From Colwellia sp. Arc7-D (GTDB taxonomy: Bacteria; Pseudomonadota; Gammaproteobacteria; Enterobacterales; Alteromonadaceae): DNA of 64,000 bases. The stretch's first letter is position 1. Every line of letters starts with the position of its first letter. Under the pieces are notes generated by a model. That model did not search any database. It was given only the letters and a program-made list of their open reading frames with translations, and was not told the origin of the DNA. The stretch lies in NCBI RefSeq assembly GCF_003061515.1, contig NZ_CP028924.1, forward strand, positions 2,232,001 through 2,296,000, given 5' to 3'. A program made the position numbers and the translations under genes. Below are positions 1 through 64,000 of this stretch, one piece after another.

Positions 1-2205
1 TTGTGCTTCATTCCTGTCAGATGCTTTAAAATAAATATTTAGAGCACTGGGTTCGAACCAATATCTAAGAAAGCGTTCATTATCCGTAGAAAGCAAGCCG
101 ATCTTAGGGCTAGCTAATTCAGAAAGAGGTGTTTCATTTGTAAATAACTCTCTAACCTCTTTTGGCATCCAATATGAGACAGGGTGATCGCTAATTTTTA
201 ATAATTCTTCTTGAACTACATCAGTAAACCGTTGATTGCCATTTATCAGATTTCTTCTTTTTACTTCATCATCACCATCTATTAATCGAATAAAGACAGG
301 TTTAATAAACTCTGTTTTATTCTTTTGTAGGACCCAGGCAGTTGTCTGGACAATTTCACCGGAAATCTCTTTAAAAGCCCTAGCTCCTAAATGAGCTAGA
401 CTTATAATGCTAAAGTTACGCAAGATATTACTTCTTAATCCACTAAATGAGGTTAAGAACATCCATGATTGCATATTGACCTGAGCATGAAAACCAAAGG
501 TCTTAGTTAACTCATTTCCTCTTTCCATAAAGACACCAAAAAGGTCATTTTTAGAATTCGGATATTTTTTGCTCACGTAATCCTTCAGAATTTTGTTCAT
601 TTTTTTAATACCCATATAAGGTGGGTTAGCTATGACTACATCATTCTGTGTACTAAGTAAAATAGCTTGCTCTACAATTGGTATTAATTTATTGGATGCA
701 TGCTTTGATGAAGGATCTGAACTTCTTAACTTTGCTTTTAATAAATGCCTTAAATTAGTTAAGCTCTTTAAGTATTTATGATTAATTTGAATCAATGAAC
801 CGAGCGTTTTAGCCTGCAAAAAAGCTGATTTAAGCGTTTGTAGTAATTCAAAGTATCCTTCATAAATACCTGTTGGTTGAACAAAACCTTCTGACAAATC
901 ATCTAAACCATCAAAAAGTCCACCCGTTGAACCTTGTTTCTGATTTCCGTCTAAATTTAACGCTTGCCAAAGTTTGCTTATATCTAAACCTTCTGTTGAT
1001 TGAAGAGAGTAAACATTAAGCGATACTTCACCATTTTCAACGCGTTGGAAGATGCGTCTATCATCTTCACGAGCTTTCATCATTAAGGCAAAGCAAGCGA
1101 GTTGAGCAGCCCTATCGTCAATGTCTAAACCATAAATGTTTTTAGTGAGAATTAACTCTGGAATTTCACGTAACCGATATCCGCGTTCAAGGTAAATTTC
1201 ACGCATAACTTCATAAACTTCAACCAAAATATGGCCACTTCCAGCGGCAGGGTCGAGAATTTTAATTTCTTCAGGGTCGATACTGGTTGGAGTTATAGCT
1301 TTTAGCTGCTCTATGACATCATCTGACTGCTGCGCAGGCTCAATGTAATACTCCATCTTGTCTTTTAACTCTGATTCAGGATAAGTAGCTAGCCATTGTC
1401 TACCAAGTGAGTTTTGCACTAGGTATTTAACAATCCAATTAGGGGTAAACAATTGCGTCGCAGCTGGAATATCCTCAGACTTTACCACTTTGCCGATAAC
1501 AGCATCTTTGTGTTCTGAAATATAGAACTGATATAACCAACCGATAACTTCAATCTCTCTCCAATCTTCTTCTGGTATTTCGTTCACTAAGCCTTTTAAG
1601 ATAGAGTCAGTTTTCGTTAGGTTGTCTGGAAGCAATAACTCAGTAGCATCGTCTATTGCTTCAAACATAAAAGGCATGATGTTATATAATCGGTGACATT
1701 GGCCTAGTAATAACTCTCGGTATAACTCTTCTTCTTTATTACCTGCTAATTGCAGTTCGATGATGTGATTTTTATCCAAATACTTTTTTTCTGGATCGAG
1801 GCTATCAACCACATCTGATGCATGGTCTAAAATTTCAGGTAAATTGTCTGTGCTGTTAGGGTTACTAAGTACACGGAAGCCGTGGTCTAAATAATCGTGT
1901 AACTCCATATAACGAATGGCTGCAAAACGGTTAAACCATGTATATGCCATTTCGCGAATGAACAAATCATAGCGTTCTTTATGGGTAGCTAATGACTTCT
2001 CAGATATTTTTTGTTCAAGTCGTTTGCGCTGCTCGCCTTGTTTATTAGTAAATGCACGACCTTCGATTAGGGCAACACTACCTTCAAATTGAATGTCAGC
2101 AATATTGTCTTCGTATATGCCAAACTGTGCAGCACGCTTTTTAATAGCGTCAATAAATTGAGAACGTGCTTTGGGTGCGTAGGCTTTTAAATTTTTAGTG
2201 TTCAT
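1..2205 (-). CDS. pglX: BREX-1 adenine-specific methyltransferase PglX (N-terminal 735 residues, truncated by window edge)
   Basis: The frame is open from an ATG at 2,205 to position 1, so the 3' end is missing. The N-terminus (MNTKNLKAYAPKARSQFIDA) is characteristic of BREX type I PglX. The N6-adenine methyltransferase catalytic motif NPPYMG is visible at about 616-636 (near residue 525), and an SAM-binding region lies upstream of it. Family knowledge: PglX methylates a non-palindromic hexamer on one strand, marking self DNA for BREX. Full-length PglX is about 1,200 residues, so roughly 40% lies beyond the edge, where pglZ and brxL would be expected. It is the last visible gene of the minus-strand BREX operon, 83 bp after the DprA-like gene. 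Confidence 0.95.
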   Translation of the reverse strand, partial: MNTKNLKAYAPKARSQFIDAIKKRAAQFGIYEDNIADIQFEGSVALIEGRAFTNKQGEQRKRLEQKISEKSLATHKERYDLFIREMAYTWFNRFAAIRYMELHDYLDHGFRVLSNPNSTDNLPEILDHASDVVDSLDPEKKYLDKNHIIELQLAGNKEEELYRELLLGQCHRLYNIMPFMFEAIDDATELLLPDNLTKTDSILKGLVNEIPEEDWREIEVIGWLYQFYISEHKDAVIGKVVKSEDIPAATQLFTPNWIVKYLVQNSLGRQWLATYPESELKDKMEYYIEPAQQSDDVIEQLKAITPTSIDPEEIKILDPAAGSGHILVEVYEVMREIYLERGYRLREIPELILTKNIYGLDIDDRAAQLACFALMMKAREDDRRIFQRVENGEVSLNVYSLQSTEGLDISKLWQALNLDGNQKQGSTGGLFDGLDDLSEGFVQPTGIYEGYFELLQTLKSAFLQAKTLGSLIQINHKYLKSLTNLRHLLKAKLRSSDPSSKHASNKLIPIVEQAILLSTQNDVVIANPPYMGIKKMNKILKDYVSKKYPNSKNDLFGVFMERGNELTKTFGFHAQVNMQSWMFLTSFSGLRSNILRNFSIISLAHLGARAFKEISGEIVQTTAWVLQKNKTEFIKPVFIRLIDGDDEVKRRNLINGNQRFTDVVQEELLKISDHPVSYWMPKEVRELFTNETPLSELASPKIGLLSTDNERFLRYWFEPSALNIYFKASDRNEAQ

Positions 2206-2288
2206 ATAAATCTCGTTATCGGTTCCATGATGTCGGTATTTTTAAATAATATATTTATTATTTACTATTAAGTTAATGCTTAAACTCT

Positions 2289-4049
2289 TCAGGCTACAGG
2301 CAATGTATACTGTTTTTTTCGAGCATTAGGCTTAACAAGTTTATCTATTTCAACAAGGTGTTTTAGCCATTTATCGAGCGCTGTTTTACCCATTATCTCA
2401 AACTCAGGAAAGTGGTTTTCAAGTTCAGATATATCAATAAGGTTTTTAGGCTGAGCTTGTATTAGCACACATAGTTGGTGATAAAAGTTATCAAGTAATG
2501 GTGTTGTTGTTGTTTGTGTCGGAGGCTGACTTTCTAGCTTTGTGTTTTCTGCCTTATCTGGCGTAACAGAAGGCGCAGGGCTTGCTAATTTATCCGCATG
2601 GGATACTTCTACGCTGTCTTGACTTATAGCTTCAATTTTCTTTTCACTGTTAGCTTCTATCTTAGCGACAGGGTTAGATTCGTTTGTATCATCATTTAGA
2701 CCACGTTTATTTTCGGTTAAGTCTGTTTGGTGCTCAGCAATGTTGTCTGGAGTTTCAAGTGACTGCGGTTCAATTACCTTTTGAGTATTCTCAATAAATT
2801 GTGATTGAGTATTTTCTAGATTTTCGGCCTCATGTTCAAAGTTAAGTGGCATTGAAAACATATCTTCTTGAAGGCTACTTTTATTACTCAAGTCCAAGTT
2901 TGTATTTGGGCTTTTTAAGGTTTCATTCGTCGAAGGCGTTGGCTTGCTACTCGGCTCAGCTTCAGTTTTTAAAGGGGTTGTTTCATGCCCCTTAAAAAGC
3001 AATTCAGAAAACTGTTCTGAAGAAGTGGTAGGCGTAATTGACAATGCTTTCGCTTGAGCCTTAGTCGAGTTTTTAGTCTTAACTTTACCTAAAACACTCC
3101 CATTAATTAACCCTTGATTACCTGCTTGTAAAGGCTCTTGATGAGTAGAAACCAACAAAGGCACCCAATCTTTTTTAAGATTTTCTTTTGCCCCTTCCCA
3201 TGTGCCGCCCTTTTCACCAGAGGTGATCACTAGCGTTGCATTTGATAAAAGGTATATATATTTATTTCGGGCCATGGCATTAGCAGGAGTAAAACGCCCT
3301 TCAGGATAAAACGGGCTAACTAATACTAAGTTATTTGCTTTTAAATGCTGTCGCCATTGATTTGAAGCGCTTGCTTTAAACAGACTATCTGCAAGTACGC
3401 CAATGGCGGTATTGCCATTATTTAATGAGGCAAGCATAGCGTGAGAATCTACCCCTTTTGCGCCTCCAGATACAACTTGATAACTTAACTGGTTTATATG
3501 TTGTACATATTGCGTTGTAGCCTGTTCATCATCATGATTACAATCTCTTGAGCCGACAAAGCCTATGGCAGGTTTTATTAATAATGCAGAATCACCTACC
3601 CCAAACAATAAAGCAGGGCTTTGATGTTTTAATTGTTTTTTGATATTTTTTGGGTAGTGCTCATGCTGTCGGTCTATGATCCAAACCCCCGCACTTTGCC
3701 ATTTATCAAGCGCTAAACTTAAGCTTGCGCCTCTATTTAGCAAGTCTTTGATTCGGTCATATGTGATATTAGCTATTGTGTTTTCTAAGCGTGAAAAATC
3801 AATTATTTTCTTAGCTTTTACATGACTAAGTGGTTCATCCCACAAACCCCATATATTATCAAAGGAGTCTTCATTGAGTAAATCTACGGGTTTTTGACCA
3901 TTTTGATTTAACCAGCAAGCAAAGTAGCCGTACTCATTAATTGAAAGCGTTTTATATTTTCCAAGTTCGTTGGAATTGAAAAAGCTGGTAAGTAACAGTA
4001 CTGCTTTAATATTCTCAGTAATCATTAGATTATCACTTGTTTTTGACAT
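2289..4049 (-). CDS. DprA/Smf-like Rossmann-fold protein with C-terminal winged helix
   Basis: This 586-residue protein has a DprA-type Rossmann domain at about residues 145-310, with GSR at 166-168 and S-G-G-A-K-G-V-D-S-H-A at 194-204, the single-strand DNA-binding signature. A long acidic, low-complexity Ser/Thr/Glu-rich linker follows (about 325-510), then a winged-helix-like C-terminus. Family knowledge: DprA loads RecA on incoming ssDNA during transformation; defence-island paralogues exist with less defined roles. This one is much longer than housekeeping DprA (about 360-380 residues), mainly because of the linker. It sits 4 bp after the RecQ-PRTase gene and before pglX, so it is part of the BREX transcript. 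A role in sensing or handling foreign ssDNA is inference. Confidence 0.85.
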   Translation of the reverse strand: MSKTSDNLMITENIKAVLLLTSFFNSNELGKYKTLSINEYGYFACWLNQNGQKPVDLLNEDSFDNIWGLWDEPLSHVKAKKIIDFSRLENTIANITYDRIKDLLNRGASLSLALDKWQSAGVWIIDRQHEHYPKNIKKQLKHQSPALLFGVGDSALLIKPAIGFVGSRDCNHDDEQATTQYVQHINQLSYQVVSGGAKGVDSHAMLASLNNGNTAIGVLADSLFKASASNQWRQHLKANNLVLVSPFYPEGRFTPANAMARNKYIYLLSNATLVITSGEKGGTWEGAKENLKKDWVPLLVSTHQEPLQAGNQGLINGSVLGKVKTKNSTKAQAKALSITPTTSSEQFSELLFKGHETTPLKTEAEPSSKPTPSTNETLKSPNTNLDLSNKSSLQEDMFSMPLNFEHEAENLENTQSQFIENTQKVIEPQSLETPDNIAEHQTDLTENKRGLNDDTNESNPVAKIEANSEKKIEAISQDSVEVSHADKLASPAPSVTPDKAENTKLESQPPTQTTTTPLLDNFYHQLCVLIQAQPKNLIDISELENHFPEFEIMGKTALDKWLKHLVEIDKLVKPNARKKQYTLPVA

Positions 4050-4053
4050 AATT

Positions 4054-6150
4054 TTAATTGTTTTTACTCGTGCTAGTGAGCGCTATCGGTACAACTTTTG
4101 AAACACCGCTTTGCCTTAATAACGCACCCGCAACTGTAAATGTCCATTTAGAGTCAACCGCATCATCTAATAGCCAAACGGGTGAAGAATACCCTTGTGA
4201 AGCATCTATACCAAAAGCCCCATCTAGGTTTTTACTTTGATAAAAGCTATTTTCCATTGTTTTTTGAGGTGGTCGAACTTCAGAAATGCTGATCGTATCT
4301 TTACATTCTACTCCTAAAGCTTTTGCTAAAGCATGAGCAAAATTACGGACTAAGTTAGGATGCCGAGGTGAAGGTACATAAGTAAGCCAACTAGGGCGTT
4401 GTTCATAGGGAATGCTATTGATCATTTTAACCATTGGAGGAATTAAATCATGGCTAAAACTTCCTTGCTGTTTACCCTCTGCCACCATGTCTCCCCAACC
4501 ACCATCTTTCCATGAAGAAAGCGCCATACCTTTTTCTATCTTTAAGTTTTTGTCTCGGTATGGAAATCCATAGCTTTTAAACGCTAACCCAGCATTAGCC
4601 CCAGAGCTTGCAAATGTCGCTCTTGGTTTAATTTCTATGTATCGATGTCTTAAATAATCATTTGCCAATATCACTAAGTCATGATTAATTTTATCAGACA
4701 ATTTATTAGCCGGATTGCAGTTTTCACACTTACCACAAGGTTGTGTTTCTGGATCATCTAACTCACTCGATAAAAACTGCATCAAGCATGACGTAGATTG
4801 ATGGTAATTATTTAATATATCCCATTCGCCTTGTTTAATATTATTTAAACGGTCGATTTTGTCTTGCGGTATTTTGTAGTCAAACTGTGTACGATAATAA
4901 TACTTATCATCTTTCAAAATTGGTGATGGTTGCTCAATCCCTAAAAACTTCAAAATACTTGTAATGGTACCTTTTGAAAAGTTAACAAAGGGCTCTAAAT
5001 CTGTTAATTTTACACCGTCTTTTTTTTCGATTACATCTAACAGCTGATTAATTTGATGTTCTTTAGGGAATGCATTTTCTATAAAATACTGCTGAATTTT
5101 TCCATCTTCTTTACCTAACATCATGATACCGATAGCACTGTCAATGCCACGCCCAGCACGACCAACTTGTTGGTAGTATTCAACAACATTACCTGGTGAT
5201 TGATAATGGATAACAAAGCTCAAGTCTGGTTTATCAAACCCCATTCCTAATGCAGATGTAGAAACTAGCGCTTTTATTTTGTTTTTAATTAACGCTTTCT
5301 CTAAGTTTTCTTTAATTTCACTTGTTTCTAATTGACTATGATAAGCATGAGCATCAATGCCTTGTGTTTGCAAAAACCCAGCTACAATTTCACAATCTTT
5401 GGTGGTTTTTGCATAAATAATACCTGTTCCTGTTATCTCTTTTAAATATTGAGCTAACCAAGCTAAGCGTTCAGATTTATTAGACATATCAATATTTTGG
5501 AGTTGAAGGCTTTTACGTGTTAAAGGCCCTCTAATTATAGATAACCGATCACCTAATTGATCTTTGATATCGTTAACGACTCGGTTATTAGCAGTTGCCG
5601 TTGTTGCTAAAACTGGCATGTTTTGGGGCATATTTTGTAATACGCGAACAATGCGGCCATAGTCAGGCCTAAAATCGTGTCCCCAATCAGAAATACAATG
5701 CGCTTCGTCAACAACAAACAAGCCAATATTGCCACTAATGCGGTTTAAAATATTTTCTGCAAAGTAAGTTTGCCCTAATTGTTCTGGCGCTATGATCACA
5801 GCATCAACTTCACTGGCTAAAATTTTGTTTTCCGCCGATTGACGTTCATATTTATCCATGGAAGAGTTGTAAGAAACCACACTCAGCCCCAGCTTTGCCG
5901 CTGAATCAATTTGGTTTCTGATTAAGGATAACAAAGGCGAAATAATTAATGTTGGTCCGAAGCCTTGAGAGCGGCGAATTTTGGTGGCTATAAAGTACAC
6001 CGCACTTTTACCCCAACCTGTTCTTTGAACCACTAAAAGTTGATTCTGTTTATTAACAAGTTCGTTTATTGATTCCCACTGATCTTCATGAAATTTTGCC
6101 AATGGGTTACCTGTCATTTCATGTAAATATTTTTTCGCTAATTCTTTCAC
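4054..6150 (-). CDS. RecQ-family helicase fused to a C-terminal phosphoribosyltransferase-like domain
   Basis: SF2 RecQ helicase of 698 residues. Walker A is T-G-W-G-K-S at 44-49 and the DEAH box is at 148-151. Motif VI is in Q-Q-V-G-R-A-G-R, and a zinc-binding cluster (C-L-M-Q...C-G-K-C-E-N-C) follows near residues 455-480. Beyond about residue 500 no HRDC domain is seen. Instead there is a PRTase-like region: Y-V-P-S-P-R, then L-L-D-D-A-V-D-S-K-W-T at about 660-670, resembling a PRPP loop with T replaced by S/W. The stop of the preceding nuclease-like gene overlaps its start by 4 bp (ATGA), and it is followed within 4 bp by the DprA-like gene, so the three are translationally coupled. Confidence 0.9.
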   Translation of the reverse strand: MKELAKKYLHEMTGNPLAKFHEDQWESINELVNKQNQLLVVQRTGWGKSAVYFIATKIRRSQGFGPTLIISPLLSLIRNQIDSAAKLGLSVVSYNSSMDKYERQSAENKILASEVDAVIIAPEQLGQTYFAENILNRISGNIGLFVVDEAHCISDWGHDFRPDYGRIVRVLQNMPQNMPVLATTATANNRVVNDIKDQLGDRLSIIRGPLTRKSLQLQNIDMSNKSERLAWLAQYLKEITGTGIIYAKTTKDCEIVAGFLQTQGIDAHAYHSQLETSEIKENLEKALIKNKIKALVSTSALGMGFDKPDLSFVIHYQSPGNVVEYYQQVGRAGRGIDSAIGIMMLGKEDGKIQQYFIENAFPKEHQINQLLDVIEKKDGVKLTDLEPFVNFSKGTITSILKFLGIEQPSPILKDDKYYYRTQFDYKIPQDKIDRLNNIKQGEWDILNNYHQSTSCLMQFLSSELDDPETQPCGKCENCNPANKLSDKINHDLVILANDYLRHRYIEIKPRATFASSGANAGLAFKSYGFPYRDKNLKIEKGMALSSWKDGGWGDMVAEGKQQGSFSHDLIPPMVKMINSIPYEQRPSWLTYVPSPRHPNLVRNFAHALAKALGVECKDTISISEVRPPQKTMENSFYQSKNLDGAFGIDASQGYSSPVWLLDDAVDSKWTFTVAGALLRQSGVSKVVPIALTSTSKNN

Positions 6151-7388
6151 TTTTTTCCTTCCTTGGATTGCTCAACGAAAAGCGTTTCGTCGAGTATTTT
6201 AATTCCTTTTATAAGTGTGCGACCTACAAATCGAATTGGCTTAGACATAACTACTTTATAAACCAACTCACTTGCATCTACGAGCCCTTTAGCAGTACCT
6301 TCTATCGCAACACCCGCCCCTTCAAAAAAAGATTGAACACCATCTACGCCTTTATCATATTGTTTGGACGCATGGTTAATACCATTAAGTGATGCAAAAA
6401 TACCTAAAGAAGCGACGCCTGTTAACACAAGATCTACAGCCGTATCTTTTGCATCAATAACTGTGCCCCCTAATGCGTGTTCAACGCTATTGGTGATGTC
6501 TTCATTACTGTATCCCCCGTCTATTACACCAGTTGCTAACGCAACCTCAGAAGTAGCGATAACTGGAATATCATCATCTACTGAGTTTATGTATGCAATA
6601 TTATCTGTCGCTTTAATTTGCATCTCAGTTCCGCCAATGAGGATATCTGTATCGGGGTTATTGAAATGCTCATGTAATTGACCATTGGTATTATCAGCAA
6701 CCAGTTGTTCAAAATATGCACCTTTGGTGAGGCTCACTAATCCAGCATGGCTTTCTGGTGACATCCATAGCGTTTCCCACCAAATATCTGAGTTAGACAT
6801 ATTTTCAAAATTGCCATTAACAGCTTTGAGTGAACCATAAACCTCACTGGCCGAGATAAGATCATCGGCTATGGAGACAGGAACAGATAATGACGCTAAC
6901 CATGCCATCCCCATGGAGCTATCATTTACATCTTTAACAAGGTCAGTTTGTGTAGCTTTTAATAATTGCCTATATGTAAAATCAATGCGTTTTTCGCTCG
7001 TAAGTTTTAACAAATTAAAATGATCATGTAGGGCTTGACAGTCGGCGCCATAAACCTCAGTAAACTTCTTAATTGCCGACTTTAACTGGCTAATTTGAGT
7101 ATCTAACCCACGTAAATCTAATTTTTCACCATGTTTTAATTTATTCCACCACGAAAAGTCTTTATAAGCATTTTCCCATAATTGGTTTAATTCATCTCTT
7201 CTCGTTTCAAATGAAACTAAGGTTTCGTCTAGTTTATGGCGTGCCCTGTATAATGGGATGCCTTTTTGCTTTGCTAATATTTTTTTAAGGTTCTCTTCTT
7301 TTAATAAATCTTTTTGACGGATTAATTCACTCCGCTTTTCACGAAGTTTTTGTTCTTTACTCTTAAAAACATTCGTAAAAAAATTCAT
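6147..7388 (-). CDS. Unknown protein with PD-(D/E)xK-like motif (BREX-embedded)
   Basis: This 413-residue protein has a charged coiled-coil-like N-terminus (residues 5-110). A conserved-looking central block holds G-A-Y-F-E-Q-L-V (E227), H-E-H-F-N-N-P-D-T-D (245-248) and M-Q-I-K-A (257-259). The E...PD-x-D...QxK arrangement is what a PD-(D/E)xK nuclease core of the QxK subtype would show. The C-terminal third is rich in small and hydrophobic residues, with possible amphipathic or membrane-associating helices (about 315-375). It lies 16 bp after brxC and overlaps the RecQ gene by 4 bp. I do not recognise a named family. The nuclease assignment rests on the motif alone. Confidence 0.6.
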   Translation of the reverse strand: MNFFTNVFKSKEQKLREKRSELIRQKDLLKEENLKKILAKQKGIPLYRARHKLDETLVSFETRRDELNQLWENAYKDFSWWNKLKHGEKLDLRGLDTQISQLKSAIKKFTEVYGADCQALHDHFNLLKLTSEKRIDFTYRQLLKATQTDLVKDVNDSSMGMAWLASLSVPVSIADDLISASEVYGSLKAVNGNFENMSNSDIWWETLWMSPESHAGLVSLTKGAYFEQLVADNTNGQLHEHFNNPDTDILIGGTEMQIKATDNIAYINSVDDDIPVIATSEVALATGVIDGGYSNEDITNSVEHALGGTVIDAKDTAVDLVLTGVASLGIFASLNGINHASKQYDKGVDGVQSFFEGAGVAIEGTAKGLVDASELVYKVVMSKPIRFVGRTLIKGIKILDETLFVEQSKEGKK

Positions 7389-7404
7389 TAATAATCTTCC
7401 TTGA

Positions 7405-10400
7405 TTACTTAATACGCACTTTATTATTGTTAGCTACTAATGTAGATAGTTTATCTCGTAAGGCATTGATGTATTTATCAATATCTTGCTCGGTTTCTAT
7501 AACACCCGCTAAATTTACTTCTCGTAATAAACTACTGGTATCAACCGAAATGATTTTTTTAGGGATAGGTTCAGCTGCTTTAGGTGGTACTGGTGGTTTT
7601 GTTGGTTCGTAATCAACACTTCCGGTTCCACTTTGTTGCTCAGCTTCTTGTTGCTTTCTTCTCGCCTCAATTTCAGCTTGTTTAATAGCTTGAAGCCTTG
7701 CTGCTTCTTGCTGGCCGATATATTGATTTATCAAGTCATGTGCATTTTCTAGCAAGTGGATTGACTCTGCTTGCTCTTGCAAAATTTCTGCAATACCCTG
7801 CAAACCATCTAGGTTTTTTAAGGCTAATTGCAATGGTCGAAGTGCTTTATTACTTAGCTCAGAAGGTGCTTTTGCATCTTCAATTTGCTGCGTAACTTCT
7901 TTAATACGCTCTTCAATACGTGACTTTGCATGCACTCTTTTTTCTGTAATCAGTTGTTCATTAACTTTCGCCACTTTAGCAATAAGTGGTTCAATGTTTC
8001 GAATATATCTATACGGACGAGAATTACTATATATAGCTTCAAGCTCTTGCAGTGCTTTATTCGCTGTATCATCTTTATCTAGAACATTGCGATTACGGTC
8101 AAACTCTTGAGTTAGTGATGTTGCTAGCTTTTGCCATGTTGTGAATTGAGTCTCAAAAAAGTTTTCTAAATCTTGATAGTCTTCTTCAAAATCAAGTAAG
8201 TCGTTATCACTTGCCAAAAACTGCTCTATAAACTGAAAGCTTGATTGAAGTTCAGTTAAACCAGCCAACATTACAATTCCGCAATCTATCTCTTTCCCGC
8301 CAGGGTATTTACCCGTCGATGATTTATGCGAAAAAGCCTCAAGTTTTGTTTTCATGTTGTTAAGGTTATCTTGAGCGGTATTAAATAATTCTTTTTCGCT
8401 ATCTGGCGCATTTTTACCAAAAAATTCTTTGAATAATTTGGCCGCACGCTTAAGGTTTGCTTCTGATTGTTGCTTAACACGTCTAACACGCATTTCTGCA
8501 CGTTTTCTTACTTGAATTAAATTATCGTAAGCATTTCTCAGCGGTACATCTTGTTGACGCATTTGAAACGTAATTTTATTAGATAATGCTAAGCGAGACA
8601 TGATGAGAAGTATTTCTTCATCATTCCAACCAAATGGGCGCTTTGAAAAACGTTTAACAATGTCGTCTGCAGTGATTGAACGGCCAGTGTCATCTGCTAA
8701 AGTGATATGTTTTTCAACCTCCAAAGTCGCCAATGGGTTAACTTCTTCCGCTTTAAGGTCCAACCCTATTTGCCCTACATCATCAGCGATTAAAGTGTTT
8801 TGTATCTCACGACGAATTTCACCGGGAAATGGTTTTACTAATTTAAGTTTACTGAAGGTATTTTCTATTACGTATTTATAGATTTCGTCTAAAATAATAC
8901 TGATCGAGCTACCTTTAGGGTTTTGCTCTGATCCTAATGCATAAAATTCAGCGTCTTTTAATAAGTCTTCTACAATTGTTTTTATTCTTTCATTTCTCTT
9001 TCGGTTTTCAGAACTTTTTTGACTTAACAGCTGTTGCTGTTCTGGCCTGTTACCCGTAGTGCGACGTATAAACTTTTCAGTTTTAACTGTAGTACGTATT
9101 TCATCGACTATTTTAGACTTATTAGCCAATTTGATGATGATCGAACCGCCACTGTCTTGCGATAAATTGGCACAAAAAGCAGAGGTATATTCTTTATAGT
9201 TTGCTTCATCGAGAGGAGAAATAACTTTAACCAATAAGTCTGATTCTTGCGACCCGTCACGTGGTAAGCCATCACAAAAGCGACTAACTGGGAAATCTTG
9301 CTTATTTTCAGCATAACGATAATCTTTATTTCTTCTTAAAACTTCATCAAATATTACATCACTGAGTTTCTTAATTTCATCTGATAACTCAATTTCGGTT
9401 TCTCTGATCTCGTTTTCAATTTCTTTTTCTTCATTGGTTAAGAAAATATACTCGTCACCTTGACGAGCTATCAGTAAATTTTGCTCTAAAGAGTTAAGTG
9501 CTTGCTCTATATCACGGCGCAGCGCTAAACGGTCTTCATCGACTTTTCCTATACATAAAGTAACAAGGTTATCGAGTGTTGATTTAATGACATCAACATA
9601 GCGTATTAAGAATAAAGTTTTTAATATGTTTAAAGCAAATGGAGAAATTGAGTCTTTCTCTTTTGCTTGGTCAATATCTTTTTTAACAGAGGTATCTAGA
9701 AAACTTTCTATCGCTGGATAAAAGTAATATAACGGAATTAACACACCGACAGATTGATTACCTACTTGTTTTGCTGCGCTTTGAAACGCATCAAGCAATG
9801 AACGTTCACCTCGACTTAAATGTAATCCTGTTGCTCCAGCCTTGCGGATTGCTTCAAATATTTTTTGTACCAATGTGTAGTGATAAGGTACAAATGGATA
9901 ACTATGAATAAAGCTTGTTGCGTCTTTATAGTTTGCTAGCTCTGCAGTGGTGGTTGAGTCAAACGCCAGTTGGTTACGAAGGATATCGCCTTTCTGATCA
10001 TACAGTTTTGCTAATAACTCTCGAGCTGGTTGCTCTTTTTCAAGTAAACGCTTTTCAATAACCTCACTGGTATTAGAGCTTGAAAGTGATAATCGTTCAA
10101 AGCGCCCTTGAATTTTTGAAAAATCATGGCCTTTAGAGCCTGCCATTTGGCCGATAACTGAGTCAATATCTTCTTGAGAAGTTACCACTACCCAAGCTCG
10201 ACCTTCACAAATGGTGCCTAAGTTTTCTGTAATCGTTTGTAGCTTGAGCATCATTTGAGTGTTGTTACCAATAAACTGCCCCACTTCATCTACAAAAAAT
10301 AATACTCGACGTTCAATATTTGAGTCTAAGTATTCTTTTACCCATTTACAGAAGTTTGAAACATCTAAAGTGAAATTATTCTCTAGTTGATCAACCCATT

Positions 10401-11112
10401 GTCGAGCTGATTCGGTTGTTTGTTCGGTTACTTTAGCAAGGGCTTCTGCCATGTCATCTCGATAGAAGTCATAGGCATCACGCTCATCTAGCCAGTTAGC
10501 TGAAGTTAAGCTGGTAAATTCTTCTTGAAATTTAATAAATACACCGCGACTGTCTAACTCACGCTCTAAATGCGCAATATGGGGATGGTCACCACTAAAT
10601 CCCATTTGTTCGTTAAACACTTTAAGAAATACTTTTAGGATAGCATCGTCACCATCATCGGTATTAGCACGGCTGTCTATGTTAAATAATATGACAGTAT
10701 TTTCTTTGGTTACAGCTGTGTTGATTTCACTAATAAGGAAGCCGTCTTGAATTTTATCTTTAAAAAATTCAACAGCTTTTTTACTTTCACCACCATTGTG
10801 CAGCTCATTGCGAGCATCAATATTTTGCAAAAGGTATGAAAGGATTTTGATAAAATGTGACTTACCTGAACCAAAGAATCCGCTAACCCAAATTCCTAAT
10901 TTTCCTGAAGCAGCTTTAGCTTTTGGATCGCGAACTGAAGGCATGTAGCAGTCGAAGAATTTTTCAAAGTGCGTAAATAGCTCTTTAGTGACAACATATT
11001 CGTCTAATTCGGTAAATACAACGTGATCTTCTTTTTGGTCCGCTTTAACAACACCATTAATTTTACGTTCGATGTCTTTAGTGAATAAATCTTTAATTAG
11101 CATATTTGACAT
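7405..11112 (-). CDS. brxC: BREX P-loop ATPase BrxC
   Basis: This 1,235-residue protein begins with the BrxC hallmark (L-F-T-K-D-I-E-R-K-I-N-G-V-V-K-A) and has a Walker A G-F-F-G-S-G-K-S-H at about residues 78-86. A Walker B-like V-L-F-F-V-D-E-V-G-Q lies near residue 280. A large helical and coiled-coil C-terminus ends in a Pro-rich stretch around 1,165-1,185. Family knowledge: BrxC is the large AAA-like ATPase essential for BREX exclusion of phage DNA. Length fits BrxC (about 1,200). It lies 100 bp after brxB on the same strand. Either of two in-frame ATGs (11,112 or 11,103) could start it; the Shine-Dalgarno signal is weak for both. Confidence 0.95.
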   Translation of the reverse strand: MSNMLIKDLFTKDIERKINGVVKADQKEDHVVFTELDEYVVTKELFTHFEKFFDCYMPSVRDPKAKAASGKLGIWVSGFFGSGKSHFIKILSYLLQNIDARNELHNGGESKKAVEFFKDKIQDGFLISEINTAVTKENTVILFNIDSRANTDDGDDAILKVFLKVFNEQMGFSGDHPHIAHLERELDSRGVFIKFQEEFTSLTSANWLDERDAYDFYRDDMAEALAKVTEQTTESARQWVDQLENNFTLDVSNFCKWVKEYLDSNIERRVLFFVDEVGQFIGNNTQMMLKLQTITENLGTICEGRAWVVVTSQEDIDSVIGQMAGSKGHDFSKIQGRFERLSLSSSNTSEVIEKRLLEKEQPARELLAKLYDQKGDILRNQLAFDSTTTAELANYKDATSFIHSYPFVPYHYTLVQKIFEAIRKAGATGLHLSRGERSLLDAFQSAAKQVGNQSVGVLIPLYYFYPAIESFLDTSVKKDIDQAKEKDSISPFALNILKTLFLIRYVDVIKSTLDNLVTLCIGKVDEDRLALRRDIEQALNSLEQNLLIARQGDEYIFLTNEEKEIENEIRETEIELSDEIKKLSDVIFDEVLRRNKDYRYAENKQDFPVSRFCDGLPRDGSQESDLLVKVISPLDEANYKEYTSAFCANLSQDSGGSIIIKLANKSKIVDEIRTTVKTEKFIRRTTGNRPEQQQLLSQKSSENRKRNERIKTIVEDLLKDAEFYALGSEQNPKGSSISIILDEIYKYVIENTFSKLKLVKPFPGEIRREIQNTLIADDVGQIGLDLKAEEVNPLATLEVEKHITLADDTGRSITADDIVKRFSKRPFGWNDEEILLIMSRLALSNKITFQMRQQDVPLRNAYDNLIQVRKRAEMRVRRVKQQSEANLKRAAKLFKEFFGKNAPDSEKELFNTAQDNLNNMKTKLEAFSHKSSTGKYPGGKEIDCGIVMLAGLTELQSSFQFIEQFLASDNDLLDFEEDYQDLENFFETQFTTWQKLATSLTQEFDRNRNVLDKDDTANKALQELEAIYSNSRPYRYIRNIEPLIAKVAKVNEQLITEKRVHAKSRIEERIKEVTQQIEDAKAPSELSNKALRPLQLALKNLDGLQGIAEILQEQAESIHLLENAHDLINQYIGQQEAARLQAIKQAEIEARRKQQEAEQQSGTGSVDYEPTKPPVPPKAAEPIPKKIISVDTSSLLREVNLAGVIETEQDIDKYINALRDKLSTLVANNNKVRIK

Positions 11113-11212
11113 AGTTTATATTTCTCTAGTAATCCATTATTTTTGAAAGGGCTAAAGTCCTTTTCATTAATTTTATCAAGTAAAGTTCATGCGCTAATCT
11201 GGGCGCTGTGGT

Positions 11213-11806
11213 TTAAGGAACAAGCTTAAAAGCACGGTAATAACCATTTCCGTCCATCGTGCTAAAAGCTTTAAGTGTTAGTCCATCCCATTCACCAGGA
11301 TAAAATAATACGGTTGGTACATTGCCTACTTTTGCATGTAGAGCATTCAATAAGCCGTGGCCTCGAATGATTGGCCAAGCGCTCCCCAAACCATGTAATA
11401 GAATAAATTCCGTTTTTGAGTCGCCAGAATTATCTAAAACTATTTTATTAGCGATAAACTCTGCCACTCTATTTTGTTCAAGCGGGCCTTTTAACGCTTT
11501 AAATAGAGCATCATCGCCACGCTCTTTTTGGGTTTTAAATGCTCGTTCGGTTAGGTTTCTAGTTTCAAGCATTTCAAGAACCACCTCGAATAAATTGATA
11601 CTGGTAAACGTTCTGCCACGTTTTTGCATTTTATCCGTCATGAAAGCTATGTGCTCTCTTACCACTAGTTCTGATTCTGCCTGATAATCAAATACATAGA
11701 AACCAATTTCATTTCCTAAACCTTGATTATTTAGAAAGTCTGCACTTTCTATTTTTGGTATTATTTGATCTAGCCTAGCCGTTAAGCTTTTTTTATTATT
11801 ATTCAT
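11213..11806 (-). CDS. brxB: BREX protein BrxB (DUF1788)
   Basis: The 197-residue protein matches the DUF1788/BrxB pattern. It has an N-terminal L-T-A-R-L-D-Q-I-I-P-K-I-E segment, then F-Y-V-F-D-Y, then E-F-I-L-L-H-G-L-G-S-A-W-P-I-I-R-G-H, then L-F-Y-P-G-E-W-D-G near the C-terminus. Family knowledge: BrxB is a small core subunit required for BREX-1 activity, with no known enzymatic activity. Its place between brxA and brxC is canonical. Nothing appears broken. Confidence 0.95.
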   Translation of the reverse strand: MNNNKKSLTARLDQIIPKIESADFLNNQGLGNEIGFYVFDYQAESELVVREHIAFMTDKMQKRGRTFTSINLFEVVLEMLETRNLTERAFKTQKERGDDALFKALKGPLEQNRVAEFIANKIVLDNSGDSKTEFILLHGLGSAWPIIRGHGLLNALHAKVGNVPTVLFYPGEWDGLTLKAFSTMDGNGYYRAFKLVP

Positions 11807-11835
11807 TTATTTATCCCCGTTTCATTCCTTGAAAG

Positions 11836-12465
11836 TTAAACTTCCATTGCCGCTATAATATCTTCACGATCCATAACAGTGAGTAATGTTTTGACTTCCG
11901 GTAATAAGTAAACATTTTGAAGCTTTTTGCTACGTGTTGACTCGATATAACCTGCATCTGCCAATACTTTAAAAGCGACTTGAGATATTTTATAAGTAGT
12001 GGATGCTGTCATTTGGGTATACTCTGGAAACAACCGTGACCGATCATCCCAAAATGACTCCCAATCTGTACTATCAAGAACTTCGCGATACATTCGTTTT
12101 GCATCGTTATATACATTTCTCATAAAATCAGCGAGCATTGTTGAATTAAGTAATGTGGCAGCAAACATTAACTGAGTGGTAAGTTCTGTACTACCAAAAG
12201 CGAGTTGCTCAATGTACTCATCGCCCAAGCCTTCTAAACGTTTATTAATTGTCGCTGCGTTTCTTTTAGCTGAAGCGTCAGATCGCTTTTGTAGAATGTT
12301 TTGATTAACAATGGCATCTAACCATTCTTCTTTTGTTGGTTTTTTCAAAAGTAGCTCAGAAATTAACTGACTTTCTCGGATCATCAAACTACCACCGATT
12401 AAGTCGCCTAAGTATGCCTTACTACTTTTAATACTATCATTTTTTACATGTACTTTAGATGTCAT
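11836..12465 (-). CDS. brxA: BREX protein BrxA (DUF1819)
   Basis: The DUF1819/BrxA family is recognised from the Y-L-G-D-L-I-G-G-S-L-M-I-R-E-S-Q motif near the N-terminus, the Q-N-I-L-Q-K-R-S central stretch and overall length (209 residues). Family knowledge: BrxA is a DNA-binding NusB-like core component of BREX-1. I choose the ATG at 12,465 rather than the in-frame one at 12,480, because GGAAG lies at good spacing before it. This start overlaps the 3' end of the regulator gene by 11 bp, so the two are coupled. Confidence 0.93.
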   Translation of the reverse strand: MTSKVHVKNDSIKSSKAYLGDLIGGSLMIRESQLISELLLKKPTKEEWLDAIVNQNILQKRSDASAKRNAATINKRLEGLGDEYIEQLAFGSTELTTQLMFAATLLNSTMLADFMRNVYNDAKRMYREVLDSTDWESFWDDRSRLFPEYTQMTASTTYKISQVAFKVLADAGYIESTRSKKLQNVYLLPEVKTLLTVMDREDIIAAMEV

Positions 12466-13351
12466 TATAACTTCCCACATCTGCTTTATAACCTGGCGCT
12501 ATCGCTAAGTTTTCTGCCCCATAAAGAGTTTGACGGTTACGTAACCATAATTGATATTCACCACCTTTTAAAGACGCTTCAGATGTACAGTCTACATTCC
12601 AGCGTCTTAATAAATATCCAGCTAGCGCTGCACGAACATTTAGCCCTAGAACCTTATTTTCCATACCATAATCTAATTCTATAGCGGTTGGGTGTTTAAT
12701 GTTTTTAGGATGCGGTACAAGCTCTAAAGGCATCATTCGCATCCATTGGTGATCTTCGAGTTTATCTTCATTGGTACTTACATTCTGTGAAAGAATTGTA
12801 ACTTTGGAAATTCGTGTTATGACAAAGTCACGGAATGAATTTGATTTGCGATCATAAGCTCTAACATGCCACCTCAAGCCATTATCTACAATGCTATGTG
12901 CTACTAATTCGCGTGCAGCAGAGCCACTACTTAGTGATGTATAGATAATACTGACTGCTTTGTGATTAATTATCGCTTGGATAAGTCTTGCGACAATGAA
13001 TATGTCTGGAATATTAAGTTGGCTCGGCGCTGCAACCGGAAACGTTACTTCACCAATGGCATCGTAGCCATCGCTTATTTGATTCGCGAGTTTAGCCAAA
13101 GTTTTACGAGGATCGTGTGTAAACAATGGTTTGAAAGTATCACACTGAACATATATTCGCTGCTTAGTGTCATAAGACATGTTCTCTGGACAAAATTCCT
13201 TATAAAGGTTTAAATCGGCCGTCGCCCCAGACATCCCTTTCTCAAACTTAGTTACAATCTCATTGCGAGTAATTTTACCTACAAACAGTAATTTAAAATC
13301 AATATAAGCAAGCCTTTGTTTTTGTGCGTAATTTAGGTTGTCCAAATTCAT
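12455..13351 (-). CDS. brxR: WYL-domain transcriptional regulator of BREX (BrxR-type)
   Basis: This 298-residue protein has an N-terminal winged-helix region (residues 1-100, Q-K-Q-R-L-A-Y-I-D...). A WYL domain follows (about 115-200: V-S-I-I-Y-T-S-L-S-S-G, then L-R-W-H-V-R-A-Y-D-R) and a C-terminal WCX-like extension. BrxR proteins with this layout head BREX operons and act as ligand-responsive repressors in studied systems. Position at the 5' end, overlapping brxA, and divergence from the KfrA-like gene agree with that role. Repression of its own promoter is inferred. Confidence 0.88.
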   Translation of the reverse strand: MNLDNLNYAQKQRLAYIDFKLLFVGKITRNEIVTKFEKGMSGATADLNLYKEFCPENMSYDTKQRIYVQCDTFKPLFTHDPRKTLAKLANQISDGYDAIGEVTFPVAAPSQLNIPDIFIVARLIQAIINHKAVSIIYTSLSSGSAARELVAHSIVDNGLRWHVRAYDRKSNSFRDFVITRISKVTILSQNVSTNEDKLEDHQWMRMMPLELVPHPKNIKHPTAIELDYGMENKVLGLNVRAALAGYLLRRWNVDCTSEASLKGGEYQLWLRNRQTLYGAENLAIAPGYKADVGSYNDI

Positions 13352-13385
13352 TATGTTGTATGCATCAAGCTATTGAGTGAAGCTA

Positions 13386-13408
13386 GTGTGTATCAAAATC
13401 AAACACAC
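13386..13408. promoter_or_regulatory. Inverted repeat in the BREX/KfrA divergent promoter region
   Basis: GTGTGT and ACACAC arms (6 bp) are separated by 11 bp, 35 bp upstream of the BREX regulator start. Known BrxR operators are inverted repeats in this position. The arms are short and could be chance in AT-rich DNA, so this is a weak operator candidate. Confidence 0.35.
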
Positions 13409-13503
13409 CTCAACTATTTTATAAATTTTTTAATAATTTATTGATTTATCCGATTACTAAACTAAAGTTATTAAATAAACTAATTAAATTAAAGGTTCCC
13501 GAT

Positions 13504-14121
13504 ATGGCAAGGCATGCGGAAATATCGAAAGAAGAAATTATTAAAGCTGGTGTAGCAATAGAGAATGCTGGCAAAAGGCCTAACTCTGGCGCTATCAGAG
13601 TTCAACTTGGTAATCGCGGTGGATTTGCACGTATAAAAGAGGTTTGGGAAAGCTACGCCAACGAAAGAAGCTCTGAAAGTTTAAGTAATGATAATGAAAC
13701 AGATATAGAACTGCCTACTGAAATTCAAGAAAACCTTGATATAAATGTCAAACGAGCCATTAAAAACTTAAAAGATATTACTATCAATAGTTATAAAGTC
13801 GCACAACGATTAGCTGAAAAGCGTGTTTCTTCTACTATTGAAGAATATAAATCAAAGATTGAAAGTTTTGAAGAATCAGAACAGCAAGCTGGCATAGCCT
13901 TAGAAGCTTGCGATGATAAAATAGCAGATTTATATGATGAGTTAGAGCAGCTTCAAACCAAGAATGAGAAATTATTATCTGATAACTCTCACTTTTCAGG
14001 TCAAATAGAATCAGCCATGAAGCGAATTACTGATTTAGAAAAAAAAGAAAACGAATTTTTCGAACTGAAAGAGCAATACGGTAAATTGCTTGGAAAGTAT
14101 GAGATACTTGCCTCGAAATAA
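13504..14121 (+). CDS. KfrA-like DNA-binding protein with coiled coil
   Basis: About 205 residues starting at M-A-R-H-A-E-I-S-K-E-E. Residues 1-60 match the KfrA N-terminal DNA-binding domain (I-x-x-A-G...R-P-N-S-G-A-I-R-V-Q-L-G-N-R-G-G-F-A-R-I-K-E-V-W). The rest is a long alpha-helical coiled coil (about 85-200, heptads rich in E, K, L). An earlier in-frame ATG at 13,441 adds 21 residues unlike the family and is rejected. Family knowledge: KfrA proteins bind direct repeats and organise or segregate plasmid DNA; chromosomal homologues are frequent in islands. It is divergent from the BREX operon, with no downstream partner. Its function here is unknown. Confidence 0.8.
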   Translation: MARHAEISKEEIIKAGVAIENAGKRPNSGAIRVQLGNRGGFARIKEVWESYANERSSESLSNDNETDIELPTEIQENLDINVKRAIKNLKDITINSYKVAQRLAEKRVSSTIEEYKSKIESFEESEQQAGIALEACDDKIADLYDELEQLQTKNEKLLSDNSHFSGQIESAMKRITDLEKKENEFFELKEQYGKLLGKYEILASK

Positions 14122-14555
14122 TTGTACTTTTCATTTATTAAATAAGGCGTGGCTGCAAATTGATTTGATACTTAGAATACCAAACGTTCTAGATTATACC
14201 TTAAATATAAAGTAAATATAAAGTAAGTATAATTTGTAGTCGCTCAGACTGTATCTAACAATTCCGAGTGTCAGGGCGACAGAAATTCGCCATTACTTTT
14301 TAAAGAAAAAGCTTGTTAAAGGTCTCAGGGCGACGTGCCGAGCCAATGACATTAACCCTATTATTACTTCCAGCATTTATTCAAAACATTGCCCGCACGT
14401 CAAAGTGACGATGATGATTTAACAGATTTAATGCCGTGGAATGTGCAGCTAGACTTCGATTATAGCTAAGCGCACTACTTAATTGTGCGCTTACATTTAA
14501 AATAGACTTTTCTTTCAAACTATCACTGCCTGAATACTCAGATAGAAAGATATGA
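14122..14555. other. Intergenic region between KfrA-like gene and repeat lipoprotein
   Basis: It holds a short tandem repeat (TAAATATAAAG twice, about 14,200-14,223), two copies of TCAGGGCGAC (near 14,271 and 14,325) and the first copy of the long direct repeat (14,351-14,494). No convincing gene was seen. A short minus-strand frame runs through it, but only because the repeat has no stop in that frame. Confidence 0.6.
14351..14494 (+). repeat. Long direct repeat, copy 1 (flanks the giant lipoprotein gene)
   Basis: A 144-bp block nearly identical to 21,087-21,231 in the same orientation, with about five differences including one indel. It ends in a perfect hairpin: TAAGCGCAC, 9-nt loop, GTGCGCTTA (14,466-14,493). 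The pair brackets a 6.6-kb segment containing only the split repeat lipoprotein gene. Site-specific or homologous excision between the copies is possible. It does not carry canonical integron attC core sites. Confidence 0.9.
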
Positions 14556-17500
14556 TTAAGGCCAAATAGGTGGAATAAGCTTGCCATTGGAAAAATTATT
14601 GTAAATAGTCACGCTACTAACATCCCAACTTGACAGGTTGGCGCTAAAACTTTCTGCTTTCCAAAACATATAGCTCATGTCAACAACATGACTAACATCC
14701 CACGCAGAAATATCTTGGTTGAAAGAGATCGCGTTATAAAACATGGAACCCATGTTAGTTACATTGCTTACATCCCACATAGAAATGTCTTGGTTGAATG
14801 CGCTGGCACCAGAAAAAGTGCTATGCATATTAGTTACATTGCTTACATCCCACATAGAAATGTCTTGGTTGAATGCATTTGCTCCAGAAAACATGTAGTC
14901 CATATCAGTCACATTGCTTACATCCCAAGCTGAAATATCTTGGTTGAAAACGGTCGCGCCAGCAAAAGTGTTACTCATATCAGTCACATTGCTTACATCC
15001 CACGCAGAAATGTCTTGATTGAATGCGCTTGTTCTAGAAAACATGTAGTCCATATAAGTAACTTTGCTTGTATCCCAAGCCGAAATATTTTGATTGAATG
15101 AGCTAGCGCCACTAAACATGGCCCACATGCTAATTACATTGCTTGTATCCCAAGTGGCTAGATTTTGGTTAAATGAGCTTGCACCAGAAAACGTGTAGGA
15201 CATATGAGTTACATTGCTTACATCCCAAGCCGAAATATCTTGGTTGAATTCGATAGCGTTAGAAAACATTCCGTTGATATGAGTTACATTGCTTACATCC
15301 CACGCGGCAATACTTTGATTGAATGAGCTAGCGCCAGAAAACATATCAAGCATTAAGGTAACCTTGCTAACATCCCAACCAGATATGTTTTGATTGAATT
15401 CGCTTGCTCCTCGAAACATAGCAACCATGCTAGTCACATTGCCAACATTCCATCTAGAAATGTCTTGGTTAAATGAGCTAGCACCAGAAAAAGTCCAAAT
15501 CATACTTGTCACATTGCTTACATCCCACGCAGAAATGTCTTGATTGAATGCGCTCGCGCCAGAAAAAGTGTCACGCATACTTGTCACATTGCTTACATCC
15601 CACGCAGAAATGTCTTGATTGAATGCGCTTGCTCCAGAAAACATGTAGTCCATATCAGTAACTTTGCTTACATCCCAAGCAGAAATATCTCGGTTGAATA
15701 AGCTCGCGCCAGAAAAAGTCCAACGCATACTTGTCACATTGCTTACATCCCACGCAGAAATGTCTTGATTGAATGCGCTTGCTCCAGAAAACATGTAGCC
15801 CATATAAGTAACTTTGCTTACATCCCAAGTAGAGATATCTTGGTTGAAAGAGGTCGCGTTATAAAACATGGAACCCATGTTAGTTACATTGCTTACATCC
15901 CAAGTAGAGATATCTTGGTTGAAAGACATCGCGTTATAAAACATGAAACCCATGTTAGTTACATTGCTTACATCCCAAGTAGAGATATCTTGGTTGAAAG
16001 AGATCGCGTTATTAAACATGGTACCCATGTTAGTTACATTGCTTACATCCCAATTAGAGATATCTTGGTTGAAAGAGATCGCGTTATCAAACATGATACC
16101 CATGTTAGTTACATTGCTTACATCCCAAGTAGAGATATCTTGGTTGAAAGAGATCGCCTTAGCAAACATGAAATACATTGTAGTCACATTGCTTACATTC
16201 CAAGTAGAAATATCGTCATTAAAAGACGTAGCATCGACAAACATACCATCCATGTTTGTAACCAAAGATAAATCAGGTTCGTCTTGGGCCTTTATCGATA
16301 AAGAGTGACAACCATTAAACATCGATTGCATTGAAACCCAACGATTACTTCCCCATTGTGTGACCTCAGAAATATAGCACTGCGATTCTGGATACGAGAT
16401 ATTAAAATGTACAGAAGGTAATAAACCAGTTACAGTCAACTCATATTCACCATTAGATTCATATGTATGACTTGTATCACTAGTTAAATTTGTCGATTTG
16501 TAACCATCTCCCCAATCAATAGAGTAATTATAGGTATATTCATTATTAGTATAAAATTGAACACTATTACCATCTTCTATTTTTACTGTAAAAATAAATG
16601 GCTTCTCATTAGCATCTATTATGCTTGTATTTACAGTCAGAGAGGCTAAATTAGTTAACTCCCCTGTAGTTAATTGAATACGGTATGTAAGGGTTAATTG
16701 AGTGCCTTGTGTCACCGTTTCATCGACTTTTAATCCAAAGTGATTGAATTCATCAGCCCCTAAAGGGCTCAGGCCATCGCTCATAGTCTCAGTAAGTAAG
16801 TAGGCTTCAAAAGACTCATCTTTTCCTGACCACGTAACAATAGGAGCCAAAGGAAATTGATAAGAGCCACCTACTTGAATATTAATAGTCTTAGCTTGTG
16901 GGACTTTAGGTGAGGCTCTTGTTGGATGATAGCCTGAATAATCACTGCCAAGCTCGAGAGTTAATTCAAACTCAGCTAAGCTAGATAATTCATCGTTATC
17001 TGGATCTAAATCTTTGTCAGTATCGTCATTAGGATCAAGTCCGTAGAGAACCTCCCAAGCATCAGCCATTCCATCATTATCAGTATCTAAGTGATATCTG
17101 ATATCGTTAGGGAATACATCAATGGCATCGTCATAACCATCACCATCGCTGTCTAATAATTCTCTATAGCCAAAGCTAATATCAAGTTGGATAGGCGTGT
17201 TAATAAATGAACTAGTACTTTGAGAGTTATTTAAGGGAGCATCTCCCACATTAATATCTTTGGTAATAAAAACTGCTTTAGCAATTTTACTTGTTTGATT
17301 AGAGCTTTTTGCACTTGTTGATTTAGGTGTCGGCAAGTAGGCTTTTACTTTAATTGCTTTTCCACCATATTTTTTACATTTCAAGGCTTCTAATAATGGC
17401 TTACTGGCTCCTAAGACAACTTTCTTTGATGTTTTACCACTAGCTGTAAAGTGCCACGTAACATTTTCTACATTAACGAAGGTTGTCCCACCTGACTTAT

Positions 17501-20378
17501 CCATTCTGGTGAATTGATCATTACGTCCTTTAGCATTTAAGCGTAAACAATCTTTCTCAACTTCTTTCCTTATTTCCTTTGAATAACTCATCGGTCCCGC
17601 TTTAACCTCGTGAGTATCAACATCTATAGATTGAGTTCCATCACTATTTTTGTATACATCCCCTTTGTCTACAACAATATCATCTCTTCGTTTATTAACT
17701 AATTCACCAGCTTCTTTTCCATTGATATATTTTTTACCTTTGGGCGGTGTCATAGTAACTTCTTGTTTAGTGACAGCTCCTGATTCTTTAATCACAGATT
17801 CAACAAAATCTTGTGCATTTTTCCAATGCTCATTAAGAAGAGACCTATGAAATACACCGTTAAAAGCACCTACGTCGGGGGCTAAAGGCGGAGCTTTGAC
17901 CACTTCAATACTATCGTCATCAAGCAGGTTTTTTAATTTTTTTACATCTACGCCTTTCGCAATAGCTATAACTTCATCAATGGTAAAGCGAAGGGGAGCG
18001 GCAGAGGTATTAAATTCATTAGATAGTTGAATTGCATTTCTTTCTAATGATGTTGTATTACTTACAGAGCTACTTGCACCTTCATACATTAGGGCATCTA
18101 ACACATCCGCACCAATTAAGGTTGCCATGATTGAAATCTTTTGTGTGTTAGTGAATTTTGATGCATATTCAGATAACAGCTTTATGATTACATTAGCAAA
18201 TCGCTTATTGTTTCTAAACTTCTTAATTAAAGGAATTATCTTGGCATAAATCTTAGCTGCATCACCCCCAGCAGGAATCAAAGAAACCAAATCTAATACA
18301 GCATCATCAAAACGACCATAGATTAAATTTGCAGTTAAATCTCTGGCAGTTAATGGAATATCAGCAATAGGAGCAAAGGCGGCAAACATTCCTGTTATTT
18401 GTCCTATCGCTTGGTAAGAGTTTTTAGCCTCAAACGCAGACCCTTTTTTTAGTCCATAGCCTATATGTGTTATTTTGTATTCTGTAAATAAATCAGCTCT
18501 ACTTATGGCTTTATTATAAAGTGCAAGCTGATCAGAATAATTATTAAAATTTATATATTTAAATTCATTGGTACCATATCCATTATGAAAGTGACTACGC
18601 AAAGTAAAATTATTCATTCCTAGCTGTTTAACTTTTTCTAGCTGTGATGACCATATGGCAATACTTGCCTTATTAAATATTTCAGAGAATATGCCATCGG
18701 TTTGTTTTTCTAATAAGTAATTAATGGTTAACTCTATCTCTTCAATACCTTCATAAGTATCTATAACATTAGGTGTGGTTGGATCTAAACCTAAATCAAC
18801 AACGCCATCATCACCTAAATTAGGAAACGCAACTTCACCTGATAAGTAATATTCCATACCGTCCATCAGGCCATCACCGTCTGTATCTGGATCGGACGGG
18901 TCTGTTTCAAGATAGAGCTCTTGTTTGTCCAACAAACCATCATTATCAGAATCTTTAGAGTTTGAGTTTGTACCTAAAAAGTATTCATCAGCATCGCTAA
19001 TCCCATCTTTATCTGAATCATCAGTTAATGGGTCTGAAACTTTTTTATATGTTTTTAAATAAGAAATACAGGCTGATGATAAAAAGGGACCATCACAATA
19101 ATCAATATCTCCAGAATGACTATTCAGTGTACTAGTCTTTTGCGACTTACCAGTTGTTAAAGAAGATGGCGAATTCGAACCTATATTTAACCAACCTTGT
19201 AATTCATCATTATCATTAAGGGAATCAGAATCAGAATCGGCGAGCAAATAATTAGTTTGAACAATATTACCTTCATCATAAATAACGAAGCCTAATAGTT
19301 CATCAACATCAAGCAATGTGTCTGAATCGGTATCAGTATCAGACATCCACTCATTATATTTACCATTCACAGTCTTACGAACTCCGGCTTGCGAAAGAGC
19401 ATGCTCGTAGAATTCTATTTCAAGTAAAACGCCTTCTAGTTGCTTATTGTTCAAACACGAAGTTGTATCATTATTTGCATCACAATTACTTAAAGGCTTA
19501 CCGATGGTTATGGGCATAAACGCAGAGTATTCAGGAATGCCTTCTAAGGCTTCTCTTTGCTGATAGGGCTTACCATTTAGATATATCGTGAACTGACTAT
19601 CTTGCTTTACAAGCGTTACGGCTGTGGGTTTATTAGAAGGTTGGTCAATAAATATGTAATTGTAGTTACCTAAGCTTTCAGTATTTTCTTGTGATAATAA
19701 AACACCTTCTTTATCTATCCGATCAAAATATAACGTAAGACTATAATTATTGACGTTAACATTAGGTGAGAAAACAATAGCGCCAGTGGTATTAATCAAC
19801 ACCCCTGATTCTTCGATATGAGAACCAATGGTATAACTAGGATTGCTACCTAAATTAATGGCTCGACTTCCCGTTGTACTTGAAAAATCAAATTTAAAAT
19901 TTGGCGATAAGTTTTCCTTTGTAAAAAAACGTTCATATAAAGCTTTACTCGTTTCCGTGTTAGCAATAACAAAAAGAATTGAGCTTAAAATATTACTTGA
20001 AGTAAGAGATGAGTTGGTTATATATGGACTTTTATTAAATGAGACCTTTTGAGATAAAGTTGAAATTTCTTCTGATTGAAGCCCCATAAGCTCTTGGACT
20101 GTAGCTTTTACTGTTATTGAATCATTTGTAGCATCCAAGTTATCAATCATACTGTCGGGAACTGGCTGTAAGCCTAACGTATTATCATAATAAAATATTT
20201 TTGTACTTGTGGAATCTGTTTGTGTGTTCAGTGTTAACGATATTGGTTCGATAAAACTTGCAGGTAAATCTATAATATCTAGTTGATATGAGGAAGGGAC
20301 CGTAAAGGAGTCATCAGCCGGTACTATTTGGTTTACTGTCACATTAAAATGTTTTTTTAAGTTCGGAGTCGCATCCAC
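14556..20378 (-). CDS. Giant BspA-type repeat surface protein (main part of a frameshifted lipoprotein gene)
   Basis: A 1,940-residue frame that opens from a GTG with no signal peptide. In-frame coding sequence continues upstream to about 20,530, where the N-terminal lipoprotein part lies in another frame. Domains in order: a LamG-like beta domain (about residues 160-340); thrombospondin-3-like calcium repeats (D-x-D-x-D-G, about 350-510); a helical region with possible membrane-associating segments (640-800); a segment with R-R-D-D-I-V-V and H-E-V-K-A-G (about 895-930), suggestive of a PD-(D/E)xK fold; more calcium repeats (about 1,075-1,130); a PKD-like region; and 22 tandem 25-residue BspA/DUF285 repeats (14,610-16,260) with consensus M-x-x-M-F-S-G-A-S-x-F-N-Q-D-I-S-x-W-D-V-S-N-V-T. 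Such proteins act as surface adhesins. The rest is inference. Confidence 0.85.
14610..16260 (-). repeat. 22 tandem 75-bp repeats encoding BspA/DUF285 leucine-rich-like units
   Basis: Each unit is 25 codons. Units 2-6 and 21 share the subtype [10 protein letters not shown], while units 7-20 are mostly S-G-A-S-x-F-N-Q-D-I-S. The two blocks suggest internal duplication. Identity is high enough at DNA level that slippage or unequal recombination could change copy number. Long frames on the opposite strand here are artefacts of the repeat. Confidence 0.9.
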
Positions 20379-20500
20379 TGTTAATTTTATTAAGTCATTA
20401 TTAACAAATATTAGCTCCTGAGAATCATTTAAGTCACTTACCCCATCATCATCTGAATCTGCCTTTAAAGGATTAAGGCCAAGTTGAACTTCTTCACCAT

Positions 20501-20947
20501 CTAGAAGTCCGTCTTCATCACTGTCACTTTTAAGGGATCTGTCTTTAGTGTAATTTCTTCTTTGTCAGTCAAGCCATCTGAGTCAGTATCATGAGAAAAA
20601 GGTGAAGTTGCTAATTCTTGCTCGTGAAGATTAGTTAAGCCATCTTGGTCATTGTCTTCATTCGCATCAGATATACCATTTTTATCGGTATCAGCAAGGC
20701 TTGGAGACATATGTTCATTTGAATACGTAATTTCATAATCATCCTTTAGACCATCACTGTCAGTATCATCGGTGTAAGGATCTAAGCTGTAGTAATTATT
20801 AACTTCTTCAGAGTAAATAGATTCAACTATTACTGGTTCAGGTAAAGGATCTTTCTTTTTTTCCGAGCCACTCCCACCACAGGCCGTTAGTCCTAAAATA
20901 CCGGAGATAATTACTACAACTTGAAAGTAGAAGCGAGGTCCATTCAT
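20501..20947 (-). CDS. Lipoprotein N-terminus with calcium-binding repeats (5' part of the frameshifted giant gene)
   Basis: This 148-residue frame starts with a lipoprotein signal peptide (hydrophobic core V-V-V-I-I-S-G-I-L, lipobox L-T-A-C, then G-G-S-G-S). Four thrombospondin-3-like repeats follow (for example [12 protein letters not shown] and [12 protein letters not shown]). It ends early at 20,501 with [10 protein letters not shown]. Inserting one A in the AAAA run at about 20,528-20,531 restores [13 protein letters not shown], which joins directly to the downstream frame. The intact protein would be about 2,130 residues, anchored to the outer membrane. The split may be a real mutation, phase variation, or a homopolymer sequencing error. 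Confidence 0.85.
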
Positions 20948-21406
20948 TTAGCAAATCCTTATTAAGATATATAGGTCAATTTCAATCAGATATGGTTATA
21001 AAAGCAACACATGTAGACTACTAAAAAATAAAAGAAAAAGACACAATATAAGGTTACATATTTTGATTTACTTAAGTAAGCGCGTAATTAACCCCTATTA
21101 TTACTTACAGCATTTTTTCAAAACATTGCCCGCACGTCAAAGTGACGATGATGATTTAACAGATTTAATGCCGTGGAATGTGCAGCTAGAATTCGATTAT
21201 AGCTAAGCGCACTGCTTAATTGTGCGCTTACCATATAATCGCTGATGATAAATCACTGAAAGTACTCAGCACTCTGTAACTAAAACTGCTGAATTATTTA
21301 AATCAATTATGACAAAAATTTACTAGCAACAAAATCAGTGCACTATTGCAGAAACTGTAAATGTTTACTACTTTTGATGTATGGAGTCTCAAAAAATGGA
21401 GTTAAC
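20948..21406. other. Intergenic region upstream of the lipoprotein, with repeat copy 2
   Basis: It contains the promoter region of the minus-strand lipoprotein gene and the second long direct repeat (21,087-21,231). No gene is supported between 20,948 and 21,406. Confidence 0.55.
21087..21231 (+). repeat. Long direct repeat, copy 2
   Basis: This 145-bp block is about 96% identical to 14,351-14,494, in the same orientation, with the same terminal hairpin (TAAGCGCAC / GTGCGCTTA arms, 21,203-21,230). It lies upstream of the giant lipoprotein, while copy 1 lies downstream. Confidence 0.9.
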
Positions 21407-21595
21407 ATGACTAGTATTACTGAGGTCAAAAAACAACGGTTATCCCCGCCTAATGTATTAATAAAAACTTGGTGCACTCTAGCTAAAGATGAAGACGAGC
21501 AAGTGAGTATGCATGCTATGAAAATGCTTTTAGATACTTTCGGTGACTTGGAATCAATCGTAGAGTTTGTTAAGAGCAATAATATTAAAGTTTAG
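21407..21595 (+). CDS. Small hypothetical protein (62 aa)
   Basis: It starts at the ATG preceded by GGAG at 5-nt spacing (21,398-21,401). An earlier in-frame ATG at 21,338 has no ribosome binding site. The protein (M-T-S-I-T-E-V-K-K-Q...) is soluble and mostly helical, with no motif recognised. It stands alone between the lipoprotein and the protease operon. No function can be given. Confidence 0.5.
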   Translation: MTSITEVKKQRLSPPNVLIKTWCTLAKDEDEQVSMHAMKMLLDTFGDLESIVEFVKSNNIKV

Positions 21596-21714
21596 TGTAA
21601 CGACATCGCCTTTATTTGTTCATTTTTTGCTGGACAAAAGTAAATTATAGTAATGTGATGACTGTATACAATTGAGTGGCAAAATTTATTTGATCATGAC
21701 ATTAAGCTTATCCG

Positions 21715-22776
21715 TCAATCTAATTTATCAAACAGAAGTCTATAGTTTTCATTTTCTAGTTGAAGTTTTGGCTTTGCGGTTTTTCCCGTTTGAAAATTAA
21801 ATGCGAAAGAAGGTTGAGTAATGACAAAGTGGTAAGCCAGTATCGTAGGAGTAAAAATAGAGTGTGGATTAAAGAAACTTGGATTATTTGCGCTAGGAGT
21901 TTTGAAAAAGTACCCGCTTCCCTTAACATCGTCAAATCTGATTCCTTTTTCGGTAAAGCAATATGAAGAGGTAAATGTTCCGCTTACTTTTCCATTTGGA
22001 TTCAATTCTAGTTTTAATTCTTTTACCGAATCCACATTAATACCCTGTTGGCCATTTTTAGGTTTAACATAAATTGAAGATAAGCCCCAAGTTACACCTG
22101 ATTTTAGGTGGCTACCAATATGATTTTTTGGAATAGACAATGCGTCGACCTTTTTGATGATCTCATTTACATGTAGGACTTGTCCTTGATTAGAATTTGA
22201 TCTTGATAACAAAATCCCTCTCCAAATGCTCTGATTACCTAAGACTGGTGAACCAGACATACCCTCGTCTAATGAAGGAGAAGCTATCCTAAAAAACTTT
22301 GGATTATCATAATAGTCAAAGGTCATTAACTCAGACTCTACTTTCTGGAATGTTGTAGTAGCTGCACCTGAAAAACCTAAAATTGTAGACTTTTCCCTAT
22401 CCCTACAAAAACGTGTTCTACCAAGCTCTACGGAGAGCATCGGAGAGCTCTTTAGAGAATCATTTTTTGGTACTCTTATAAAGGATAAATCTATATCTTT
22501 AAAGTTATTTAATACCTCACCACCTAAAATTTCTATTTTCTCAAATTGCGGAAAATCGGTATAGTGATAAAAGTAAAAATACACATTTGAAACGTCAATC
22601 TCATCAATGACATGCATTGCAGTGGCCAAATAAACAAATTTATCATCATGACCTACAACTACCCCGTTTCCATTAGTAGACATATCACTACTTTGAATCT
22701 TGACGACTGACTCGACATTAGCACTGGCTTGAGTGAAGATGAATATCAAGAGTAATAAGCAAATTTTATTTTTCAT
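21715..22776 (-). CDS. Secreted trypsin-like serine protease
   Basis: 353 residues with a Sec signal peptide (residues 1-19, cleavage likely after A-S-A). The chymotrypsin-fold triad is visible: His55 in T-A-M-H-V-I-D, Asp96 in D-I-D-L-S-F-I and Ser174 in E-G-M-S-G-S-P. The protease domain spans about 20-215. The C-terminal 135 residues are an unrecognised beta-rich extension with a Cys in S-S-Y-C-F. It is the third gene of a minus-strand operon, overlapping the preceding membrane-protein gene by 11 bp. A periplasmic location is likely. The substrate is unknown. Confidence 0.85.
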   Translation of the reverse strand: MKNKICLLLLIFIFTQASANVESVVKIQSSDMSTNGNGVVVGHDDKFVYLATAMHVIDEIDVSNVYFYFYHYTDFPQFEKIEILGGEVLNNFKDIDLSFIRVPKNDSLKSSPMLSVELGRTRFCRDREKSTILGFSGAATTTFQKVESELMTFDYYDNPKFFRIASPSLDEGMSGSPVLGNQSIWRGILLSRSNSNQGQVLHVNEIIKKVDALSIPKNHIGSHLKSGVTWGLSSIYVKPKNGQQGINVDSVKELKLELNPNGKVSGTFTSSYCFTEKGIRFDDVKGSGYFFKTPSANNPSFFNPHSIFTPTILAYHFVITQPSFAFNFQTGKTAKPKLQLENENYRLLFDKLD

Positions 22777-23722
22777 TAGTAAATTTTACCAAAGTCAACG
22801 TGAATGTAATTAGCACAAATATAGTATTGAAGATTATGAGTATAAAATTATTCTTCGCAAAGAAGTAAAGATAGTTTGGAATTATGTTTGTTCTATTTGA
22901 GCCATATTCAATACTAGATGTATGCCCTTCTAAAACTACATTTATTGATCCATTTTTAATGAACAAGTCTGTGATATAAAAAATGTCACTTGCCTGAAAA
23001 TAGAGGCGAGAATTTTTATGAATATTGATTTTTTCTCCTATGCTCAATACTTCAATAATTCCAGACTTGATAGAGGGTTGCAAAGTTTCATTTATCAACT
23101 GATTAATATTAAGATGATCTATTTTAATAATTTCACTCTCCATAAGCCCTGATGCATCCTCAAATCTGAAACTCATGTTAAATTTTTCATCTGACGGCTT
23201 AACTATAATTGCACCACCTTCAGGGATCTTTTTTTCTTTAAAAGTATTAAACCTATAAGACGAATCATTGTTTATAGGATGGAAATCAAAGGATGACTCA
23301 ATATTCTGAAATTGAATACTCACTTGCTCTACTTCAGATTCAAATGATGAGAGCTTAATAATCGCTCCTTCTGGAATATTCAGTTCATTTACGGATACAT
23401 TTCTCAAGCTAAGTCTATCACCAATGTCGGTTGAAATTTTGTTGTCTGCTGCCGACTCCCCTCCAATAGACGATTTGCGAGCTTCAAATACAGAAAAATT
23501 CTGGACATAAACGTCGTTTTTATCAATTGTTCTGCTCAAAGCGAATAAGTTATTCAGATCATTCCGAGTTTCAAAAGAAAGCGTTTCGACCTGAAGTGTT
23601 ATTAGCACGTCTGATCTTTTGTTAAATAGGCTAAGTGCTGCAACAATCATCACCACGATGATAACAATGGCGAACAATAGTGGATATCCTGGTTTTAGTT
23701 CAATTGATGTCATATTCAGCAT
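22766..23722 (-). CDS. Hypothetical membrane-anchored protein, two transmembrane ends
   Basis: This 318-residue protein has one hydrophobic helix near the N-terminus (about residues 13-32, P-L-L-F-A-I-V-I-I-V-V-M-I-V) and one near the C-terminus (about 290-312). Between them is a roughly 255-residue beta-rich domain without recognised motifs, predicted extracytoplasmic. It overlaps the upstream gene by 23 bp and the protease gene by 11 bp, so the three products probably act together. I do not recognise the family. Confidence 0.7.
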   Translation of the reverse strand: MLNMTSIELKPGYPLLFAIVIIVVMIVAALSLFNKRSDVLITLQVETLSFETRNDLNNLFALSRTIDKNDVYVQNFSVFEARKSSIGGESAADNKISTDIGDRLSLRNVSVNELNIPEGAIIKLSSFESEVEQVSIQFQNIESSFDFHPINNDSSYRFNTFKEKKIPEGGAIIVKPSDEKFNMSFRFEDASGLMESEIIKIDHLNINQLINETLQPSIKSGIIEVLSIGEKINIHKNSRLYFQASDIFYITDLFIKNGSINVVLEGHTSSIEYGSNRTNIIPNYLYFFAKNNFILIIFNTIFVLITFTLTLVKFTNEK

Positions 23723-24458
23723 GGTAAAAAGGATATTTGTAGGTTGATTTTCGATTATTAGACCAAGTAATGTTTAGGGTTAATTCGTAGAAACCTTTGT
23801 CCATCTCATCTGTATTGAGATCAAGGTTAAAGGTAGATGAGGCAAAAAGATCTGTTATCTCTCCGCTAAGCGTTTCCTGACTCTCGTTAAAAACAATATA
23901 TTTAATAGATTTGATATTAGCAGGAGTGAAAAAATGTAGGACATAAGTTTGTTCTTTGTTAACTTCAGCATTAATGCCATTTTTTCTCAACAATATAGGT
24001 AAATATGTTCCATCATTCAATGTAGCCTCTATTCCTAAATTTCTGGCTCTGATACCGTGTTTATCCAGTACATTATTTACTGACCAAGGCTCAAATACAC
24101 TCCAACCTTTCTTATAATGTGTTTTTTTGACTTCCATCTGATAATTTACATCGTTTTTTACAATGTTATTAGCAGTAATTCGCGCCTTACCTTTCTGCGG
24201 TAAATATATGTGTAACTTTAGTAAATCGCCCTTTGAATATGAAGCCAGTCGAGATTGAGTAAAAGATACAAGGCGAAAAGAGCCTGATACGTTTTTCTGA
24301 ACTATAGCTTCCCAACGATTGCCCTGTTTTATATTCTTATCAATTTTTAGCTCAACTGCATGAGTAACGCCAATATTTACACTGATAATTACAGCGATTA
24401 AAAATAAGCATTTAGTTATCAAAATTGTTGGTGAATTTCTATTCATTTTACTAACCAT
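23700..24458 (-). CDS. Hypothetical secreted protein
   Basis: 252 residues with a signal peptide after a short basic start (M-V-S-K-M-N-R-N; hydrophobic core about 13-32, likely cleavage after T-H-A). An in-frame second Met (M5) could also be the start. The mature part is beta-strand-rich with no cysteine pairs, resembling secreted Ig-like folds only in general character. It is the first gene of the three-gene operon ending in the serine protease. Function unknown. Confidence 0.65.
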   Translation of the reverse strand: MVSKMNRNSPTILITKCLFLIAVIISVNIGVTHAVELKIDKNIKQGNRWEAIVQKNVSGSFRLVSFTQSRLASYSKGDLLKLHIYLPQKGKARITANNIVKNDVNYQMEVKKTHYKKGWSVFEPWSVNNVLDKHGIRARNLGIEATLNDGTYLPILLRKNGINAEVNKEQTYVLHFFTPANIKSIKYIVFNESQETLSGEITDLFASSTFNLDLNTDEMDKGFYELTLNITWSNNRKSTYKYPFYHAEYDIN

Positions 24459-24886
24459 AATTTACAATTTAAGACGTAAAGCAATGCGTTGTCAAAACGC
24501 TATAATGTGAGGCATAGGGAGAGGAAATAATTATTTAAACTCAAATAATACACATTTTCCAACAACTCTATAATGTGCAGCTAACTCCTAGATAACCTGC
24601 GCACAGCTTTATACTTGGTTAAACCATATCTATCGCATTTAGATATTCTTTTAAAATATCCTATCGACATTTAAAATTCATTTTCCGGCGCACTTCACCA
24701 AAAACTTCGTATCAATAACTGTTCTTATTCAATCAGTATAGTATATTATCAGCTATGTTGCGTTGGGATTAAAAAAGCATTATTTCAGTGCAGAAGTAGA
24801 ATAAAACGGTTCTATTTGTCACTATAACTGGAGATATAATCTCCCCTCAATGAGCCGAACATTAAAGACTAAAAAAGGTTAAAAAA
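24459..24886. other. Intergenic region, nothing recognised
   Basis: A divergent promoter region about 430 bp long. A 12-bp stretch AATGTGCAGCTA near 24,572-24,583 is shared with the long direct repeats, but the surrounding sequence is not. No gene, RNA or terminator could be supported. Confidence 0.4.
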
Positions 24887-25369
24887 ATGAAATATATTTT
24901 TCTTCTAATAATGCTATTTTCTCAATTATCTTATGCATCATCTAACCTCAATGGAAAAAATGTAATATGCGAAAGCTTTGACGGCAGAGCTATTGGCTTA
25001 GAGTTTTTAAAATCAGATGTCCAATTACTGTACGCTGAACGAGATGACGGGAGAATATATGGCTTGGGAGGGAGGGCATATTATGATAGTTTTACTTTTT
25101 TTTACTCTACTACTTATGATGAAATCAAAATTGGTATTGCGGATAAAAATTTTAAAGAGCTTACACTTTTCGACATACTCAAAATTAATCGGCATGATCT
25201 GGCATTTATTTTAAAGACTGAGGCAACTAATTCTTATAATATGAAAAATTTAGAACAATTAATGAATTTAATTGGCAATAAAGGATCATGCAGAGTGGTT
25301 GATGATCTAGTTTACGAACTAACAGAACACAATAAGGAAGAAAAGAAAAAGCAACGTAGGATGTTATAG
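24887..25369 (+). CDS. Hypothetical secreted protein (160 aa)
   Basis: It starts at the ATG 24,887 after an AAAAAGG-type ribosome binding region. A clear signal peptide (M-K-Y-I-F-L-L-I-M-L-F-S-Q-L-S-Y-A-S) would release a mature protein of about 142 residues. Two cysteines (in I-C-E-S and S-C-R-V) could form a disulfide. The C-terminus is strongly basic (E-E-K-K-K-Q-R-R). No family recognised; it stands alone. Confidence 0.6.
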   Translation: MKYIFLLIMLFSQLSYASSNLNGKNVICESFDGRAIGLEFLKSDVQLLYAERDDGRIYGLGGRAYYDSFTFFYSTTYDEIKIGIADKNFKELTLFDILKINRHDLAFILKTEATNSYNMKNLEQLMNLIGNKGSCRVVDDLVYELTEHNKEEKKKQRRML

Positions 25370-25763
25370 ATTCACTAGTTAATACTTAAAATAACCTTTT
25401 CCAAGTAACTGTATAATAAATAAGTTCTATACTAGCGAGATAATTTCATAGATTCTTAAATCTATAATTGTCGCTCTAACTATTTAAACGAAAGCCTGAA
25501 CAATAATACTCATGATTTTTAATTAGCTGCTTATAAATAAGCAGCTATTAATACTTTTGTTATACCTTAATTGTGGGAAAGGTAAAGGCTATCTTACCGC
25601 CCTCAGGGCTCAACACCATTGGCCAACGACATTAGCTTAAACAAATATTGAAAGAGCCGCTAAAGTATCTAAGTGAGCATTAAACAGGATGATTTCAAAT
25701 CATTATTTAGGTCTCAATAAGTTGACAAAAGTGACGGTTAATACGTTACAGGGTCTATAATTA
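25370..25763. other. Intergenic region, nothing recognised
   Basis: About 390 bp between convergent small genes. A short inverted sequence, AGCTGCTTATAAATAAGCAGCT (about 25,525-25,546), could form a hairpin terminator for the upstream gene. A stretch near 25,608-25,635 (TCAGGGCT...CCAACGACATTAG) loosely resembles sequence preceding repeat copy 1. No gene supported. Confidence 0.4.
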
Positions 25764-26093
25764 TTATATCCTTAATTTTTTCCTACAATTTTCAAAATTA
25801 ACTGCCAGCTTGTCAATTAACTCTTCTTCTTTATAACTTTGAATTTTAATTATTTCTTTTTCAAAAAATTCTTTAGCTTGAACTGGGTAAGCCTCGAGCA
25901 ATTTATTTCCCAAAATTTTTGAAACTTTCCTAAGCTCTTCAGTCCCTTTACTTGCCCCTTCGGCTGCTTCATATGTTCTGGCTAGCATATTAAATGTTAC
26001 TACACATTCAGCTAATTCATTTGCTAAAGACGTACCGGAATAAAATAAAACTACCAACAGAATCATCATTTTCTTTTTCATTTTCATATCCAT
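25764..26093 (-). CDS. Hypothetical secreted protein (about 109 aa)
   Basis: The signal peptide (M-K-K-K-M-M-I-L-L-V-V-L-F-Y-S-G-T-S-L-A) is clear. Several clustered ATGs could start it (26,117, 26,093, 26,087). I choose 26,093 because the extra residues before it do not belong to a signal sequence. The mature part is about 80 residues, helical and charged, with two cysteines (C-V-V-T and N-C-R-K). No family recognised. Confidence 0.5.
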   Translation of the reverse strand: MDMKMKKKMMILLVVLFYSGTSLANELAECVVTFNMLARTYEAAEGASKGTEELRKVSKILGNKLLEAYPVQAKEFFEKEIIKIQSYKEEELIDKLAVNFENCRKKLRI

Positions 26094-26117
26094 ATTTAAA
26101 AGTAGCGAACCAGGCAC

Positions 26118-26900
26118 GAAGCCGATTAAAACTTGAGGTTTAAGAGTCTTTCTGTTCCCTAAAAAACATCGAAAATAGCGTCTGAAGCAACAATTTGTTG
26201 ACCAGATAAAAAAGCCAGCATACTACTATTTAATCCAAAGGGAATAACATCCAAAAGCAAAATAGATATTCCTAAAACAATAAAACACATTTTTTCATTT
26301 TATTACTCCATGCCCTGTGATTAATCGATGCTAGATTTTTACGTATACTTGCCTAACCAGCCTTTAGGATAACTCGGTCGTAATAAATGCCCCCTGAGAA
26401 TCGGAGGTACTATGTAATAACTCTTTCGAGTAAATCGCCTACATCGCAATACTGAAACACAAGAATTTAGTGATTTTGGCTGAATTAATTACTCTACAGC
26501 GTCAATAGCTTGTTAAGTGGCAAATTATACATTAGTTAAAATAAGCGGCAAAGGAACAAAAAACAACTATTTTTTGTCCATCTTTAGTATGTTAGGTATA
26601 TATTCCACATAAAATCTACTTTGGTTACATATTTATCTGAATTAAAGCCTTTTTGTAATCCATTCGAAATTACTGCTATCTTTTGTTTCAAAGTCGTCTG
26701 TTATGACTTTTATATCAATTAAGGTTATTTCATAACACTTTAGAATTACCTCTTGTTATTCGTTTTTGATTTGCATACTTGTTATAAAGGGATAACATGA
26801 AGTTTACGTTCACTTATTTCATACCAGCTCACTGTAGCGGTCAAAAATAGCATTCGAAGAGTGAAAAATTTCAGATGGCAATTATACAAGGAGTTACAAT
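26118..26900. other. Long intergenic region with one possible frameshifted small gene
   Basis: Apart from a possible broken small membrane-protein gene at 26,159-26,298, about 600 bp of AT-rich DNA shows no supported gene or RNA. Several degraded short frames exist, none with a ribosome binding site. Confidence 0.4.
26159..26298 (-). pseudogene. Possible frameshifted small membrane protein gene
   Basis: An ATG at 26,298 is preceded by GGAG at good spacing (26,306-26,309), but that frame stops after eight codons. One extra A in the A6 run right after the start would join it to a 43-codon frame (M-C-F-I-V-L-G-I-S-I-L-L-L-D-V-I-P-F...) that ends at 26,159. The product would be a small hydrophobic peptide. 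Low certainty. It is the second apparent one-A deletion in this region. Confidence 0.3.
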
Positions 26901-27194
26901 ATGAATGATGAGAAATTTACCAGAGCATTACAATCAGTAGGTCAAGCTTGCTTCGTGAAATACTTTACTGATTTTTCATCATCCACTAAATCAAATGAAG
27001 ATATAGTGGAAACATTAAAATCTGATACTAACTATACAGATAAATCATGCCTGTCGAGGACTGGTCATGCTCAACGTATTATTCGAGCTGGAATGGCAAC
27101 TAAGGCACTAAATACAATAATCTCTTCAACTTCACCAAGAGTGTCAGAAGAAACTAGGCAGCTAGCAAGAGAACACCTTAAAAACCTAGCCTAA
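26901..27194 (+). CDS. Hypothetical protein (97 aa)
   Basis: It starts at ATG 26,901 with AAGGAG well placed upstream (26,888-26,893). The product is a soluble, helix-rich 97-residue protein with a C-terminal basic/Arg cluster. No motif was recognised. A strong terminator follows at 27,268-27,294, so it is a complete single-gene unit. Function unknown. Confidence 0.6.
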   Translation: MNDEKFTRALQSVGQACFVKYFTDFSSSTKSNEDIVETLKSDTNYTDKSCLSRTGHAQRIIRAGMATKALNTIISSTSPRVSEETRQLAREHLKNLA

Positions 27195-27267
27195 AATGAT
27201 AATTCTCACAACATCCATCACTGAGACAACACTTTAGTGTTCATATATAGATTATCAATTAATTCAA

Positions 27268-27294
27268 AAAAAGTGAGCGCTTGGCTCACTTTTT
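27268..27294 (+). terminator. Rho-independent terminator after the 97-aa gene
   Basis: An 11-bp stem with AAAAAGTGAGC and GCTCACTTTTT arms and a 5-nt loop, followed by T-rich sequence. It lies about 75 bp after the stop of the upstream gene and could work in both directions. Confidence 0.8.
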
Positions 27295-27342
27295 AATCTT
27301 CATTATTAAAAACCCAATACAGCAACAATAAACTGCCAATTG

Positions 27343-27366
27343 TAGTTTCAGTTTCAGTTTCAGTTT
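27343..27366 (+). repeat. Short hexanucleotide tandem repeat (GTTTCA)
   Basis: Three to four copies of GTTTCA followed by a T run, in the otherwise empty 27,195-27,541 intergenic region. It is too short to interpret. Confidence 0.6.
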
Positions 27367-27541
27367 TTTAGTACTGTATTTAGGTAAATATAAGCACTTA
27401 ACGATGTTAATAAGTCGGTTCTTTAAACGTTAATAATCTGACTATATATAACTTCACTTACGCCCACGTATTTTTAAACTCCATAGATAGTGAATAAAAA
27501 ACTATTAAGGCAACTATTTATTAATTAAGGTATAAAAAATT

Positions 27542-27898
27542 TCAACCTTTAGTTAAGTGCCAGCCACTCCCCTTTCTACAAGGATATATTTCTAAATCAG
27601 TATCGCGCACGTGAAGTATATACTTAGCGGCGTCATAAGCTTCATCGAATGAAAAATAAGTTTTTTTGGGTTTGCCACTCCTCCCGATACAACAGTCAGC
27701 TTTGTTACGAGCTCTAAGTCGAGGACGAAGTGGTGTTCCTAAAGGATTATACTTACAATACTCATTTGACGATAAGTTAATATTTGGATTATGAGCGGAA
27801 TCCCCCTCAGCTGAATGAATAGCAGTTTCATTGAATTCCCGAGGGAGATATTGCTCTAACATATGCGCAAAACATGATTCATTTTTCATAATTAGCAC
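27542..27898 (-). CDS. Hypothetical small protein coupled to viperin
   Basis: 118 residues (or 115 from the M4 start). The C-terminal half carries K-A-D-C-C-I-G-R-S-G-K-P-K-K and I-Y-P-C-R-K-G-S-G-W-H-L-T-K-G. The last motif (Y-x-C...G-W-H-L-T) occurs in small Zn-ribbon-like proteins found in phages and islands. The start overlaps the viperin stop region by 20 bp, which implies translational coupling and a role as its partner. It is the last gene of the CHAT-viperin operon. It is not a nucleotide kinase, the usual viperin neighbour. Confidence 0.65.
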   Translation of the reverse strand: MLIMKNESCFAHMLEQYLPREFNETAIHSAEGDSAHNPNINLSSNEYCKYNPLGTPLRPRLRARNKADCCIGRSGKPKKTYFSFDEAYDAAKYILHVRDTDLEIYPCRKGSGWHLTKG

Positions 27899-28820
27899 CT
27901 TCGTTAATTAACACAACTGGTTCAATAGGTAGATAACGAGCTTTGAAGACTGCTTCGTTAAAGTTAATTTGCTTTAATGCGTTTGCTGCACCTATTTTAT
28001 TTATGCTATCACTGTATTTATAACCAGAGTTCCTTGATGAGTTTTGATAAAAACACCCCTTAGGATCAATCATTAAATATGATTCAGTCATAGCTATATT
28101 AGATTCAGCAAATATTGGTAAACCTGCATTACTGTGTTTATCTACAAAATGATTAAATTGTTTATTGGAAATAAGAAGGCTATCTTCACCATATGGCATG
28201 ACCTGTAATGCCTTCCATTTATAGGGCCTAATTTCTGATATTAAGCTAACGAAATCCTCTTGCCAGTTAAACTTATTGACCACAGTATTAATCTTTGTTT
28301 TAAGACCTTGTTGTGTACTTGATAGCTTTTCTAATGCTAATTTCAAACCATCAGAGCTTAAAGAGTTTCCTTTTCTATCAATTCTCCCTATTTGACGCCT
28401 AACATCATAATTCTGGCTATCAAAGCTAATCCCAACCATATCCAATACATTATTAGGAAGGTCAAATTTATTATTTAATAAATAGTGGCCGTTAGTGATA
28501 ATTGAGGTTTTAAACCCTTTTTGTTTAGCTAGCATCAGAACAATTGAAAAGGTACTACCCAACATCATTGGCTCACCTCCTGCAATATTTAACCGAACAT
28601 TTTCATAGCTAAGCTTCTGTTTTAAAGGTGAATTCCCTTTAATAAAGAAGTCCGCTAGGTTATTCAATAGTGCTTCTATAGCTTCAAGAGAGCGATGTAA
28701 TTCATTAGGTTTACCCCACTTGGCGAAACAGTAATTACAGCTATAATTACACGCTTCCGTTATGTGCCAGTTGATAACTAACTCTCTAATATGTGTATTT
28801 TCGATATTGATTGATTTCAT
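27879..28820 (-). CDS. Prokaryotic viperin (radical SAM antiviral nucleotide synthase)
   Basis: 313 residues with the viperin signature throughout. The radical SAM cluster motif is C-N-Y-S-C-N-Y-C-F (Cys24, Cys28, Cys31), preceded by N-W-H-I-T-E-A. Then follow N-I-A-G-G-E-P (79-84), I-I-T-N-G-H (107-112), D-M-V-G-I-S-F-D-S (127-135), I-G-R (144-146), K-I-N-T-V-V-N-K (176-183) and K-W-K-A-L-Q-V...G-E-D (201-212). Family knowledge: viperins remove the 3' hydroxyl of CTP, GTP or UTP to make 3'-deoxy-3',4'-didehydro nucleotides that terminate phage RNA synthesis. The stop of the 115-residue gene and this ATG share one base (TAATG), with GGAG upstream. Length is normal for pVips. Which nucleotide it uses cannot be read from sequence. 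Confidence 0.92.
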   Translation of the reverse strand: MKSINIENTHIRELVINWHITEACNYSCNYCFAKWGKPNELHRSLEAIEALLNNLADFFIKGNSPLKQKLSYENVRLNIAGGEPMMLGSTFSIVLMLAKQKGFKTSIITNGHYLLNNKFDLPNNVLDMVGISFDSQNYDVRRQIGRIDRKGNSLSSDGLKLALEKLSSTQQGLKTKINTVVNKFNWQEDFVSLISEIRPYKWKALQVMPYGEDSLLISNKQFNHFVDKHSNAGLPIFAESNIAMTESYLMIDPKGCFYQNSSRNSGYKYSDSINKIGAANALKQINFNEAVFKARYLPIEPVVLINEGANYEK

Positions 28821-29167
28821 TACTCAGCTCCTAGCAGTGAACAGTTAATGAATTGGAATATTTTTATAATTTTCCGCTCATCGCTCCGATAGTTAAAAAG
28901 CTGATAAAACATATTACTAATGGTATACATTAAGGTAAGTCGATAGTTTTTGATCACGCGAAAACGTACTAAAGAATTGTTACACTTTACTTTTTGTGGG
29001 CTTGAACACTTATATGACTTAACTAGTTTGATATCGTTTGTTAAATTTACTGATTTTAACCGAGGCCAATTCAGAAAATTTTTCCAAACATGAAAATTAG
29101 GTAATGAAATCGAATTAGCAAGCTTTGACTGTTCAATTGGGAGTAAAGCATTTGTAGATGTAGACAT
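28820..29167 (-). CDS. Hypothetical protein upstream of viperin
   Basis: This 115-residue basic protein has two cysteines in Y-K-C-S...K-V-K-C and one near its C-terminus. No motif recognised. Its start lies 3 nt after a hairpin that contains the likely ribosome binding site (29,171-29,197), and its stop overlaps the viperin start, so its translation probably controls viperin translation. It could be a genuine partner or mainly a translational leader. Confidence 0.55.
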   Translation of the reverse strand: MSTSTNALLPIEQSKLANSISLPNFHVWKNFLNWPRLKSVNLTNDIKLVKSYKCSSPQKVKCNNSLVRFRVIKNYRLTLMYTISNMFYQLFNYRSDERKIIKIFQFINCSLLGAE

Positions 29168-29170
29168 TTT

Positions 29171-29197
29171 GGAGCACCTTTTTATTGTTGGTGCCCC
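29171..29197 (-). promoter_or_regulatory. Hairpin sequestering the RBS of the viperin-side genes
   Basis: On the transcript GGGGCACC pairs with GGTGCTCC (8 bp, one G-U pair) around an 11-nt loop. The 3' arm includes the AAGGTG ribosome binding sequence and ends 3 nt before the ATG at 29,167. This places a translational switch between the CHAT half and the viperin half of the operon. It is not followed by a U-run, so a terminator is unlikely. Confidence 0.55.
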
Positions 29198-29233
29198 TAT
29201 ACGCAGGTGAAAGTAATTTTTTTCGCTTTTTAT

Positions 29234-29812
29234 TTATAAAGGTAAAAGAACAACACTCGCAACTGATTTAGCTTGACTTAAAATAGACTCAAAATCATTA
29301 CCAATGCAATCACCCTCAACAAAAGTTAGTAATACTGCTCCTTCTTCTGGCTTAAAGCACCAAGAATCATTTGAGCTAATCACTCCATCACCTTCATTAT
29401 AAGAATAAAAAATATTAATAACGGTATCACTCTTAAAACTAATAGAGGTAACGTTATCTAGTTCAACGATTTGTTGCTTTCCCCATTTAACTTCAATTGA
29501 TAAAAAACTATCTTCATCTGAATGCGAGTCAGCACTCAAAACAGCACTAAACGGTTCGTACCCAGAACTGAAAATACTAATTAATGGTGAGTTGATGTTC
29601 TTCTTGGTAAAAGACTTTACCTTTTTATATTTAAATATTATTGCTGGCCACTTTACAGCTAAGCGACAAAAAGCATTTAAATGTTCTCTACGATTTATTG
29701 CATCAGCCCATTTTTCTTCGGCGTCAGGCTGACGTAAAAGTATCTCCCAGTTGTCGTCGGCAACTTCAAGGCCTTGTACCATTTCATCCAAAGATAACTG
29801 ATCAAGTCTCAT
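29234..29812 (-). CDS. Hypothetical protein in the CHAT-viperin operon (192 aa)
   Basis: This acidic soluble protein of 192 residues has a helical N-terminus (residues 1-75) and a beta-rich C-terminal part (80-192), ending V-A-S-V-V-L-L-P-L. No family recognised. It overlaps the upstream 309-residue gene by 4 bp (ATGA), so the two are co-translated. It is followed by 66 bp containing the RBS hairpin. Confidence 0.65.
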   Translation of the reverse strand: MRLDQLSLDEMVQGLEVADDNWEILLRQPDAEEKWADAINRREHLNAFCRLAVKWPAIIFKYKKVKSFTKKNINSPLISIFSSGYEPFSAVLSADSHSDEDSFLSIEVKWGKQQIVELDNVTSISFKSDTVINIFYSYNEGDGVISSNDSWCFKPEEGAVLLTFVEGDCIGNDFESILSQAKSVASVVLLPL

Positions 29813-30738
29813 GATACCTGCTCCATTAATAAAGATGGCTTAACTTTTAGCTGTTTCAGCTTTTGTACATAGTCTGAATGACTAGGATCATTTTTATTTA
29901 TTTCATATACATCAAGTACCGCACTCTTGGATATGGATTTAAACAACGCACGAATGATAAAATCTTTGTCTTCAGTTTCAACATATATTTCATTAAATTT
30001 ATCAATTATACTTTTAATAGTTTGTCTAATTTGAGTTTTAGTGTGGTGACTTTCTTTATATCTAGCTACGTACTGCGGACGATTACTACCTTTTACTAAG
30101 TACTTATTTTCATAAAGTTCGACTGTGCTCAGGTGTTCTCTAATATTAAAAAACAAATACAAGAACCTAAAAGAGGCATCTGCCTTATACCTTGTTTTTT
30201 GTGTATCAGAAACATCATTGTCTATTTCTAATTCGCAAGGACTCTCTTCTATAAAAGACAACTCATTTAAGAGCTTTTTATTAGCTGACAGCCAGTAACC
30301 TATCAAGTCTGCTGCAACTTTTTGGTTAAGTTTATTTAGGTTTATCGCTAACTTTTCTAACTGTAAATCTATATGATTTTTTTTAATTACTATAGGCTCA
30401 GGAATCTGTTCTGGTGATGTCTGCTTATTTGTTCTATTTCCGGTATAAATCATTCCAGCCGATTTATATTTTACCCAGAATGCTAGTTGGCTAAACAAAG
30501 TTATATCTTTAGGGATTCCATTAGGTAAGCTTTCGACGTTAAAGTGCACTCCGTTAAACAAGTCTATGATCTTAATAACCGCTTTACCCTGAGTCTGAAA
30601 TGTAAGAGATATTGTTTGCTCATCGAAATTTTCTAGGGCCTGCTCAATAACCAACTCGATTACTAGTCGATTTTTATTTACATACTCTAACCGCCCATCA
30701 TAAGTCCAATCAGTAATTGGTAAGTCATTATCTTGCAT
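29809..30738 (-). CDS. Hypothetical protein in the CHAT-viperin operon (309 aa)
   Basis: A 309-residue soluble protein. The N-terminal 95 residues are beta-rich, followed by a Pro/Thr-rich linker (about 100-115) and a long helical region. No catalytic motif was recognised. Overlaps (11 bp with the CHAT gene, 4 bp with the next gene) indicate one translational unit. By analogy with other TPR-CHAT loci it may be a substrate or adaptor of the protease. This is inference from position only. Confidence 0.65.
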   Translation of the reverse strand: MQDNDLPITDWTYDGRLEYVNKNRLVIELVIEQALENFDEQTISLTFQTQGKAVIKIIDLFNGVHFNVESLPNGIPKDITLFSQLAFWVKYKSAGMIYTGNRTNKQTSPEQIPEPIVIKKNHIDLQLEKLAINLNKLNQKVAADLIGYWLSANKKLLNELSFIEESPCELEIDNDVSDTQKTRYKADASFRFLYLFFNIREHLSTVELYENKYLVKGSNRPQYVARYKESHHTKTQIRQTIKSIIDKFNEIYVETEDKDFIIRALFKSISKSAVLDVYEINKNDPSHSDYVQKLKQLKVKPSLLMEQVS

Positions 30739-33448
30739 TTTTAATAAAGCCTGCCTGCAAATTCATTTGTGTAATTAGGGTATTCACCTTTTGCTGTTGG
30801 TCTGAAGAAAGTTCCGATCTTGGGATGTATTTATTTTGCTGTTCACTGATACCGCAAAACCGCATACCGCTCCACGCAGAAGGATGCTTTAATGATCGTT
30901 CCAATAAAGCCATATCTACATTAGGTGCTTTAAAATTTCGTGCAAGTATCGGCCCCATAAGTGCTCTTAACTCCTGATTTTCAGTATAATTACATTCAAG
31001 CATTTTAAGGTACTCTTTTTCACCAAGGGTAGTAATTTTATTCAACTCTTCGTCAACACCACTTTCTATCCACCAGCGTTGCGCCCTTAACAGAGCTTCA
31101 GATGCGCTCATATTATTATTTTTAAGCTTATCGTATTTTGCTTTGATATGTGCAGTAACCAACTCAGGGACAGCCCAAAGCGAACCTATCGCAGTTTTAG
31201 CTCCTGACTCTAACATCCTCATATCCATACCAAAGGGCTCATTTACCTGGCTAGGTAAAAAATGCAGAGGAATATTAGAGCCACTTTGACAAGCCCAAAA
31301 CTCTATACGCTCAGCCCCACGAACGCTATGCAGCATATCAGCATCTCTAACAAAATAATTTTCAAACAATAGCTTAGGTCTATCTGGGTGTTTATGCTCA
31401 CAATGGCCATAAAAACTAAAAATATTAGACTGATATAACTGATGCAAAAAATCATTTTGAGATTCAGCAACTTCAGTCAAAATGTTGTCATGAAGTGCTA
31501 ATTTATCGAATAATGTATCACCACCAACAACACTGGTAATAGTAGTTTTATCATCATAATATTTGACTTGTTCATACAAATACATCAGTGAAGGCAACCA
31601 GTTTACCTCATTGACCAATTGATAAAGTTTTTCACCTGTTTTACCTGTAGCCCCCCAAGGTATATGCGAAGCGAAAAATGAAGGAAGCAAACAAACTTTG
31701 TGTAAGTGGCTAGGGAGCATCAGTTTCCAATCAATAAATCCTAAATCCCAATCGGTATTAACTTCTTTATGATCGGTAACAAATGCAGCAACGTTATTGA
31801 TAAGGTTTTTAGGTAAGTTAAATAAATATCCTCTGGCCGTGATTTGATTATTTTGTAAATAGGCAACAATTACCAATACATCATTATAGTGATCTTCAAT
31901 ATCTATTTTAACTAACACTTGATCTGGGTGAGTATTAATAGCCTCACGTAAATCATTCAATGTGATTTGATAAGTACGCTGCCTGTCTTTTACGTAATCT
32001 GTATCTAATCGATCTATATATTGTCCTAATATTTTGAAATCCCCCAAACATAAGCTAGCTTGTTGCTTTAAGAAATCTAAAGGGTTCGAGGCCCTGCTAG
32101 AAAAATCAACTATGTTGGCATATTTAGAATCATTAAATATTTGTACATCTTCATTGTTCGTTTTTTGAGACCTTTGTGATTTTAGTAACTTCGCACTATC
32201 AGAAAGATAATTATGTAACTGCGACTTGTTCACATGGCTTGCCATAAGCGCAATTTCATTCAAACCATAATAAATGCTACCTAATTTTCTTAGCGCACCT
32301 AATAGAACTTGACCAACAGGGTCTTTAATATGAAGCCAGCACAAACTAGTACTTTCACAAAAGCGCATCGCACTAGTATTTTCAAGTGTAATAAATGCCT
32401 GTATACATTTTTCTTTTTTTACTAACACACGTGCTAAACCAGAACTAGCTTGTTGAATTAATACGCCCACTCTATCTGACTCTTGGTCCGTCTCAGTTGA
32501 TTGTCGACCCACCATCAGTGAATGTACCTTTTTTGATAATCTGTCAACATTTTCGGGATTACTATCTTCATCAGCTTCTTTTACAAGAAGCTGAATCTCT
32601 ACGATTGGATTTGATATATCTACATGGGGATTCACTCTCATCATATCTAATGGGTCAAGTCCAAATACTAATGCCATTTCCAAAGCTGATTTACAAAGTT
32701 CTTTGTGTTCTTTGCTTTTAGATAAGTGTGTCAACTTAGATATAGTTAGAGGTATTATTTTGTCTGGTTTCAAGGACATTTTACTATTTAAATCTGAGAC
32801 AGGAAAGTTTGATTGACACCAGTCAATTGCCTCTTTATAGCAAATGAATGCTTTGGCTTGAGAATCACAGGCTTTTTCAGTTTTATCTATATCGAACAAA
32901 GTTGCTGCTAAATTTAAATAAATGATTGAAAGCTGGTTCAATCGAATAAAAGCTGGTATGGATCTTTCAAGCACTTTGAGAGCTTTCCGATGTAATTCCT
33001 CTGATTTTACTAAACTTTCTTCTCGGCTAAGGTACCACAATTGTTCATTAGCCGCTCTTCGGTATACAGCAGCTAATTGAGACAGGCTAGAAGCATATTT
33101 GTCAGGGAATTGTTGGCGTTGTTTATTTGCAATCGCACGAGAAAAAAATGAAGCTGCTTTATTTAGATTTGAATGAGGCGCCCCAGGTAAGCGCGCAAAG
33201 TGCGTAAAATAAAACACACCTAAATCATGGCATGCAACAGCTTTGGTATATTCATTATTAGTAGCTAAAGCTAAAGCTTTCTCAAAGCAGCGTTGCGCTT
33301 TTTTCAGCCCTAACTTATCATCAAAAGCATTCGTTAACTTTATACCTTCGGTATTATATTTATGGAAACTAGGCTTTATCTTATGATTAAGCAACTCAAA
33401 TTGTTTTCGAGCATATTCATCAAACTCCTTTTGACTATCAAAGTCCAT
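30728..33448 (-). CDS. TPR-CHAT caspase-like protease
   Basis: This 906-residue protein has an N-terminal half of TPR-like helical repeats (for example G-L-K-K-A-Q-R-C-F-E-K-A-L-A-L-A and Y-T-K-A-V-A-C-H-D-L-G-V). The C-terminal CHAT domain (about 560-830) has the catalytic pair His682 in F-Y-G-H-C-E-H and Cys720 in F-W-A-C-Q-S-G-S, then the family's G-A-K-T-A-I-G-S-L-W-A-V. Family knowledge: TPR-CHAT proteases act in phage defence, for example the Craspase partner Csx29 and gasdermin-activating proteases. First gene of the operon, with its own upstream region of about 360 bp. The absence of a gasdermin-like or Cas7-11-like gene nearby makes its trigger and substrate open. Confidence 0.88.
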   Translation of the reverse strand: MDFDSQKEFDEYARKQFELLNHKIKPSFHKYNTEGIKLTNAFDDKLGLKKAQRCFEKALALATNNEYTKAVACHDLGVFYFTHFARLPGAPHSNLNKAASFFSRAIANKQRQQFPDKYASSLSQLAAVYRRAANEQLWYLSREESLVKSEELHRKALKVLERSIPAFIRLNQLSIIYLNLAATLFDIDKTEKACDSQAKAFICYKEAIDWCQSNFPVSDLNSKMSLKPDKIIPLTISKLTHLSKSKEHKELCKSALEMALVFGLDPLDMMRVNPHVDISNPIVEIQLLVKEADEDSNPENVDRLSKKVHSLMVGRQSTETDQESDRVGVLIQQASSGLARVLVKKEKCIQAFITLENTSAMRFCESTSLCWLHIKDPVGQVLLGALRKLGSIYYGLNEIALMASHVNKSQLHNYLSDSAKLLKSQRSQKTNNEDVQIFNDSKYANIVDFSSRASNPLDFLKQQASLCLGDFKILGQYIDRLDTDYVKDRQRTYQITLNDLREAINTHPDQVLVKIDIEDHYNDVLVIVAYLQNNQITARGYLFNLPKNLINNVAAFVTDHKEVNTDWDLGFIDWKLMLPSHLHKVCLLPSFFASHIPWGATGKTGEKLYQLVNEVNWLPSLMYLYEQVKYYDDKTTITSVVGGDTLFDKLALHDNILTEVAESQNDFLHQLYQSNIFSFYGHCEHKHPDRPKLLFENYFVRDADMLHSVRGAERIEFWACQSGSNIPLHFLPSQVNEPFGMDMRMLESGAKTAIGSLWAVPELVTAHIKAKYDKLKNNNMSASEALLRAQRWWIESGVDEELNKITTLGEKEYLKMLECNYTENQELRALMGPILARNFKAPNVDMALLERSLKHPSAWSGMRFCGISEQQNKYIPRSELSSDQQQKVNTLITQMNLQAGFIKNAR

Positions 33449-33812
33449 TTTTAACCTACCTATATTGACGCTAGCATTTTACCATTTAGCTATTTATTAC
33501 TTCGAATACTATATAATAATCTACAACTTATTATTTATTAAGCTTTTTTTCGTTACTTAATTGTATCCAGTTAGAGGCAATGCAATAGGGACATATACAA
33601 AAAAGCATCTAGAAACAACTTCATGATTTAGGCTTGATGCGTAACTGTTTATAGCGAAGAAAGTGGATAATAATACAATATGAATATTTTAATAATCCTT
33701 TACCTTATATCTAAACCTTCTTATTTATATCGGAAAAGAAGTATTATTTATTGTGAATTTTATCTTCATGATTATATTTTAATCTAGCTTAATTATTCAT
33801 AATTTCAAATAC
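33449..33812. other. Intergenic region upstream of the CHAT operon
   Basis: 364 bp of AT-rich DNA between two minus-strand operons. It should contain the CHAT operon promoter and the end of the helicase transcript. No clear hairpin, operator repeat or gene was seen. Confidence 0.4.
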
Positions 33813-35300
33813 TTAATTTTCACATGAGACTCTACTCAAGGATTTAAGAAACTTTTCATTTACCAGGTCACCCTGAATATCAATTACTAAGGTTTCTTGT
33901 TTGAAGCGACCAAATATATTTACTGATTTTTCATAAACCTCAGTAAGTGGGTTCTTAGCATAGACAACATTTTCTTGAAAGAGACTTTGCTCAGGCTTAA
34001 AAAAACTTAAAACAGGCTTTTTCGTATTCACTGGATAATTTCCTATTTCTTCAATCTCATTTGCTTCTCGGTCTATTAACTGATTACATTTTTTTAGCTT
34101 AGTTTTGAAGTGTGAACTTATTTTCTCAAACTTTATAATGTCTGCTCCATTTGGTAAATCCCGACCTATTCTATAAGCATACTCAACGAGCTTTGGCTCC
34201 GCAGGCATATACAAAACAGCACTTTGATCCGCAGAGCTAGTCACCCTTAAAATTCGCCCCAGAATTTGTCTATAATGCATCTCAGTTTTTATATTCGTTA
34301 AGTGGCAACATATCTGCAGCCTTGGTATATTGGTACCTTCCGAGACCATACCAACACTAATCAACCACTCATCTGAATTATTACGATAATTACGAATTAG
34401 TTGGTTAGGATCATCTTCTCTATATGTTACCACTACTGCAGCTTTATTTAATTTATCGTGTAAAATTCGCTGGATTTTTTTAGCGTGCTGTATCGAATAC
34501 GCTATGATTAAACCACCTGCGTCTGGGTTTGTATTTCGAATAGATTGAAGCCGTTTATTTGCTCTAGTTATCAACTGAAGTATGACATTTTCATCATTAA
34601 TAATAATATGATAAGGCAAAATTTCTTGTGAAAGTAAATCTAAAAAACTGTTAAAAGATAAGTTTTCTGATTTATCTACTACTGAGATACTGTCATTATC
34701 AATGGCAATTATTTCCGGTACTCTACAAACACCGTCTTCTATAGATTTCTTTAACCCATAACTGTAATCACAAATAATTTTATTGGTTAAGTTGCAATAA
34801 TTGGACAAAACTATGGGGGTTTTATCTGATCGCCAAGGTGTACCTGTTAGCGCAATTGTGTAAGTTGCTTGATCTTTAATATTTTCAATAATTTTTTCTC
34901 CCCAAGCATTTGCATTTTCCAACTTTGTTCCTGAGCAGTGATGAATTTCATCAAAAATGACGAATACTCTAAACTTTTTAAATAACTCCCAAAAATTTTC
35001 ATCAACATGTAGTAAATTTTGATAAGTCGAAACCAACCCTGATGACCCCAGTAAACCATCAAATCGAGATTTTAATTTAAGAGATAAGCTTTCTTTGAAG
35101 TCACTAGCAACAATTGTTGATGGAGCAAGACAAACTACTAAGTCAATCATATCCTTCTCAATTAACTTATCAGCTAACGAAGATGACATGTGTGTTTTCC
35201 CCGCCCCTGGTGTTGCTAAGGCTAAAAAATGTTTAGAACCTAACAAGTATTTACTAAAAGCTGTTTCAATACACTCTTGCTGCCATAACCTTAACTTCAT
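33813..35300 (-). CDS. SF2 DEAD/DEAH-box helicase
   Basis: A 495-residue helicase of the ResIII/UvsW-like type. Walker A is P-G-A-G-K-T at 31-36 and the DEAH-like box D-E-I-H-H is at 117-121. Motif III is L-T-G-T-P-W-R, and motif VI is in Q-I-L-G-R-I-L-R. The final ~110 residues match nothing recognised and hold no nuclease motif. It lies 2 bp after the winged-helix gene and shares its promoter. A defence role is suggested by context; a role in island DNA metabolism is equally possible. Confidence 0.85.
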   Translation of the reverse strand: MKLRLWQQECIETAFSKYLLGSKHFLALATPGAGKTHMSSSLADKLIEKDMIDLVVCLAPSTIVASDFKESLSLKLKSRFDGLLGSSGLVSTYQNLLHVDENFWELFKKFRVFVIFDEIHHCSGTKLENANAWGEKIIENIKDQATYTIALTGTPWRSDKTPIVLSNYCNLTNKIICDYSYGLKKSIEDGVCRVPEIIAIDNDSISVVDKSENLSFNSFLDLLSQEILPYHIIINDENVILQLITRANKRLQSIRNTNPDAGGLIIAYSIQHAKKIQRILHDKLNKAAVVVTYREDDPNQLIRNYRNNSDEWLISVGMVSEGTNIPRLQICCHLTNIKTEMHYRQILGRILRVTSSADQSAVLYMPAEPKLVEYAYRIGRDLPNGADIIKFEKISSHFKTKLKKCNQLIDREANEIEEIGNYPVNTKKPVLSFFKPEQSLFQENVVYAKNPLTEVYEKSVNIFGRFKQETLVIDIQGDLVNEKFLKSLSRVSCEN

Positions 35301-35302
35301 AA

Positions 35303-35827
35303 TTACAATTCTGCTCTTTTATTAATTAATGTTTCAATCGCTTTAATTTTACCGAGTAACCGCGAATTTTTTTCTCGAATACTATTATATTTTGGTTGAA
35401 GTTCATCATGCATTTGTGGGAATTCATTCCTAAGTGTACGATACTCTTCTGCTTCTCCTAATCCTTCTAAAAGATCGTTTTTATAGTCTTGTAACCTACA
35501 ATTTAGCTCTTGCATGTTTTCGAACAAAGTATGCGCAACTAGCTTATTTTCATTGTCATTTACTGATGAAGTTACTATTCGTGGTTTTAGATTAAACAGC
35601 TCTGTTTTAACATAACTTATTAATCCTTTTTTTTTCGACGTGTTCTTCTTCAACCACCCTTTATTGACAAGTTTTTTAAGTTCAGCATAAACAAATCTTC
35701 TTGATTCTGAAGCCGACATTGTGCATTCAGTGTTTAAAATCATATATGCAGTTCGAATTTCGACTGTAGAAAAATGATCCAGTTTAGGATTTGATACTAT
35801 GACTTTTAACGTCTCATCTAACTTCAT
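35303..35827 (-). CDS. Winged-helix and coiled-coil protein, helicase partner
   Basis: 174 residues. The N-terminal ~75 residues look like a winged helix (F-S-T-V-E-I-R-T-A-Y...S-A-S-E-S-R-R-F-V-Y-A-E-L-K-K-L-V-N-K-G-W-L-K-K). The C-terminal part is a coiled coil (about 95-170). It is the first gene of the two-gene helicase operon, with three candidate operators directly upstream. Probably a DNA-binding specificity or regulatory subunit. No named family recognised. Confidence 0.65.
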   Translation of the reverse strand: MKLDETLKVIVSNPKLDHFSTVEIRTAYMILNTECTMSASESRRFVYAELKKLVNKGWLKKNTSKKKGLISYVKTELFNLKPRIVTSSVNDNENKLVAHTLFENMQELNCRLQDYKNDLLEGLGEAEEYRTLRNEFPQMHDELQPKYNSIREKNSRLLGKIKAIETLINKRAEL

Positions 35828-35848
35828 TTACATTAATCCCACAACAAA

Positions 35849-35904
35849 AGTAGTAACATATTACAATAAAGGTAATATATTACTACCAAGTAGTAATATA
35901 ATAC
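35849..35904. promoter_or_regulatory. Three operator copies between helicase operon and XRE gene
   Basis: Three related sites: GTAGTAACATATTAC (35,850-35,864), the reverse complement of GTAGTAATATATTACC (35,871-35,886) and GTAGTAATATAATAC (35,890-35,904). Each is a partial palindrome around GTAATATATTAC. They lie 22 bp from one divergent gene and about 55 bp from the other. This layout resembles C-protein operators of restriction-modification loci, and the adjacent XRE protein is the likely binder. Confidence 0.7.
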
Positions 35905-35959
35905 AACGATTTTGAATTAATTTTATGTGAAAATACTCTTTTTCGAATTGTGTAATATT

Positions 35960-36175
35960 ATGAGTAGTGAACTAGTAGATATTGGAAAAAGGATCAGAGA
36001 TATACGAAATACTGTTGCAATGTCTCAAAGTGAATTAGCTTACGAGATTGGTACGGATAAAGCGTATATTAGTAGAATTGAGAGGGGTGAGGTAAATATT
36101 GGTGTTTTGCTACTCAAAAAGATTTGTATAGCTTTGAAAGTAAAGCCTAATGACCTAATAACTTTGAATATCTAA
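35960..36175 (+). CDS. XRE-family regulator, controller (C) protein-like
   Basis: 71 residues from M-S-S-E-L-V-D-I-G-K-R-I. The five-helix Cro/C1 HTH is clear: M-S-Q-S-E-L-A-Y-E-I-G-T-D-K-A-Y-I-S-R-I-E-R-G, then L-K-K-I-C-I-A-L-K-V. Its size and helix 5 end match R-M controller proteins. An earlier in-frame ATG (35,927) adds residues outside the fold and is not preferred. Divergent from the winged-helix/helicase operon across the three operator copies, it probably regulates both itself and that operon. Confidence 0.85.
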   Translation: MSSELVDIGKRIRDIRNTVAMSQSELAYEIGTDKAYISRIERGEVNIGVLLLKKICIALKVKPNDLITLNI

Positions 36176-36460
36176 TAATATAAAATCTTTTATTTTATAC
36201 ATAATTTATCAGCTAAATTAAAAATACTAATGCAGTTAACTCATACTCAAATGACGTGACAAGTTAATTTTTCCATCATAGCATTTGGTGGTGCCTTAGT
36301 TTCCGCCTTTATGATTCATCAAGGTAAAGCAGAAATTATCTTGACTAAAATTCAGGGTTGAAGTTTTCTATCTATTGGTGCGATTGAAACTACTAAACCT
36401 TAAAACATACGATTTTTTTAATTGAATATTCATTCAATTATACAGATGTTTGATGGGTAA

Positions 36461-37093
36461 TTATTTAGTAAGTTCTAAGAGTAATTGATACTCAACCGCA
36501 TGGAGAATTACTTCATCGCTCTCATCAATAGCACACATTTTTCTTCCAAACTTTTTAAATTTAATTTCATCCGCTTCTAATAATCTCGTGAGTGCCATTT
36601 TTTGTTCCTTAGCAAGTACTGATGATTTAATGACATCAACGCCACCAAGGTCATTAACTGGTTGATTTAGGGTTTCAGCCAAATCGAACACATTTTTAGA
36701 AGTGAAATTATCCTCTAATATCTCAATCTGTTTTAATAATATCTGGAGTCGCTTTTCCAGCCCTTTGCTATAAATAAGTAACTCTTTATGACCCAGGATT
36801 TGATTAGATGTGGGAATCCCCTGATTTTGATCAGATATACATTCTTTGTATTTATTTATTAATGGTTTATAGACGTTTAATGAGTCATTGTTGATAGTTC
36901 CTTTTGTTGGCTTTAATTTTGTTTGCTCAATGTAATCCCCAACATTCACAAAAGATAATTTCAAATTTTTTTTTATCAAGTGCTCACAAGCTTTTGAAAC
37001 ATTTCTTAAACCAACTTGAACTCTCCTATCTTTGAGATCTTCCCTATCTAATAAACATTGTAAAAACCTTTGTGCTTGAATTAACTGACTCAA
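36461..37093 (-). CDS. gmtX: Candidate gamma-mobile-trio protein GmtX
   Basis: This 210-residue, mostly helical protein has no catalytic motif that I can see. The N-terminus (A-Q-R-F-L-Q-C-L-L-D-R...V-G-L-R-N-V-S-K-A-C-E-H-L-I-K-K) resembles an HTH-like helical domain, followed by a coiled coil around 110-150. The name rests on place: the third gene, 15 bp after two large tyrosine recombinases, as in gamma-mobile-trio modules. The assignment is from gene order and size, not from residue-level recognition. Confidence 0.6.
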   Translation of the reverse strand: MSQLIQAQRFLQCLLDREDLKDRRVQVGLRNVSKACEHLIKKNLKLSFVNVGDYIEQTKLKPTKGTINNDSLNVYKPLINKYKECISDQNQGIPTSNQILGHKELLIYSKGLEKRLQILLKQIEILEDNFTSKNVFDLAETLNQPVNDLGGVDVIKSSVLAKEQKMALTRLLEADEIKFKKFGRKMCAIDESDEVILHAVEYQLLLELTK

Positions 37094-37107
37094 ATTATTA
37101 TTCCTTT

Positions 37108-40100
37108 TTAATTTTTTAATTTTTTAATTTTTATTTTATCTGCTAATTTCATTACTTCTCTATCAGCAGAAATTAGGTGCTTTTTAATCTTCAGGAGATC
37201 AGAGTTATTTAATGTATCTACTAGAAACCTTGCATCATTAAACTCTTCATCAGTAAACGCTCTTCCGATATCCTCTACAACCCCTTGAATCTTATATAAA
37301 ATTGCAGCTCTTTTAACTTCGTCGTCTGGTTTGAATATTAAATTATCCGCGACACCTGCAACTGTAGAGACTTGAGTTAAGAACTTCTTGAGTTTCTTGA
37401 AGGAGATTGTATCTGAATTTAAGTTGACCCCTAAAACCGCACCCTGAGTAGTAACTTCCATTGCTCCTTCAAAAGCACTTAAATTTTCATAGCTATTAAT
37501 TCCTTTAGGCATTTTATTAAAAACATCCAGTTCTGCTGTCTTAGTTGACTCTAGTCCTGATACTCTGAAGGTTTCTTCGAGCATAGCTTGTCTTCTGGCG
37601 AATTCTTGAACATAGGAACTAGATATAACATTAATATCATCGACTTCTTTACTGTAGTTAGCGGCCATAAACTCAGGATTTTCAACAGTAGAGTCGTTGT
37701 AAGCGTCTTTAGATTTATTAATCAGGGCTGTCCTTTGTTCGGCCAGTTCTGATATTTTTAAAACTACTAAATTAAAATGATAAATTTGTTCTAAAATGAA
37801 CCTAGGACCACTTTTCCAATAGCGGCAATTACCACATCTCATAGCCCCTTGCTCAAGTTGTTTTATCTCGTAGACCTCCTGACCTTTGAAGTTTATATAA
37901 GATGTTAATCCTCCATATGCACAAGAATACCCAAAACAAATACCCCCACCAGCAAGTCTTGCAATAGATTCAACTTCTTTAGTTCTGTTGGGATCTCCAA
38001 TATTTTTGGCATCTTCATTTTGCCACTCTGGTACTAAACCAAAGTTGCATATTAATGTTTCACCCTTTCTTAAAAAGGCTAATTCATTTGTTTGGGTTGC
38101 CCCTTGTTTATTCTGTGCTTGAATGAGCAATTCTTTCATTTTTTTAGCTTCAATTTTTTGATAATAAACGGTCATAATTGCTGTTGCATGGCCGACTAAC
38201 ATTTGAACAACTTTTTCATCCACTCCTTTATTTAATAAAGTGGAAATACCAAAGACTCGTAAGCCGTGTAAGTCATAAAGAGCTGTACCGTCATTTTTGA
38301 ATAATACATTTTGATTTTTTAGTTCTGGGAACTTTAACTTAATTATTCTATCTGTTTCTTCAAGTAATAATTTGAAATAACTTCTCAATTCGTCTGCACT
38401 AATTGGTAAATACAAGTTATCTCGAGATTTATACTTTTCTTTGTTGACAGATGTCATCGCTGATAATCGTACTTTACGAGGATTTCGAAAAAGAGGTGTA
38501 AAGTATGGAAGATCATCCCACACACTAACATCATAATATCCAGCGTTCTCATCTGTCGTCTTTACTGGTTTAGTCACACTTGCTGGACAATATTTATCGT
38601 TCCACGTTTTCTGGCTTTCGATAATGTCATAAACTTGTTTAAAATGCCCATCTGCCCCCTCATAAGGCCAAGGTATTTCGTAACCTGTTTCGCCTGCTCT
38701 TTGAGCTTTTTCAGATTTGGTTTTATTTGTACTTATGTATAAACATAAAGCTTTATTTTTTTGACCATAGGGGTTAAAAATAACTCCTGTATTTCCATGT
38801 CTAGACTCATGATTTTTACCATCCTCATAAACGTAATTAGCGAGTGGACCATTGTTTTTCTTGTATTTTTGAGTTTTAAAGTCCCATAGTTCAGAGTCCA
38901 TAAGCCCTTCATCAAGCCATCTAGCCTGTTTACCACGCAAAGGAACTAAAAGTAATAAATGTATAATTCGAGCGCAATGGGGTCGGAACTTCATTTCCAT
39001 TTCTTTTGTTTGGTGGTTTAATAATGAACTTGTAAATCGTTGCTGACTCTTAGCAAAGGCGTAATCATTCTCAGTCGCAACGCTAAAAAGCTCTTCATAC
39101 ACATAAGAAGGTATGAGTCGCCTGTGAGTTGAGCATGGTACATGCCGTTCCCCTTTGAATAATTCCTTAACTGGAGGTATGGGATTGTTTATTTTAGCTC
39201 TTAAATTTGTCGATTCTAGCTTTGCCCACGTTTCTAGAATTTTAAACGCTACACTCCATGTTGCTTTTTGGTTGGATAGACTAATAACAGAGCCACTACT
39301 ATTTTTTTTCGATTTTATATATTCATAAAATGTGACACCTTTATACATATTGCCTGTAGGGTCGTATATCATAAAAGAAGATATGTCATGTAGTGTATTA
39401 ATTTTATCAGGAAGACTTATAATCCATTCTGCAAAAGTATTTATATTGTTAGCCTTATTCGAATTACTCGCCTTGTTTGCGAATCTAGACATTTCACCTT
39501 TAATTGAATTAGACAATTTACCTTCAGCCCAGCCCATATCAGGATTCTTTCGATTTTTATCAGCATTAATTAATCTTTTATGTGATAGAGGGTTAAGTTG
39601 TGATTTAGAAAATGGCTTATAATTCTTACGAGTATTCCATTCTGTATCTTTTTCAATTTGGTTTATAACTCTTTCAAAAGCTTTATAAGGTAGCCCTGTG
39701 CTAGTCACGTAATTTTGATTTGCTTTTTTTGCTTCAGACACTTTAAGGAAGTAATTTTCTGGTATATCACTAATACACTCAAAAGAATTATGTGCATTAA
39801 TCAGTTTAATTAAAGTCTTATTTTCTCTACCTAATGAACGTATAACCTTAACAAACGGTGTTGATTCTAAAAAGTCGTCCGAATGTTTGCGGTAGCTCAT
39901 TGAAGTAAAAAAAAAAGGAAAATATATAAGCTTTCCATCAACGCTATCGATTAAATTCAGCAAGCGAGGTAACCATTTGGCTCTTTGGTAAGCCTGATAT
40001 ACATAGTTTATGAAAGGGTTTCTTTTAGTTTTTGAATTAATAAAAAATTCATTAAAAGCCCCTTGCATAAACTTATGCCTTATACCTGTATCAGGATGCT

Positions 40101-40794
40101 CCATTTCTTTAAATTTATGATTATTAACCTTAGAGTCTTGTTTAAACAATGGCTGTGAAATTAGTAAGAAATGATATATTGGACTTGATTTTATTATATC
40201 TATATCGTAAACATGCTCAGCTTTAAACTGATCAGGCATATTAAAGCTTTTAGACGTACATATAGATAGCATCAAGTTAATAGCCGTTTCGTCATTAATG
40301 CCTTTGAAAGTATCTTCCCAATCAATCCAATACGGAGAAAAAGCCGTGTTTCCTATGGCGCTAGCAGCAGTAGCCTTATTTATCATTTCTAGGAAATCAG
40401 CGTTTTCAATATATGTTTCAATAACATTTAATCTTTGTTCAGAGTTTATACTATCAACAAATAGCCTTTTAAATTCAACCAATTCAAATGGATACAATGT
40501 GGCTTTAGCTGGAGTTTTCCCTTGTTCAATCAATGTGCACACGTTAAAATAAATTTGGGATTGTATTTTTTTGCAAGCGTTGTTTAATGCTTTACCTAAT
40601 CCAATAGTTCTAGAAATTACTTTCAAGGCAAATGGGTTTATAACAGCAATGTTTCCGGTAGGGTTGAAAAGAACCTCTTTATTTGACATGTAGCCAATAC
40701 CATTTTCTAAGATATTTAAGTCTTGGGATAGCGTTATATCTAAGTTATCAATCCAGGTATTAATGTTATTATTAATTATTTCTACTATATCCAT
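37108..40794 (-). CDS. gmtZ: Large tyrosine recombinase, candidate GmtZ
   Basis: A 1,228-residue protein with tyrosine recombinase motifs in its middle: L-V-P-L-R-G-K-Q-A-R-W near 620, H-G-L-R-V-F-G-I-S-T-L (HxLR) near 870 and V-G-H-A-T-A-I-M-T-V-Y-Y (H...Y nucleophile) near 895. A likely zinc cluster follows (I-C-F-G-Y-S-C and R-C-G-N-C-R-Y-W, near 960-1,000), then a helical C-terminus. It overlaps the upstream recombinase by 10 bp. Oversized recombinases paired with a second recombinase and a small protein match the gamma-mobile-trio layout. It would catalyse movement of the island. Confidence 0.7.
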   Translation of the reverse strand: MDIVEIINNNINTWIDNLDITLSQDLNILENGIGYMSNKEVLFNPTGNIAVINPFALKVISRTIGLGKALNNACKKIQSQIYFNVCTLIEQGKTPAKATLYPFELVEFKRLFVDSINSEQRLNVIETYIENADFLEMINKATAASAIGNTAFSPYWIDWEDTFKGINDETAINLMLSICTSKSFNMPDQFKAEHVYDIDIIKSSPIYHFLLISQPLFKQDSKVNNHKFKEMEHPDTGIRHKFMQGAFNEFFINSKTKRNPFINYVYQAYQRAKWLPRLLNLIDSVDGKLIYFPFFFTSMSYRKHSDDFLESTPFVKVIRSLGRENKTLIKLINAHNSFECISDIPENYFLKVSEAKKANQNYVTSTGLPYKAFERVINQIEKDTEWNTRKNYKPFSKSQLNPLSHKRLINADKNRKNPDMGWAEGKLSNSIKGEMSRFANKASNSNKANNINTFAEWIISLPDKINTLHDISSFMIYDPTGNMYKGVTFYEYIKSKKNSSGSVISLSNQKATWSVAFKILETWAKLESTNLRAKINNPIPPVKELFKGERHVPCSTHRRLIPSYVYEELFSVATENDYAFAKSQQRFTSSLLNHQTKEMEMKFRPHCARIIHLLLLVPLRGKQARWLDEGLMDSELWDFKTQKYKKNNGPLANYVYEDGKNHESRHGNTGVIFNPYGQKNKALCLYISTNKTKSEKAQRAGETGYEIPWPYEGADGHFKQVYDIIESQKTWNDKYCPASVTKPVKTTDENAGYYDVSVWDDLPYFTPLFRNPRKVRLSAMTSVNKEKYKSRDNLYLPISADELRSYFKLLLEETDRIIKLKFPELKNQNVLFKNDGTALYDLHGLRVFGISTLLNKGVDEKVVQMLVGHATAIMTVYYQKIEAKKMKELLIQAQNKQGATQTNELAFLRKGETLICNFGLVPEWQNEDAKNIGDPNRTKEVESIARLAGGGICFGYSCAYGGLTSYINFKGQEVYEIKQLEQGAMRCGNCRYWKSGPRFILEQIYHFNLVVLKISELAEQRTALINKSKDAYNDSTVENPEFMAANYSKEVDDINVISSSYVQEFARRQAMLEETFRVSGLESTKTAELDVFNKMPKGINSYENLSAFEGAMEVTTQGAVLGVNLNSDTISFKKLKKFLTQVSTVAGVADNLIFKPDDEVKRAAILYKIQGVVEDIGRAFTDEEFNDARFLVDTLNNSDLLKIKKHLISADREVMKLADKIKIKKLKN

Positions 40795-42221
40795 CTAATT
40801 TTACCCCATTCTTTATCTAATTTTACTACGAGCTTTTCCCACGATGTTTTTTCGTTTGTTCCAGTTAATTGTTTTCTGAACTCTTCATGCGTTACATTGT
40901 AATAAATAGCTGTGCTATCAGAACTTCTATGCCGCAAAATTTGTTGGGTTTTTTCTTTAGGTAGATGTAAACCATTTGCGCAAAACATACCTGAAAAATG
41001 CCTCAGCGTATGCGTTCCAAGAACTTTTCCTGTTACTTGTTTAGATGTTCTTTGGAAGTTTTTCTCATAAGCCCCTTTTGTCATAGGTGCTCCATTGGCT
41101 TTACAAAATAAATAAGGATGGTTTATTCGTTTTTGCATAAGAAGTTCAGGAATTAATGAGAGAAATTCTTTTCTTGCTGCTTCCAAAGTCCAATTCAGCA
41201 CGTATAAACCTGCAAAGTTTCCTATTTCGATACTGCTTTTTAAAGTCACCCCTTTAAAATTCAAGTCAAATTTTGAAAGCGTGCCTACTAAATCGAGTCT
41301 TGGAACTGGATTGCTAAGATAGGATATTTCACTTTTATCCATCCCTGTTTTTGTAAATATATTTCCTGAAAATGATTTTAAATATTCAACTCGATTTATT
41401 AATTCACCAGTTTGAACATCAAAAGTATCATCTGCAATAGGATGCCCAAAAAGTACGTCATATCCGCCTGTCATTGTAGGGATTAAATCTGTGATAAAAA
41501 TATGTAATGGCTCACTTTCTCTTAATCCTGTGAATGCGCACAATAATTTTATAGCTTTATAGTTTATATTTTTTTCTTGATTAATAAATTCCATAACCTT
41601 GTCCGGCGGAAAAAACTTACTTTTATGGTTCAATGGGTTAGCATGATTATGTCTATCTCCATAATGGGCAATATTGAAGGTTGAATATTGTTCGGGTTTG
41701 TATCCTTTATCATCATCTAGATGATTGAGAAGGTTAAAGTTTTGTTTTGATAAGTTTTTGGTATAAATACCCAAGTAATCGCCCATTCGGAGATCAACAG
41801 TATTTATATAAAGCTTTGTAAAAGACTCAAACTTTTTAAATGAATACAGTCTTTTATTTACGATATTTTTGTCCGTCCTACACCACCACAGATTCCTTTC
41901 GCATAGAAGATTTTTAATCGTCCCCTGTGTGCGGCAGGTTCGATAATTAGATATCATAAGGCTAGGATTTCTATCCCAATTATTTTTTTCAGACTCAGAT
42001 CCTGACAAGTAAAAATCATGTAACTCTCCACATATTAAAAACAAATTTGATAGTGCGGATGATTTTCCAAGTTCATTGTCGTACAGATGCTTTATGAATA
42101 GCATTAGGGCGTAGCTTATAGTCCCATCTGAAAAATAAACAATGGGAAATTCCTTTTCTGGGAACTCCTTAGTTTGAACATATCGAACATAATATGACAA
42201 TGAACCCATATTTCTAATCAC
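40785..42221 (-). CDS. gmtY: Tyrosine recombinase, candidate GmtY
   Basis: A 478-residue tyrosine recombinase. Catalytic Arg is in C-A-F-T-G-L-R-E-S-E-P, HxLRH in G-T-H-T-L-R-H-F-S-G-M-F, and the H...Y motif is L-R-H-R-S-S-D-S-T-A-I-Y-Y. All essential residues appear present. It overlaps the large recombinase gene by 10 bp and lies 52 bp after the degenerate recombinase. The two-recombinase plus small-protein arrangement is what suggests GmtY. Confidence 0.75.
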   Translation of the reverse strand: MIRNMGSLSYYVRYVQTKEFPEKEFPIVYFSDGTISYALMLFIKHLYDNELGKSSALSNLFLICGELHDFYLSGSESEKNNWDRNPSLMISNYRTCRTQGTIKNLLCERNLWWCRTDKNIVNKRLYSFKKFESFTKLYINTVDLRMGDYLGIYTKNLSKQNFNLLNHLDDDKGYKPEQYSTFNIAHYGDRHNHANPLNHKSKFFPPDKVMEFINQEKNINYKAIKLLCAFTGLRESEPLHIFITDLIPTMTGGYDVLFGHPIADDTFDVQTGELINRVEYLKSFSGNIFTKTGMDKSEISYLSNPVPRLDLVGTLSKFDLNFKGVTLKSSIEIGNFAGLYVLNWTLEAARKEFLSLIPELLMQKRINHPYLFCKANGAPMTKGAYEKNFQRTSKQVTGKVLGTHTLRHFSGMFCANGLHLPKEKTQQILRHRSSDSTAIYYNVTHEEFRKQLTGTNEKTSWEKLVVKLDKEWGKIRWI

Positions 42222-42273
42222 AGGACCCCCAATAATTATCTAGTATTATAAAAAAGAAAGTTAATTCTATGTT

Positions 42274-43140
42274 TTATCTAGCTAATTTATATTTGGATAA
42301 ATCTTTATTTGAATGAAGGCGTGAATCCTTAGTTAAACTTGTTAAAAGAATCTTTTTAAGAACGTCAATTGCTATAAGAGTTTCACTGCTAGTAACATTA
42401 TATTTATTTTTTAGTGTATGTACGCTTTCAATTTTGTAAATAGATGAAAGCGTTTCAATCGCTTTAAATAACGCATTATAATTGAGAGATGAGGCTATAA
42501 CTTCATGGTGACTTTTCTGATGGGAGTCCGTTTTAATTTGAAAGATTGAACCAAAAGTTGAACATGAATTATTTTGATGAATATCACTTTTAAGTTCTGT
42601 ATCTTCCGGTTTTTTATAATTAATCGTAAGAGTTTTTTTCTCATGTCCAATGATTGATGCTAATTCAATAGAGTCATTACCTTCGGAAAAGTTTTCTTTT
42701 AATATGTTAACTAAAAAAGCTTGCCTTAGAGAATTAGAAGTAATTGGCACAGAAACTTTGTTACTTGCTGATTTAAAAGCCTTGTTCACACTCTGTCGTG
42801 ATATCGGAGACGCTTCTTTATTTTTTTGATAATTGCTTTTTCTTGATTGAAATACAAATTTATCATGAGGGTGTAATTGTCTTAATCTTTTGAAAAGATC
42901 TAAACATTCAGAATTTATATTTACCTGACTTTTATACAACCCGCCTTTCCTGATTGTATCAATCCAGATTTCACCCGAATCAAAATTAATATGCTCAAAT
43001 TCAATATTTAATATTAAAGGTAGTCTTAAGCCAGTTCTAAGTAGAATTGTAAAAACGTCTAAAATTTGCTGATTTCCATCTTCGATCAAAGTCTCTTTGA
43101 ATTTATCAATATCTTTAAATGTTAGTGTTACTTTATTCAC
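42274..43140 (-). CDS. Degenerate tyrosine recombinase / integrase-like protein
   Basis: 288 residues with a recombinase catalytic-domain look but without the usual N-terminal core-binding domain. Visible are the first Arg (L-L-R-T-G-L-R-L-P-L-I), a Lys region (I-R-K-G-G-L-Y-K) and I-I-G-H-E-K-K-T-L-T-I-N-Y near residue 165. The HxLR motif reads S-N-S-L-R, so the conserved His is lost. The C-terminal ~100 residues are unlike known integrases. It is nearest to the island end, first in the module. It may be a DNA-binding accessory or directionality factor rather than an active enzyme. Confidence 0.7.
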   Translation of the reverse strand: MNKVTLTFKDIDKFKETLIEDGNQQILDVFTILLRTGLRLPLILNIEFEHINFDSGEIWIDTIRKGGLYKSQVNINSECLDLFKRLRQLHPHDKFVFQSRKSNYQKNKEASPISRQSVNKAFKSASNKVSVPITSNSLRQAFLVNILKENFSEGNDSIELASIIGHEKKTLTINYKKPEDTELKSDIHQNNSCSTFGSIFQIKTDSHQKSHHEVIASSLNYNALFKAIETLSSIYKIESVHTLKNKYNVTSSETLIAIDVLKKILLTSLTKDSRLHSNKDLSKYKLAR

Positions 43141-43431
43141 AATAAACGTACCAAGTCATTTAGTTTGATAATATCTTACACCAACGGTCCAAGTTGTCAA
43201 ACTACCAGTTTTGACAACTTGATTACATATTAAACATTCAACTAATTATCACTCTCAGAGCTACTAAGCCAAATAGAATAGGAAAATATTTATGTGTATT
43301 CGTGATGTGTCTGCAACTGAAATTTTTTATTTATAAACAGCCAGCTTTAGACATTAAAAATCGATTTAATTGAAATGTATTGAATGAAAATACAGATTAT
43401 TCTTAGTAAATAAATAAAATAAATTAGTTAT
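43141..43431. other. Island-end region between recombinase module and nrdB fragment
   Basis: 291 bp with the recombinase promoter region, a long inverted repeat (43,191-43,220) and AT-rich sequence up to the nrdB breakpoint. No gene seen. The attachment core should lie near 43,440-43,470. Confidence 0.5.
43191..43220. repeat. 30-bp inverted repeat near island end
   Basis: Arms AAGTTGTCAAACT and AGTTTTGACAACTT are perfect except for one bulged base, with a 3-nt centre. It lies 51 bp upstream of the first recombinase gene and about 235 bp inside the breakpoint. It may be an operator for the recombinase operon or an arm-type recombinase binding site. Confidence 0.7.
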
Positions 43432-43890
43432 GTGAGTGTTTGTGTGTCTGCAAAAAAACTTATCGCTCGCGACGAAGCGCTTCATTTAACCGGCACACAA
43501 CACATGCTTAATAACTGGATGTCAGGTCGTGACGATCCAGAAATGCAAGAAATTGCCACTACATTGCGTGAAGAAGGTAAACAAATCTTCATGGACGTAG
43601 TAGAACAAGAAAAAGAATGGGCTGATTATCTATTTAAAGATGGTTCAATGATCGGCCTAAACGCGGCCATTTTAAAACAATACATTGAATACATCAGTAA
43701 TCAACGTTTAAGTGCTATCGGTTTTGATGCACCATTCGATATTAAAAGTAATCCCCTACCTTGGATGAACTCTTATTTAGTCAGTGATAACGTGCAAGTT
43801 GCACCACAAGAAACCGAAATTTCTAGCTATTTAGTTGGACAAGTTGACTCGTCAGTATCAAGTGACGACTTTGACGACTTCGATTTATAG
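43432..43890 (+). pseudogene. nrdB: C-terminal fragment of ribonucleotide reductase beta subunit NrdB
   Basis: From [19 protein letters not shown] onward, about 145 residues match class Ia NrdB, ending [10 protein letters not shown] with the usual acidic C-terminus that docks on NrdA. Family numbering: full NrdB has about 376 residues. The radical tyrosine and the first four iron ligands lie in the missing N-terminal part; only the last Glu/His ligands (E-A-L-H) remain. The fragment alone cannot be active. The first eight codons (GTG start) are island-derived. Since nrdB is normally essential, a complete copy, perhaps rebuilt at the island's other end, is expected elsewhere. Confidence 0.9.
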
Positions 43891-43895
43891 TATTT

Positions 43896-44150
43896 ATGGC
43901 TTTTAGTATTACCGTCGAGGAACACAAACTAGCGTTCCTCGATGAAGATAAAAACATACTGAACACCCTAGAAAGAGAAAATATTGAATCACATTTTCAT
44001 TGTCGTGATGGATTTTGCGGTGCTTGCCGTTGTACATTAAAAAAAGGGACCGTTGAATATCACGAGTACCCATTAGCTTATATCGGTGAAAATGAAATTC
44101 TCACTTGCTGTGCTTACCCTACGACTGACATTGAAATCATAATAGATTAA
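43896..44150 (+). CDS. yfaE: 2Fe-2S ferredoxin YfaE (NrdB cofactor maintenance)
   Basis: An 84-residue plant-type ferredoxin with cysteines in C-R-D-G-F-C-G-A-C-R-C and L-T-C-C, matching the CxxxxCxxC...C pattern. Family knowledge: YfaE supplies electrons to rebuild the diferric-tyrosyl cofactor of NrdB, and its gene normally follows nrdB directly. Here it lies 5 bp after the nrdB fragment. The native nrdA-nrdB promoter is cut off by the island, so expression would depend on a promoter within the island end. Confidence 0.93.
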   Translation: MAFSITVEEHKLAFLDEDKNILNTLERENIESHFHCRDGFCGACRCTLKKGTVEYHEYPLAYIGENEILTCCAYPTTDIEIIID

Positions 44151-44207
44151 AACGCTAATCTTTGTCGACACAGTCTTAGTCATCCCATTTATGCTTTATT
44201 AAAAATG

Positions 44208-44235
44208 AAAAAACAGCGAATTAACGCTGTTTTTA
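44208..44235. terminator. Bidirectional terminator between yfaE and deoA
   Basis: Arms AAAACAGCG and CGCTGTTTT with a 6-nt loop, flanked by A- and T-runs on either side. It fits termination of both convergent genes. Confidence 0.8.
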
Positions 44236-44282
44236 TTTCACTGCTATTGCCTGTGAAAGTGTTTTGTTAAAGCAGTAAAAGC

Positions 44283-45602
44283 CTAACCAGTAATAGTTTG
44301 ATAAATCACAGGCGCTTGTTCTGCTGCTTTCTCACCTATGTCTAACGCCGCTAAGTACTGTTGACTTGCTTGAAGCGCTGAATCTTCATCTCTAGCATGT
44401 ACACGCGCTACAACATCGCCTCGGTTGACTAAAGTACCAATAGGTAAAACTCGGTCGAAACCAACCGTATGATCTATTTGCTGACCATTCGCTGTGCGTC
44501 CGCCTTTTAAGCCTACAACAGCTAAACCGATATCACGGGTTTGCATACCATTAATGTAACCATGATCTAACGCTATAACGTCTTGTATGCAGTTTGCACG
44601 TTCCATTGAACGCCAAGGATCTTCCATAAAGTCACTTGGGCCACCTAATGCATGAATCATTTTGTTAAATATTTCAGCAGCAGCACCAGAAGACAAGGCA
44701 TGATTGATCTTTGTTAGCGCTTGATCTTCATTTTCAGCAACTTTTGCACTGACTAACATGGCTTTAGCTAATGAAACAACTACCGCATGTAAACGCGGTT
44801 CACGCAGAGAGCCATTTAAGTATTTAACTGTTTCAGCCATCTCTAGGGCATTACCTGCGGTAGCGCCTAACACTTGATTCATATCAGTGATAATAGCTTG
44901 TGTTGGCACACCTGCCCCATTCGCTACATTAACAATACTTTGTGCTAAAGCTTTGGCATCATCGATATTAGACATCATAGCGCCATTACCGACCTTTACA
45001 TCCATCACTAAACTATCAAGCCCTGCTGCTAGCTTTTTCGACAAAATAGAAGCGGTGATTAATGGAATAGACTCCACAGTAGCAGTAATATCTCGAATAC
45101 CGTATAAACGCTTATCGGCTGGTGCTAAGTTGTCAGTTTGCGAGATAATCGCCATACCTAAATCTTTAACAATACCTTTAAATTCAGCAATACTTGGTTG
45201 AACATTAAAGCCTGCAATACTTTCTAATTTATCTGCTGTCCCACCCGTATGGCCCAAACCACGACCGGCGATCATAGGAACATAAGCACCACAAGCTGCA
45301 ACAATGGCCGCTAACATAAAGCTAACTTTATCACCAACACCACCGGTTGAGTGTTTATCAACGACTGGGCCTTCTAATTCCGGCCAAGATAATACGTCAC
45401 CCGAATTTTTCATTGCCATGGTAAAATCAATTATTTCACGGGTTTCCATACCTTGTTGAAAAATCGCCATCGCCATTGAACCAGCTTGAGCATCATTAAA
45501 ATCTTTGGTTACTAAGCCATCAACAAAGCTTTGAATTTGTGCTTTAGTAAGCGAGTCACCATTTCGTTTGGTGCGAATTATTTCTTGTGGTAATAACATC
45601 AA
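44283..45602 (-). CDS. deoA: Thymidine phosphorylase DeoA
   Basis: 439 residues with the family signature V-V-D-K-H-S-T-G-G-V-G-D-K near 82-94 and G-R-G-L-G-H-T-G-G-T-A-D-K-L-E-S (about 115-130). It catalyses phosphorolysis of thymidine to thymine and 2-deoxyribose-1-phosphate in the cytosol. Length matches E. coli DeoA (440). It lies 9 bp after cdd on the same strand, so the pair forms a pyrimidine nucleoside salvage operon that probably responds to the operator upstream of cdd. Confidence 0.97.
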   Translation of the reverse strand: MMLLPQEIIRTKRNGDSLTKAQIQSFVDGLVTKDFNDAQAGSMAMAIFQQGMETREIIDFTMAMKNSGDVLSWPELEGPVVDKHSTGGVGDKVSFMLAAIVAACGAYVPMIAGRGLGHTGGTADKLESIAGFNVQPSIAEFKGIVKDLGMAIISQTDNLAPADKRLYGIRDITATVESIPLITASILSKKLAAGLDSLVMDVKVGNGAMMSNIDDAKALAQSIVNVANGAGVPTQAIITDMNQVLGATAGNALEMAETVKYLNGSLREPRLHAVVVSLAKAMLVSAKVAENEDQALTKINHALSSGAAAEIFNKMIHALGGPSDFMEDPWRSMERANCIQDVIALDHGYINGMQTRDIGLAVVGLKGGRTANGQQIDHTVGFDRVLPIGTLVNRGDVVARVHARDEDSALQASQQYLAALDIGEKAAEQAPVIYQTITG

Positions 45603-45611
45603 CTAAAATCC

Positions 45612-46031
45612 TTATTTTTCCAGTAAATCTTTGGGCGTAAAAGCATCTGGTAATAGTTCGTTAACTGTCCATTGCTTTTTATCATTATTATGGTTAACAG
45701 CAACCACCAGTGCATTCGGCGCTAAAAACTCAACAATAACTTGTCGGCAAGCACCACATGGCGGCGTTAATTTTTCTTGGTTTGTATAAATAACTATCGC
45801 TGAAAACGATGTTTCACCTGCAATAACACCTTGTGCTAAACAATTACGCTCTGCACAAACGGTTAATCCATATGAGGCATTTTCAACATTACAGCCTTTA
45901 ACTACGTTACCATTAACGGTTAACGCAGCAGCACCAACATGAAAGTTACTGTATGGCGCATAAGCATTGTTAAAGCCTTCTTTCGCAGCATTAACAAGCG
46001 TTATAAATTTATTTTCTTCAATGTTCATCAT
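45612..46031 (-). CDS. cdd: Cytidine deaminase
   Basis: This 139-residue, small tetrameric-type deaminase has N-A-S-Y-G-L-T-V-C-A-E-R (zinc Cys and catalytic Glu) and P-P-C-G-A-C-R-Q (two further zinc Cys). It deaminates cytidine and deoxycytidine to the uridines. Two adjacent Met codons could start it (46,031 or 46,028). First gene of the cdd-deoA operon, with a RutR-box-like palindrome 16 bp upstream. Confidence 0.96.
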   Translation of the reverse strand: MMNIEENKFITLVNAAKEGFNNAYAPYSNFHVGAAALTVNGNVVKGCNVENASYGLTVCAERNCLAQGVIAGETSFSAIVIYTNQEKLTPPCGACRQVIVEFLAPNALVVAVNHNNDKKQWTVNELLPDAFTPKDLLEK

Positions 46032-46046
46032 TATAAAAACCTTTAT

Positions 46047-46062
46047 CTGACCATGTGGTCAA
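46047..46062. promoter_or_regulatory. RutR-box-like operator upstream of cdd
   Basis: CTGACCATGTGGTCAA matches the published RutR consensus TTGACCANNTGGTCAA at 13 of the 14 specified positions (the first base differs), and TGACCA/TGGTCA is a perfect 6-bp palindrome. It lies directly upstream of cdd, where a repressor would act. The binder is inferred to be the RutR-like protein at 50,070. Confidence 0.7.
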
Positions 46063-46163
46063 GTTATTATCTATCCTAGTGAATCACTCAAAGAAAAGCA
46101 ACTTATATAATCAAGAATTCAACACTACAAGGTGCTAATTCAAACTTTATATTTTCACAAAAA

Positions 46164-46190
46164 AAAAGCCAACATCACTGTTGGCTTTTT
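46164..46190 (-). terminator. Terminator after the TonB receptor gene
   Basis: Arms AAAAAGCCAACA and TGTTGGCTTTTT with a 4-nt loop. On the minus strand a T-run of at least eight follows. It lies about 25 bp after the receptor stop. Confidence 0.85.
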
Positions 46191-46214
46191 AAATTAAGGA
46201 TTATCTACTGGGTA

Positions 46215-49200
46215 TTAGAAAGTGTATTTAACACCAATCTTCATACTCCAAGTTGATTCTCTATCTTTAAATTGAGCAGGTGATTCACCTTCACTAATAT
46301 TTGCAGAATCATACACATATTGACCATCATCGTTGATACTATAATCTAGTATCTCTGTTGCTGATTGACCAAATGGTAATTGATAAACACGTGCTGCACC
46401 TTCATCAAAAATTGCTAAAGCATTTTTAATGTCGACATAGAACAAGCCTTTATGACCTTCCATGAAACCTGGAATTTCTTGTTCAAAGCGAAGATCCATA
46501 GTCGTTGTCCAAGGCGCTGTATAAGCATTCTTACCAAGGTAACCACCATCAGAACTGATACCAGCTAATGCTAATTCAGCCATAATTTCGTCATAACTTA
46601 AACCATTATCAAAATCAACCGCGCTATCGCTAGCACTTGTTGGAATGTATGGTAAGTTTGCCGTTGTAAGATCTAACTCTCCAGATAAACCATCATCGTT
46701 GTTATAACCTAACAAGTAACTAAATGGACGACCTGACTTACGCTCCCAAAACATATGCATGCCAGTGTTATAACCTTCAAACAATTCAGCGTTATATGAA
46801 AGGTTAAACGTTAAACGATGCTTAACTTGGTAAGCTGATGTTCCAATAGTAGGATTCTCAGGATCAACAACCGGGTTAAAGTTATATGCTGTATTTGACG
46901 AAGTACCAGTAGCATCTACACGATTACGAATAGTTGAATGAGTATATGAGAAGTTAGCTTTAAAACCGTTTTTCCAGTTTTTCGCAACTGACAATGTTTC
47001 AATCATAGTATGACCACCAGACGTATTAGTTAATAATACATCACGGGCTTCTCTATCCGGATTAGCAAAAGTATAAATTGGGCGACCTTCAACAGTTAAA
47101 CCACCATTACCTTTTGAAGTATCTAAAGTACGAGAAAGATCAGACCAAGCCATATCTTTCTGGATATCTTTATAAAGTATTTCACCACTTATACGCCAAT
47201 CATCACCTAAACCAATATTGCTAAGGTCAGCAACATAATCTGCAGCTAAGCTGTACTGCCATGTTGTAGGGATTTCAAAGTTTGGATCAATAGCATCAAT
47301 ATTCGAGTTTGGTCCACCTAACTCAGATTGAGATATTGCGTCTTGCGCAGTTTGTGGAATGCCACTTGGATCAGCATCTTGTAAAAATGCTGCGCTACCG
47401 CTGCGATATAAGGCGATTCTTGAACCGTCATTGGTGAACGCATTTGAAATAAATACGTTAGGACGTCCGCCACTAAATAGACCAACACCACCTCGGATAG
47501 TTAAATCATCAGTTGCTGTCCAGTTAAAACCAACACGTGGTAATAATACGTCTAAGCCGTCAAGGTTTTCATTGTTGGCATAAGAATAACGGTCAAAAAA
47601 GCTTTGGTTAAAGTTTGGAGCATCATCATTAACCGTTAACTCGTAACGTAAACCATAAGTTAGATTTAACGAGTCATTTACATCCCAGCTATCTTCAAGA
47701 TATAAAGCATGATTGCCAAGAGAAAACTCTGCGGCTGCATCATCACGATTTAAGCTTGGGTTATTTTGATATTCAAAAAATCCTGCGTTGCCAGCTTCAA
47801 AGTCATCAATGCTATCGAAATACCAAGAACCTAAATAATGCTGCATGAAGATGTTATAAACATCTACTTTCTCGTATTCCCAACCGAATGAAATAGCATG
47901 GTCTTCGTACAAGTATTCACCGCTAACACGGAATTGAAAAGTTTCATTGGTTAGTTGGTTTGCATGACGACTGTCATCAGCGCCCAACATAATTTCACCA
48001 CCATTAACCGTATCAATTTTAACTTCACCAAACTCATAACCACCTAGTGAAATTTGACCGTTAATAGATTCTTTTTTAGAAACTTTAACTTCTGTTGAAA
48101 AATCTTCTGTCCAATATGAGAACAACTGAGCAACATAAGTATCAAACTCATTTGAACGGTTATACCAATGTGAAGATAGGTATAAATCATCTGATCTACC
48201 ACCACCTTGGTTACCGGCACTGTTACTAGAACCATGTGAATAAGTAAAAGTAGCACGATGGTCTTCGCTGATATTCCAGTCTAGTTTCAATGAATATTTT
48301 TCATCTTCTAATGGAATAGAGTCGTCCCAACTACCAGCATCATAACCATATTTGTCTTTAGCTATGTTGATTACACGATCAACTTCGGCTTGAGACACTT
48401 GGGTAACTTTATTAGCAACATTAGAATCTGATGGGCCTTTATCAACAGAACTTGGCGATTCAAAGGTTTCGTAAGATGCGAAGAAAAATAGTTTATCTTT
48501 AATGATAGGACCGCCAAATGTAGCACCCCAAGTTTCTTCATCAAAGCTTAAATCAATTTTGTCACCATCATCAGTTTCAGGTGTACCAGCCCAAGCATCT
48601 TTAGCTTGTTCGATAAACATTGAACCGTGAAAATCATTTGTACCTGATTTAGTAACAACGCTCACTTTACCACCAGAGAAACCGCCTTCTTTAGCGGTAA
48701 ATGGTGCAATTGCCACACTAATTTGATCAATTGAATCAAAAGAAATTGGCGAACGCTCTGTAGGGTAACCGTTACCAGCTAAACCAAAATCATCATTCAG
48801 GTTTACACCATCAACAGCTAAGCTGTTATATCTTGGGTTACTACCTGCTAGAGATAGGGTGTTGCCGTCGTTACTAACTACAGCCATTGGGTTTTGACGA
48901 ACAATGTCTTTCAAGTCACGGTTAAAAGCAGCTGACTTAGTAAGATCATCACCACTAAATACACTAGAAGAACCTTTTGATGGGTCAAAAAATCCTGAAG
49001 AACCTGTAACAGAAATACGTTCGATATTAACATCATCTAAAACTTCATTAAGACGGAATACATCTCCCAATGTAATATAAATACCTTCTAATGTTTTATC
49101 TGCATATACATCAGAATCAATAGTTACCGTGTATGGACCACCAACACGTAAACCTTGAGCTGAGAAATTACCCGTATCATTAACTTTTAATGTTTTACGA

Positions 49201-49376
49201 GTGCCTGAAGGCTCATGAACGATGGTAATCGTTGCATCAGTAACTACATTGCCGCTTGCAGTTAAGATGTTGCCACGAATTGACGATGACGTATCATCAG
49301 CCATGGCTGATGTTGACAATCCTAACGCAAGTACAACTGCGCCAGTAATGCGAGAGAGACGATGAGTTTTCATCAT
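46215..49376 (-). CDS. Oar-like TonB-dependent outer-membrane receptor
   Basis: 1,053 residues with a signal peptide (cleavage after S-A-M-A), then an N-terminal carboxypeptidase-regulatory-like beta domain (about 32-110). A plug domain follows (about 130-250, including V-D-G-V-N-L-N-D-D-F), then a long beta-barrel ending in the C-terminal signature I-G-V-K-Y-T-F. Oar-type receptors import larger substrates in marine Gammaproteobacteria. Divergence from a RutR-like regulator and an RNase/DNase-like plus phosphatase operon suggests uptake of nucleosides or nucleobases. The substrate is inference. Confidence 0.9.
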   Translation of the reverse strand: MMKTHRLSRITGAVVLALGLSTSAMADDTSSSIRGNILTASGNVVTDATITIVHEPSGTRKTLKVNDTGNFSAQGLRVGGPYTVTIDSDVYADKTLEGIYITLGDVFRLNEVLDDVNIERISVTGSSGFFDPSKGSSSVFSGDDLTKSAAFNRDLKDIVRQNPMAVVSNDGNTLSLAGSNPRYNSLAVDGVNLNDDFGLAGNGYPTERSPISFDSIDQISVAIAPFTAKEGGFSGGKVSVVTKSGTNDFHGSMFIEQAKDAWAGTPETDDGDKIDLSFDEETWGATFGGPIIKDKLFFFASYETFESPSSVDKGPSDSNVANKVTQVSQAEVDRVINIAKDKYGYDAGSWDDSIPLEDEKYSLKLDWNISEDHRATFTYSHGSSNSAGNQGGGRSDDLYLSSHWYNRSNEFDTYVAQLFSYWTEDFSTEVKVSKKESINGQISLGGYEFGEVKIDTVNGGEIMLGADDSRHANQLTNETFQFRVSGEYLYEDHAISFGWEYEKVDVYNIFMQHYLGSWYFDSIDDFEAGNAGFFEYQNNPSLNRDDAAAEFSLGNHALYLEDSWDVNDSLNLTYGLRYELTVNDDAPNFNQSFFDRYSYANNENLDGLDVLLPRVGFNWTATDDLTIRGGVGLFSGGRPNVFISNAFTNDGSRIALYRSGSAAFLQDADPSGIPQTAQDAISQSELGGPNSNIDAIDPNFEIPTTWQYSLAADYVADLSNIGLGDDWRISGEILYKDIQKDMAWSDLSRTLDTSKGNGGLTVEGRPIYTFANPDREARDVLLTNTSGGHTMIETLSVAKNWKNGFKANFSYTHSTIRNRVDATGTSSNTAYNFNPVVDPENPTIGTSAYQVKHRLTFNLSYNAELFEGYNTGMHMFWERKSGRPFSYLLGYNNDDGLSGELDLTTANLPYIPTSASDSAVDFDNGLSYDEIMAELALAGISSDGGYLGKNAYTAPWTTTMDLRFEQEIPGFMEGHKGLFYVDIKNALAIFDEGAARVYQLPFGQSATEILDYSINDDGQYVYDSANISEGESPAQFKDRESTWSMKIGVKYTF

Positions 49377-50069
49377 ATTATTCCTTGGTATAAGTTAGAT
49401 TTTTGTTTTGTATTATGTTTTATTTAAATTTTACTTAGCTAATTATTAATCTATTTATTATTTTAAAAGCTTTATTCAGGAGAAATTAAAACAGAGTTTT
49501 CTTACATTTTCATTACAAACTTTTACATCTATATATTTAAAAATTTACATTTGCTAATTAAATAATACATAAAAACACAACGCTAACAATTAAACCCTAC
49601 AATAACAACAATTTAGGCTAATATTTTAAACAGGACAAAAAAACACTTATAACTAAAACAATACATAATTCAATTAAGCATAACAAAAAATCATAAAAAC
49701 AAACCATTTGGTCAAGATAAAATAAAGTATGATTTTAAGCAAGTTTATAAAGGGCTGTGATGGTTTACATAATTTAACCATTCGAAAAATAATTTGTTCA
49801 AACCATTAAATTTACCAATTAAATAATACAAAACGTATTAAAACAGTGTCTTAACAAAATATTTAAATTAAACTACTCATTTTTTAACGAAAAAACTAAA
49901 ACTAACTTGATAAAAACAGTTCATTTAATAAGTAAAACTGTAGGCAAGGCTCAAATTAGATAAATAATTTATGTTAGGTTCAGCATTCAGCTAACAAATG
50001 TCATATTAAGCCAATAAAATAGTGTTAATAATAAAAATATAATTTTATATAAATAAAAAGGTTAATCAC
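49377..50069. other. Divergent promoter region, receptor / RutR-like regulator
   Basis: 693 bp, strongly AT-rich, with one RutR-box-like site at 49,700-49,715. Imperfect half-sites (AACCATT near 49,777 and 49,802) are seen but not convincing. No gene supported. Confidence 0.5.
49700..49715. promoter_or_regulatory. RutR-box-like operator in the receptor/regulator intergenic region
   Basis: CAAACCATTTGGTCAA shares ACCANNTGGTCAA with the RutR consensus; the three leading bases differ. It lies about 325 bp before the receptor start and 355 bp before the regulator start, so it could serve both promoters. Confidence 0.55.
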
Positions 50070-50702
50070 GTGAGCAACAATACCAGCAGTGAAAAGCAAG
50101 GAAGTATTCGGGCTAGAAGTGAAGCAATTATTTTAAACGCTGCACAAAAAGAATTTATCCTGCAAGGCTATAAAGGCGCAACAGTTCAGTCTATTGCTGA
50201 TAATGCTGGATTACCTAAAGCTAACGTATTGTATTACTTTAAAAATAAAGAAAATATCTATCACGCTGTTTTACAATTAACGTTAGATACTTGGGATCAA
50301 GGCATTGGTGAACTTGATATTAATGACGGCCCTGTTGTTGCTATCGAAAAATTTATTGCATCAAAGGTTAAAATGTCTTTTGAGCATCCAGAAGCCTCTA
50401 AAATTTATGCGATGGAAATCATACAAGGCGCATTACACTTAAAAGAATTTGCTCGTACGTATCTGCGCCAGTGGGTGAGAGAAAAAGCTAAGGTATTTCA
50501 AGTTTGGATTGATAGTGGTGAAATGAAAGATGTTGATCCCATTAAACTTATATTCTTAATTTGGTCATCTACCCAACATTATGCTGACTTTGAGCAACAA
50601 GTGTTAACCATCATGAATCGTGCAGATTATGAAGAAGATGATATTACCCAAGTCACTGAGTTTTTAACTGACTTTATATTACGTGGTTGTGGGTTAAAGT
50701 AG
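50070..50702 (+). CDS. RutR-like TetR-family regulator
   Basis: 210 residues. The TetR HTH is at about residues 18-60 (I-L-N-A-A-Q-K-E-F-I-L-Q-G-Y...L-P-K-A-N-V-L-Y-Y-F-K-N-K). The C-terminal domain closely resembles E. coli RutR, including Y-A-M-E-I-I-Q-G-A and I-F-L-I-W-S-S-T-Q-H-Y-A-D-F. Family knowledge: RutR binds uracil/thymine and controls pyrimidine genes. Start at GTG 50,070 or a later Met; AAAGG precedes it. The gene is followed by the hydrolase and phosphatase genes. Control of cdd-deoA, the receptor and its own operon is inferred from operator-like sites. Confidence 0.88.
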   Translation: MSNNTSSEKQGSIRARSEAIILNAAQKEFILQGYKGATVQSIADNAGLPKANVLYYFKNKENIYHAVLQLTLDTWDQGIGELDINDGPVVAIEKFIASKVKMSFEHPEASKIYAMEIIQGALHLKEFARTYLRQWVREKAKVFQVWIDSGEMKDVDPIKLIFLIWSSTQHYADFEQQVLTIMNRADYEEDDITQVTEFLTDFILRGCGLK

Positions 50703-50710
50703 GAAATCTT

Positions 50711-51910
50711 ATGAAAGTATTTATAAACTCATTAGCAACAGCGTTGTTGATATATTCAGGTATAACAATGGCAGGCACAACAAACAACACACCTTCAACC
50801 CTTCGCATCGCTACATTTAATGTCAGTATGGAAGCCTTAAATTATTTACCTTCTGAATTAGGTAAAGAAGTTAAGCCAAACGGAAATGAATTGGCTGAAG
50901 CATTAACTCAAAACCACCAACAAATTAGAAATATTGCAGAAATTATTCAACGAGTTAATCCAGATGTTATTTTATTAAATGAATTTGATTCAAATGATGA
51001 AAGCCATCAATCATTAAAACTGTTCATATCGCAATACTTAGCGAAAAGCCAACAAGGTGAAAACGCAATAACCTATCCTTACTTCTATCAGGGTCCTGTT
51101 AATACAGGTGTTGCTTCTGGATTTGATTTCAATAATGACAATAAAATAGGTGAACTGCCTAACGATGCCTTTGGCTACGGACTTTTTTCAGGGCATTTTG
51201 GCATGGCATTATTATCTAAATATCCCATTGTTAAAGATAAAATTAGAACATTCCAATTATTCAAATGGCGCGACATGCCAAATGCCATGATGCCAATTAA
51301 TCCTGAAACTAAAACATCTTGGTATAACGAAAAAGCCTGGAATAACTTCCGATTATCTTCAAAATCTCATTGGGATATTCCATTAAATGTTAATGGCGAA
51401 GAGCTACATATTTTAGCAAGTCACCCTACTCCACCAGTATTTGACGGACCAGAAGATCGAAATGGTAAACGAAACTTTGATGAGATACGTTTTTGGATTG
51501 ATTACCTAACACCAACTGCCGCTAGCTATATTTATGATGATAATAATCACTTTGGCGGTCTTGCTGAAGATAAAGCCTTTGTTATTTTAGGTGACTTAAA
51601 TGCAGATGCCGTTGATGGAAATGCCATTAAATCGGGTATTGAGCAACTAATTACACATACTCGTGTAAATGATCCTAAACCTACAAGCCAAGGTGGAAAA
51701 CTGCACAGAGAAGATAACCCTAACGCAAAAAACCATACGGCATACTGGGGCATGCGAGCCGATTATGCGCTGCCATCTAAAGCGCAACTAAATATTGTTG
51801 GCTCGGGTATATTTTGGCCAACAAAAGTTGAGCCTGAATTTAGATTAATAAAAGACCGTGCAGCTTCGTCTGATCACCGACTTGTTTGGGTTGATGTCGC
51901 TTTTAAATAA
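50711..51910 (+). CDS. Secreted endonuclease/exonuclease/phosphatase-family hydrolase
   Basis: About 399 residues from the ATG preceded by AGGAAA, rather than the earlier in-frame codon inside the regulator's end. Signal peptide (M-K-V-F-I-N-S-L-A-T-A-L-L-I-Y-S-G-I-T-M-A-G). EEP-fold motifs: L-R-I-A-T-F-N-V-S, L-L-N-E-F-D (metal Glu), L-G-D-L-N-A-D and S-S-D-H-R-L-V-W at the end. Likely a periplasmic or extracellular nuclease or phosphodiesterase. Together with the phosphatase downstream it could degrade extracellular nucleic acids to nucleosides. It lies 8 bp after the regulator. Confidence 0.88.
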   Translation: MKVFINSLATALLIYSGITMAGTTNNTPSTLRIATFNVSMEALNYLPSELGKEVKPNGNELAEALTQNHQQIRNIAEIIQRVNPDVILLNEFDSNDESHQSLKLFISQYLAKSQQGENAITYPYFYQGPVNTGVASGFDFNNDNKIGELPNDAFGYGLFSGHFGMALLSKYPIVKDKIRTFQLFKWRDMPNAMMPINPETKTSWYNEKAWNNFRLSSKSHWDIPLNVNGEELHILASHPTPPVFDGPEDRNGKRNFDEIRFWIDYLTPTAASYIYDDNNHFGGLAEDKAFVILGDLNADAVDGNAIKSGIEQLITHTRVNDPKPTSQGGKLHREDNPNAKNHTAYWGMRADYALPSKAQLNIVGSGIFWPTKVEPEFRLIKDRAASSDHRLVWVDVAFK

Positions 51911-51989
51911 TAATTTCCATCATCAATAACGGTTTAATAACTATATAATTAAACCGTTGAATTTAAATATAAAGTTAGCGGATATAACT

Positions 51990-53420
51990 ATGAAAAAATT
52001 CATTCCAACATTATTAACCAGCCTTTTGATAATGTCTTGTACTCAACTTCAAGCAACTCAAGAATCTCCAGAAAATACAATGGCTGATAACATGCCTAAA
52101 AATATCATCATGGTAGTGGGCGACGGCATGGGGCCTGCTTTTACAAGTGCTTATAGATATTATAACGACGATCCCAACACACCTGAAATTGAACAAACCG
52201 TATTTGACCGTAACTTTACCGGCACAAGTAGTACTTACCCTGATCCTGAATCGGGTTACGTAACAGACTCTGCTGCCAGTGCTACCGCTTTATCAACAGG
52301 CATTAAAACCTACAATAATGCGATAGGTTTAGATATTAACAGAGAGCCTATTGAAACCGTTTTAGAGTATGCAAAAAAACAAGGTAAAAAAACGGGTGTT
52401 GTAGTGACCGTGCAAATAAATCACGCCACCCCTGCTTCTTACTTGGCCCATAATGTACACCGTTATAACTATAACGCTATCGCAGATAGTTATATTGATG
52501 ACGGCATAAAAGCAGACTTGTATTTAGGTGGCGGCTTAGAATACTTTATTCGTGAAGACCGAAATCTAGTGGAAGAGTTTATAGCTTCAGGATTTCACTA
52601 TATTGATAAATATAGCGAAATAGCATCAATCCCTAAAGACAAACCGGTATTAGGTTTATTTGATAAAACCAATTTACCTTGGGCTTTAGATGATACCAAT
52701 AAACATCGTTTATCAATGATGACTAAAGCGGCAATTAAGCAACTAGAAAACAAAAATGGTTATTTTATGCTAGTAGAGGGAAGCCAAATTGATTATGGCG
52801 GGCATGCAAGAGATATTGCAGCTGCGATGGCAGAAATGGACGATTTAGCAAAAACTCTTGAATACCTTGAAAGCTATGTCGCACAAAATCCAGATACATT
52901 AGTCGTGATCACAGCAGATCACAGCACTGGTGGTTTAACCATAGGTAAGAAAACCGAACGTACTGACCCAAACATTAATAGTAAATATTTATGGCGTCCT
53001 GAGTTTATAAGAGCCATGACCATGTCTCCACAAGCGATGGCAATAAAGTTTACTGATAATGAATTAAGCTTAGAAAATATGAATAAACTGATGACTTTTG
53101 ATATTACAGAAGCTGACATCATCAATATGAAACAAGCCAAACTTATTGATCAAGGTATTATTAAGCAATTTAACTCACTATCTAGTGCCGATAAAAAAGG
53201 CAAAAGAGCACCAAGACCTTATCAATCTGTACTTAATGTGATTACTAAAATAATTGATGTGAAAACAAACACCGGCTGGGGTTCAATTAGCCCATCAGGC
53301 ACTCATACCGGTATCGATGTACCTGTTTTTGCATTTGGTAAAGGCAGTGAAAACTTTAACGGCTTTCAAGACAATACTGATATCGCTAAGAAAATTTTCA
53401 CCTTGTTGGGAAAGAAATAA
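51990..53420 (+). CDS. Alkaline phosphatase, lipoprotein
   Basis: 476 residues from the ATG at 51,990. A TTG at 51,957 gives eleven extra residues before the signal and is rejected. Lipobox L-L-I-M-S-C. PhoA-family motifs: M-V-V-G-D-G-M-G-P (metal Asp), V-T-D-S-A-A-S-A-T-A (nucleophile Ser), G-G-H-A-R-D and I-T-A-D-H-S-T-G-G, with a final S-G-T-H-T-G. It removes phosphate from monoesters such as nucleotides. Operon with the EEP hydrolase (79 bp gap). Confidence 0.93.
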   Translation: MKKFIPTLLTSLLIMSCTQLQATQESPENTMADNMPKNIIMVVGDGMGPAFTSAYRYYNDDPNTPEIEQTVFDRNFTGTSSTYPDPESGYVTDSAASATALSTGIKTYNNAIGLDINREPIETVLEYAKKQGKKTGVVVTVQINHATPASYLAHNVHRYNYNAIADSYIDDGIKADLYLGGGLEYFIREDRNLVEEFIASGFHYIDKYSEIASIPKDKPVLGLFDKTNLPWALDDTNKHRLSMMTKAAIKQLENKNGYFMLVEGSQIDYGGHARDIAAAMAEMDDLAKTLEYLESYVAQNPDTLVVITADHSTGGLTIGKKTERTDPNINSKYLWRPEFIRAMTMSPQAMAIKFTDNELSLENMNKLMTFDITEADIINMKQAKLIDQGIIKQFNSLSSADKKGKRAPRPYQSVLNVITKIIDVKTNTGWGSISPSGTHTGIDVPVFAFGKGSENFNGFQDNTDIAKKIFTLLGKK

Positions 53421-53465
53421 TACCAAGTAAACAATATACATCTTGTCATTATTTTATAGTCTGAT

Positions 53466-53497
53466 AAAAAACGCCGAGTAAATTACTCGGCGTTTTT
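53466..53497. terminator. Bidirectional terminator between alkaline phosphatase and metC
   Basis: A long perfect stem with AAAAACGCCGAGTAA arms, flanked by A/T-runs, about 45 bp after the phosphatase stop. It fits both converging genes. Confidence 0.9.
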
Positions 53498-53564
53498 ATT
53501 TGAAAATATTATAGTTACTAACCTTATAGTTAATAACTCTCTTATGATGGTTTTGTTTTTACTG

Positions 53565-54749
53565 CTAAGACTCCTGGTTCAAAACATCATTAAAGCGTGC
53601 AAAGCCTTGCTCTAAATCTGCAATTAAATCATCAACATTTTCCAAACCGACATGTAAACGTATTAGCGGAAATTTATAAGGCCAGTTAGTGACTGTTCTC
53701 ATTTTGTTAACGTTTGAAATACCTAATATAAGACTTTCAAAACCGCCCCACGAATAACCCATTTTAAAATGTTCCATGCCATCTAAAAGTGCCGTTAATG
53801 CTTCATTATTCCCTTTATTTAACACAAAGGAGAATAAACCGTTAGCGCCGGTAAAATCACGTTTAAACTCTTCATGGCCAGGACACGATGGCAGTGCAGG
53901 ATGTAATATGGTTTCAACTTCACTGCGTGATGCTAACCAATCAGCAATTTTAAGTGCACTGGTTTCATGTTGCTGTAAACGCACGCTTAAGGTTCTAATA
54001 CCACGCATAGCAAGGTATAAATCATCAGGTGAGGTACATTGCCCCATGATATAACTGCTTTCACGTAACTGCGGCCAGTGTTCTTCGGTAGCAGTTGCTG
54101 TGCCCAACATGACATCTGAATGGCCAACTATGTACTTAGTTGCAGCTTGTATTGAAACATCTACACCATAATCAAAAGGTTGAAAATTAACCCCTGCTGA
54201 CCAAGTATTATCTAACATAACAATACAGCCGTGACGATGCGCTACTTCAGCTATAGCAGGTACATCTTGTATTTCCATCGTTATTGAGCCCGGAGATTCG
54301 AGAAAAACAACACGAGTGTTTGGTTTAATTAATGATTCAATGCCCTTGCCAATTAAAGGGTCGTAATAAGTGGTTTCAATATTGAGTTTGGCTAATATTT
54401 TATCGCAATAATCACGAGTGGGTTCGTAAGCAGTATCAACCATTAAAATATGATCGCCCGTTTTAACAAACGCCAATATTGCATTAGTAATAGCTGCAGT
54501 GCCTGAAGGATATAACGCACAACCTGCACCGCCCTCTAAATCTGTCATAGCATCGCAAAATGCGAATGAAGTTGATGTGCCGCGTCTGCCATAAAACAAC
54601 ACCTGATTAGTTTTATTAGCCGTGGCATGCTTCATTTCTTTCACTGAATTAAAAACCACCGTTGAAGCACGCTCAACAGGTGGGTTAACAACACCACGTG
54701 TCCATTGCTTTTTACGGCCAGCATTAATGAGTTTGGTTTCTTTTTTCAT
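53565..54749 (-). CDS. metC: Cystathionine beta-lyase MetC
   Basis: A PLP-dependent Cys/Met metabolism enzyme of 394 residues. Visible: Y-G-R-R-G-T-S-T (phosphate-binding Tyr/Arg), Y-P-S-G-T-A-A-I, D-N-T-W-S-A-G (PLP Asp) and A-A-T-K-Y-I-V-G-H-S-D (Schiff-base Lys). It cleaves cystathionine to homocysteine, pyruvate and ammonia. I prefer the M-K-K-E-T-K start at 54,749, with GGAAT upstream, over an in-frame Met at 54,761. Confidence 0.93.
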   Translation of the reverse strand: MKKETKLINAGRKKQWTRGVVNPPVERASTVVFNSVKEMKHATANKTNQVLFYGRRGTSTSFAFCDAMTDLEGGAGCALYPSGTAAITNAILAFVKTGDHILMVDTAYEPTRDYCDKILAKLNIETTYYDPLIGKGIESLIKPNTRVVFLESPGSITMEIQDVPAIAEVAHRHGCIVMLDNTWSAGVNFQPFDYGVDVSIQAATKYIVGHSDVMLGTATATEEHWPQLRESSYIMGQCTSPDDLYLAMRGIRTLSVRLQQHETSALKIADWLASRSEVETILHPALPSCPGHEEFKRDFTGANGLFSFVLNKGNNEALTALLDGMEHFKMGYSWGGFESLILGISNVNKMRTVTNWPYKFPLIRLHVGLENVDDLIADLEQGFARFNDVLNQES

Positions 54750-55047
54750 TATAAATTCCATTCCACGGTTATTTTCATATATCGAATACTTAGCTAAAAA
54801 ATCGATCTAAAGTCATTAAGGACAATGTATTAATAGTTAAACAATAAACATTTACGCTAAAGTTAAAAACCAATATAGCTATCTAGCCATCTATAATTAT
54901 TTATAACGTGAATCAGTTAAATAAGCACGTTTTATTTTGACATAACTTAGTTGTCATACTTCTTAAGCGCAGTTAAAGATAATTTTTAAATCACTAGCGC
55001 ATATAGCGCAGAAGGTAAATTATGGTTAGCAATAAAGGCTATTAGCG

Positions 55048-57540
55048 CTATAGGCGTTCAAATAAATTCATTTGGCTGTTGGTTATTTCATCAAAGCTTG
55101 TGCCAATAAATGGCAAAATAGCGTCTGCTACCGCTAACAACTGACGATCAATATAAAATTGATAATCTAAAGCAGCACTTTGACAGCCCTTAGCTTGTGG
55201 ACCATTTATTGTCATAACATACTCTATCCAGCCTTTATTTTGGTATTTCATAGGTTTACCTTGCTGCTGGTATATTTCATCCGCTAACCTTGCTGCGCGA
55301 ACATGGGGAGGTACATTTTTAACATAAAGCTCAAGTTTTCGTCTTAAGCGTTTACGGTAGTAGAGTAACTCGTCATGTTTTCCTGCTAGCGTATCGACAA
55401 CCATTTTTTTTATATATTCAACAACAGGCTCATTATTAAATACTTTCCAATACAAGGTACGTTGAAACTGTTTCGCCAATTCAGTCCAATCGGTGCGAAC
55501 ACTTTCCAAACCTTTAAACACTAATTGTTGTTCTTCGCCTTTTTGCACTAAACCAGCATAGCGCTTTTTAGTCCCCACATCTTGGCCACGAATGGTTGGC
55601 ATTAAAAATTTAATAAAATGGGTTTCAAATTCAATTTCAAGTTCACTGACAATACTGAACTGTTCTAAAAGCAAAGCTTGCCATTTTTCATTAATGTAAG
55701 CTTGTAACGTTTTGCCAAGTGCCCTGCTATTTTCAGCACTTTGATCATCACCAACATGAACAAATATCGAGTCGGTATCGCCGTAAATAACTTGATAACC
55801 TTTAGCTTCTATCCATAATTTGGTGGTTTTTAAAATGCTATGGCTGCGTTTCGTAATTGAGCCTGATAAACGGGGATCAAAAAATCGACACCCTGTCGAT
55901 CCTAAAATGCCGTAAAAAGAGTTCATGATAATTTTTATCGCTTGCGACAACGCCGCGTTTTTATCTTTTTTCGCTATATCACGCTCTTTCCAAAGCTCGG
56001 TGATAATATCAGGTAGAAAATGCTTTTCTCTTGAGAAATATGCACCATCAAAGCCCTCTATTGCTGTTTCTGGCGACTTTAAACCTTCAATCAAGCCCAT
56101 AGGGTCAATATTGAAACTTCGAATAATACTGGGGTACAGGCTTTTAAAATCTAACACTAATACATTTTTATAAAGCCCTGGGGTCGAATCCATAACAAAG
56201 CCGCCTGGCGATTCAAAGCCTTGATCGCCATCCCCCATATTGGGTGCTACATAACCACTACGATGTAACTTCGGCAAATATAAGTTGGTAAATGCCGCTA
56301 CAGAGCCACCCATTCGATCAATAGATAACCCGGTTAGCTGTGCTCTCAGCATGGCGAATTCTAATAGTTGCGTATGCTTAAAAATCAGAACCACTAAGCG
56401 ACAATCTTCGAGGTTGTACGCTGCTAGTGCCGTTTTATTATGATGAAAGTTGTCGGTTATCTCTTGTAATCTGTTATCAACATCGTCAACTTTTTTACCT
56501 ATGCCGAGCAAAGTATTAGCGACATTATCGAGTGAAAAGCTAGGAAAGTTATACGTGGCGGTTTTTAATAAATCGATACCATCAAGTATCACACGACCAT
56601 TAATCTCGATAAACTGCTGTTCACTAGCTTTGTTCGTGCGCCAATAAGGCGTTTTCCTATCTCGCCCTATGGCAAACTTAATATTGTGTAAATCGTAGCG
56701 TTTTTGTAACAGGTTAAAATCAAAGTTGATCACGTTCCAACCAATAATAATATCGGGGTCGTGCTGCGTAAACCATGCTAATAAACTCAACAGTAATTGC
56801 TGCTCATCAGCAAGCCATAAAATATCAACATCACAATGTTTAATTTTCTCATTTGCTATTTCTTGTTCATTGGCAATCATCATAACTTGCTGACAATGCT
56901 CGCTATATAAACCAATAGAATATAATTCTCCCGACATTGAACATTCAATATCGAGTGAAACTGTTGAGAGTTTAATGTCAGATTGCTGTGCTTTATCTAT
57001 AGGTTTACATTTCACCCTTTCATAGCGTCGATAGCGTTGATTGCTAGTTTGGTTTTGAGAGTGGTTTTGAATGAGGTTTTGGCTCAGTTTTAACGGTGAC
57101 TCTTGTCCTGCAAAAGTAATGTCTGCGGTAATAAAACGCTCCATTAAAAAGCGATCATCGGGACGAATATCATCTTCGTAACATTTAACACCTTTTTGTT
57201 TTAATGCTTCTCGAGCCTGATAAAACGCTTTTAAGGTTAAAAAATAAACCGCGGCAACCTTTACTTGCTTAAATGTTTTTAGTGCCAGTGGTTTTATTTC
57301 ATCGACGTTAATGCCTTGATTGGCCAAAATATCGCTAGCATGATTTACATCACTTACCTCAACAAAAAAAACAGCTCGTTCATTATCAATAATCAGTTGC
57401 ACAGGGCCTTGTGGCGTTTTCAGCCATAATGTTATTTCAATATGATTATTACGATCGCTAGCGCTGCGGGTTAAAAGAAAACCGCGTTTATTATCTATCG
57501 ACTCAAGGAGCTGAGGAATTTGATCAGGAGAAAGTTGCAT
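55048..57540 (-). CDS. polB: DNA polymerase II (family B)
   Basis: 830 residues, slightly longer than E. coli Pol II (783). Exonuclease motif S-L-D-I-E-C near 195 and N-V-I-N-F-D (Exo II). Polymerase motifs D-F-K-S-L-Y-P-S-I-I (motif A), K-I-I-M-N-S-F-Y-G (motif B) and Y-G-D-T-D-S (motif C) are complete. SOS-related translesion and repair polymerase. Divergent from dinG with only 83 bp between, suggesting a shared damage-responsive promoter region. I could not identify a confident LexA box there. Confidence 0.96.
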   Translation of the reverse strand: MQLSPDQIPQLLESIDNKRGFLLTRSASDRNNHIEITLWLKTPQGPVQLIIDNERAVFFVEVSDVNHASDILANQGINVDEIKPLALKTFKQVKVAAVYFLTLKAFYQAREALKQKGVKCYEDDIRPDDRFLMERFITADITFAGQESPLKLSQNLIQNHSQNQTSNQRYRRYERVKCKPIDKAQQSDIKLSTVSLDIECSMSGELYSIGLYSEHCQQVMMIANEQEIANEKIKHCDVDILWLADEQQLLLSLLAWFTQHDPDIIIGWNVINFDFNLLQKRYDLHNIKFAIGRDRKTPYWRTNKASEQQFIEINGRVILDGIDLLKTATYNFPSFSLDNVANTLLGIGKKVDDVDNRLQEITDNFHHNKTALAAYNLEDCRLVVLIFKHTQLLEFAMLRAQLTGLSIDRMGGSVAAFTNLYLPKLHRSGYVAPNMGDGDQGFESPGGFVMDSTPGLYKNVLVLDFKSLYPSIIRSFNIDPMGLIEGLKSPETAIEGFDGAYFSREKHFLPDIITELWKERDIAKKDKNAALSQAIKIIMNSFYGILGSTGCRFFDPRLSGSITKRSHSILKTTKLWIEAKGYQVIYGDTDSIFVHVGDDQSAENSRALGKTLQAYINEKWQALLLEQFSIVSELEIEFETHFIKFLMPTIRGQDVGTKKRYAGLVQKGEEQQLVFKGLESVRTDWTELAKQFQRTLYWKVFNNEPVVEYIKKMVVDTLAGKHDELLYYRKRLRRKLELYVKNVPPHVRAARLADEIYQQQGKPMKYQNKGWIEYVMTINGPQAKGCQSAALDYQFYIDRQLLAVADAILPFIGTSFDEITNSQMNLFERL

Positions 57541-57623
57541 TAATGGTTCTAATTATTCATAACAAACTGTTAATATATACAGCAGTGTAAATCATCTATT
57601 GTCGATAGGAAACTACAGCCGCG

Positions 57624-59738
57624 ATGTTAAGCGATAAAATTAAGCAAGTTATTCGAACCTCCTACAAAGCTATAGGTGAAAACCTGACCAACTTTAACCC
57701 GCGCAAGCAGCAAACCTTCTTAATTGCTGAAATTGCTAAAACCCTTGCCGGTGATTACGATAAAGTACGTAAAATCATTACTATTGAAGCTGGCACCGGA
57801 ACGGGTAAATCACTAGCCTACGCATTAGGCTCTATTCCATTAGCATTAAGTCGCAATAAAAAAGTCTGTATCGCTACGGCAACGGTGGCTTTGCAAGAGC
57901 AATTAGTGGATAAAGATTTACCGTTTTTAAAAAAGCACAGTGGTTTAGACTTCACCTTTACGTTAGCAAAAGGTCGACAACGTTATGTTTGTCGACAGAA
58001 ACTCGCGCAAGCGGTGGCAAATGACGATAGCCCACAAGCAGGTTTTACTTTTGCTGAAAAACCTCAAGCCAGTGATATTCGCACCTTAATTAAAATGCAT
58101 AAAGCACTCTCTGATAATACTTGGCCTGGCGATATTGATGCATGGCCTGAGCCGATTAATCATCAAATTTGGCAACAAATACAAGCTGACAAACACAGCT
58201 GTTTAAAACATTTATCTGAACACAGTCATTGCCCATTTCATAAAGCTAGAGAGAGCATGGAAGCAGCTGATGTTATAGTGGTTAACCACAGTTTATTACT
58301 TGCAGATTTAGAGCTTGGTGGCGGTCGAATATTATCGGCTCCTGAAGATACTTTCTACATAATTGATGAAGCGCACCACTTACCAAAGGTAACGCGTGAC
58401 CATTCTAGCGCAAGCATGACCATCAAGGGAGCCATTGACTGGCTTAGTAAGTTGCAAGAAACCGGTGATAAAATAGCAAAACTGGTTAAATCGAACAGCG
58501 CTATATCACCTTCAATAAAATTAGCAGATGATTGCCAAGATATTTTAGCGGACATGCAAAAAGTATTAAGCTTTATTGACAATAATCGCAGTATTTATTT
58601 TCACCAAACGACATCAAATAGCAGTAATAAACAAAGTCAAAATCAAGCGCTTCAATATCGATTTGAAAACGGTATTATTCCAAAAACACTAAAAAATTGG
58701 GCAGAAGATTTAACGGACAGTTCGAAGAAATGTTTAGCGCATTTAAACAAGCTTTATAACTTGTTAATGGAGTCGGTAAAAGACGGCGATACACAAATGT
58801 ATTTAGCTGAGCCTTTATTAGCTGAGTCGGGATTTATGATCCAGCGCTTAGAAAACTTTAATTCGCTTTGGCAAATGTACGCTAAAACCGATAGTGAAAA
58901 AGGTGCGCCAATGGCACGTTGGTTAGAGCAAATAGAAGGTAAACGAAGTGACTACTTAATTAGCGGTTCACCGATTGAAGTAGGCTTTACCTTAGAAGAT
59001 ATGCTTTGGTCAAAATGTGAAGGCGCGGTATTGTGCTCTGCCACTATTTTAGCCTTAAACTCTTTTGACCATTTTCGTCGTCAAGCAGGTTTAAGAACCG
59101 ATGATGGCAGCCAATACCAAAAAGTTGATTCGCCTTTTGATTATCAAAATAATGCGCAACTTATTATACCTAAAATGCAATATGAGCCCAGTGCAGAGCC
59201 TTTTACAGACGAACTTATCGCTAAATTACCTGAGCAAATCAAACGTGGTAAAGCAACATTAGTTTTGTTTTCGTCATATTGGCAGATGGACAAAGTGGTT
59301 ACCGCCCTGCGAGAACAAACTGAACTTAGTATATTAGTGCAAGGTGAACAGTCTCGACAAAAAATTATTGAAACCCATAAAGCGCTTTGTGATAAAAAAC
59401 AAGACAGTATTATTTTTGGCACACAAAGTTTTTCAGAAGGCCTAGATTTACCCGGTGAATACCTGACTAACGTTATTATTACAAAACTCCCTTTTTCAGT
59501 GCCATCATCACCGGTAGAAGAAGCACAGGCCGAATACATTATTGTTAAAGGGGGTAATCCGTTTATGTCTATTTCGGTGCCTGAAACCTCGAAAAAGCTC
59601 ATTCAGGCTACAGGTCGCTTACTGCGCAACGAAAAAGATTACGGTGTTATTGTGTTAATGGATAGACGTTTGGTAAATAAGCGCTACGGTAAGGATTTAC
59701 TAAACTCTTTACCGCCATTTAAACGTGTTATTGAATAG
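57624..59738 (+). CDS. dinG: ATP-dependent DNA helicase DinG
   Basis: A 704-residue XPD-like SF2 helicase. Walker A is E-A-G-T-G-T-G-K-S near 57-65 and the DEAH box is in I-I-D-E-A-H-H. Iron-sulfur cysteines appear in Y-V-C-R-Q, H-S-C-L-K and S-H-C-P-F. Motif VI is A-T-G-R-L-L-R. It resolves R-loops and D-loops after damage. Length agrees with E. coli DinG (716). Divergent from polB. Confidence 0.94.
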   Translation: MLSDKIKQVIRTSYKAIGENLTNFNPRKQQTFLIAEIAKTLAGDYDKVRKIITIEAGTGTGKSLAYALGSIPLALSRNKKVCIATATVALQEQLVDKDLPFLKKHSGLDFTFTLAKGRQRYVCRQKLAQAVANDDSPQAGFTFAEKPQASDIRTLIKMHKALSDNTWPGDIDAWPEPINHQIWQQIQADKHSCLKHLSEHSHCPFHKARESMEAADVIVVNHSLLLADLELGGGRILSAPEDTFYIIDEAHHLPKVTRDHSSASMTIKGAIDWLSKLQETGDKIAKLVKSNSAISPSIKLADDCQDILADMQKVLSFIDNNRSIYFHQTTSNSSNKQSQNQALQYRFENGIIPKTLKNWAEDLTDSSKKCLAHLNKLYNLLMESVKDGDTQMYLAEPLLAESGFMIQRLENFNSLWQMYAKTDSEKGAPMARWLEQIEGKRSDYLISGSPIEVGFTLEDMLWSKCEGAVLCSATILALNSFDHFRRQAGLRTDDGSQYQKVDSPFDYQNNAQLIIPKMQYEPSAEPFTDELIAKLPEQIKRGKATLVLFSSYWQMDKVVTALREQTELSILVQGEQSRQKIIETHKALCDKKQDSIIFGTQSFSEGLDLPGEYLTNVIITKLPFSVPSSPVEEAQAEYIIVKGGNPFMSISVPETSKKLIQATGRLLRNEKDYGVIVLMDRRLVNKRYGKDLLNSLPPFKRVIE

Positions 59739-59835
59739 TTACTCGCCAGCTAGGTTATCGCCTTGGTCAAAGGTGTTGACCTTTAAATGTAAAATGCATT
59801 TTCGTTAAGCACTAATGGCATACTGGTACTAAAAT

Positions 59836-60207
59836 TTAGCGATGTTGATCAATAAGAATGGCATTACCATCAGGGTCTACAAATGAAAAACTCGCGGGCC
59901 CTTGTTCACCCTCAACATTTTGATGACTAACCTCTATGCCTTGTGCTTTCACTTTGGCGAGCAAGTCTCTAGCATCAGTAAAATCATCAAGGGCTTGAGC
60001 ATTATGATCCCACCCCGGATTAAAGGTTAAAATATTTCCTTCAAACATACCTTGAAAAAGGCCAATATTGGTCGTGCCGTTTTTCATAATTAAAAACCGC
60101 TGTGATATTTCGCCAGCAAAGACACTAAAGCCTAACTTTTCATAAAAGTCTCGTGAGACTTGTAAGTCTTTCACTGCCAAACTAATTGAAAAACAATCTA
60201 ACTTCAT
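59836..60207 (-). CDS. VOC-family (glyoxalase-like) protein
   Basis: About 123 residues from M-K-L-D-C-F-S-I-S-L-A-V-K-D with GGAG at good spacing. An upstream TTG and an adjacent ATG are alternatives. The beta-alpha-beta-beta-beta VOC fold is visible (S-R-D-F-Y-E-K-L-G-F-S-V-F and F-V-D-P-D-G-N-A-I-L-I-D-Q). The substrate is unknown; related proteins detoxify aldehydes or bind antibiotics. Monocistronic. Confidence 0.85.
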   Translation of the reverse strand: MKLDCFSISLAVKDLQVSRDFYEKLGFSVFAGEISQRFLIMKNGTTNIGLFQGMFEGNILTFNPGWDHNAQALDDFTDARDLLAKVKAQGIEVSHQNVEGEQGPASFSFVDPDGNAILIDQHR

Positions 60208-60464
60208 CATTATCTCCAAAAATAAAAATATTTATCTAGCCCGCTACTACCTTATATTTAGATAAATTAAGTATGCAGAGCAGACAAAACCGTTTCCAGA
60301 TCAGCATTAATGATTAAACAATAGCGTATTACGAGTAAAAATCGATCAAAAAAGCACATTATATAAACTTTTTAAAATAAAATTAAAATTCATGAAATTT
60401 ATACACTAGAACTCGGTCTTTTAGCTTTGTTACCAACATTTTTTATTAATTTTGAGGAATTTAC

Positions 60465-60890
60465 ATGTCGACAGATACTACCCTAGCCAACAATAACTTA
60501 CAGAGCAACCTACAATGGTCATTACTACTTTTACGCGTAGGTGTTTTCATCGTGATGTTTGTTTGGACGCTAGATAAATTTGTTAACCCTGCTCATAGCA
60601 TTAAAATATTCGAGCATTTTTATAACATCAGTGGATTTAATGACGTAATTGCTTATGTACTAGGTGCATTACAATTAGTGCTAGTTATGGCTTTTTTATT
60701 CGGTATTAAAAAGCGCTTAACATACGGTTTAATTCTACTAATGCATGCTGGTTCTACATTCTCAGCTTATGCACAATATTATGACGCTTTTAATAATTTA
60801 TTATTTTTCGCCGCTTGGCCGATGCTAGCAGCATGTGCAGCTTTATATATATTACGTGATGCTGATACTAAGTTTACATTAGGTAAATAG
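60465..60890 (+). CDS. DoxX-like four-helix membrane protein
   Basis: 141 residues with four hydrophobic helices (about 20-40, 60-80, 87-103 and 108-128). R-V-G-V-F-I-V-M-F-V-W-T-L-D-K-F resembles the DoxX first helix. An inner-membrane protein of unknown function. GAGGAATTTAC upstream is a good ribosome binding site. Followed by a terminator at 60,963. Confidence 0.75.
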   Translation: MSTDTTLANNNLQSNLQWSLLLLRVGVFIVMFVWTLDKFVNPAHSIKIFEHFYNISGFNDVIAYVLGALQLVLVMAFLFGIKKRLTYGLILLMHAGSTFSAYAQYYDAFNNLLFFAAWPMLAACAALYILRDADTKFTLGK

Positions 60891-60962
60891 ACACTCCCTT
60901 AGGTTTTTATTTAATAAGCTAGATAAATACATACCTCTGATGGTTTAACCCTGATAAACATA

Positions 60963-60990
60963 AAAAGCCAAGGTCTGCACCTTGGCTTTT
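60963..60990. terminator. Terminator between DoxX-like gene and pdsO
   Basis: Stem with AAAAGCCAAGG and CCTTGGCTTTT arms and a 6-nt loop, flanked by T-rich sequence on one side and A-rich on the other. It serves convergent genes. Confidence 0.85.
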
Positions 60991-61029
60991 CTATATCTGC
61001 TAGCAAACTCAAAACAATTTAATTGTCCC

Positions 61030-61896
61030 TTAAAAGTTCTTTGCCGTTTGTGAATTATCAACCTTGTTATCTTCAAGTGCTATCGCCGTATTTTTCAGTT
61101 TAATAACAACTCTTCTATCATAAAAACTGACTTCTTTATCGGTTGATGCAACAACAGATTGTTGTTCACCAAAAGCAAATAGGCTAATACGTTCGGCTGA
61201 TACACCTTGATCAATAAGCGCATTTTTCACTGCATTAATTCGTGCTAATGAAAGTGCCTGATTTAATTCATCACTGCCTTGCTTATCGGTATAGCCAGAA
61301 AGATCTAAGGTCAAGTTAGGTGACTGTTGAACTATGCTCGCTAAACTTGCAATTTGCTCTTGGTAATGCGGTTTTATTTCACTTGAACCTGTTGAAAATT
61401 GTAAACTCATTAACAAGTTTTGAGCCTGTAGCAAACTCGCCGCTTGGTAATTTTTCTCTAACGCAAATAACTCGGTTTCATAACGTTGCTCTGCTTGCTC
61501 AATTTTTTCTTGATAACGCGCTAATGATGTTGCATTACTTTCTTTCTCTGCTTCATATGCGACTGACAAATGATCAATCTCATCTGTCGCATTAATATTT
61601 TTTGCAATCATATTACCGGCTATACCTGTAATAAAAGCACCAACAGGGCCTCCTAAAATTGCGCCAATAATCATACCTGTACCAAAGCCTATTTCTTCTT
61701 TTATTTCTGCAGAGCGCTCCTGTTCCGCCTTTTGCTGTGTTGTTGCTTCAACAGTATTAGCAAATACAGGACTTACCGTTAACACTGAAATTAATGCGAC
61801 GTTAATTAACGTTTTTGTCACACCTGTACTCTGCTGGCATTTATTTTCGGTTAATGATGCTTTGCTTAATGGATTTGTTGTTAATGTATTTTTCAT
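61030..61896 (-). CDS. pdsO: Sortase-associated OmpA-like protein PdsO
   Basis: 288 residues with an N-terminal signal region (hydrophobic core about 30-46, A-N-T cleavage). Then a glycine-zipper helix (G-F-G-T-G-M-I-I-G-A-I-L-G-G-P-V-G-A, about 70-100), a coiled coil and a C-terminal OmpA peptidoglycan-binding domain (F-S-T-G-S-S-E-I-K...L-D-L-S-G-Y-T-D...R-R-V-V-I-K-L). Glycine zipper plus OmpA next to a dedicated sortase two-component system is the PdsO pattern. It links the outer membrane or periplasm to the sortase system. Divergent from pdsR. Confidence 0.85.
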   Translation of the reverse strand: MKNTLTTNPLSKASLTENKCQQSTGVTKTLINVALISVLTVSPVFANTVEATTQQKAEQERSAEIKEEIGFGTGMIIGAILGGPVGAFITGIAGNMIAKNINATDEIDHLSVAYEAEKESNATSLARYQEKIEQAEQRYETELFALEKNYQAASLLQAQNLLMSLQFSTGSSEIKPHYQEQIASLASIVQQSPNLTLDLSGYTDKQGSDELNQALSLARINAVKNALIDQGVSAERISLFAFGEQQSVVASTDKEVSFYDRRVVIKLKNTAIALEDNKVDNSQTAKNF

Positions 61897-62144
61897 TTTA
61901 ATTCTCTCGTCGGTTATGTGCTTAATAAATAATTGCTAACTTAGGGTTTAAGTAGCTGCTTTGTTTTGATGATGTTATTAAAACCCACAAATACGACGAC
62001 TAGAGGACGCAAAAATGACAATTCACTGAGCAAATGTGGCAACATTATGGCAATTACAACATTTAGCAGCATCAGTGCTGTTTATTCGATATTATTTACC
62101 CCAGATAATTAAAAGTAGTTAGCCAAAACACATAAAGGATAAAC

Positions 62145-62858
62145 ATGTCGAAACGGATCGCTATTGTCGAAGACGATGCTGCCATTAGAGAAAACTACGC
62201 TGATGTATTGCGCATGCAAGGCTATCAGGTACAAACCTATGCCAATAAAAATAGCGCAATAGAAGCATTTAACTTACGTTTGCCCAATTTAGCTATTTTA
62301 GATATAGGTCTTGAGCACGAATACGACGCAGGTTTTGAGTTGTGCCAATGGTTAAGATCAAAGTCGACTACTTTACCTATCATATTTTTAACTGCTCGCG
62401 ATAGCGACGTAGACACTGTTTCAGGTTTACGTATTGGTGCTGACGACTACCTAACAAAAGATATAAGCTTACCGCACTTATCAGCACGGATAGCCGCACT
62501 ATTTCGACGCCAAGACGCCTTAGGTAAGCCACAACAGGTAGATCACATGCTAACTATTGGACCACTAACAATAGATAGTCAACGAATGACCATTCAATGG
62601 AAAGATCAGCACGTAGAATTAACCATTACTGAATTTTGGATGTTGTTTGCCCTAGCAAAACATCCAGGACATGTAAAAAACCGTAGTCAGTTAATGCAAG
62701 ATTCAAAAATATATGTTGATGACTCCACCATTACTTCACATATCAAACGAATTCGTAAAAAGTTTAACCAACTTGATGGTGACTTTAATTGTATTGAAAC
62801 AGTCTATGGCATGGGCTATCGCTGGAATCAAACAACGATAGCATCAACAGGTAGCTAA
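62145..62858 (+). CDS. pdsR: Response regulator PdsR (proteobacterial dedicated sortase system)
   Basis: A 237-residue OmpR-type regulator. The receiver domain has acidic E-D-D near 9-11, the phospho-acceptor in L-A-I-L-D-I near 52 and F-L-T-A-R...Y-L-T-K-D. The winged-helix C-terminus includes V-Y-G-M-G-Y-R-W. It lies 6 bp before the kinase gene and divergent from pdsO; the set identifies the Pds system. No sortase gene is in the visible part. Confidence 0.88.
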   Translation: MSKRIAIVEDDAAIRENYADVLRMQGYQVQTYANKNSAIEAFNLRLPNLAILDIGLEHEYDAGFELCQWLRSKSTTLPIIFLTARDSDVDTVSGLRIGADDYLTKDISLPHLSARIAALFRRQDALGKPQQVDHMLTIGPLTIDSQRMTIQWKDQHVELTITEFWMLFALAKHPGHVKNRSQLMQDSKIYVDDSTITSHIKRIRKKFNQLDGDFNCIETVYGMGYRWNQTTIASTGS

Positions 62859-62864
62859 ATAGAT

Positions 62865-64000
62865 ATGGCAATGAAGTGGCGTTTTGGCTTAAGAAGTAAG
62901 CTGCTATTATTATCTGGTTTTTTATTCACCATTCCTTGGTTTGGCTACCAATATGTCTGGGAAATGGAAAAATACTTACGCTACGGCCAAGAGCAAACCA
63001 TCATAGGTACCGCAAGAGCACTCGCAACTGCGATGCATGAACGCGCCAATTTATTTAATAATCAAGCGAGTTTTTTACCCAGTGTAGAAAAAGGTAAAGA
63101 CCTCTACAGTTATGGCTTGTCAGCGCCGATTCAGCTTGATGGCTTAAATCAAGATTGGCCCGACTTTGCTAATAAAGCGCACTTTTATCAGCAAAACAAT
63201 CAGCTTTATAGTCAATTAACCCCAGAGCAATTATCAATAAACTTTACTGCTGCAGTTGGTACTTACGGTAAATATTTATATTTATACTTTGTAGTAATCG
63301 ACGACAAGGTTATTTATCGCGACAGCAATGCGCGCAGTATTGTAAATAATGATCATTTAGAGCTTGCCTTTATCAATCCCCAAAATGTGTTTAGTCGTTT
63401 TATTATCAGCAATAAAACCACCGGCTGGATTGACGCTTATCGCATTACAGATATCACAGATGACATACCCGTTCCAGCGAGACAAATTCAAGGTCATTGG
63501 CGCGATACACCACAAGGTTATAATGTTGAAGTACGCGTGCCATTAACTGAGTTTAACGACAACATTGCCTTTGCTGTGCACGATGTTGATAGCCCATTAG
63601 GTGTAATCGAAGCATCTCTTGGCTCAGCAGACCCAAGTTCGGCAGAAACTTTAGGTACTATTTTAGTGCCCTCACCTGAAATTGAGCGCATTGTTAAGGG
63701 TATGAGTTACACCAATTCAAGCATTTGGGTTGTTGATCAACATCACCGTGTATTAGCCACTACGGGGAATATTAAAAAAGCCAATGGCGTGTGGAATAAA
63801 CGCGTAAACCTTGATAACCAACGTGAAGATAATGCGGATACTAGTTTTATCTATTCTGTTTGGTTAACCTTTGAAAACAATATACTCAAGCCGCTTTACG
63901 AAATAATACTCACCCAACCACCGCGTAACTTTATTGACCAACTCTATGATTCAGAAAATCTCACCGGTAAACATATTGAAAGTGCTTTAGCGGGTGAGCC
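62865..64000 (+). CDS. pdsS: Sensor histidine kinase PdsS (partial, truncated by window edge)
   Basis: Open from ATG 62,865 to the window end, giving 378 residues. The N-terminal transmembrane helix (L-L-L-L-S-G-F-L-F-T-I-P-W-F-G-Y, about 12-27) is followed by a large periplasmic sensor domain. The kinase core (H-box, ATPase) lies beyond the edge. The extended periplasmic region and its pairing with the Pds response regulator and PdsO identify it. It starts 6 bp after the response regulator stop. Confidence 0.85.
   Translation, partial: MAMKWRFGLRSKLLLLSGFLFTIPWFGYQYVWEMEKYLRYGQEQTIIGTARALATAMHERANLFNNQASFLPSVEKGKDLYSYGLSAPIQLDGLNQDWPDFANKAHFYQQNNQLYSQLTPEQLSINFTAAVGTYGKYLYLYFVVIDDKVIYRDSNARSIVNNDHLELAFINPQNVFSRFIISNKTTGWIDAYRITDITDDIPVPARQIQGHWRDTPQGYNVEVRVPLTEFNDNIAFAVHDVDSPLGVIEASLGSADPSSAETLGTILVPSPEIERIVKGMSYTNSSIWVVDQHHRVLATTGNIKKANGVWNKRVNLDNQREDNADTSFIYSVWLTFENNILKPLYEIILTQPPRNFIDQLYDSENLTGKHIESALAGE

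Follow-up and report, generated by a model that had tools for sequence, protein, structure and literature searches.

A CHAT protease gene core directly upstream of exchangeable radical-SAM enzymes, including a prokaryotic viperin

Related defence systems and the locus

Viperin-type enzymes poison nucleotide pools, and the viperin family makes ddh-nucleotides that end phage transcripts. To our knowledge, how bacteria restrain such enzymes until infection has so far not been explained. In prokaryotic viperin (pVip) systems, represented by the PADLOC pVip and Ankyrin families, the partner of the enzyme is an ankyrin protein, a kinase or a gene trio. PADLOC also lists PDC-M51 (PDC for phage defence candidate), which comprises a radical-SAM enzyme of the cobalamin-dependent kind and a thymidylate-kinase-like protein; we know of no reported function, and no paper in the literature searched mentions it by name. 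Among protease systems, the TPR-CHAT protease of Craspase cleaves an inhibitor whose gene adjoins its own (PMC10028731).

In the window, that is, the whole stretch of 64,000 nucleotides analysed here, the effector is likewise a pVip, and its partner is instead a protease core. An initial annotation had placed six minus-strand ORFs at 27542-33448, overlapping or lying within 66 bp of each other. All six were found there:

30728..33448, minus strand: caspase-like CHAT protease, 906 aa (Pfam CHAT above cut-off)
29809..30738, minus strand: 309-aa protein (p309), core subunit (own family of relatives; AF2 model)
29234..29812, minus strand: 192-aa protein (p192), core subunit (own family of relatives; AF2 model)
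28820..29167, minus strand: 115-aa protein (p115), ParE/RelE-like, core subunit (family matches PF24732)
27879..28820, minus strand: prokaryotic viperin, 313 aa, effector slot (NF038283, PADLOC pVip)
27542..27898, minus strand: 118-aa viperin-associated small protein (p118; 9-member alignment)
27268..27294, listed on the plus strand: terminator-like palindrome beyond the last gene of the operon (consensus scan)

In transcription order, the junctions are an 11-bp overlap, a 4-bp overlap, a 66-bp gap, a 1-bp overlap and a 20-bp overlap, which bears out the claimed spacing with four overlaps and a single gap. A consensus scan of 27200-33900 found no terminator-like site between the six genes; the sole minus-strand site falls within the coding sequence of CHAT. 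The scan gave 21 promoter-like sites, compared with 28 in shuffled sequence. The two enzyme names given initially also hold, with 34.4 bits for the CHAT protein against Pfam PF12770 (cut-off 24), and 328.6 bits for viperin against NCBIfam NF038283 (cut-off 180) and 356 bits against PADLOC pVip. Elsewhere, the window carries BREX and PsyrTA genes. Recombinases near the operon are related to those of the gamma-mobile-trio, yet all three score below the curated cut-offs (GmtX 15 of 40, GmtY 96 of 340 and GmtZ 149 of 600 bits).

The pairing of a CHAT core with viperin had been put forward as no known system, and we found no description of it in the titles and abstracts returned by literature searches. 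The likeness to type III-E CRISPR Craspase (Csx29 TPR-CHAT, Csx30, CASP-sigma) lies in a CHAT gene adjoining small possible substrates. Unlike for Craspase, no Csx29 sequence match, Cas7-11 or CRISPR array was found for the locus, and Pfam, NCBIfam and PADLOC gave no sigma-factor match for p309 or p192. Compared by sequence only, the CHAT protein matched no Csx29 chain in the PDB, either as a single sequence (E up to 10) or as a profile (E up to 1). Type III-E Craspase was rejected for this locus because neither Cas7-11/gRAMP nor a CRISPR array was found. When 20 window proteins were scanned with PADLOC, Cas-labelled models were matched only by two helicases and a WYL protein; other ORFs above 150 aa between 21.7 and 43.1 kb had another assignment or, where scanned, no Cas-like Pfam match. 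CRISPR-like spacing at 15.8-16.1 kb proved to be coding repeats inside a 1940-aa DUF285 ORF.

Two further systems were compared. As described in PMC12799240, caspase-nuclease (canu) and Hachiman/AVAST protease-nuclease pairs likewise couple a protease module with enzymes that deliver an antiviral output, and have been acquired repeatedly; their output is a DNase proenzyme, whereas the enzyme here is of the radical-SAM type and has no visible pro-segment. The text searched mentions neither viperin nor CHAT. Genes of the relE and hicA type have been noted beside pVip (Gerdes 2024, PMC10865869), and here, too, a RelE-type gene adjoins viperin. The difference is that p115 is part of a protease core which is found before an enzyme other than viperin as well; the main text of PMC10865869 mentions neither CHAT nor caspase.

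Recurrence of the core and exchange of the effector

Our results show that a fixed four-gene core (CHAT, p309, p192, p115) lies immediately before a radical-SAM effector that can be exchanged. A gene-neighbourhood check revealed that the unit is not private to the window genome: searches with p309 gathered 12 loci from five named genera, the window and one further genus, and the order CHAT-309-192-115 is kept in 12/12. Viperin is the next gene in seven of them (window, L003-L007 and L077). These come from Shewanella (4), Alteromonas, Colwellia and the window genome, so the case that the initial annotation had named against itself, a pairing confined to one genome, does not apply. In the other five (L008, L009, L018, L019 and L073), the slot holds the PDC-M51 pair, which is absent from the window. 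Each of the 12 cores has a radical-SAM effector (0/12 without one). In L003, CHAT reads in three pieces and p192 in two. With one constant order at all 12 loci, the grouping of the core genes is more than chance. DNA sliding comparisons of seven chosen within-type pairs (L005 and L008 absent) revealed that the similar stretch stops behind p118 or the kinase in 7/7 and starts at CHAT in 5/7; in L018/L073 and L009/L018 it extends further upstream, by as much as about 1 kb.

Protein p309 is rare. We found it in 2/395 genomes of the family sample, 5/394 of the order sample, 3/226 and 4/117 genomes of two genera, and, at class level, in 1/158, the window's own; among 60 relatives, CHAT was matched by its own copy and one marginal hit at E 1e-3. 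The viperin model is non-specific at E 1e-3 (377/394 genomes and 14/14 controls), and viperins were counted only when they exceeded the curated cut-off, as in 24 genomes and none of the controls; of these 24 genomes of the order sample, two have the core, one being the window's own. No relative of p309, CHAT (single sequence and profile), viperin or PDC-M51A was confirmed on viral contigs, and tblastn with p309 and CHAT gave no match on plasmids.

Assignment to PDC-M51 relies on high scores. Since the PDC-M51A model is non-specific (222/222 and 11/11 genomes, 11/14 controls), only scores of at least 570 bits were counted. The slot proteins of L008 score 570 bits (PDC-M51A) and 258 bits (PDC-M51B), PDC-M51A reaches 631-639 bits in the L018, L019 and L073 genomes, and L009 was assigned by 95% identity to the enzymes of these three. 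Within one genus, PDC-M51A scores of at least 630 bits occur in 3/222 genomes, the same three that carry p309 (among 226), and the next-best match is 52 bits.

An exchange at a single site is found in Moritella. L008 and L058 occupy one chromosomal site, with left flanks 92% identical over 2 kb and right flanks 91% identical over 345 bp. At this site, L008 carries the CHAT core and L058 a 234-165-253-viperin set. In both, this is followed by a PDC-M51 cassette, 95% identical, which begins 12 bp ahead of the start codon of its radical-SAM gene; the enzymes are 98% identical, and that of L058 stands without a CHAT core. The Moritella site is a natural module swap and, with the recurrence of the core before two different enzymes, makes the question of effector control directly testable.

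Phylogenies indicate that the core acquired viperin by exchange. The core tree, built from 9/12 loci (L003, with broken ORFs, L073, although available, and the later-found L077 left out), rejects a grouping of the window with Colwellia (p-AU 8e-7). In the viperin tree (17 rows, namely the six CHAT-viperins then known and 11 of 22 others), these two are joined with support 79/71; this tree rejects a grouping of the window with Shewanella/Alteromonas (p 4e-4) as well as monophyly of the six CHAT-viperins (p 0.004). The groups tested were chosen after the identities had been seen.

Proteins of the core

The putative N-terminal TPR region of the CHAT protein is weakly recognisable (TPR_12, 23 bits, under the cut-off of 30.1), and repeat-protein matches in a PDB profile search were also weak (E 0.03 and 0.13). 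His682 (YGHC) and Cys720 (WACQSGS) are invariant in 11/11 aligned rows, window counted, and by analogy with other CHAT proteases they are the predicted catalytic dyad. In three comparisons among L009, L018 and L019, CHAT residues 601-800 are 93-97% identical and residues 1-600 only 39-79%. The contrast is weak in viperin-type pairs, where the N-terminal and protease parts are 83-90% vs 88-96% (L004/L006), 55-85% vs 71-89% (L006/L007) and 55-78% vs 63-81% (window/L006) identical. dN/dS was below 1 in every computable case (eight chosen pairs; L005 and L008 absent).

Proteins p309 and p192 are two undescribed protein families. Neither matched a family above cut-off in Pfam, NCBIfam or PADLOC, and neither they nor CHAT matched PADLOC models at E 0.1. 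The first has 37 relatives besides itself (28 of 38 matches in alignment A1) and an all-helical AF2 model (pLDDT 80.8). The second has 20 (16 of 21 matches plus three loci in alignment A2), and its model (pLDDT 76.0) combines N-terminal helices with a C-terminal beta sandwich. Between L009 and L018, p309 is 47%, p192 88% and the radical-SAM enzyme 95% identical; L018/L019 run opposite, with p309 at 89% and CHAT at 74%.

From its family matches, p115 appears to be a ParE/RelE-like part of the core. PF24732 (ParE_like) is matched in 11/12 family members at E 0.01 or better, and the window protein is the divergent twelfth, with no family match at E 0.1. A p115 gene is present in 12/12 core loci, and the p115 profile found nothing near viperin in 22 other viperin loci, some of them short contigs. 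No antitoxin family was recognised beside it in Pfam, NCBIfam or PADLOC.

Proposed mechanism and alternatives

Two dissimilar radical-SAM enzymes are thus each preceded by the same kind of protease core, which includes two undescribed protein families and a protein resembling ParE/RelE. This points to a mix-and-match immune system, not described so far, whose protease module would control, or back up, a nucleotide-poisoning enzyme. We consider the chances about even that the locus is a modular anti-phage cassette, with an infection-sensing protease core and interchangeable nucleotide-chemistry effectors. The N-terminal part of CHAT and p309 (and p192) would sense infection; the activated protease would then cut a core partner, most likely p192 or p115, and release the output. 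Viperin would supply ddh-nucleotides, and PDC-M51 presumably another modified nucleotide, its kinase either providing the substrate or phosphorylating the product. More tentatively, the locus may represent a new class of immunity gated by a protease, in which one CHAT sensor core would switch between interchangeable radical-SAM antiviral-nucleotide enzymes from silent to active, with PDC-M51 as a second, viperin-independent route that would yield a cobalamin-type product of a thymidylate-like substrate. The findings thereby draw attention to PDC-M51, which may make an antiviral nucleotide of a second kind.

Another possible arrangement, of which we are no more than tentatively persuaded, has two arms. 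The core would be an abortive-infection device of its own, in which the toxin, ParE/RelE-like p115, is set free from p309/p192 by CHAT; the radical-SAM enzyme would form an independent first line. The two would travel together because the arms are complementary, or because the RelE-like protein senses chain-terminated phage transcripts and stalled ribosomes. The distribution of p115, its ParE_like matches, the persistence of an effector without core in L058 and the relE and hicA genes beside pVip (PMC10865869) are consistent with this. However, the window p115 has no ParE_like match though its operon is intact, which disfavours an essential toxin, and independent arms would not predict that every core has a radical-SAM effector.

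Within the modular cassette, the protease target is probably a core partner rather than the effector itself. Direct cutting of the effector is less likely because L058 lacks the CHAT core yet carries a PDC-M51 enzyme 98% identical to its counterpart in L008. Activation of the effector through loss of a pro-segment cut off by CHAT is improbable, even if a protease next to an enzyme resembles the pairs of PMC12799240. Effectors with and without core show no evident CHAT-specific segment, as judged from this identity and from lengths: CHAT-coupled viperins have 306-315 aa and ankyrin-coupled ones 305-308 in four loci, with 360 aa (longest ORF) in L051. Finally, separate systems stacked by chance in a defence island are very improbable: BREX and PsyrTA in the window and the 22/24 viperin genomes without core would fit, but the conserved order in 12/12, the shared homology limits and the overlapping genes leave this reading close to refuted.

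Viperin and its small neighbour

The radical-SAM motif CxxxCxxC of viperin (ACNYSCNYC) is kept in 6/6 aligned sequences, and solved viperin structures match the window protein (best E 1.7e-23). The small protein p118 follows viperin, not CHAT. It is present in 6/7 CHAT-viperin loci and also adjoins ankyrin-type viperins (divergent ankyrin repeats, PADLOC PDLC02908), being common to both. A phmmer search returned only p118 itself, and its relatives were located via gene neighbourhood. It contains Cys and ends in GWHLTK; one relative weakly matches the DUF4379 treble clef (18.9 of 24.5 bits). Because relatives begin MK[S/N][E/D] in a 9-member alignment, translation probably starts at ATG 27889 (115 aa), not at GTG 27898. 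Upstream of six other viperins, gene trios were read by eye.

The operon and the recurrence of its core

We confirmed the six minus-strand open reading frames at window 27542-33448 and the close packing (overlap or at most 66 bp) described by the initial annotation, having measured all five junctions. In order of transcription, the genes encode the CHAT protease, proteins of 309, 192 and 115 aa (p309, p192 and p115), viperin and a protein of 118 aa (p118), with successive junctions of an 11-bp overlap, a 4-bp overlap, a 66-bp gap, a 1-bp overlap and a 20-bp overlap. The last protein probably starts at the ATG at 27889. The window CHAT and viperin exceed curated cut-offs, and the window's p309, p192, p115 and p118 have neither a family over cut-off in Pfam or NCBIfam nor a PADLOC match.

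Besides itself, p309 has 37 relatives in the protein collection, the named ones being from Shewanella, Photobacterium, Alteromonas, Pseudoalteromonas, Colwellia and Vibrio. A genome-contig scan with p309 yielded seven loci. Genome searches gave matches in 2/395 genomes of the own family, 5/394 of the order, 3/226 of the genus of genome G561, 4/117 of the genus of genome G462 and 1/158 of the class, counts that overlap, as several matches are the same genomes across samples. Altogether, we found 12 distinct loci carrying the core (CHAT, p309, p192 and p115), the window included.

Core loci in other genomes
L003, L004, L006, L077: Shewanella (L077, probably Shewanella sp. Arc9-LZ)
L007: Alteromonas portus
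L005: Colwellia demingiae
L008: Moritella MAG
L009: Vibrio sp. J1-1
L018, L019, L073: all from one genus, presumably Vibrio

The order CHAT, p309, p192, p115 is identical in 12/12 loci, and p192 and p115 are spaced by 62-73 bp in all 11 loci measured. In L003, CHAT is split into three reading pieces and p192 into two. Viperin follows p115 in seven of the 12 loci, so that its pairing with CHAT, proposed by the initial annotation, extends beyond one genome; p118 comes next in six of these and is absent in Colwellia. No title or abstract among the matches listed joined CHAT to viperin in the open-licence literature, a body that mostly excludes subscription papers and preprints. Within the excerpts of PMC10952713, viperin figures only in the reference list. 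Viperins are described as producing chain-terminating nucleotides (excerpts of PMC10865869).

The effector slot and the exchange of modules

In the remaining five loci, p115 is followed by a radical-SAM protein of 415-422 aa and a thymidylate-kinase-like protein of 207-214 aa, identified by PADLOC in L008 as PDC-M51A and PDC-M51B. A PDB profile search placed the radical-SAM protein closest to CysS and TokK (73 and 49 bits), which we take to be cobalamin-dependent radical-SAM methylases; its B12-binding match is weak (15.3 of 32.1 bits). Because this protein is distant from viperin (about 17 bits) and nearest to CysS and TokK, two different radical-SAM enzymes stand behind one core, each of them belonging to a library that covers both established and candidate defence proteins. 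Counted from 570 bits upward, PDC-M51A occurs in 3/11 Moritella-type genomes, where the core accompanies it once and viperin twice, and in 3/222 genomes of the genus of G561, all three with the core. PDC-M51 is named in no paper of the open-licence literature, subscription papers and preprints being mostly outside it. A NYN-LOTUS-cold-shock protein lies 3' of the PDC-M51 kinase at L058 11546-12460, as seen by domain scan of that copy, and at L008 13861-14775 by its match to L058 in a DNA block of 95% identity.

The limits of the cassette were examined in seven within-type locus pairs using 300-bp windows. Inside the cassette, windows are 50-100% identical; past p118 or the kinase, identity drops to 37-45% (alignment noise) in 7/7 pairs, and 5' of CHAT it drops to 36-47% in 5/7. 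For L018/L073 and L009/L018, similarity runs up to about 1 kb further upstream of CHAT. Between the window and L004 or L006, the DNA match begins slightly within CHAT and stops close to the viperin end. At the level of DNA comparison, this loss of identity at the edges indicates that the recurring unit is the cassette including its effector.

Compared with Colwellia L005, the window viperin is 80% identical, whereas CHAT, p309 and p192 reach only 45-47%; compared with Shewanella L004 or L006, these three proteins and viperin are all 61-70% identical. The window p115 shares just 22-35% identity with its relatives in viperin-type loci. The trees agree with this pattern, as viperin joins window and Colwellia and the core does not: grouping them is rejected by the core tree (p-AU 8e-7), and grouping the window with Shewanella/Alteromonas by the viperin tree (p 4e-4), although the tests were set up post hoc and support is low in places (79/71 for window plus Colwellia). 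A single clade of six CHAT-coupled viperins is also rejected (p 0.004); they fall among the ankyrin-coupled viperins of L056 and L059. A swap of whole upstream modules is seen in two Moritella-type genomes. L008 and L058 have left and right flanks in common, as well as a radical-SAM-kinase-NYN cassette of 95% identity starting 12 bp ahead of the radical-SAM start codon. In front of this cassette, L008 carries the CHAT core and L058 carries genes for proteins of 234, 165 and 253 aa and viperin. The layout of L063 is like that of L058.

Partners of viperin and the proposed role of the core

Viperin exceeds its cut-off in 24/394 genomes of the order and in 0/14 controls, and the core is present in two of the 24, namely the window's own genome and that of L006. 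In the other 22, whose viperin neighbourhoods were read, five loci (L051, L056, L059, L060 and L061) carry, next to viperin, a divergent gene of about 900 aa; four of the five neighbours were scanned, and all four are the PADLOC Ankyrin protein. Since p118 lies beside viperin in three of these ankyrin-type loci (L056, L059 and L060), gene neighbourhood assigns it to viperin and not to CHAT. Unlike p118, p115 was seen with the core only, across the 12 core loci and the 22 other neighbourhoods. A gene trio lies upstream of other viperins (L058 6265-9446, L063 6339-9373, also L052, L053, L055 and L057); read by eye, it encodes a membrane protein, a small protein that looks exported and a third protein, and is perhaps another partner module of viperin.

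The presence of two radical-SAM enzymes behind one core, together with the exchange in nature of entire upstream modules, leads us to propose that the core would act as a partner of the effector, sensing infection and either controlling or complementing that enzyme. We give a controlling core an even chance, every step of this mechanism being inferred. The initial annotation had treated the small proteins as unknowns, which holds for the window's four, but p115 is ParE_like in 11/12 members, the unmatched one being the window's own copy. More tentative is a reading in which the system has two arms and p115 is a toxin. Cleavage of a proenzyme, in which the protease directly processes the effector, is improbable because effectors are alike with and without the core. 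The cassette as a whole may have an anti-phage function.

The CHAT residues His682 and Cys720 are invariant in 11/11 sequences. When L009, L018 and L019 were compared three ways, CHAT 601-800 was 93-97% identical and 1-600 only 39-79%, while p309 identity was 47% in both L009 comparisons and 89% in L018/L019. This pattern fits a sensor that diversifies ahead of an unchanging protease, and mosaic exchange fits it equally well. The contrast between N-part and protease part is weak in viperin-type pairs, and dN/dS is below 1 wherever computable. Structure prediction gave an all-helical p309 and a p192 composed of helices and a beta sandwich; structure searches returned no decisive match.

Genomic setting

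Further defence genes lie near the operon, and a gene pair, one of the two encoding a helicase, adjoins the cassette in 3/8 loci (the window and seven from the contig scan).

Features near the cassette
window 2289-13351, minus strand: WYL, BrxA, BrxB, BrxC (1372 bits) and the PsyrTA pair (PsyrT 895 bits, PsyrA 386 bits)
within window 2289-13351, minus strand: 413-aa protein with a PDC-M72B match
window 33813-35827, upstream of the cassette, codirectional: ResIII-type helicase and 174-aa protein
L003 13231-15125 and L006 13230-15124, downstream of the cassette, convergent: ResIII-type helicase and 174-aa protein

A 1940-aa protein with DUF285 and TSP3 repeats is encoded at window 14556-20378; its 75-bp coding repeats account for a CRISPR array call from a naive scan, which we rejected. 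Of the three genes in the run at 21715-24458, one encodes a trypsin-like protease (Trypsin_2, 32.7 bits; weak LmuA match); the products of the other two have no Pfam family.

Window 36461-43140 holds recombinases related to GmtX/GmtY/GmtZ of the gamma-mobile-trio, below curated cut-offs, and a further tyrosine recombinase. A partial 3' copy of nrdB (class Ia ribonucleotide reductase beta) lies at 43432-43890. In the same genome, an nrdB-like frame of 388 aa ends at G000:C1:2218892, about 56.5 kb before the partial copy, to which it is 92% identical over 144 aa. Together, the frame and the partial copy suggest the insertion of a roughly 57-kb island into nrdB that rebuilt the 3' end of the gene.
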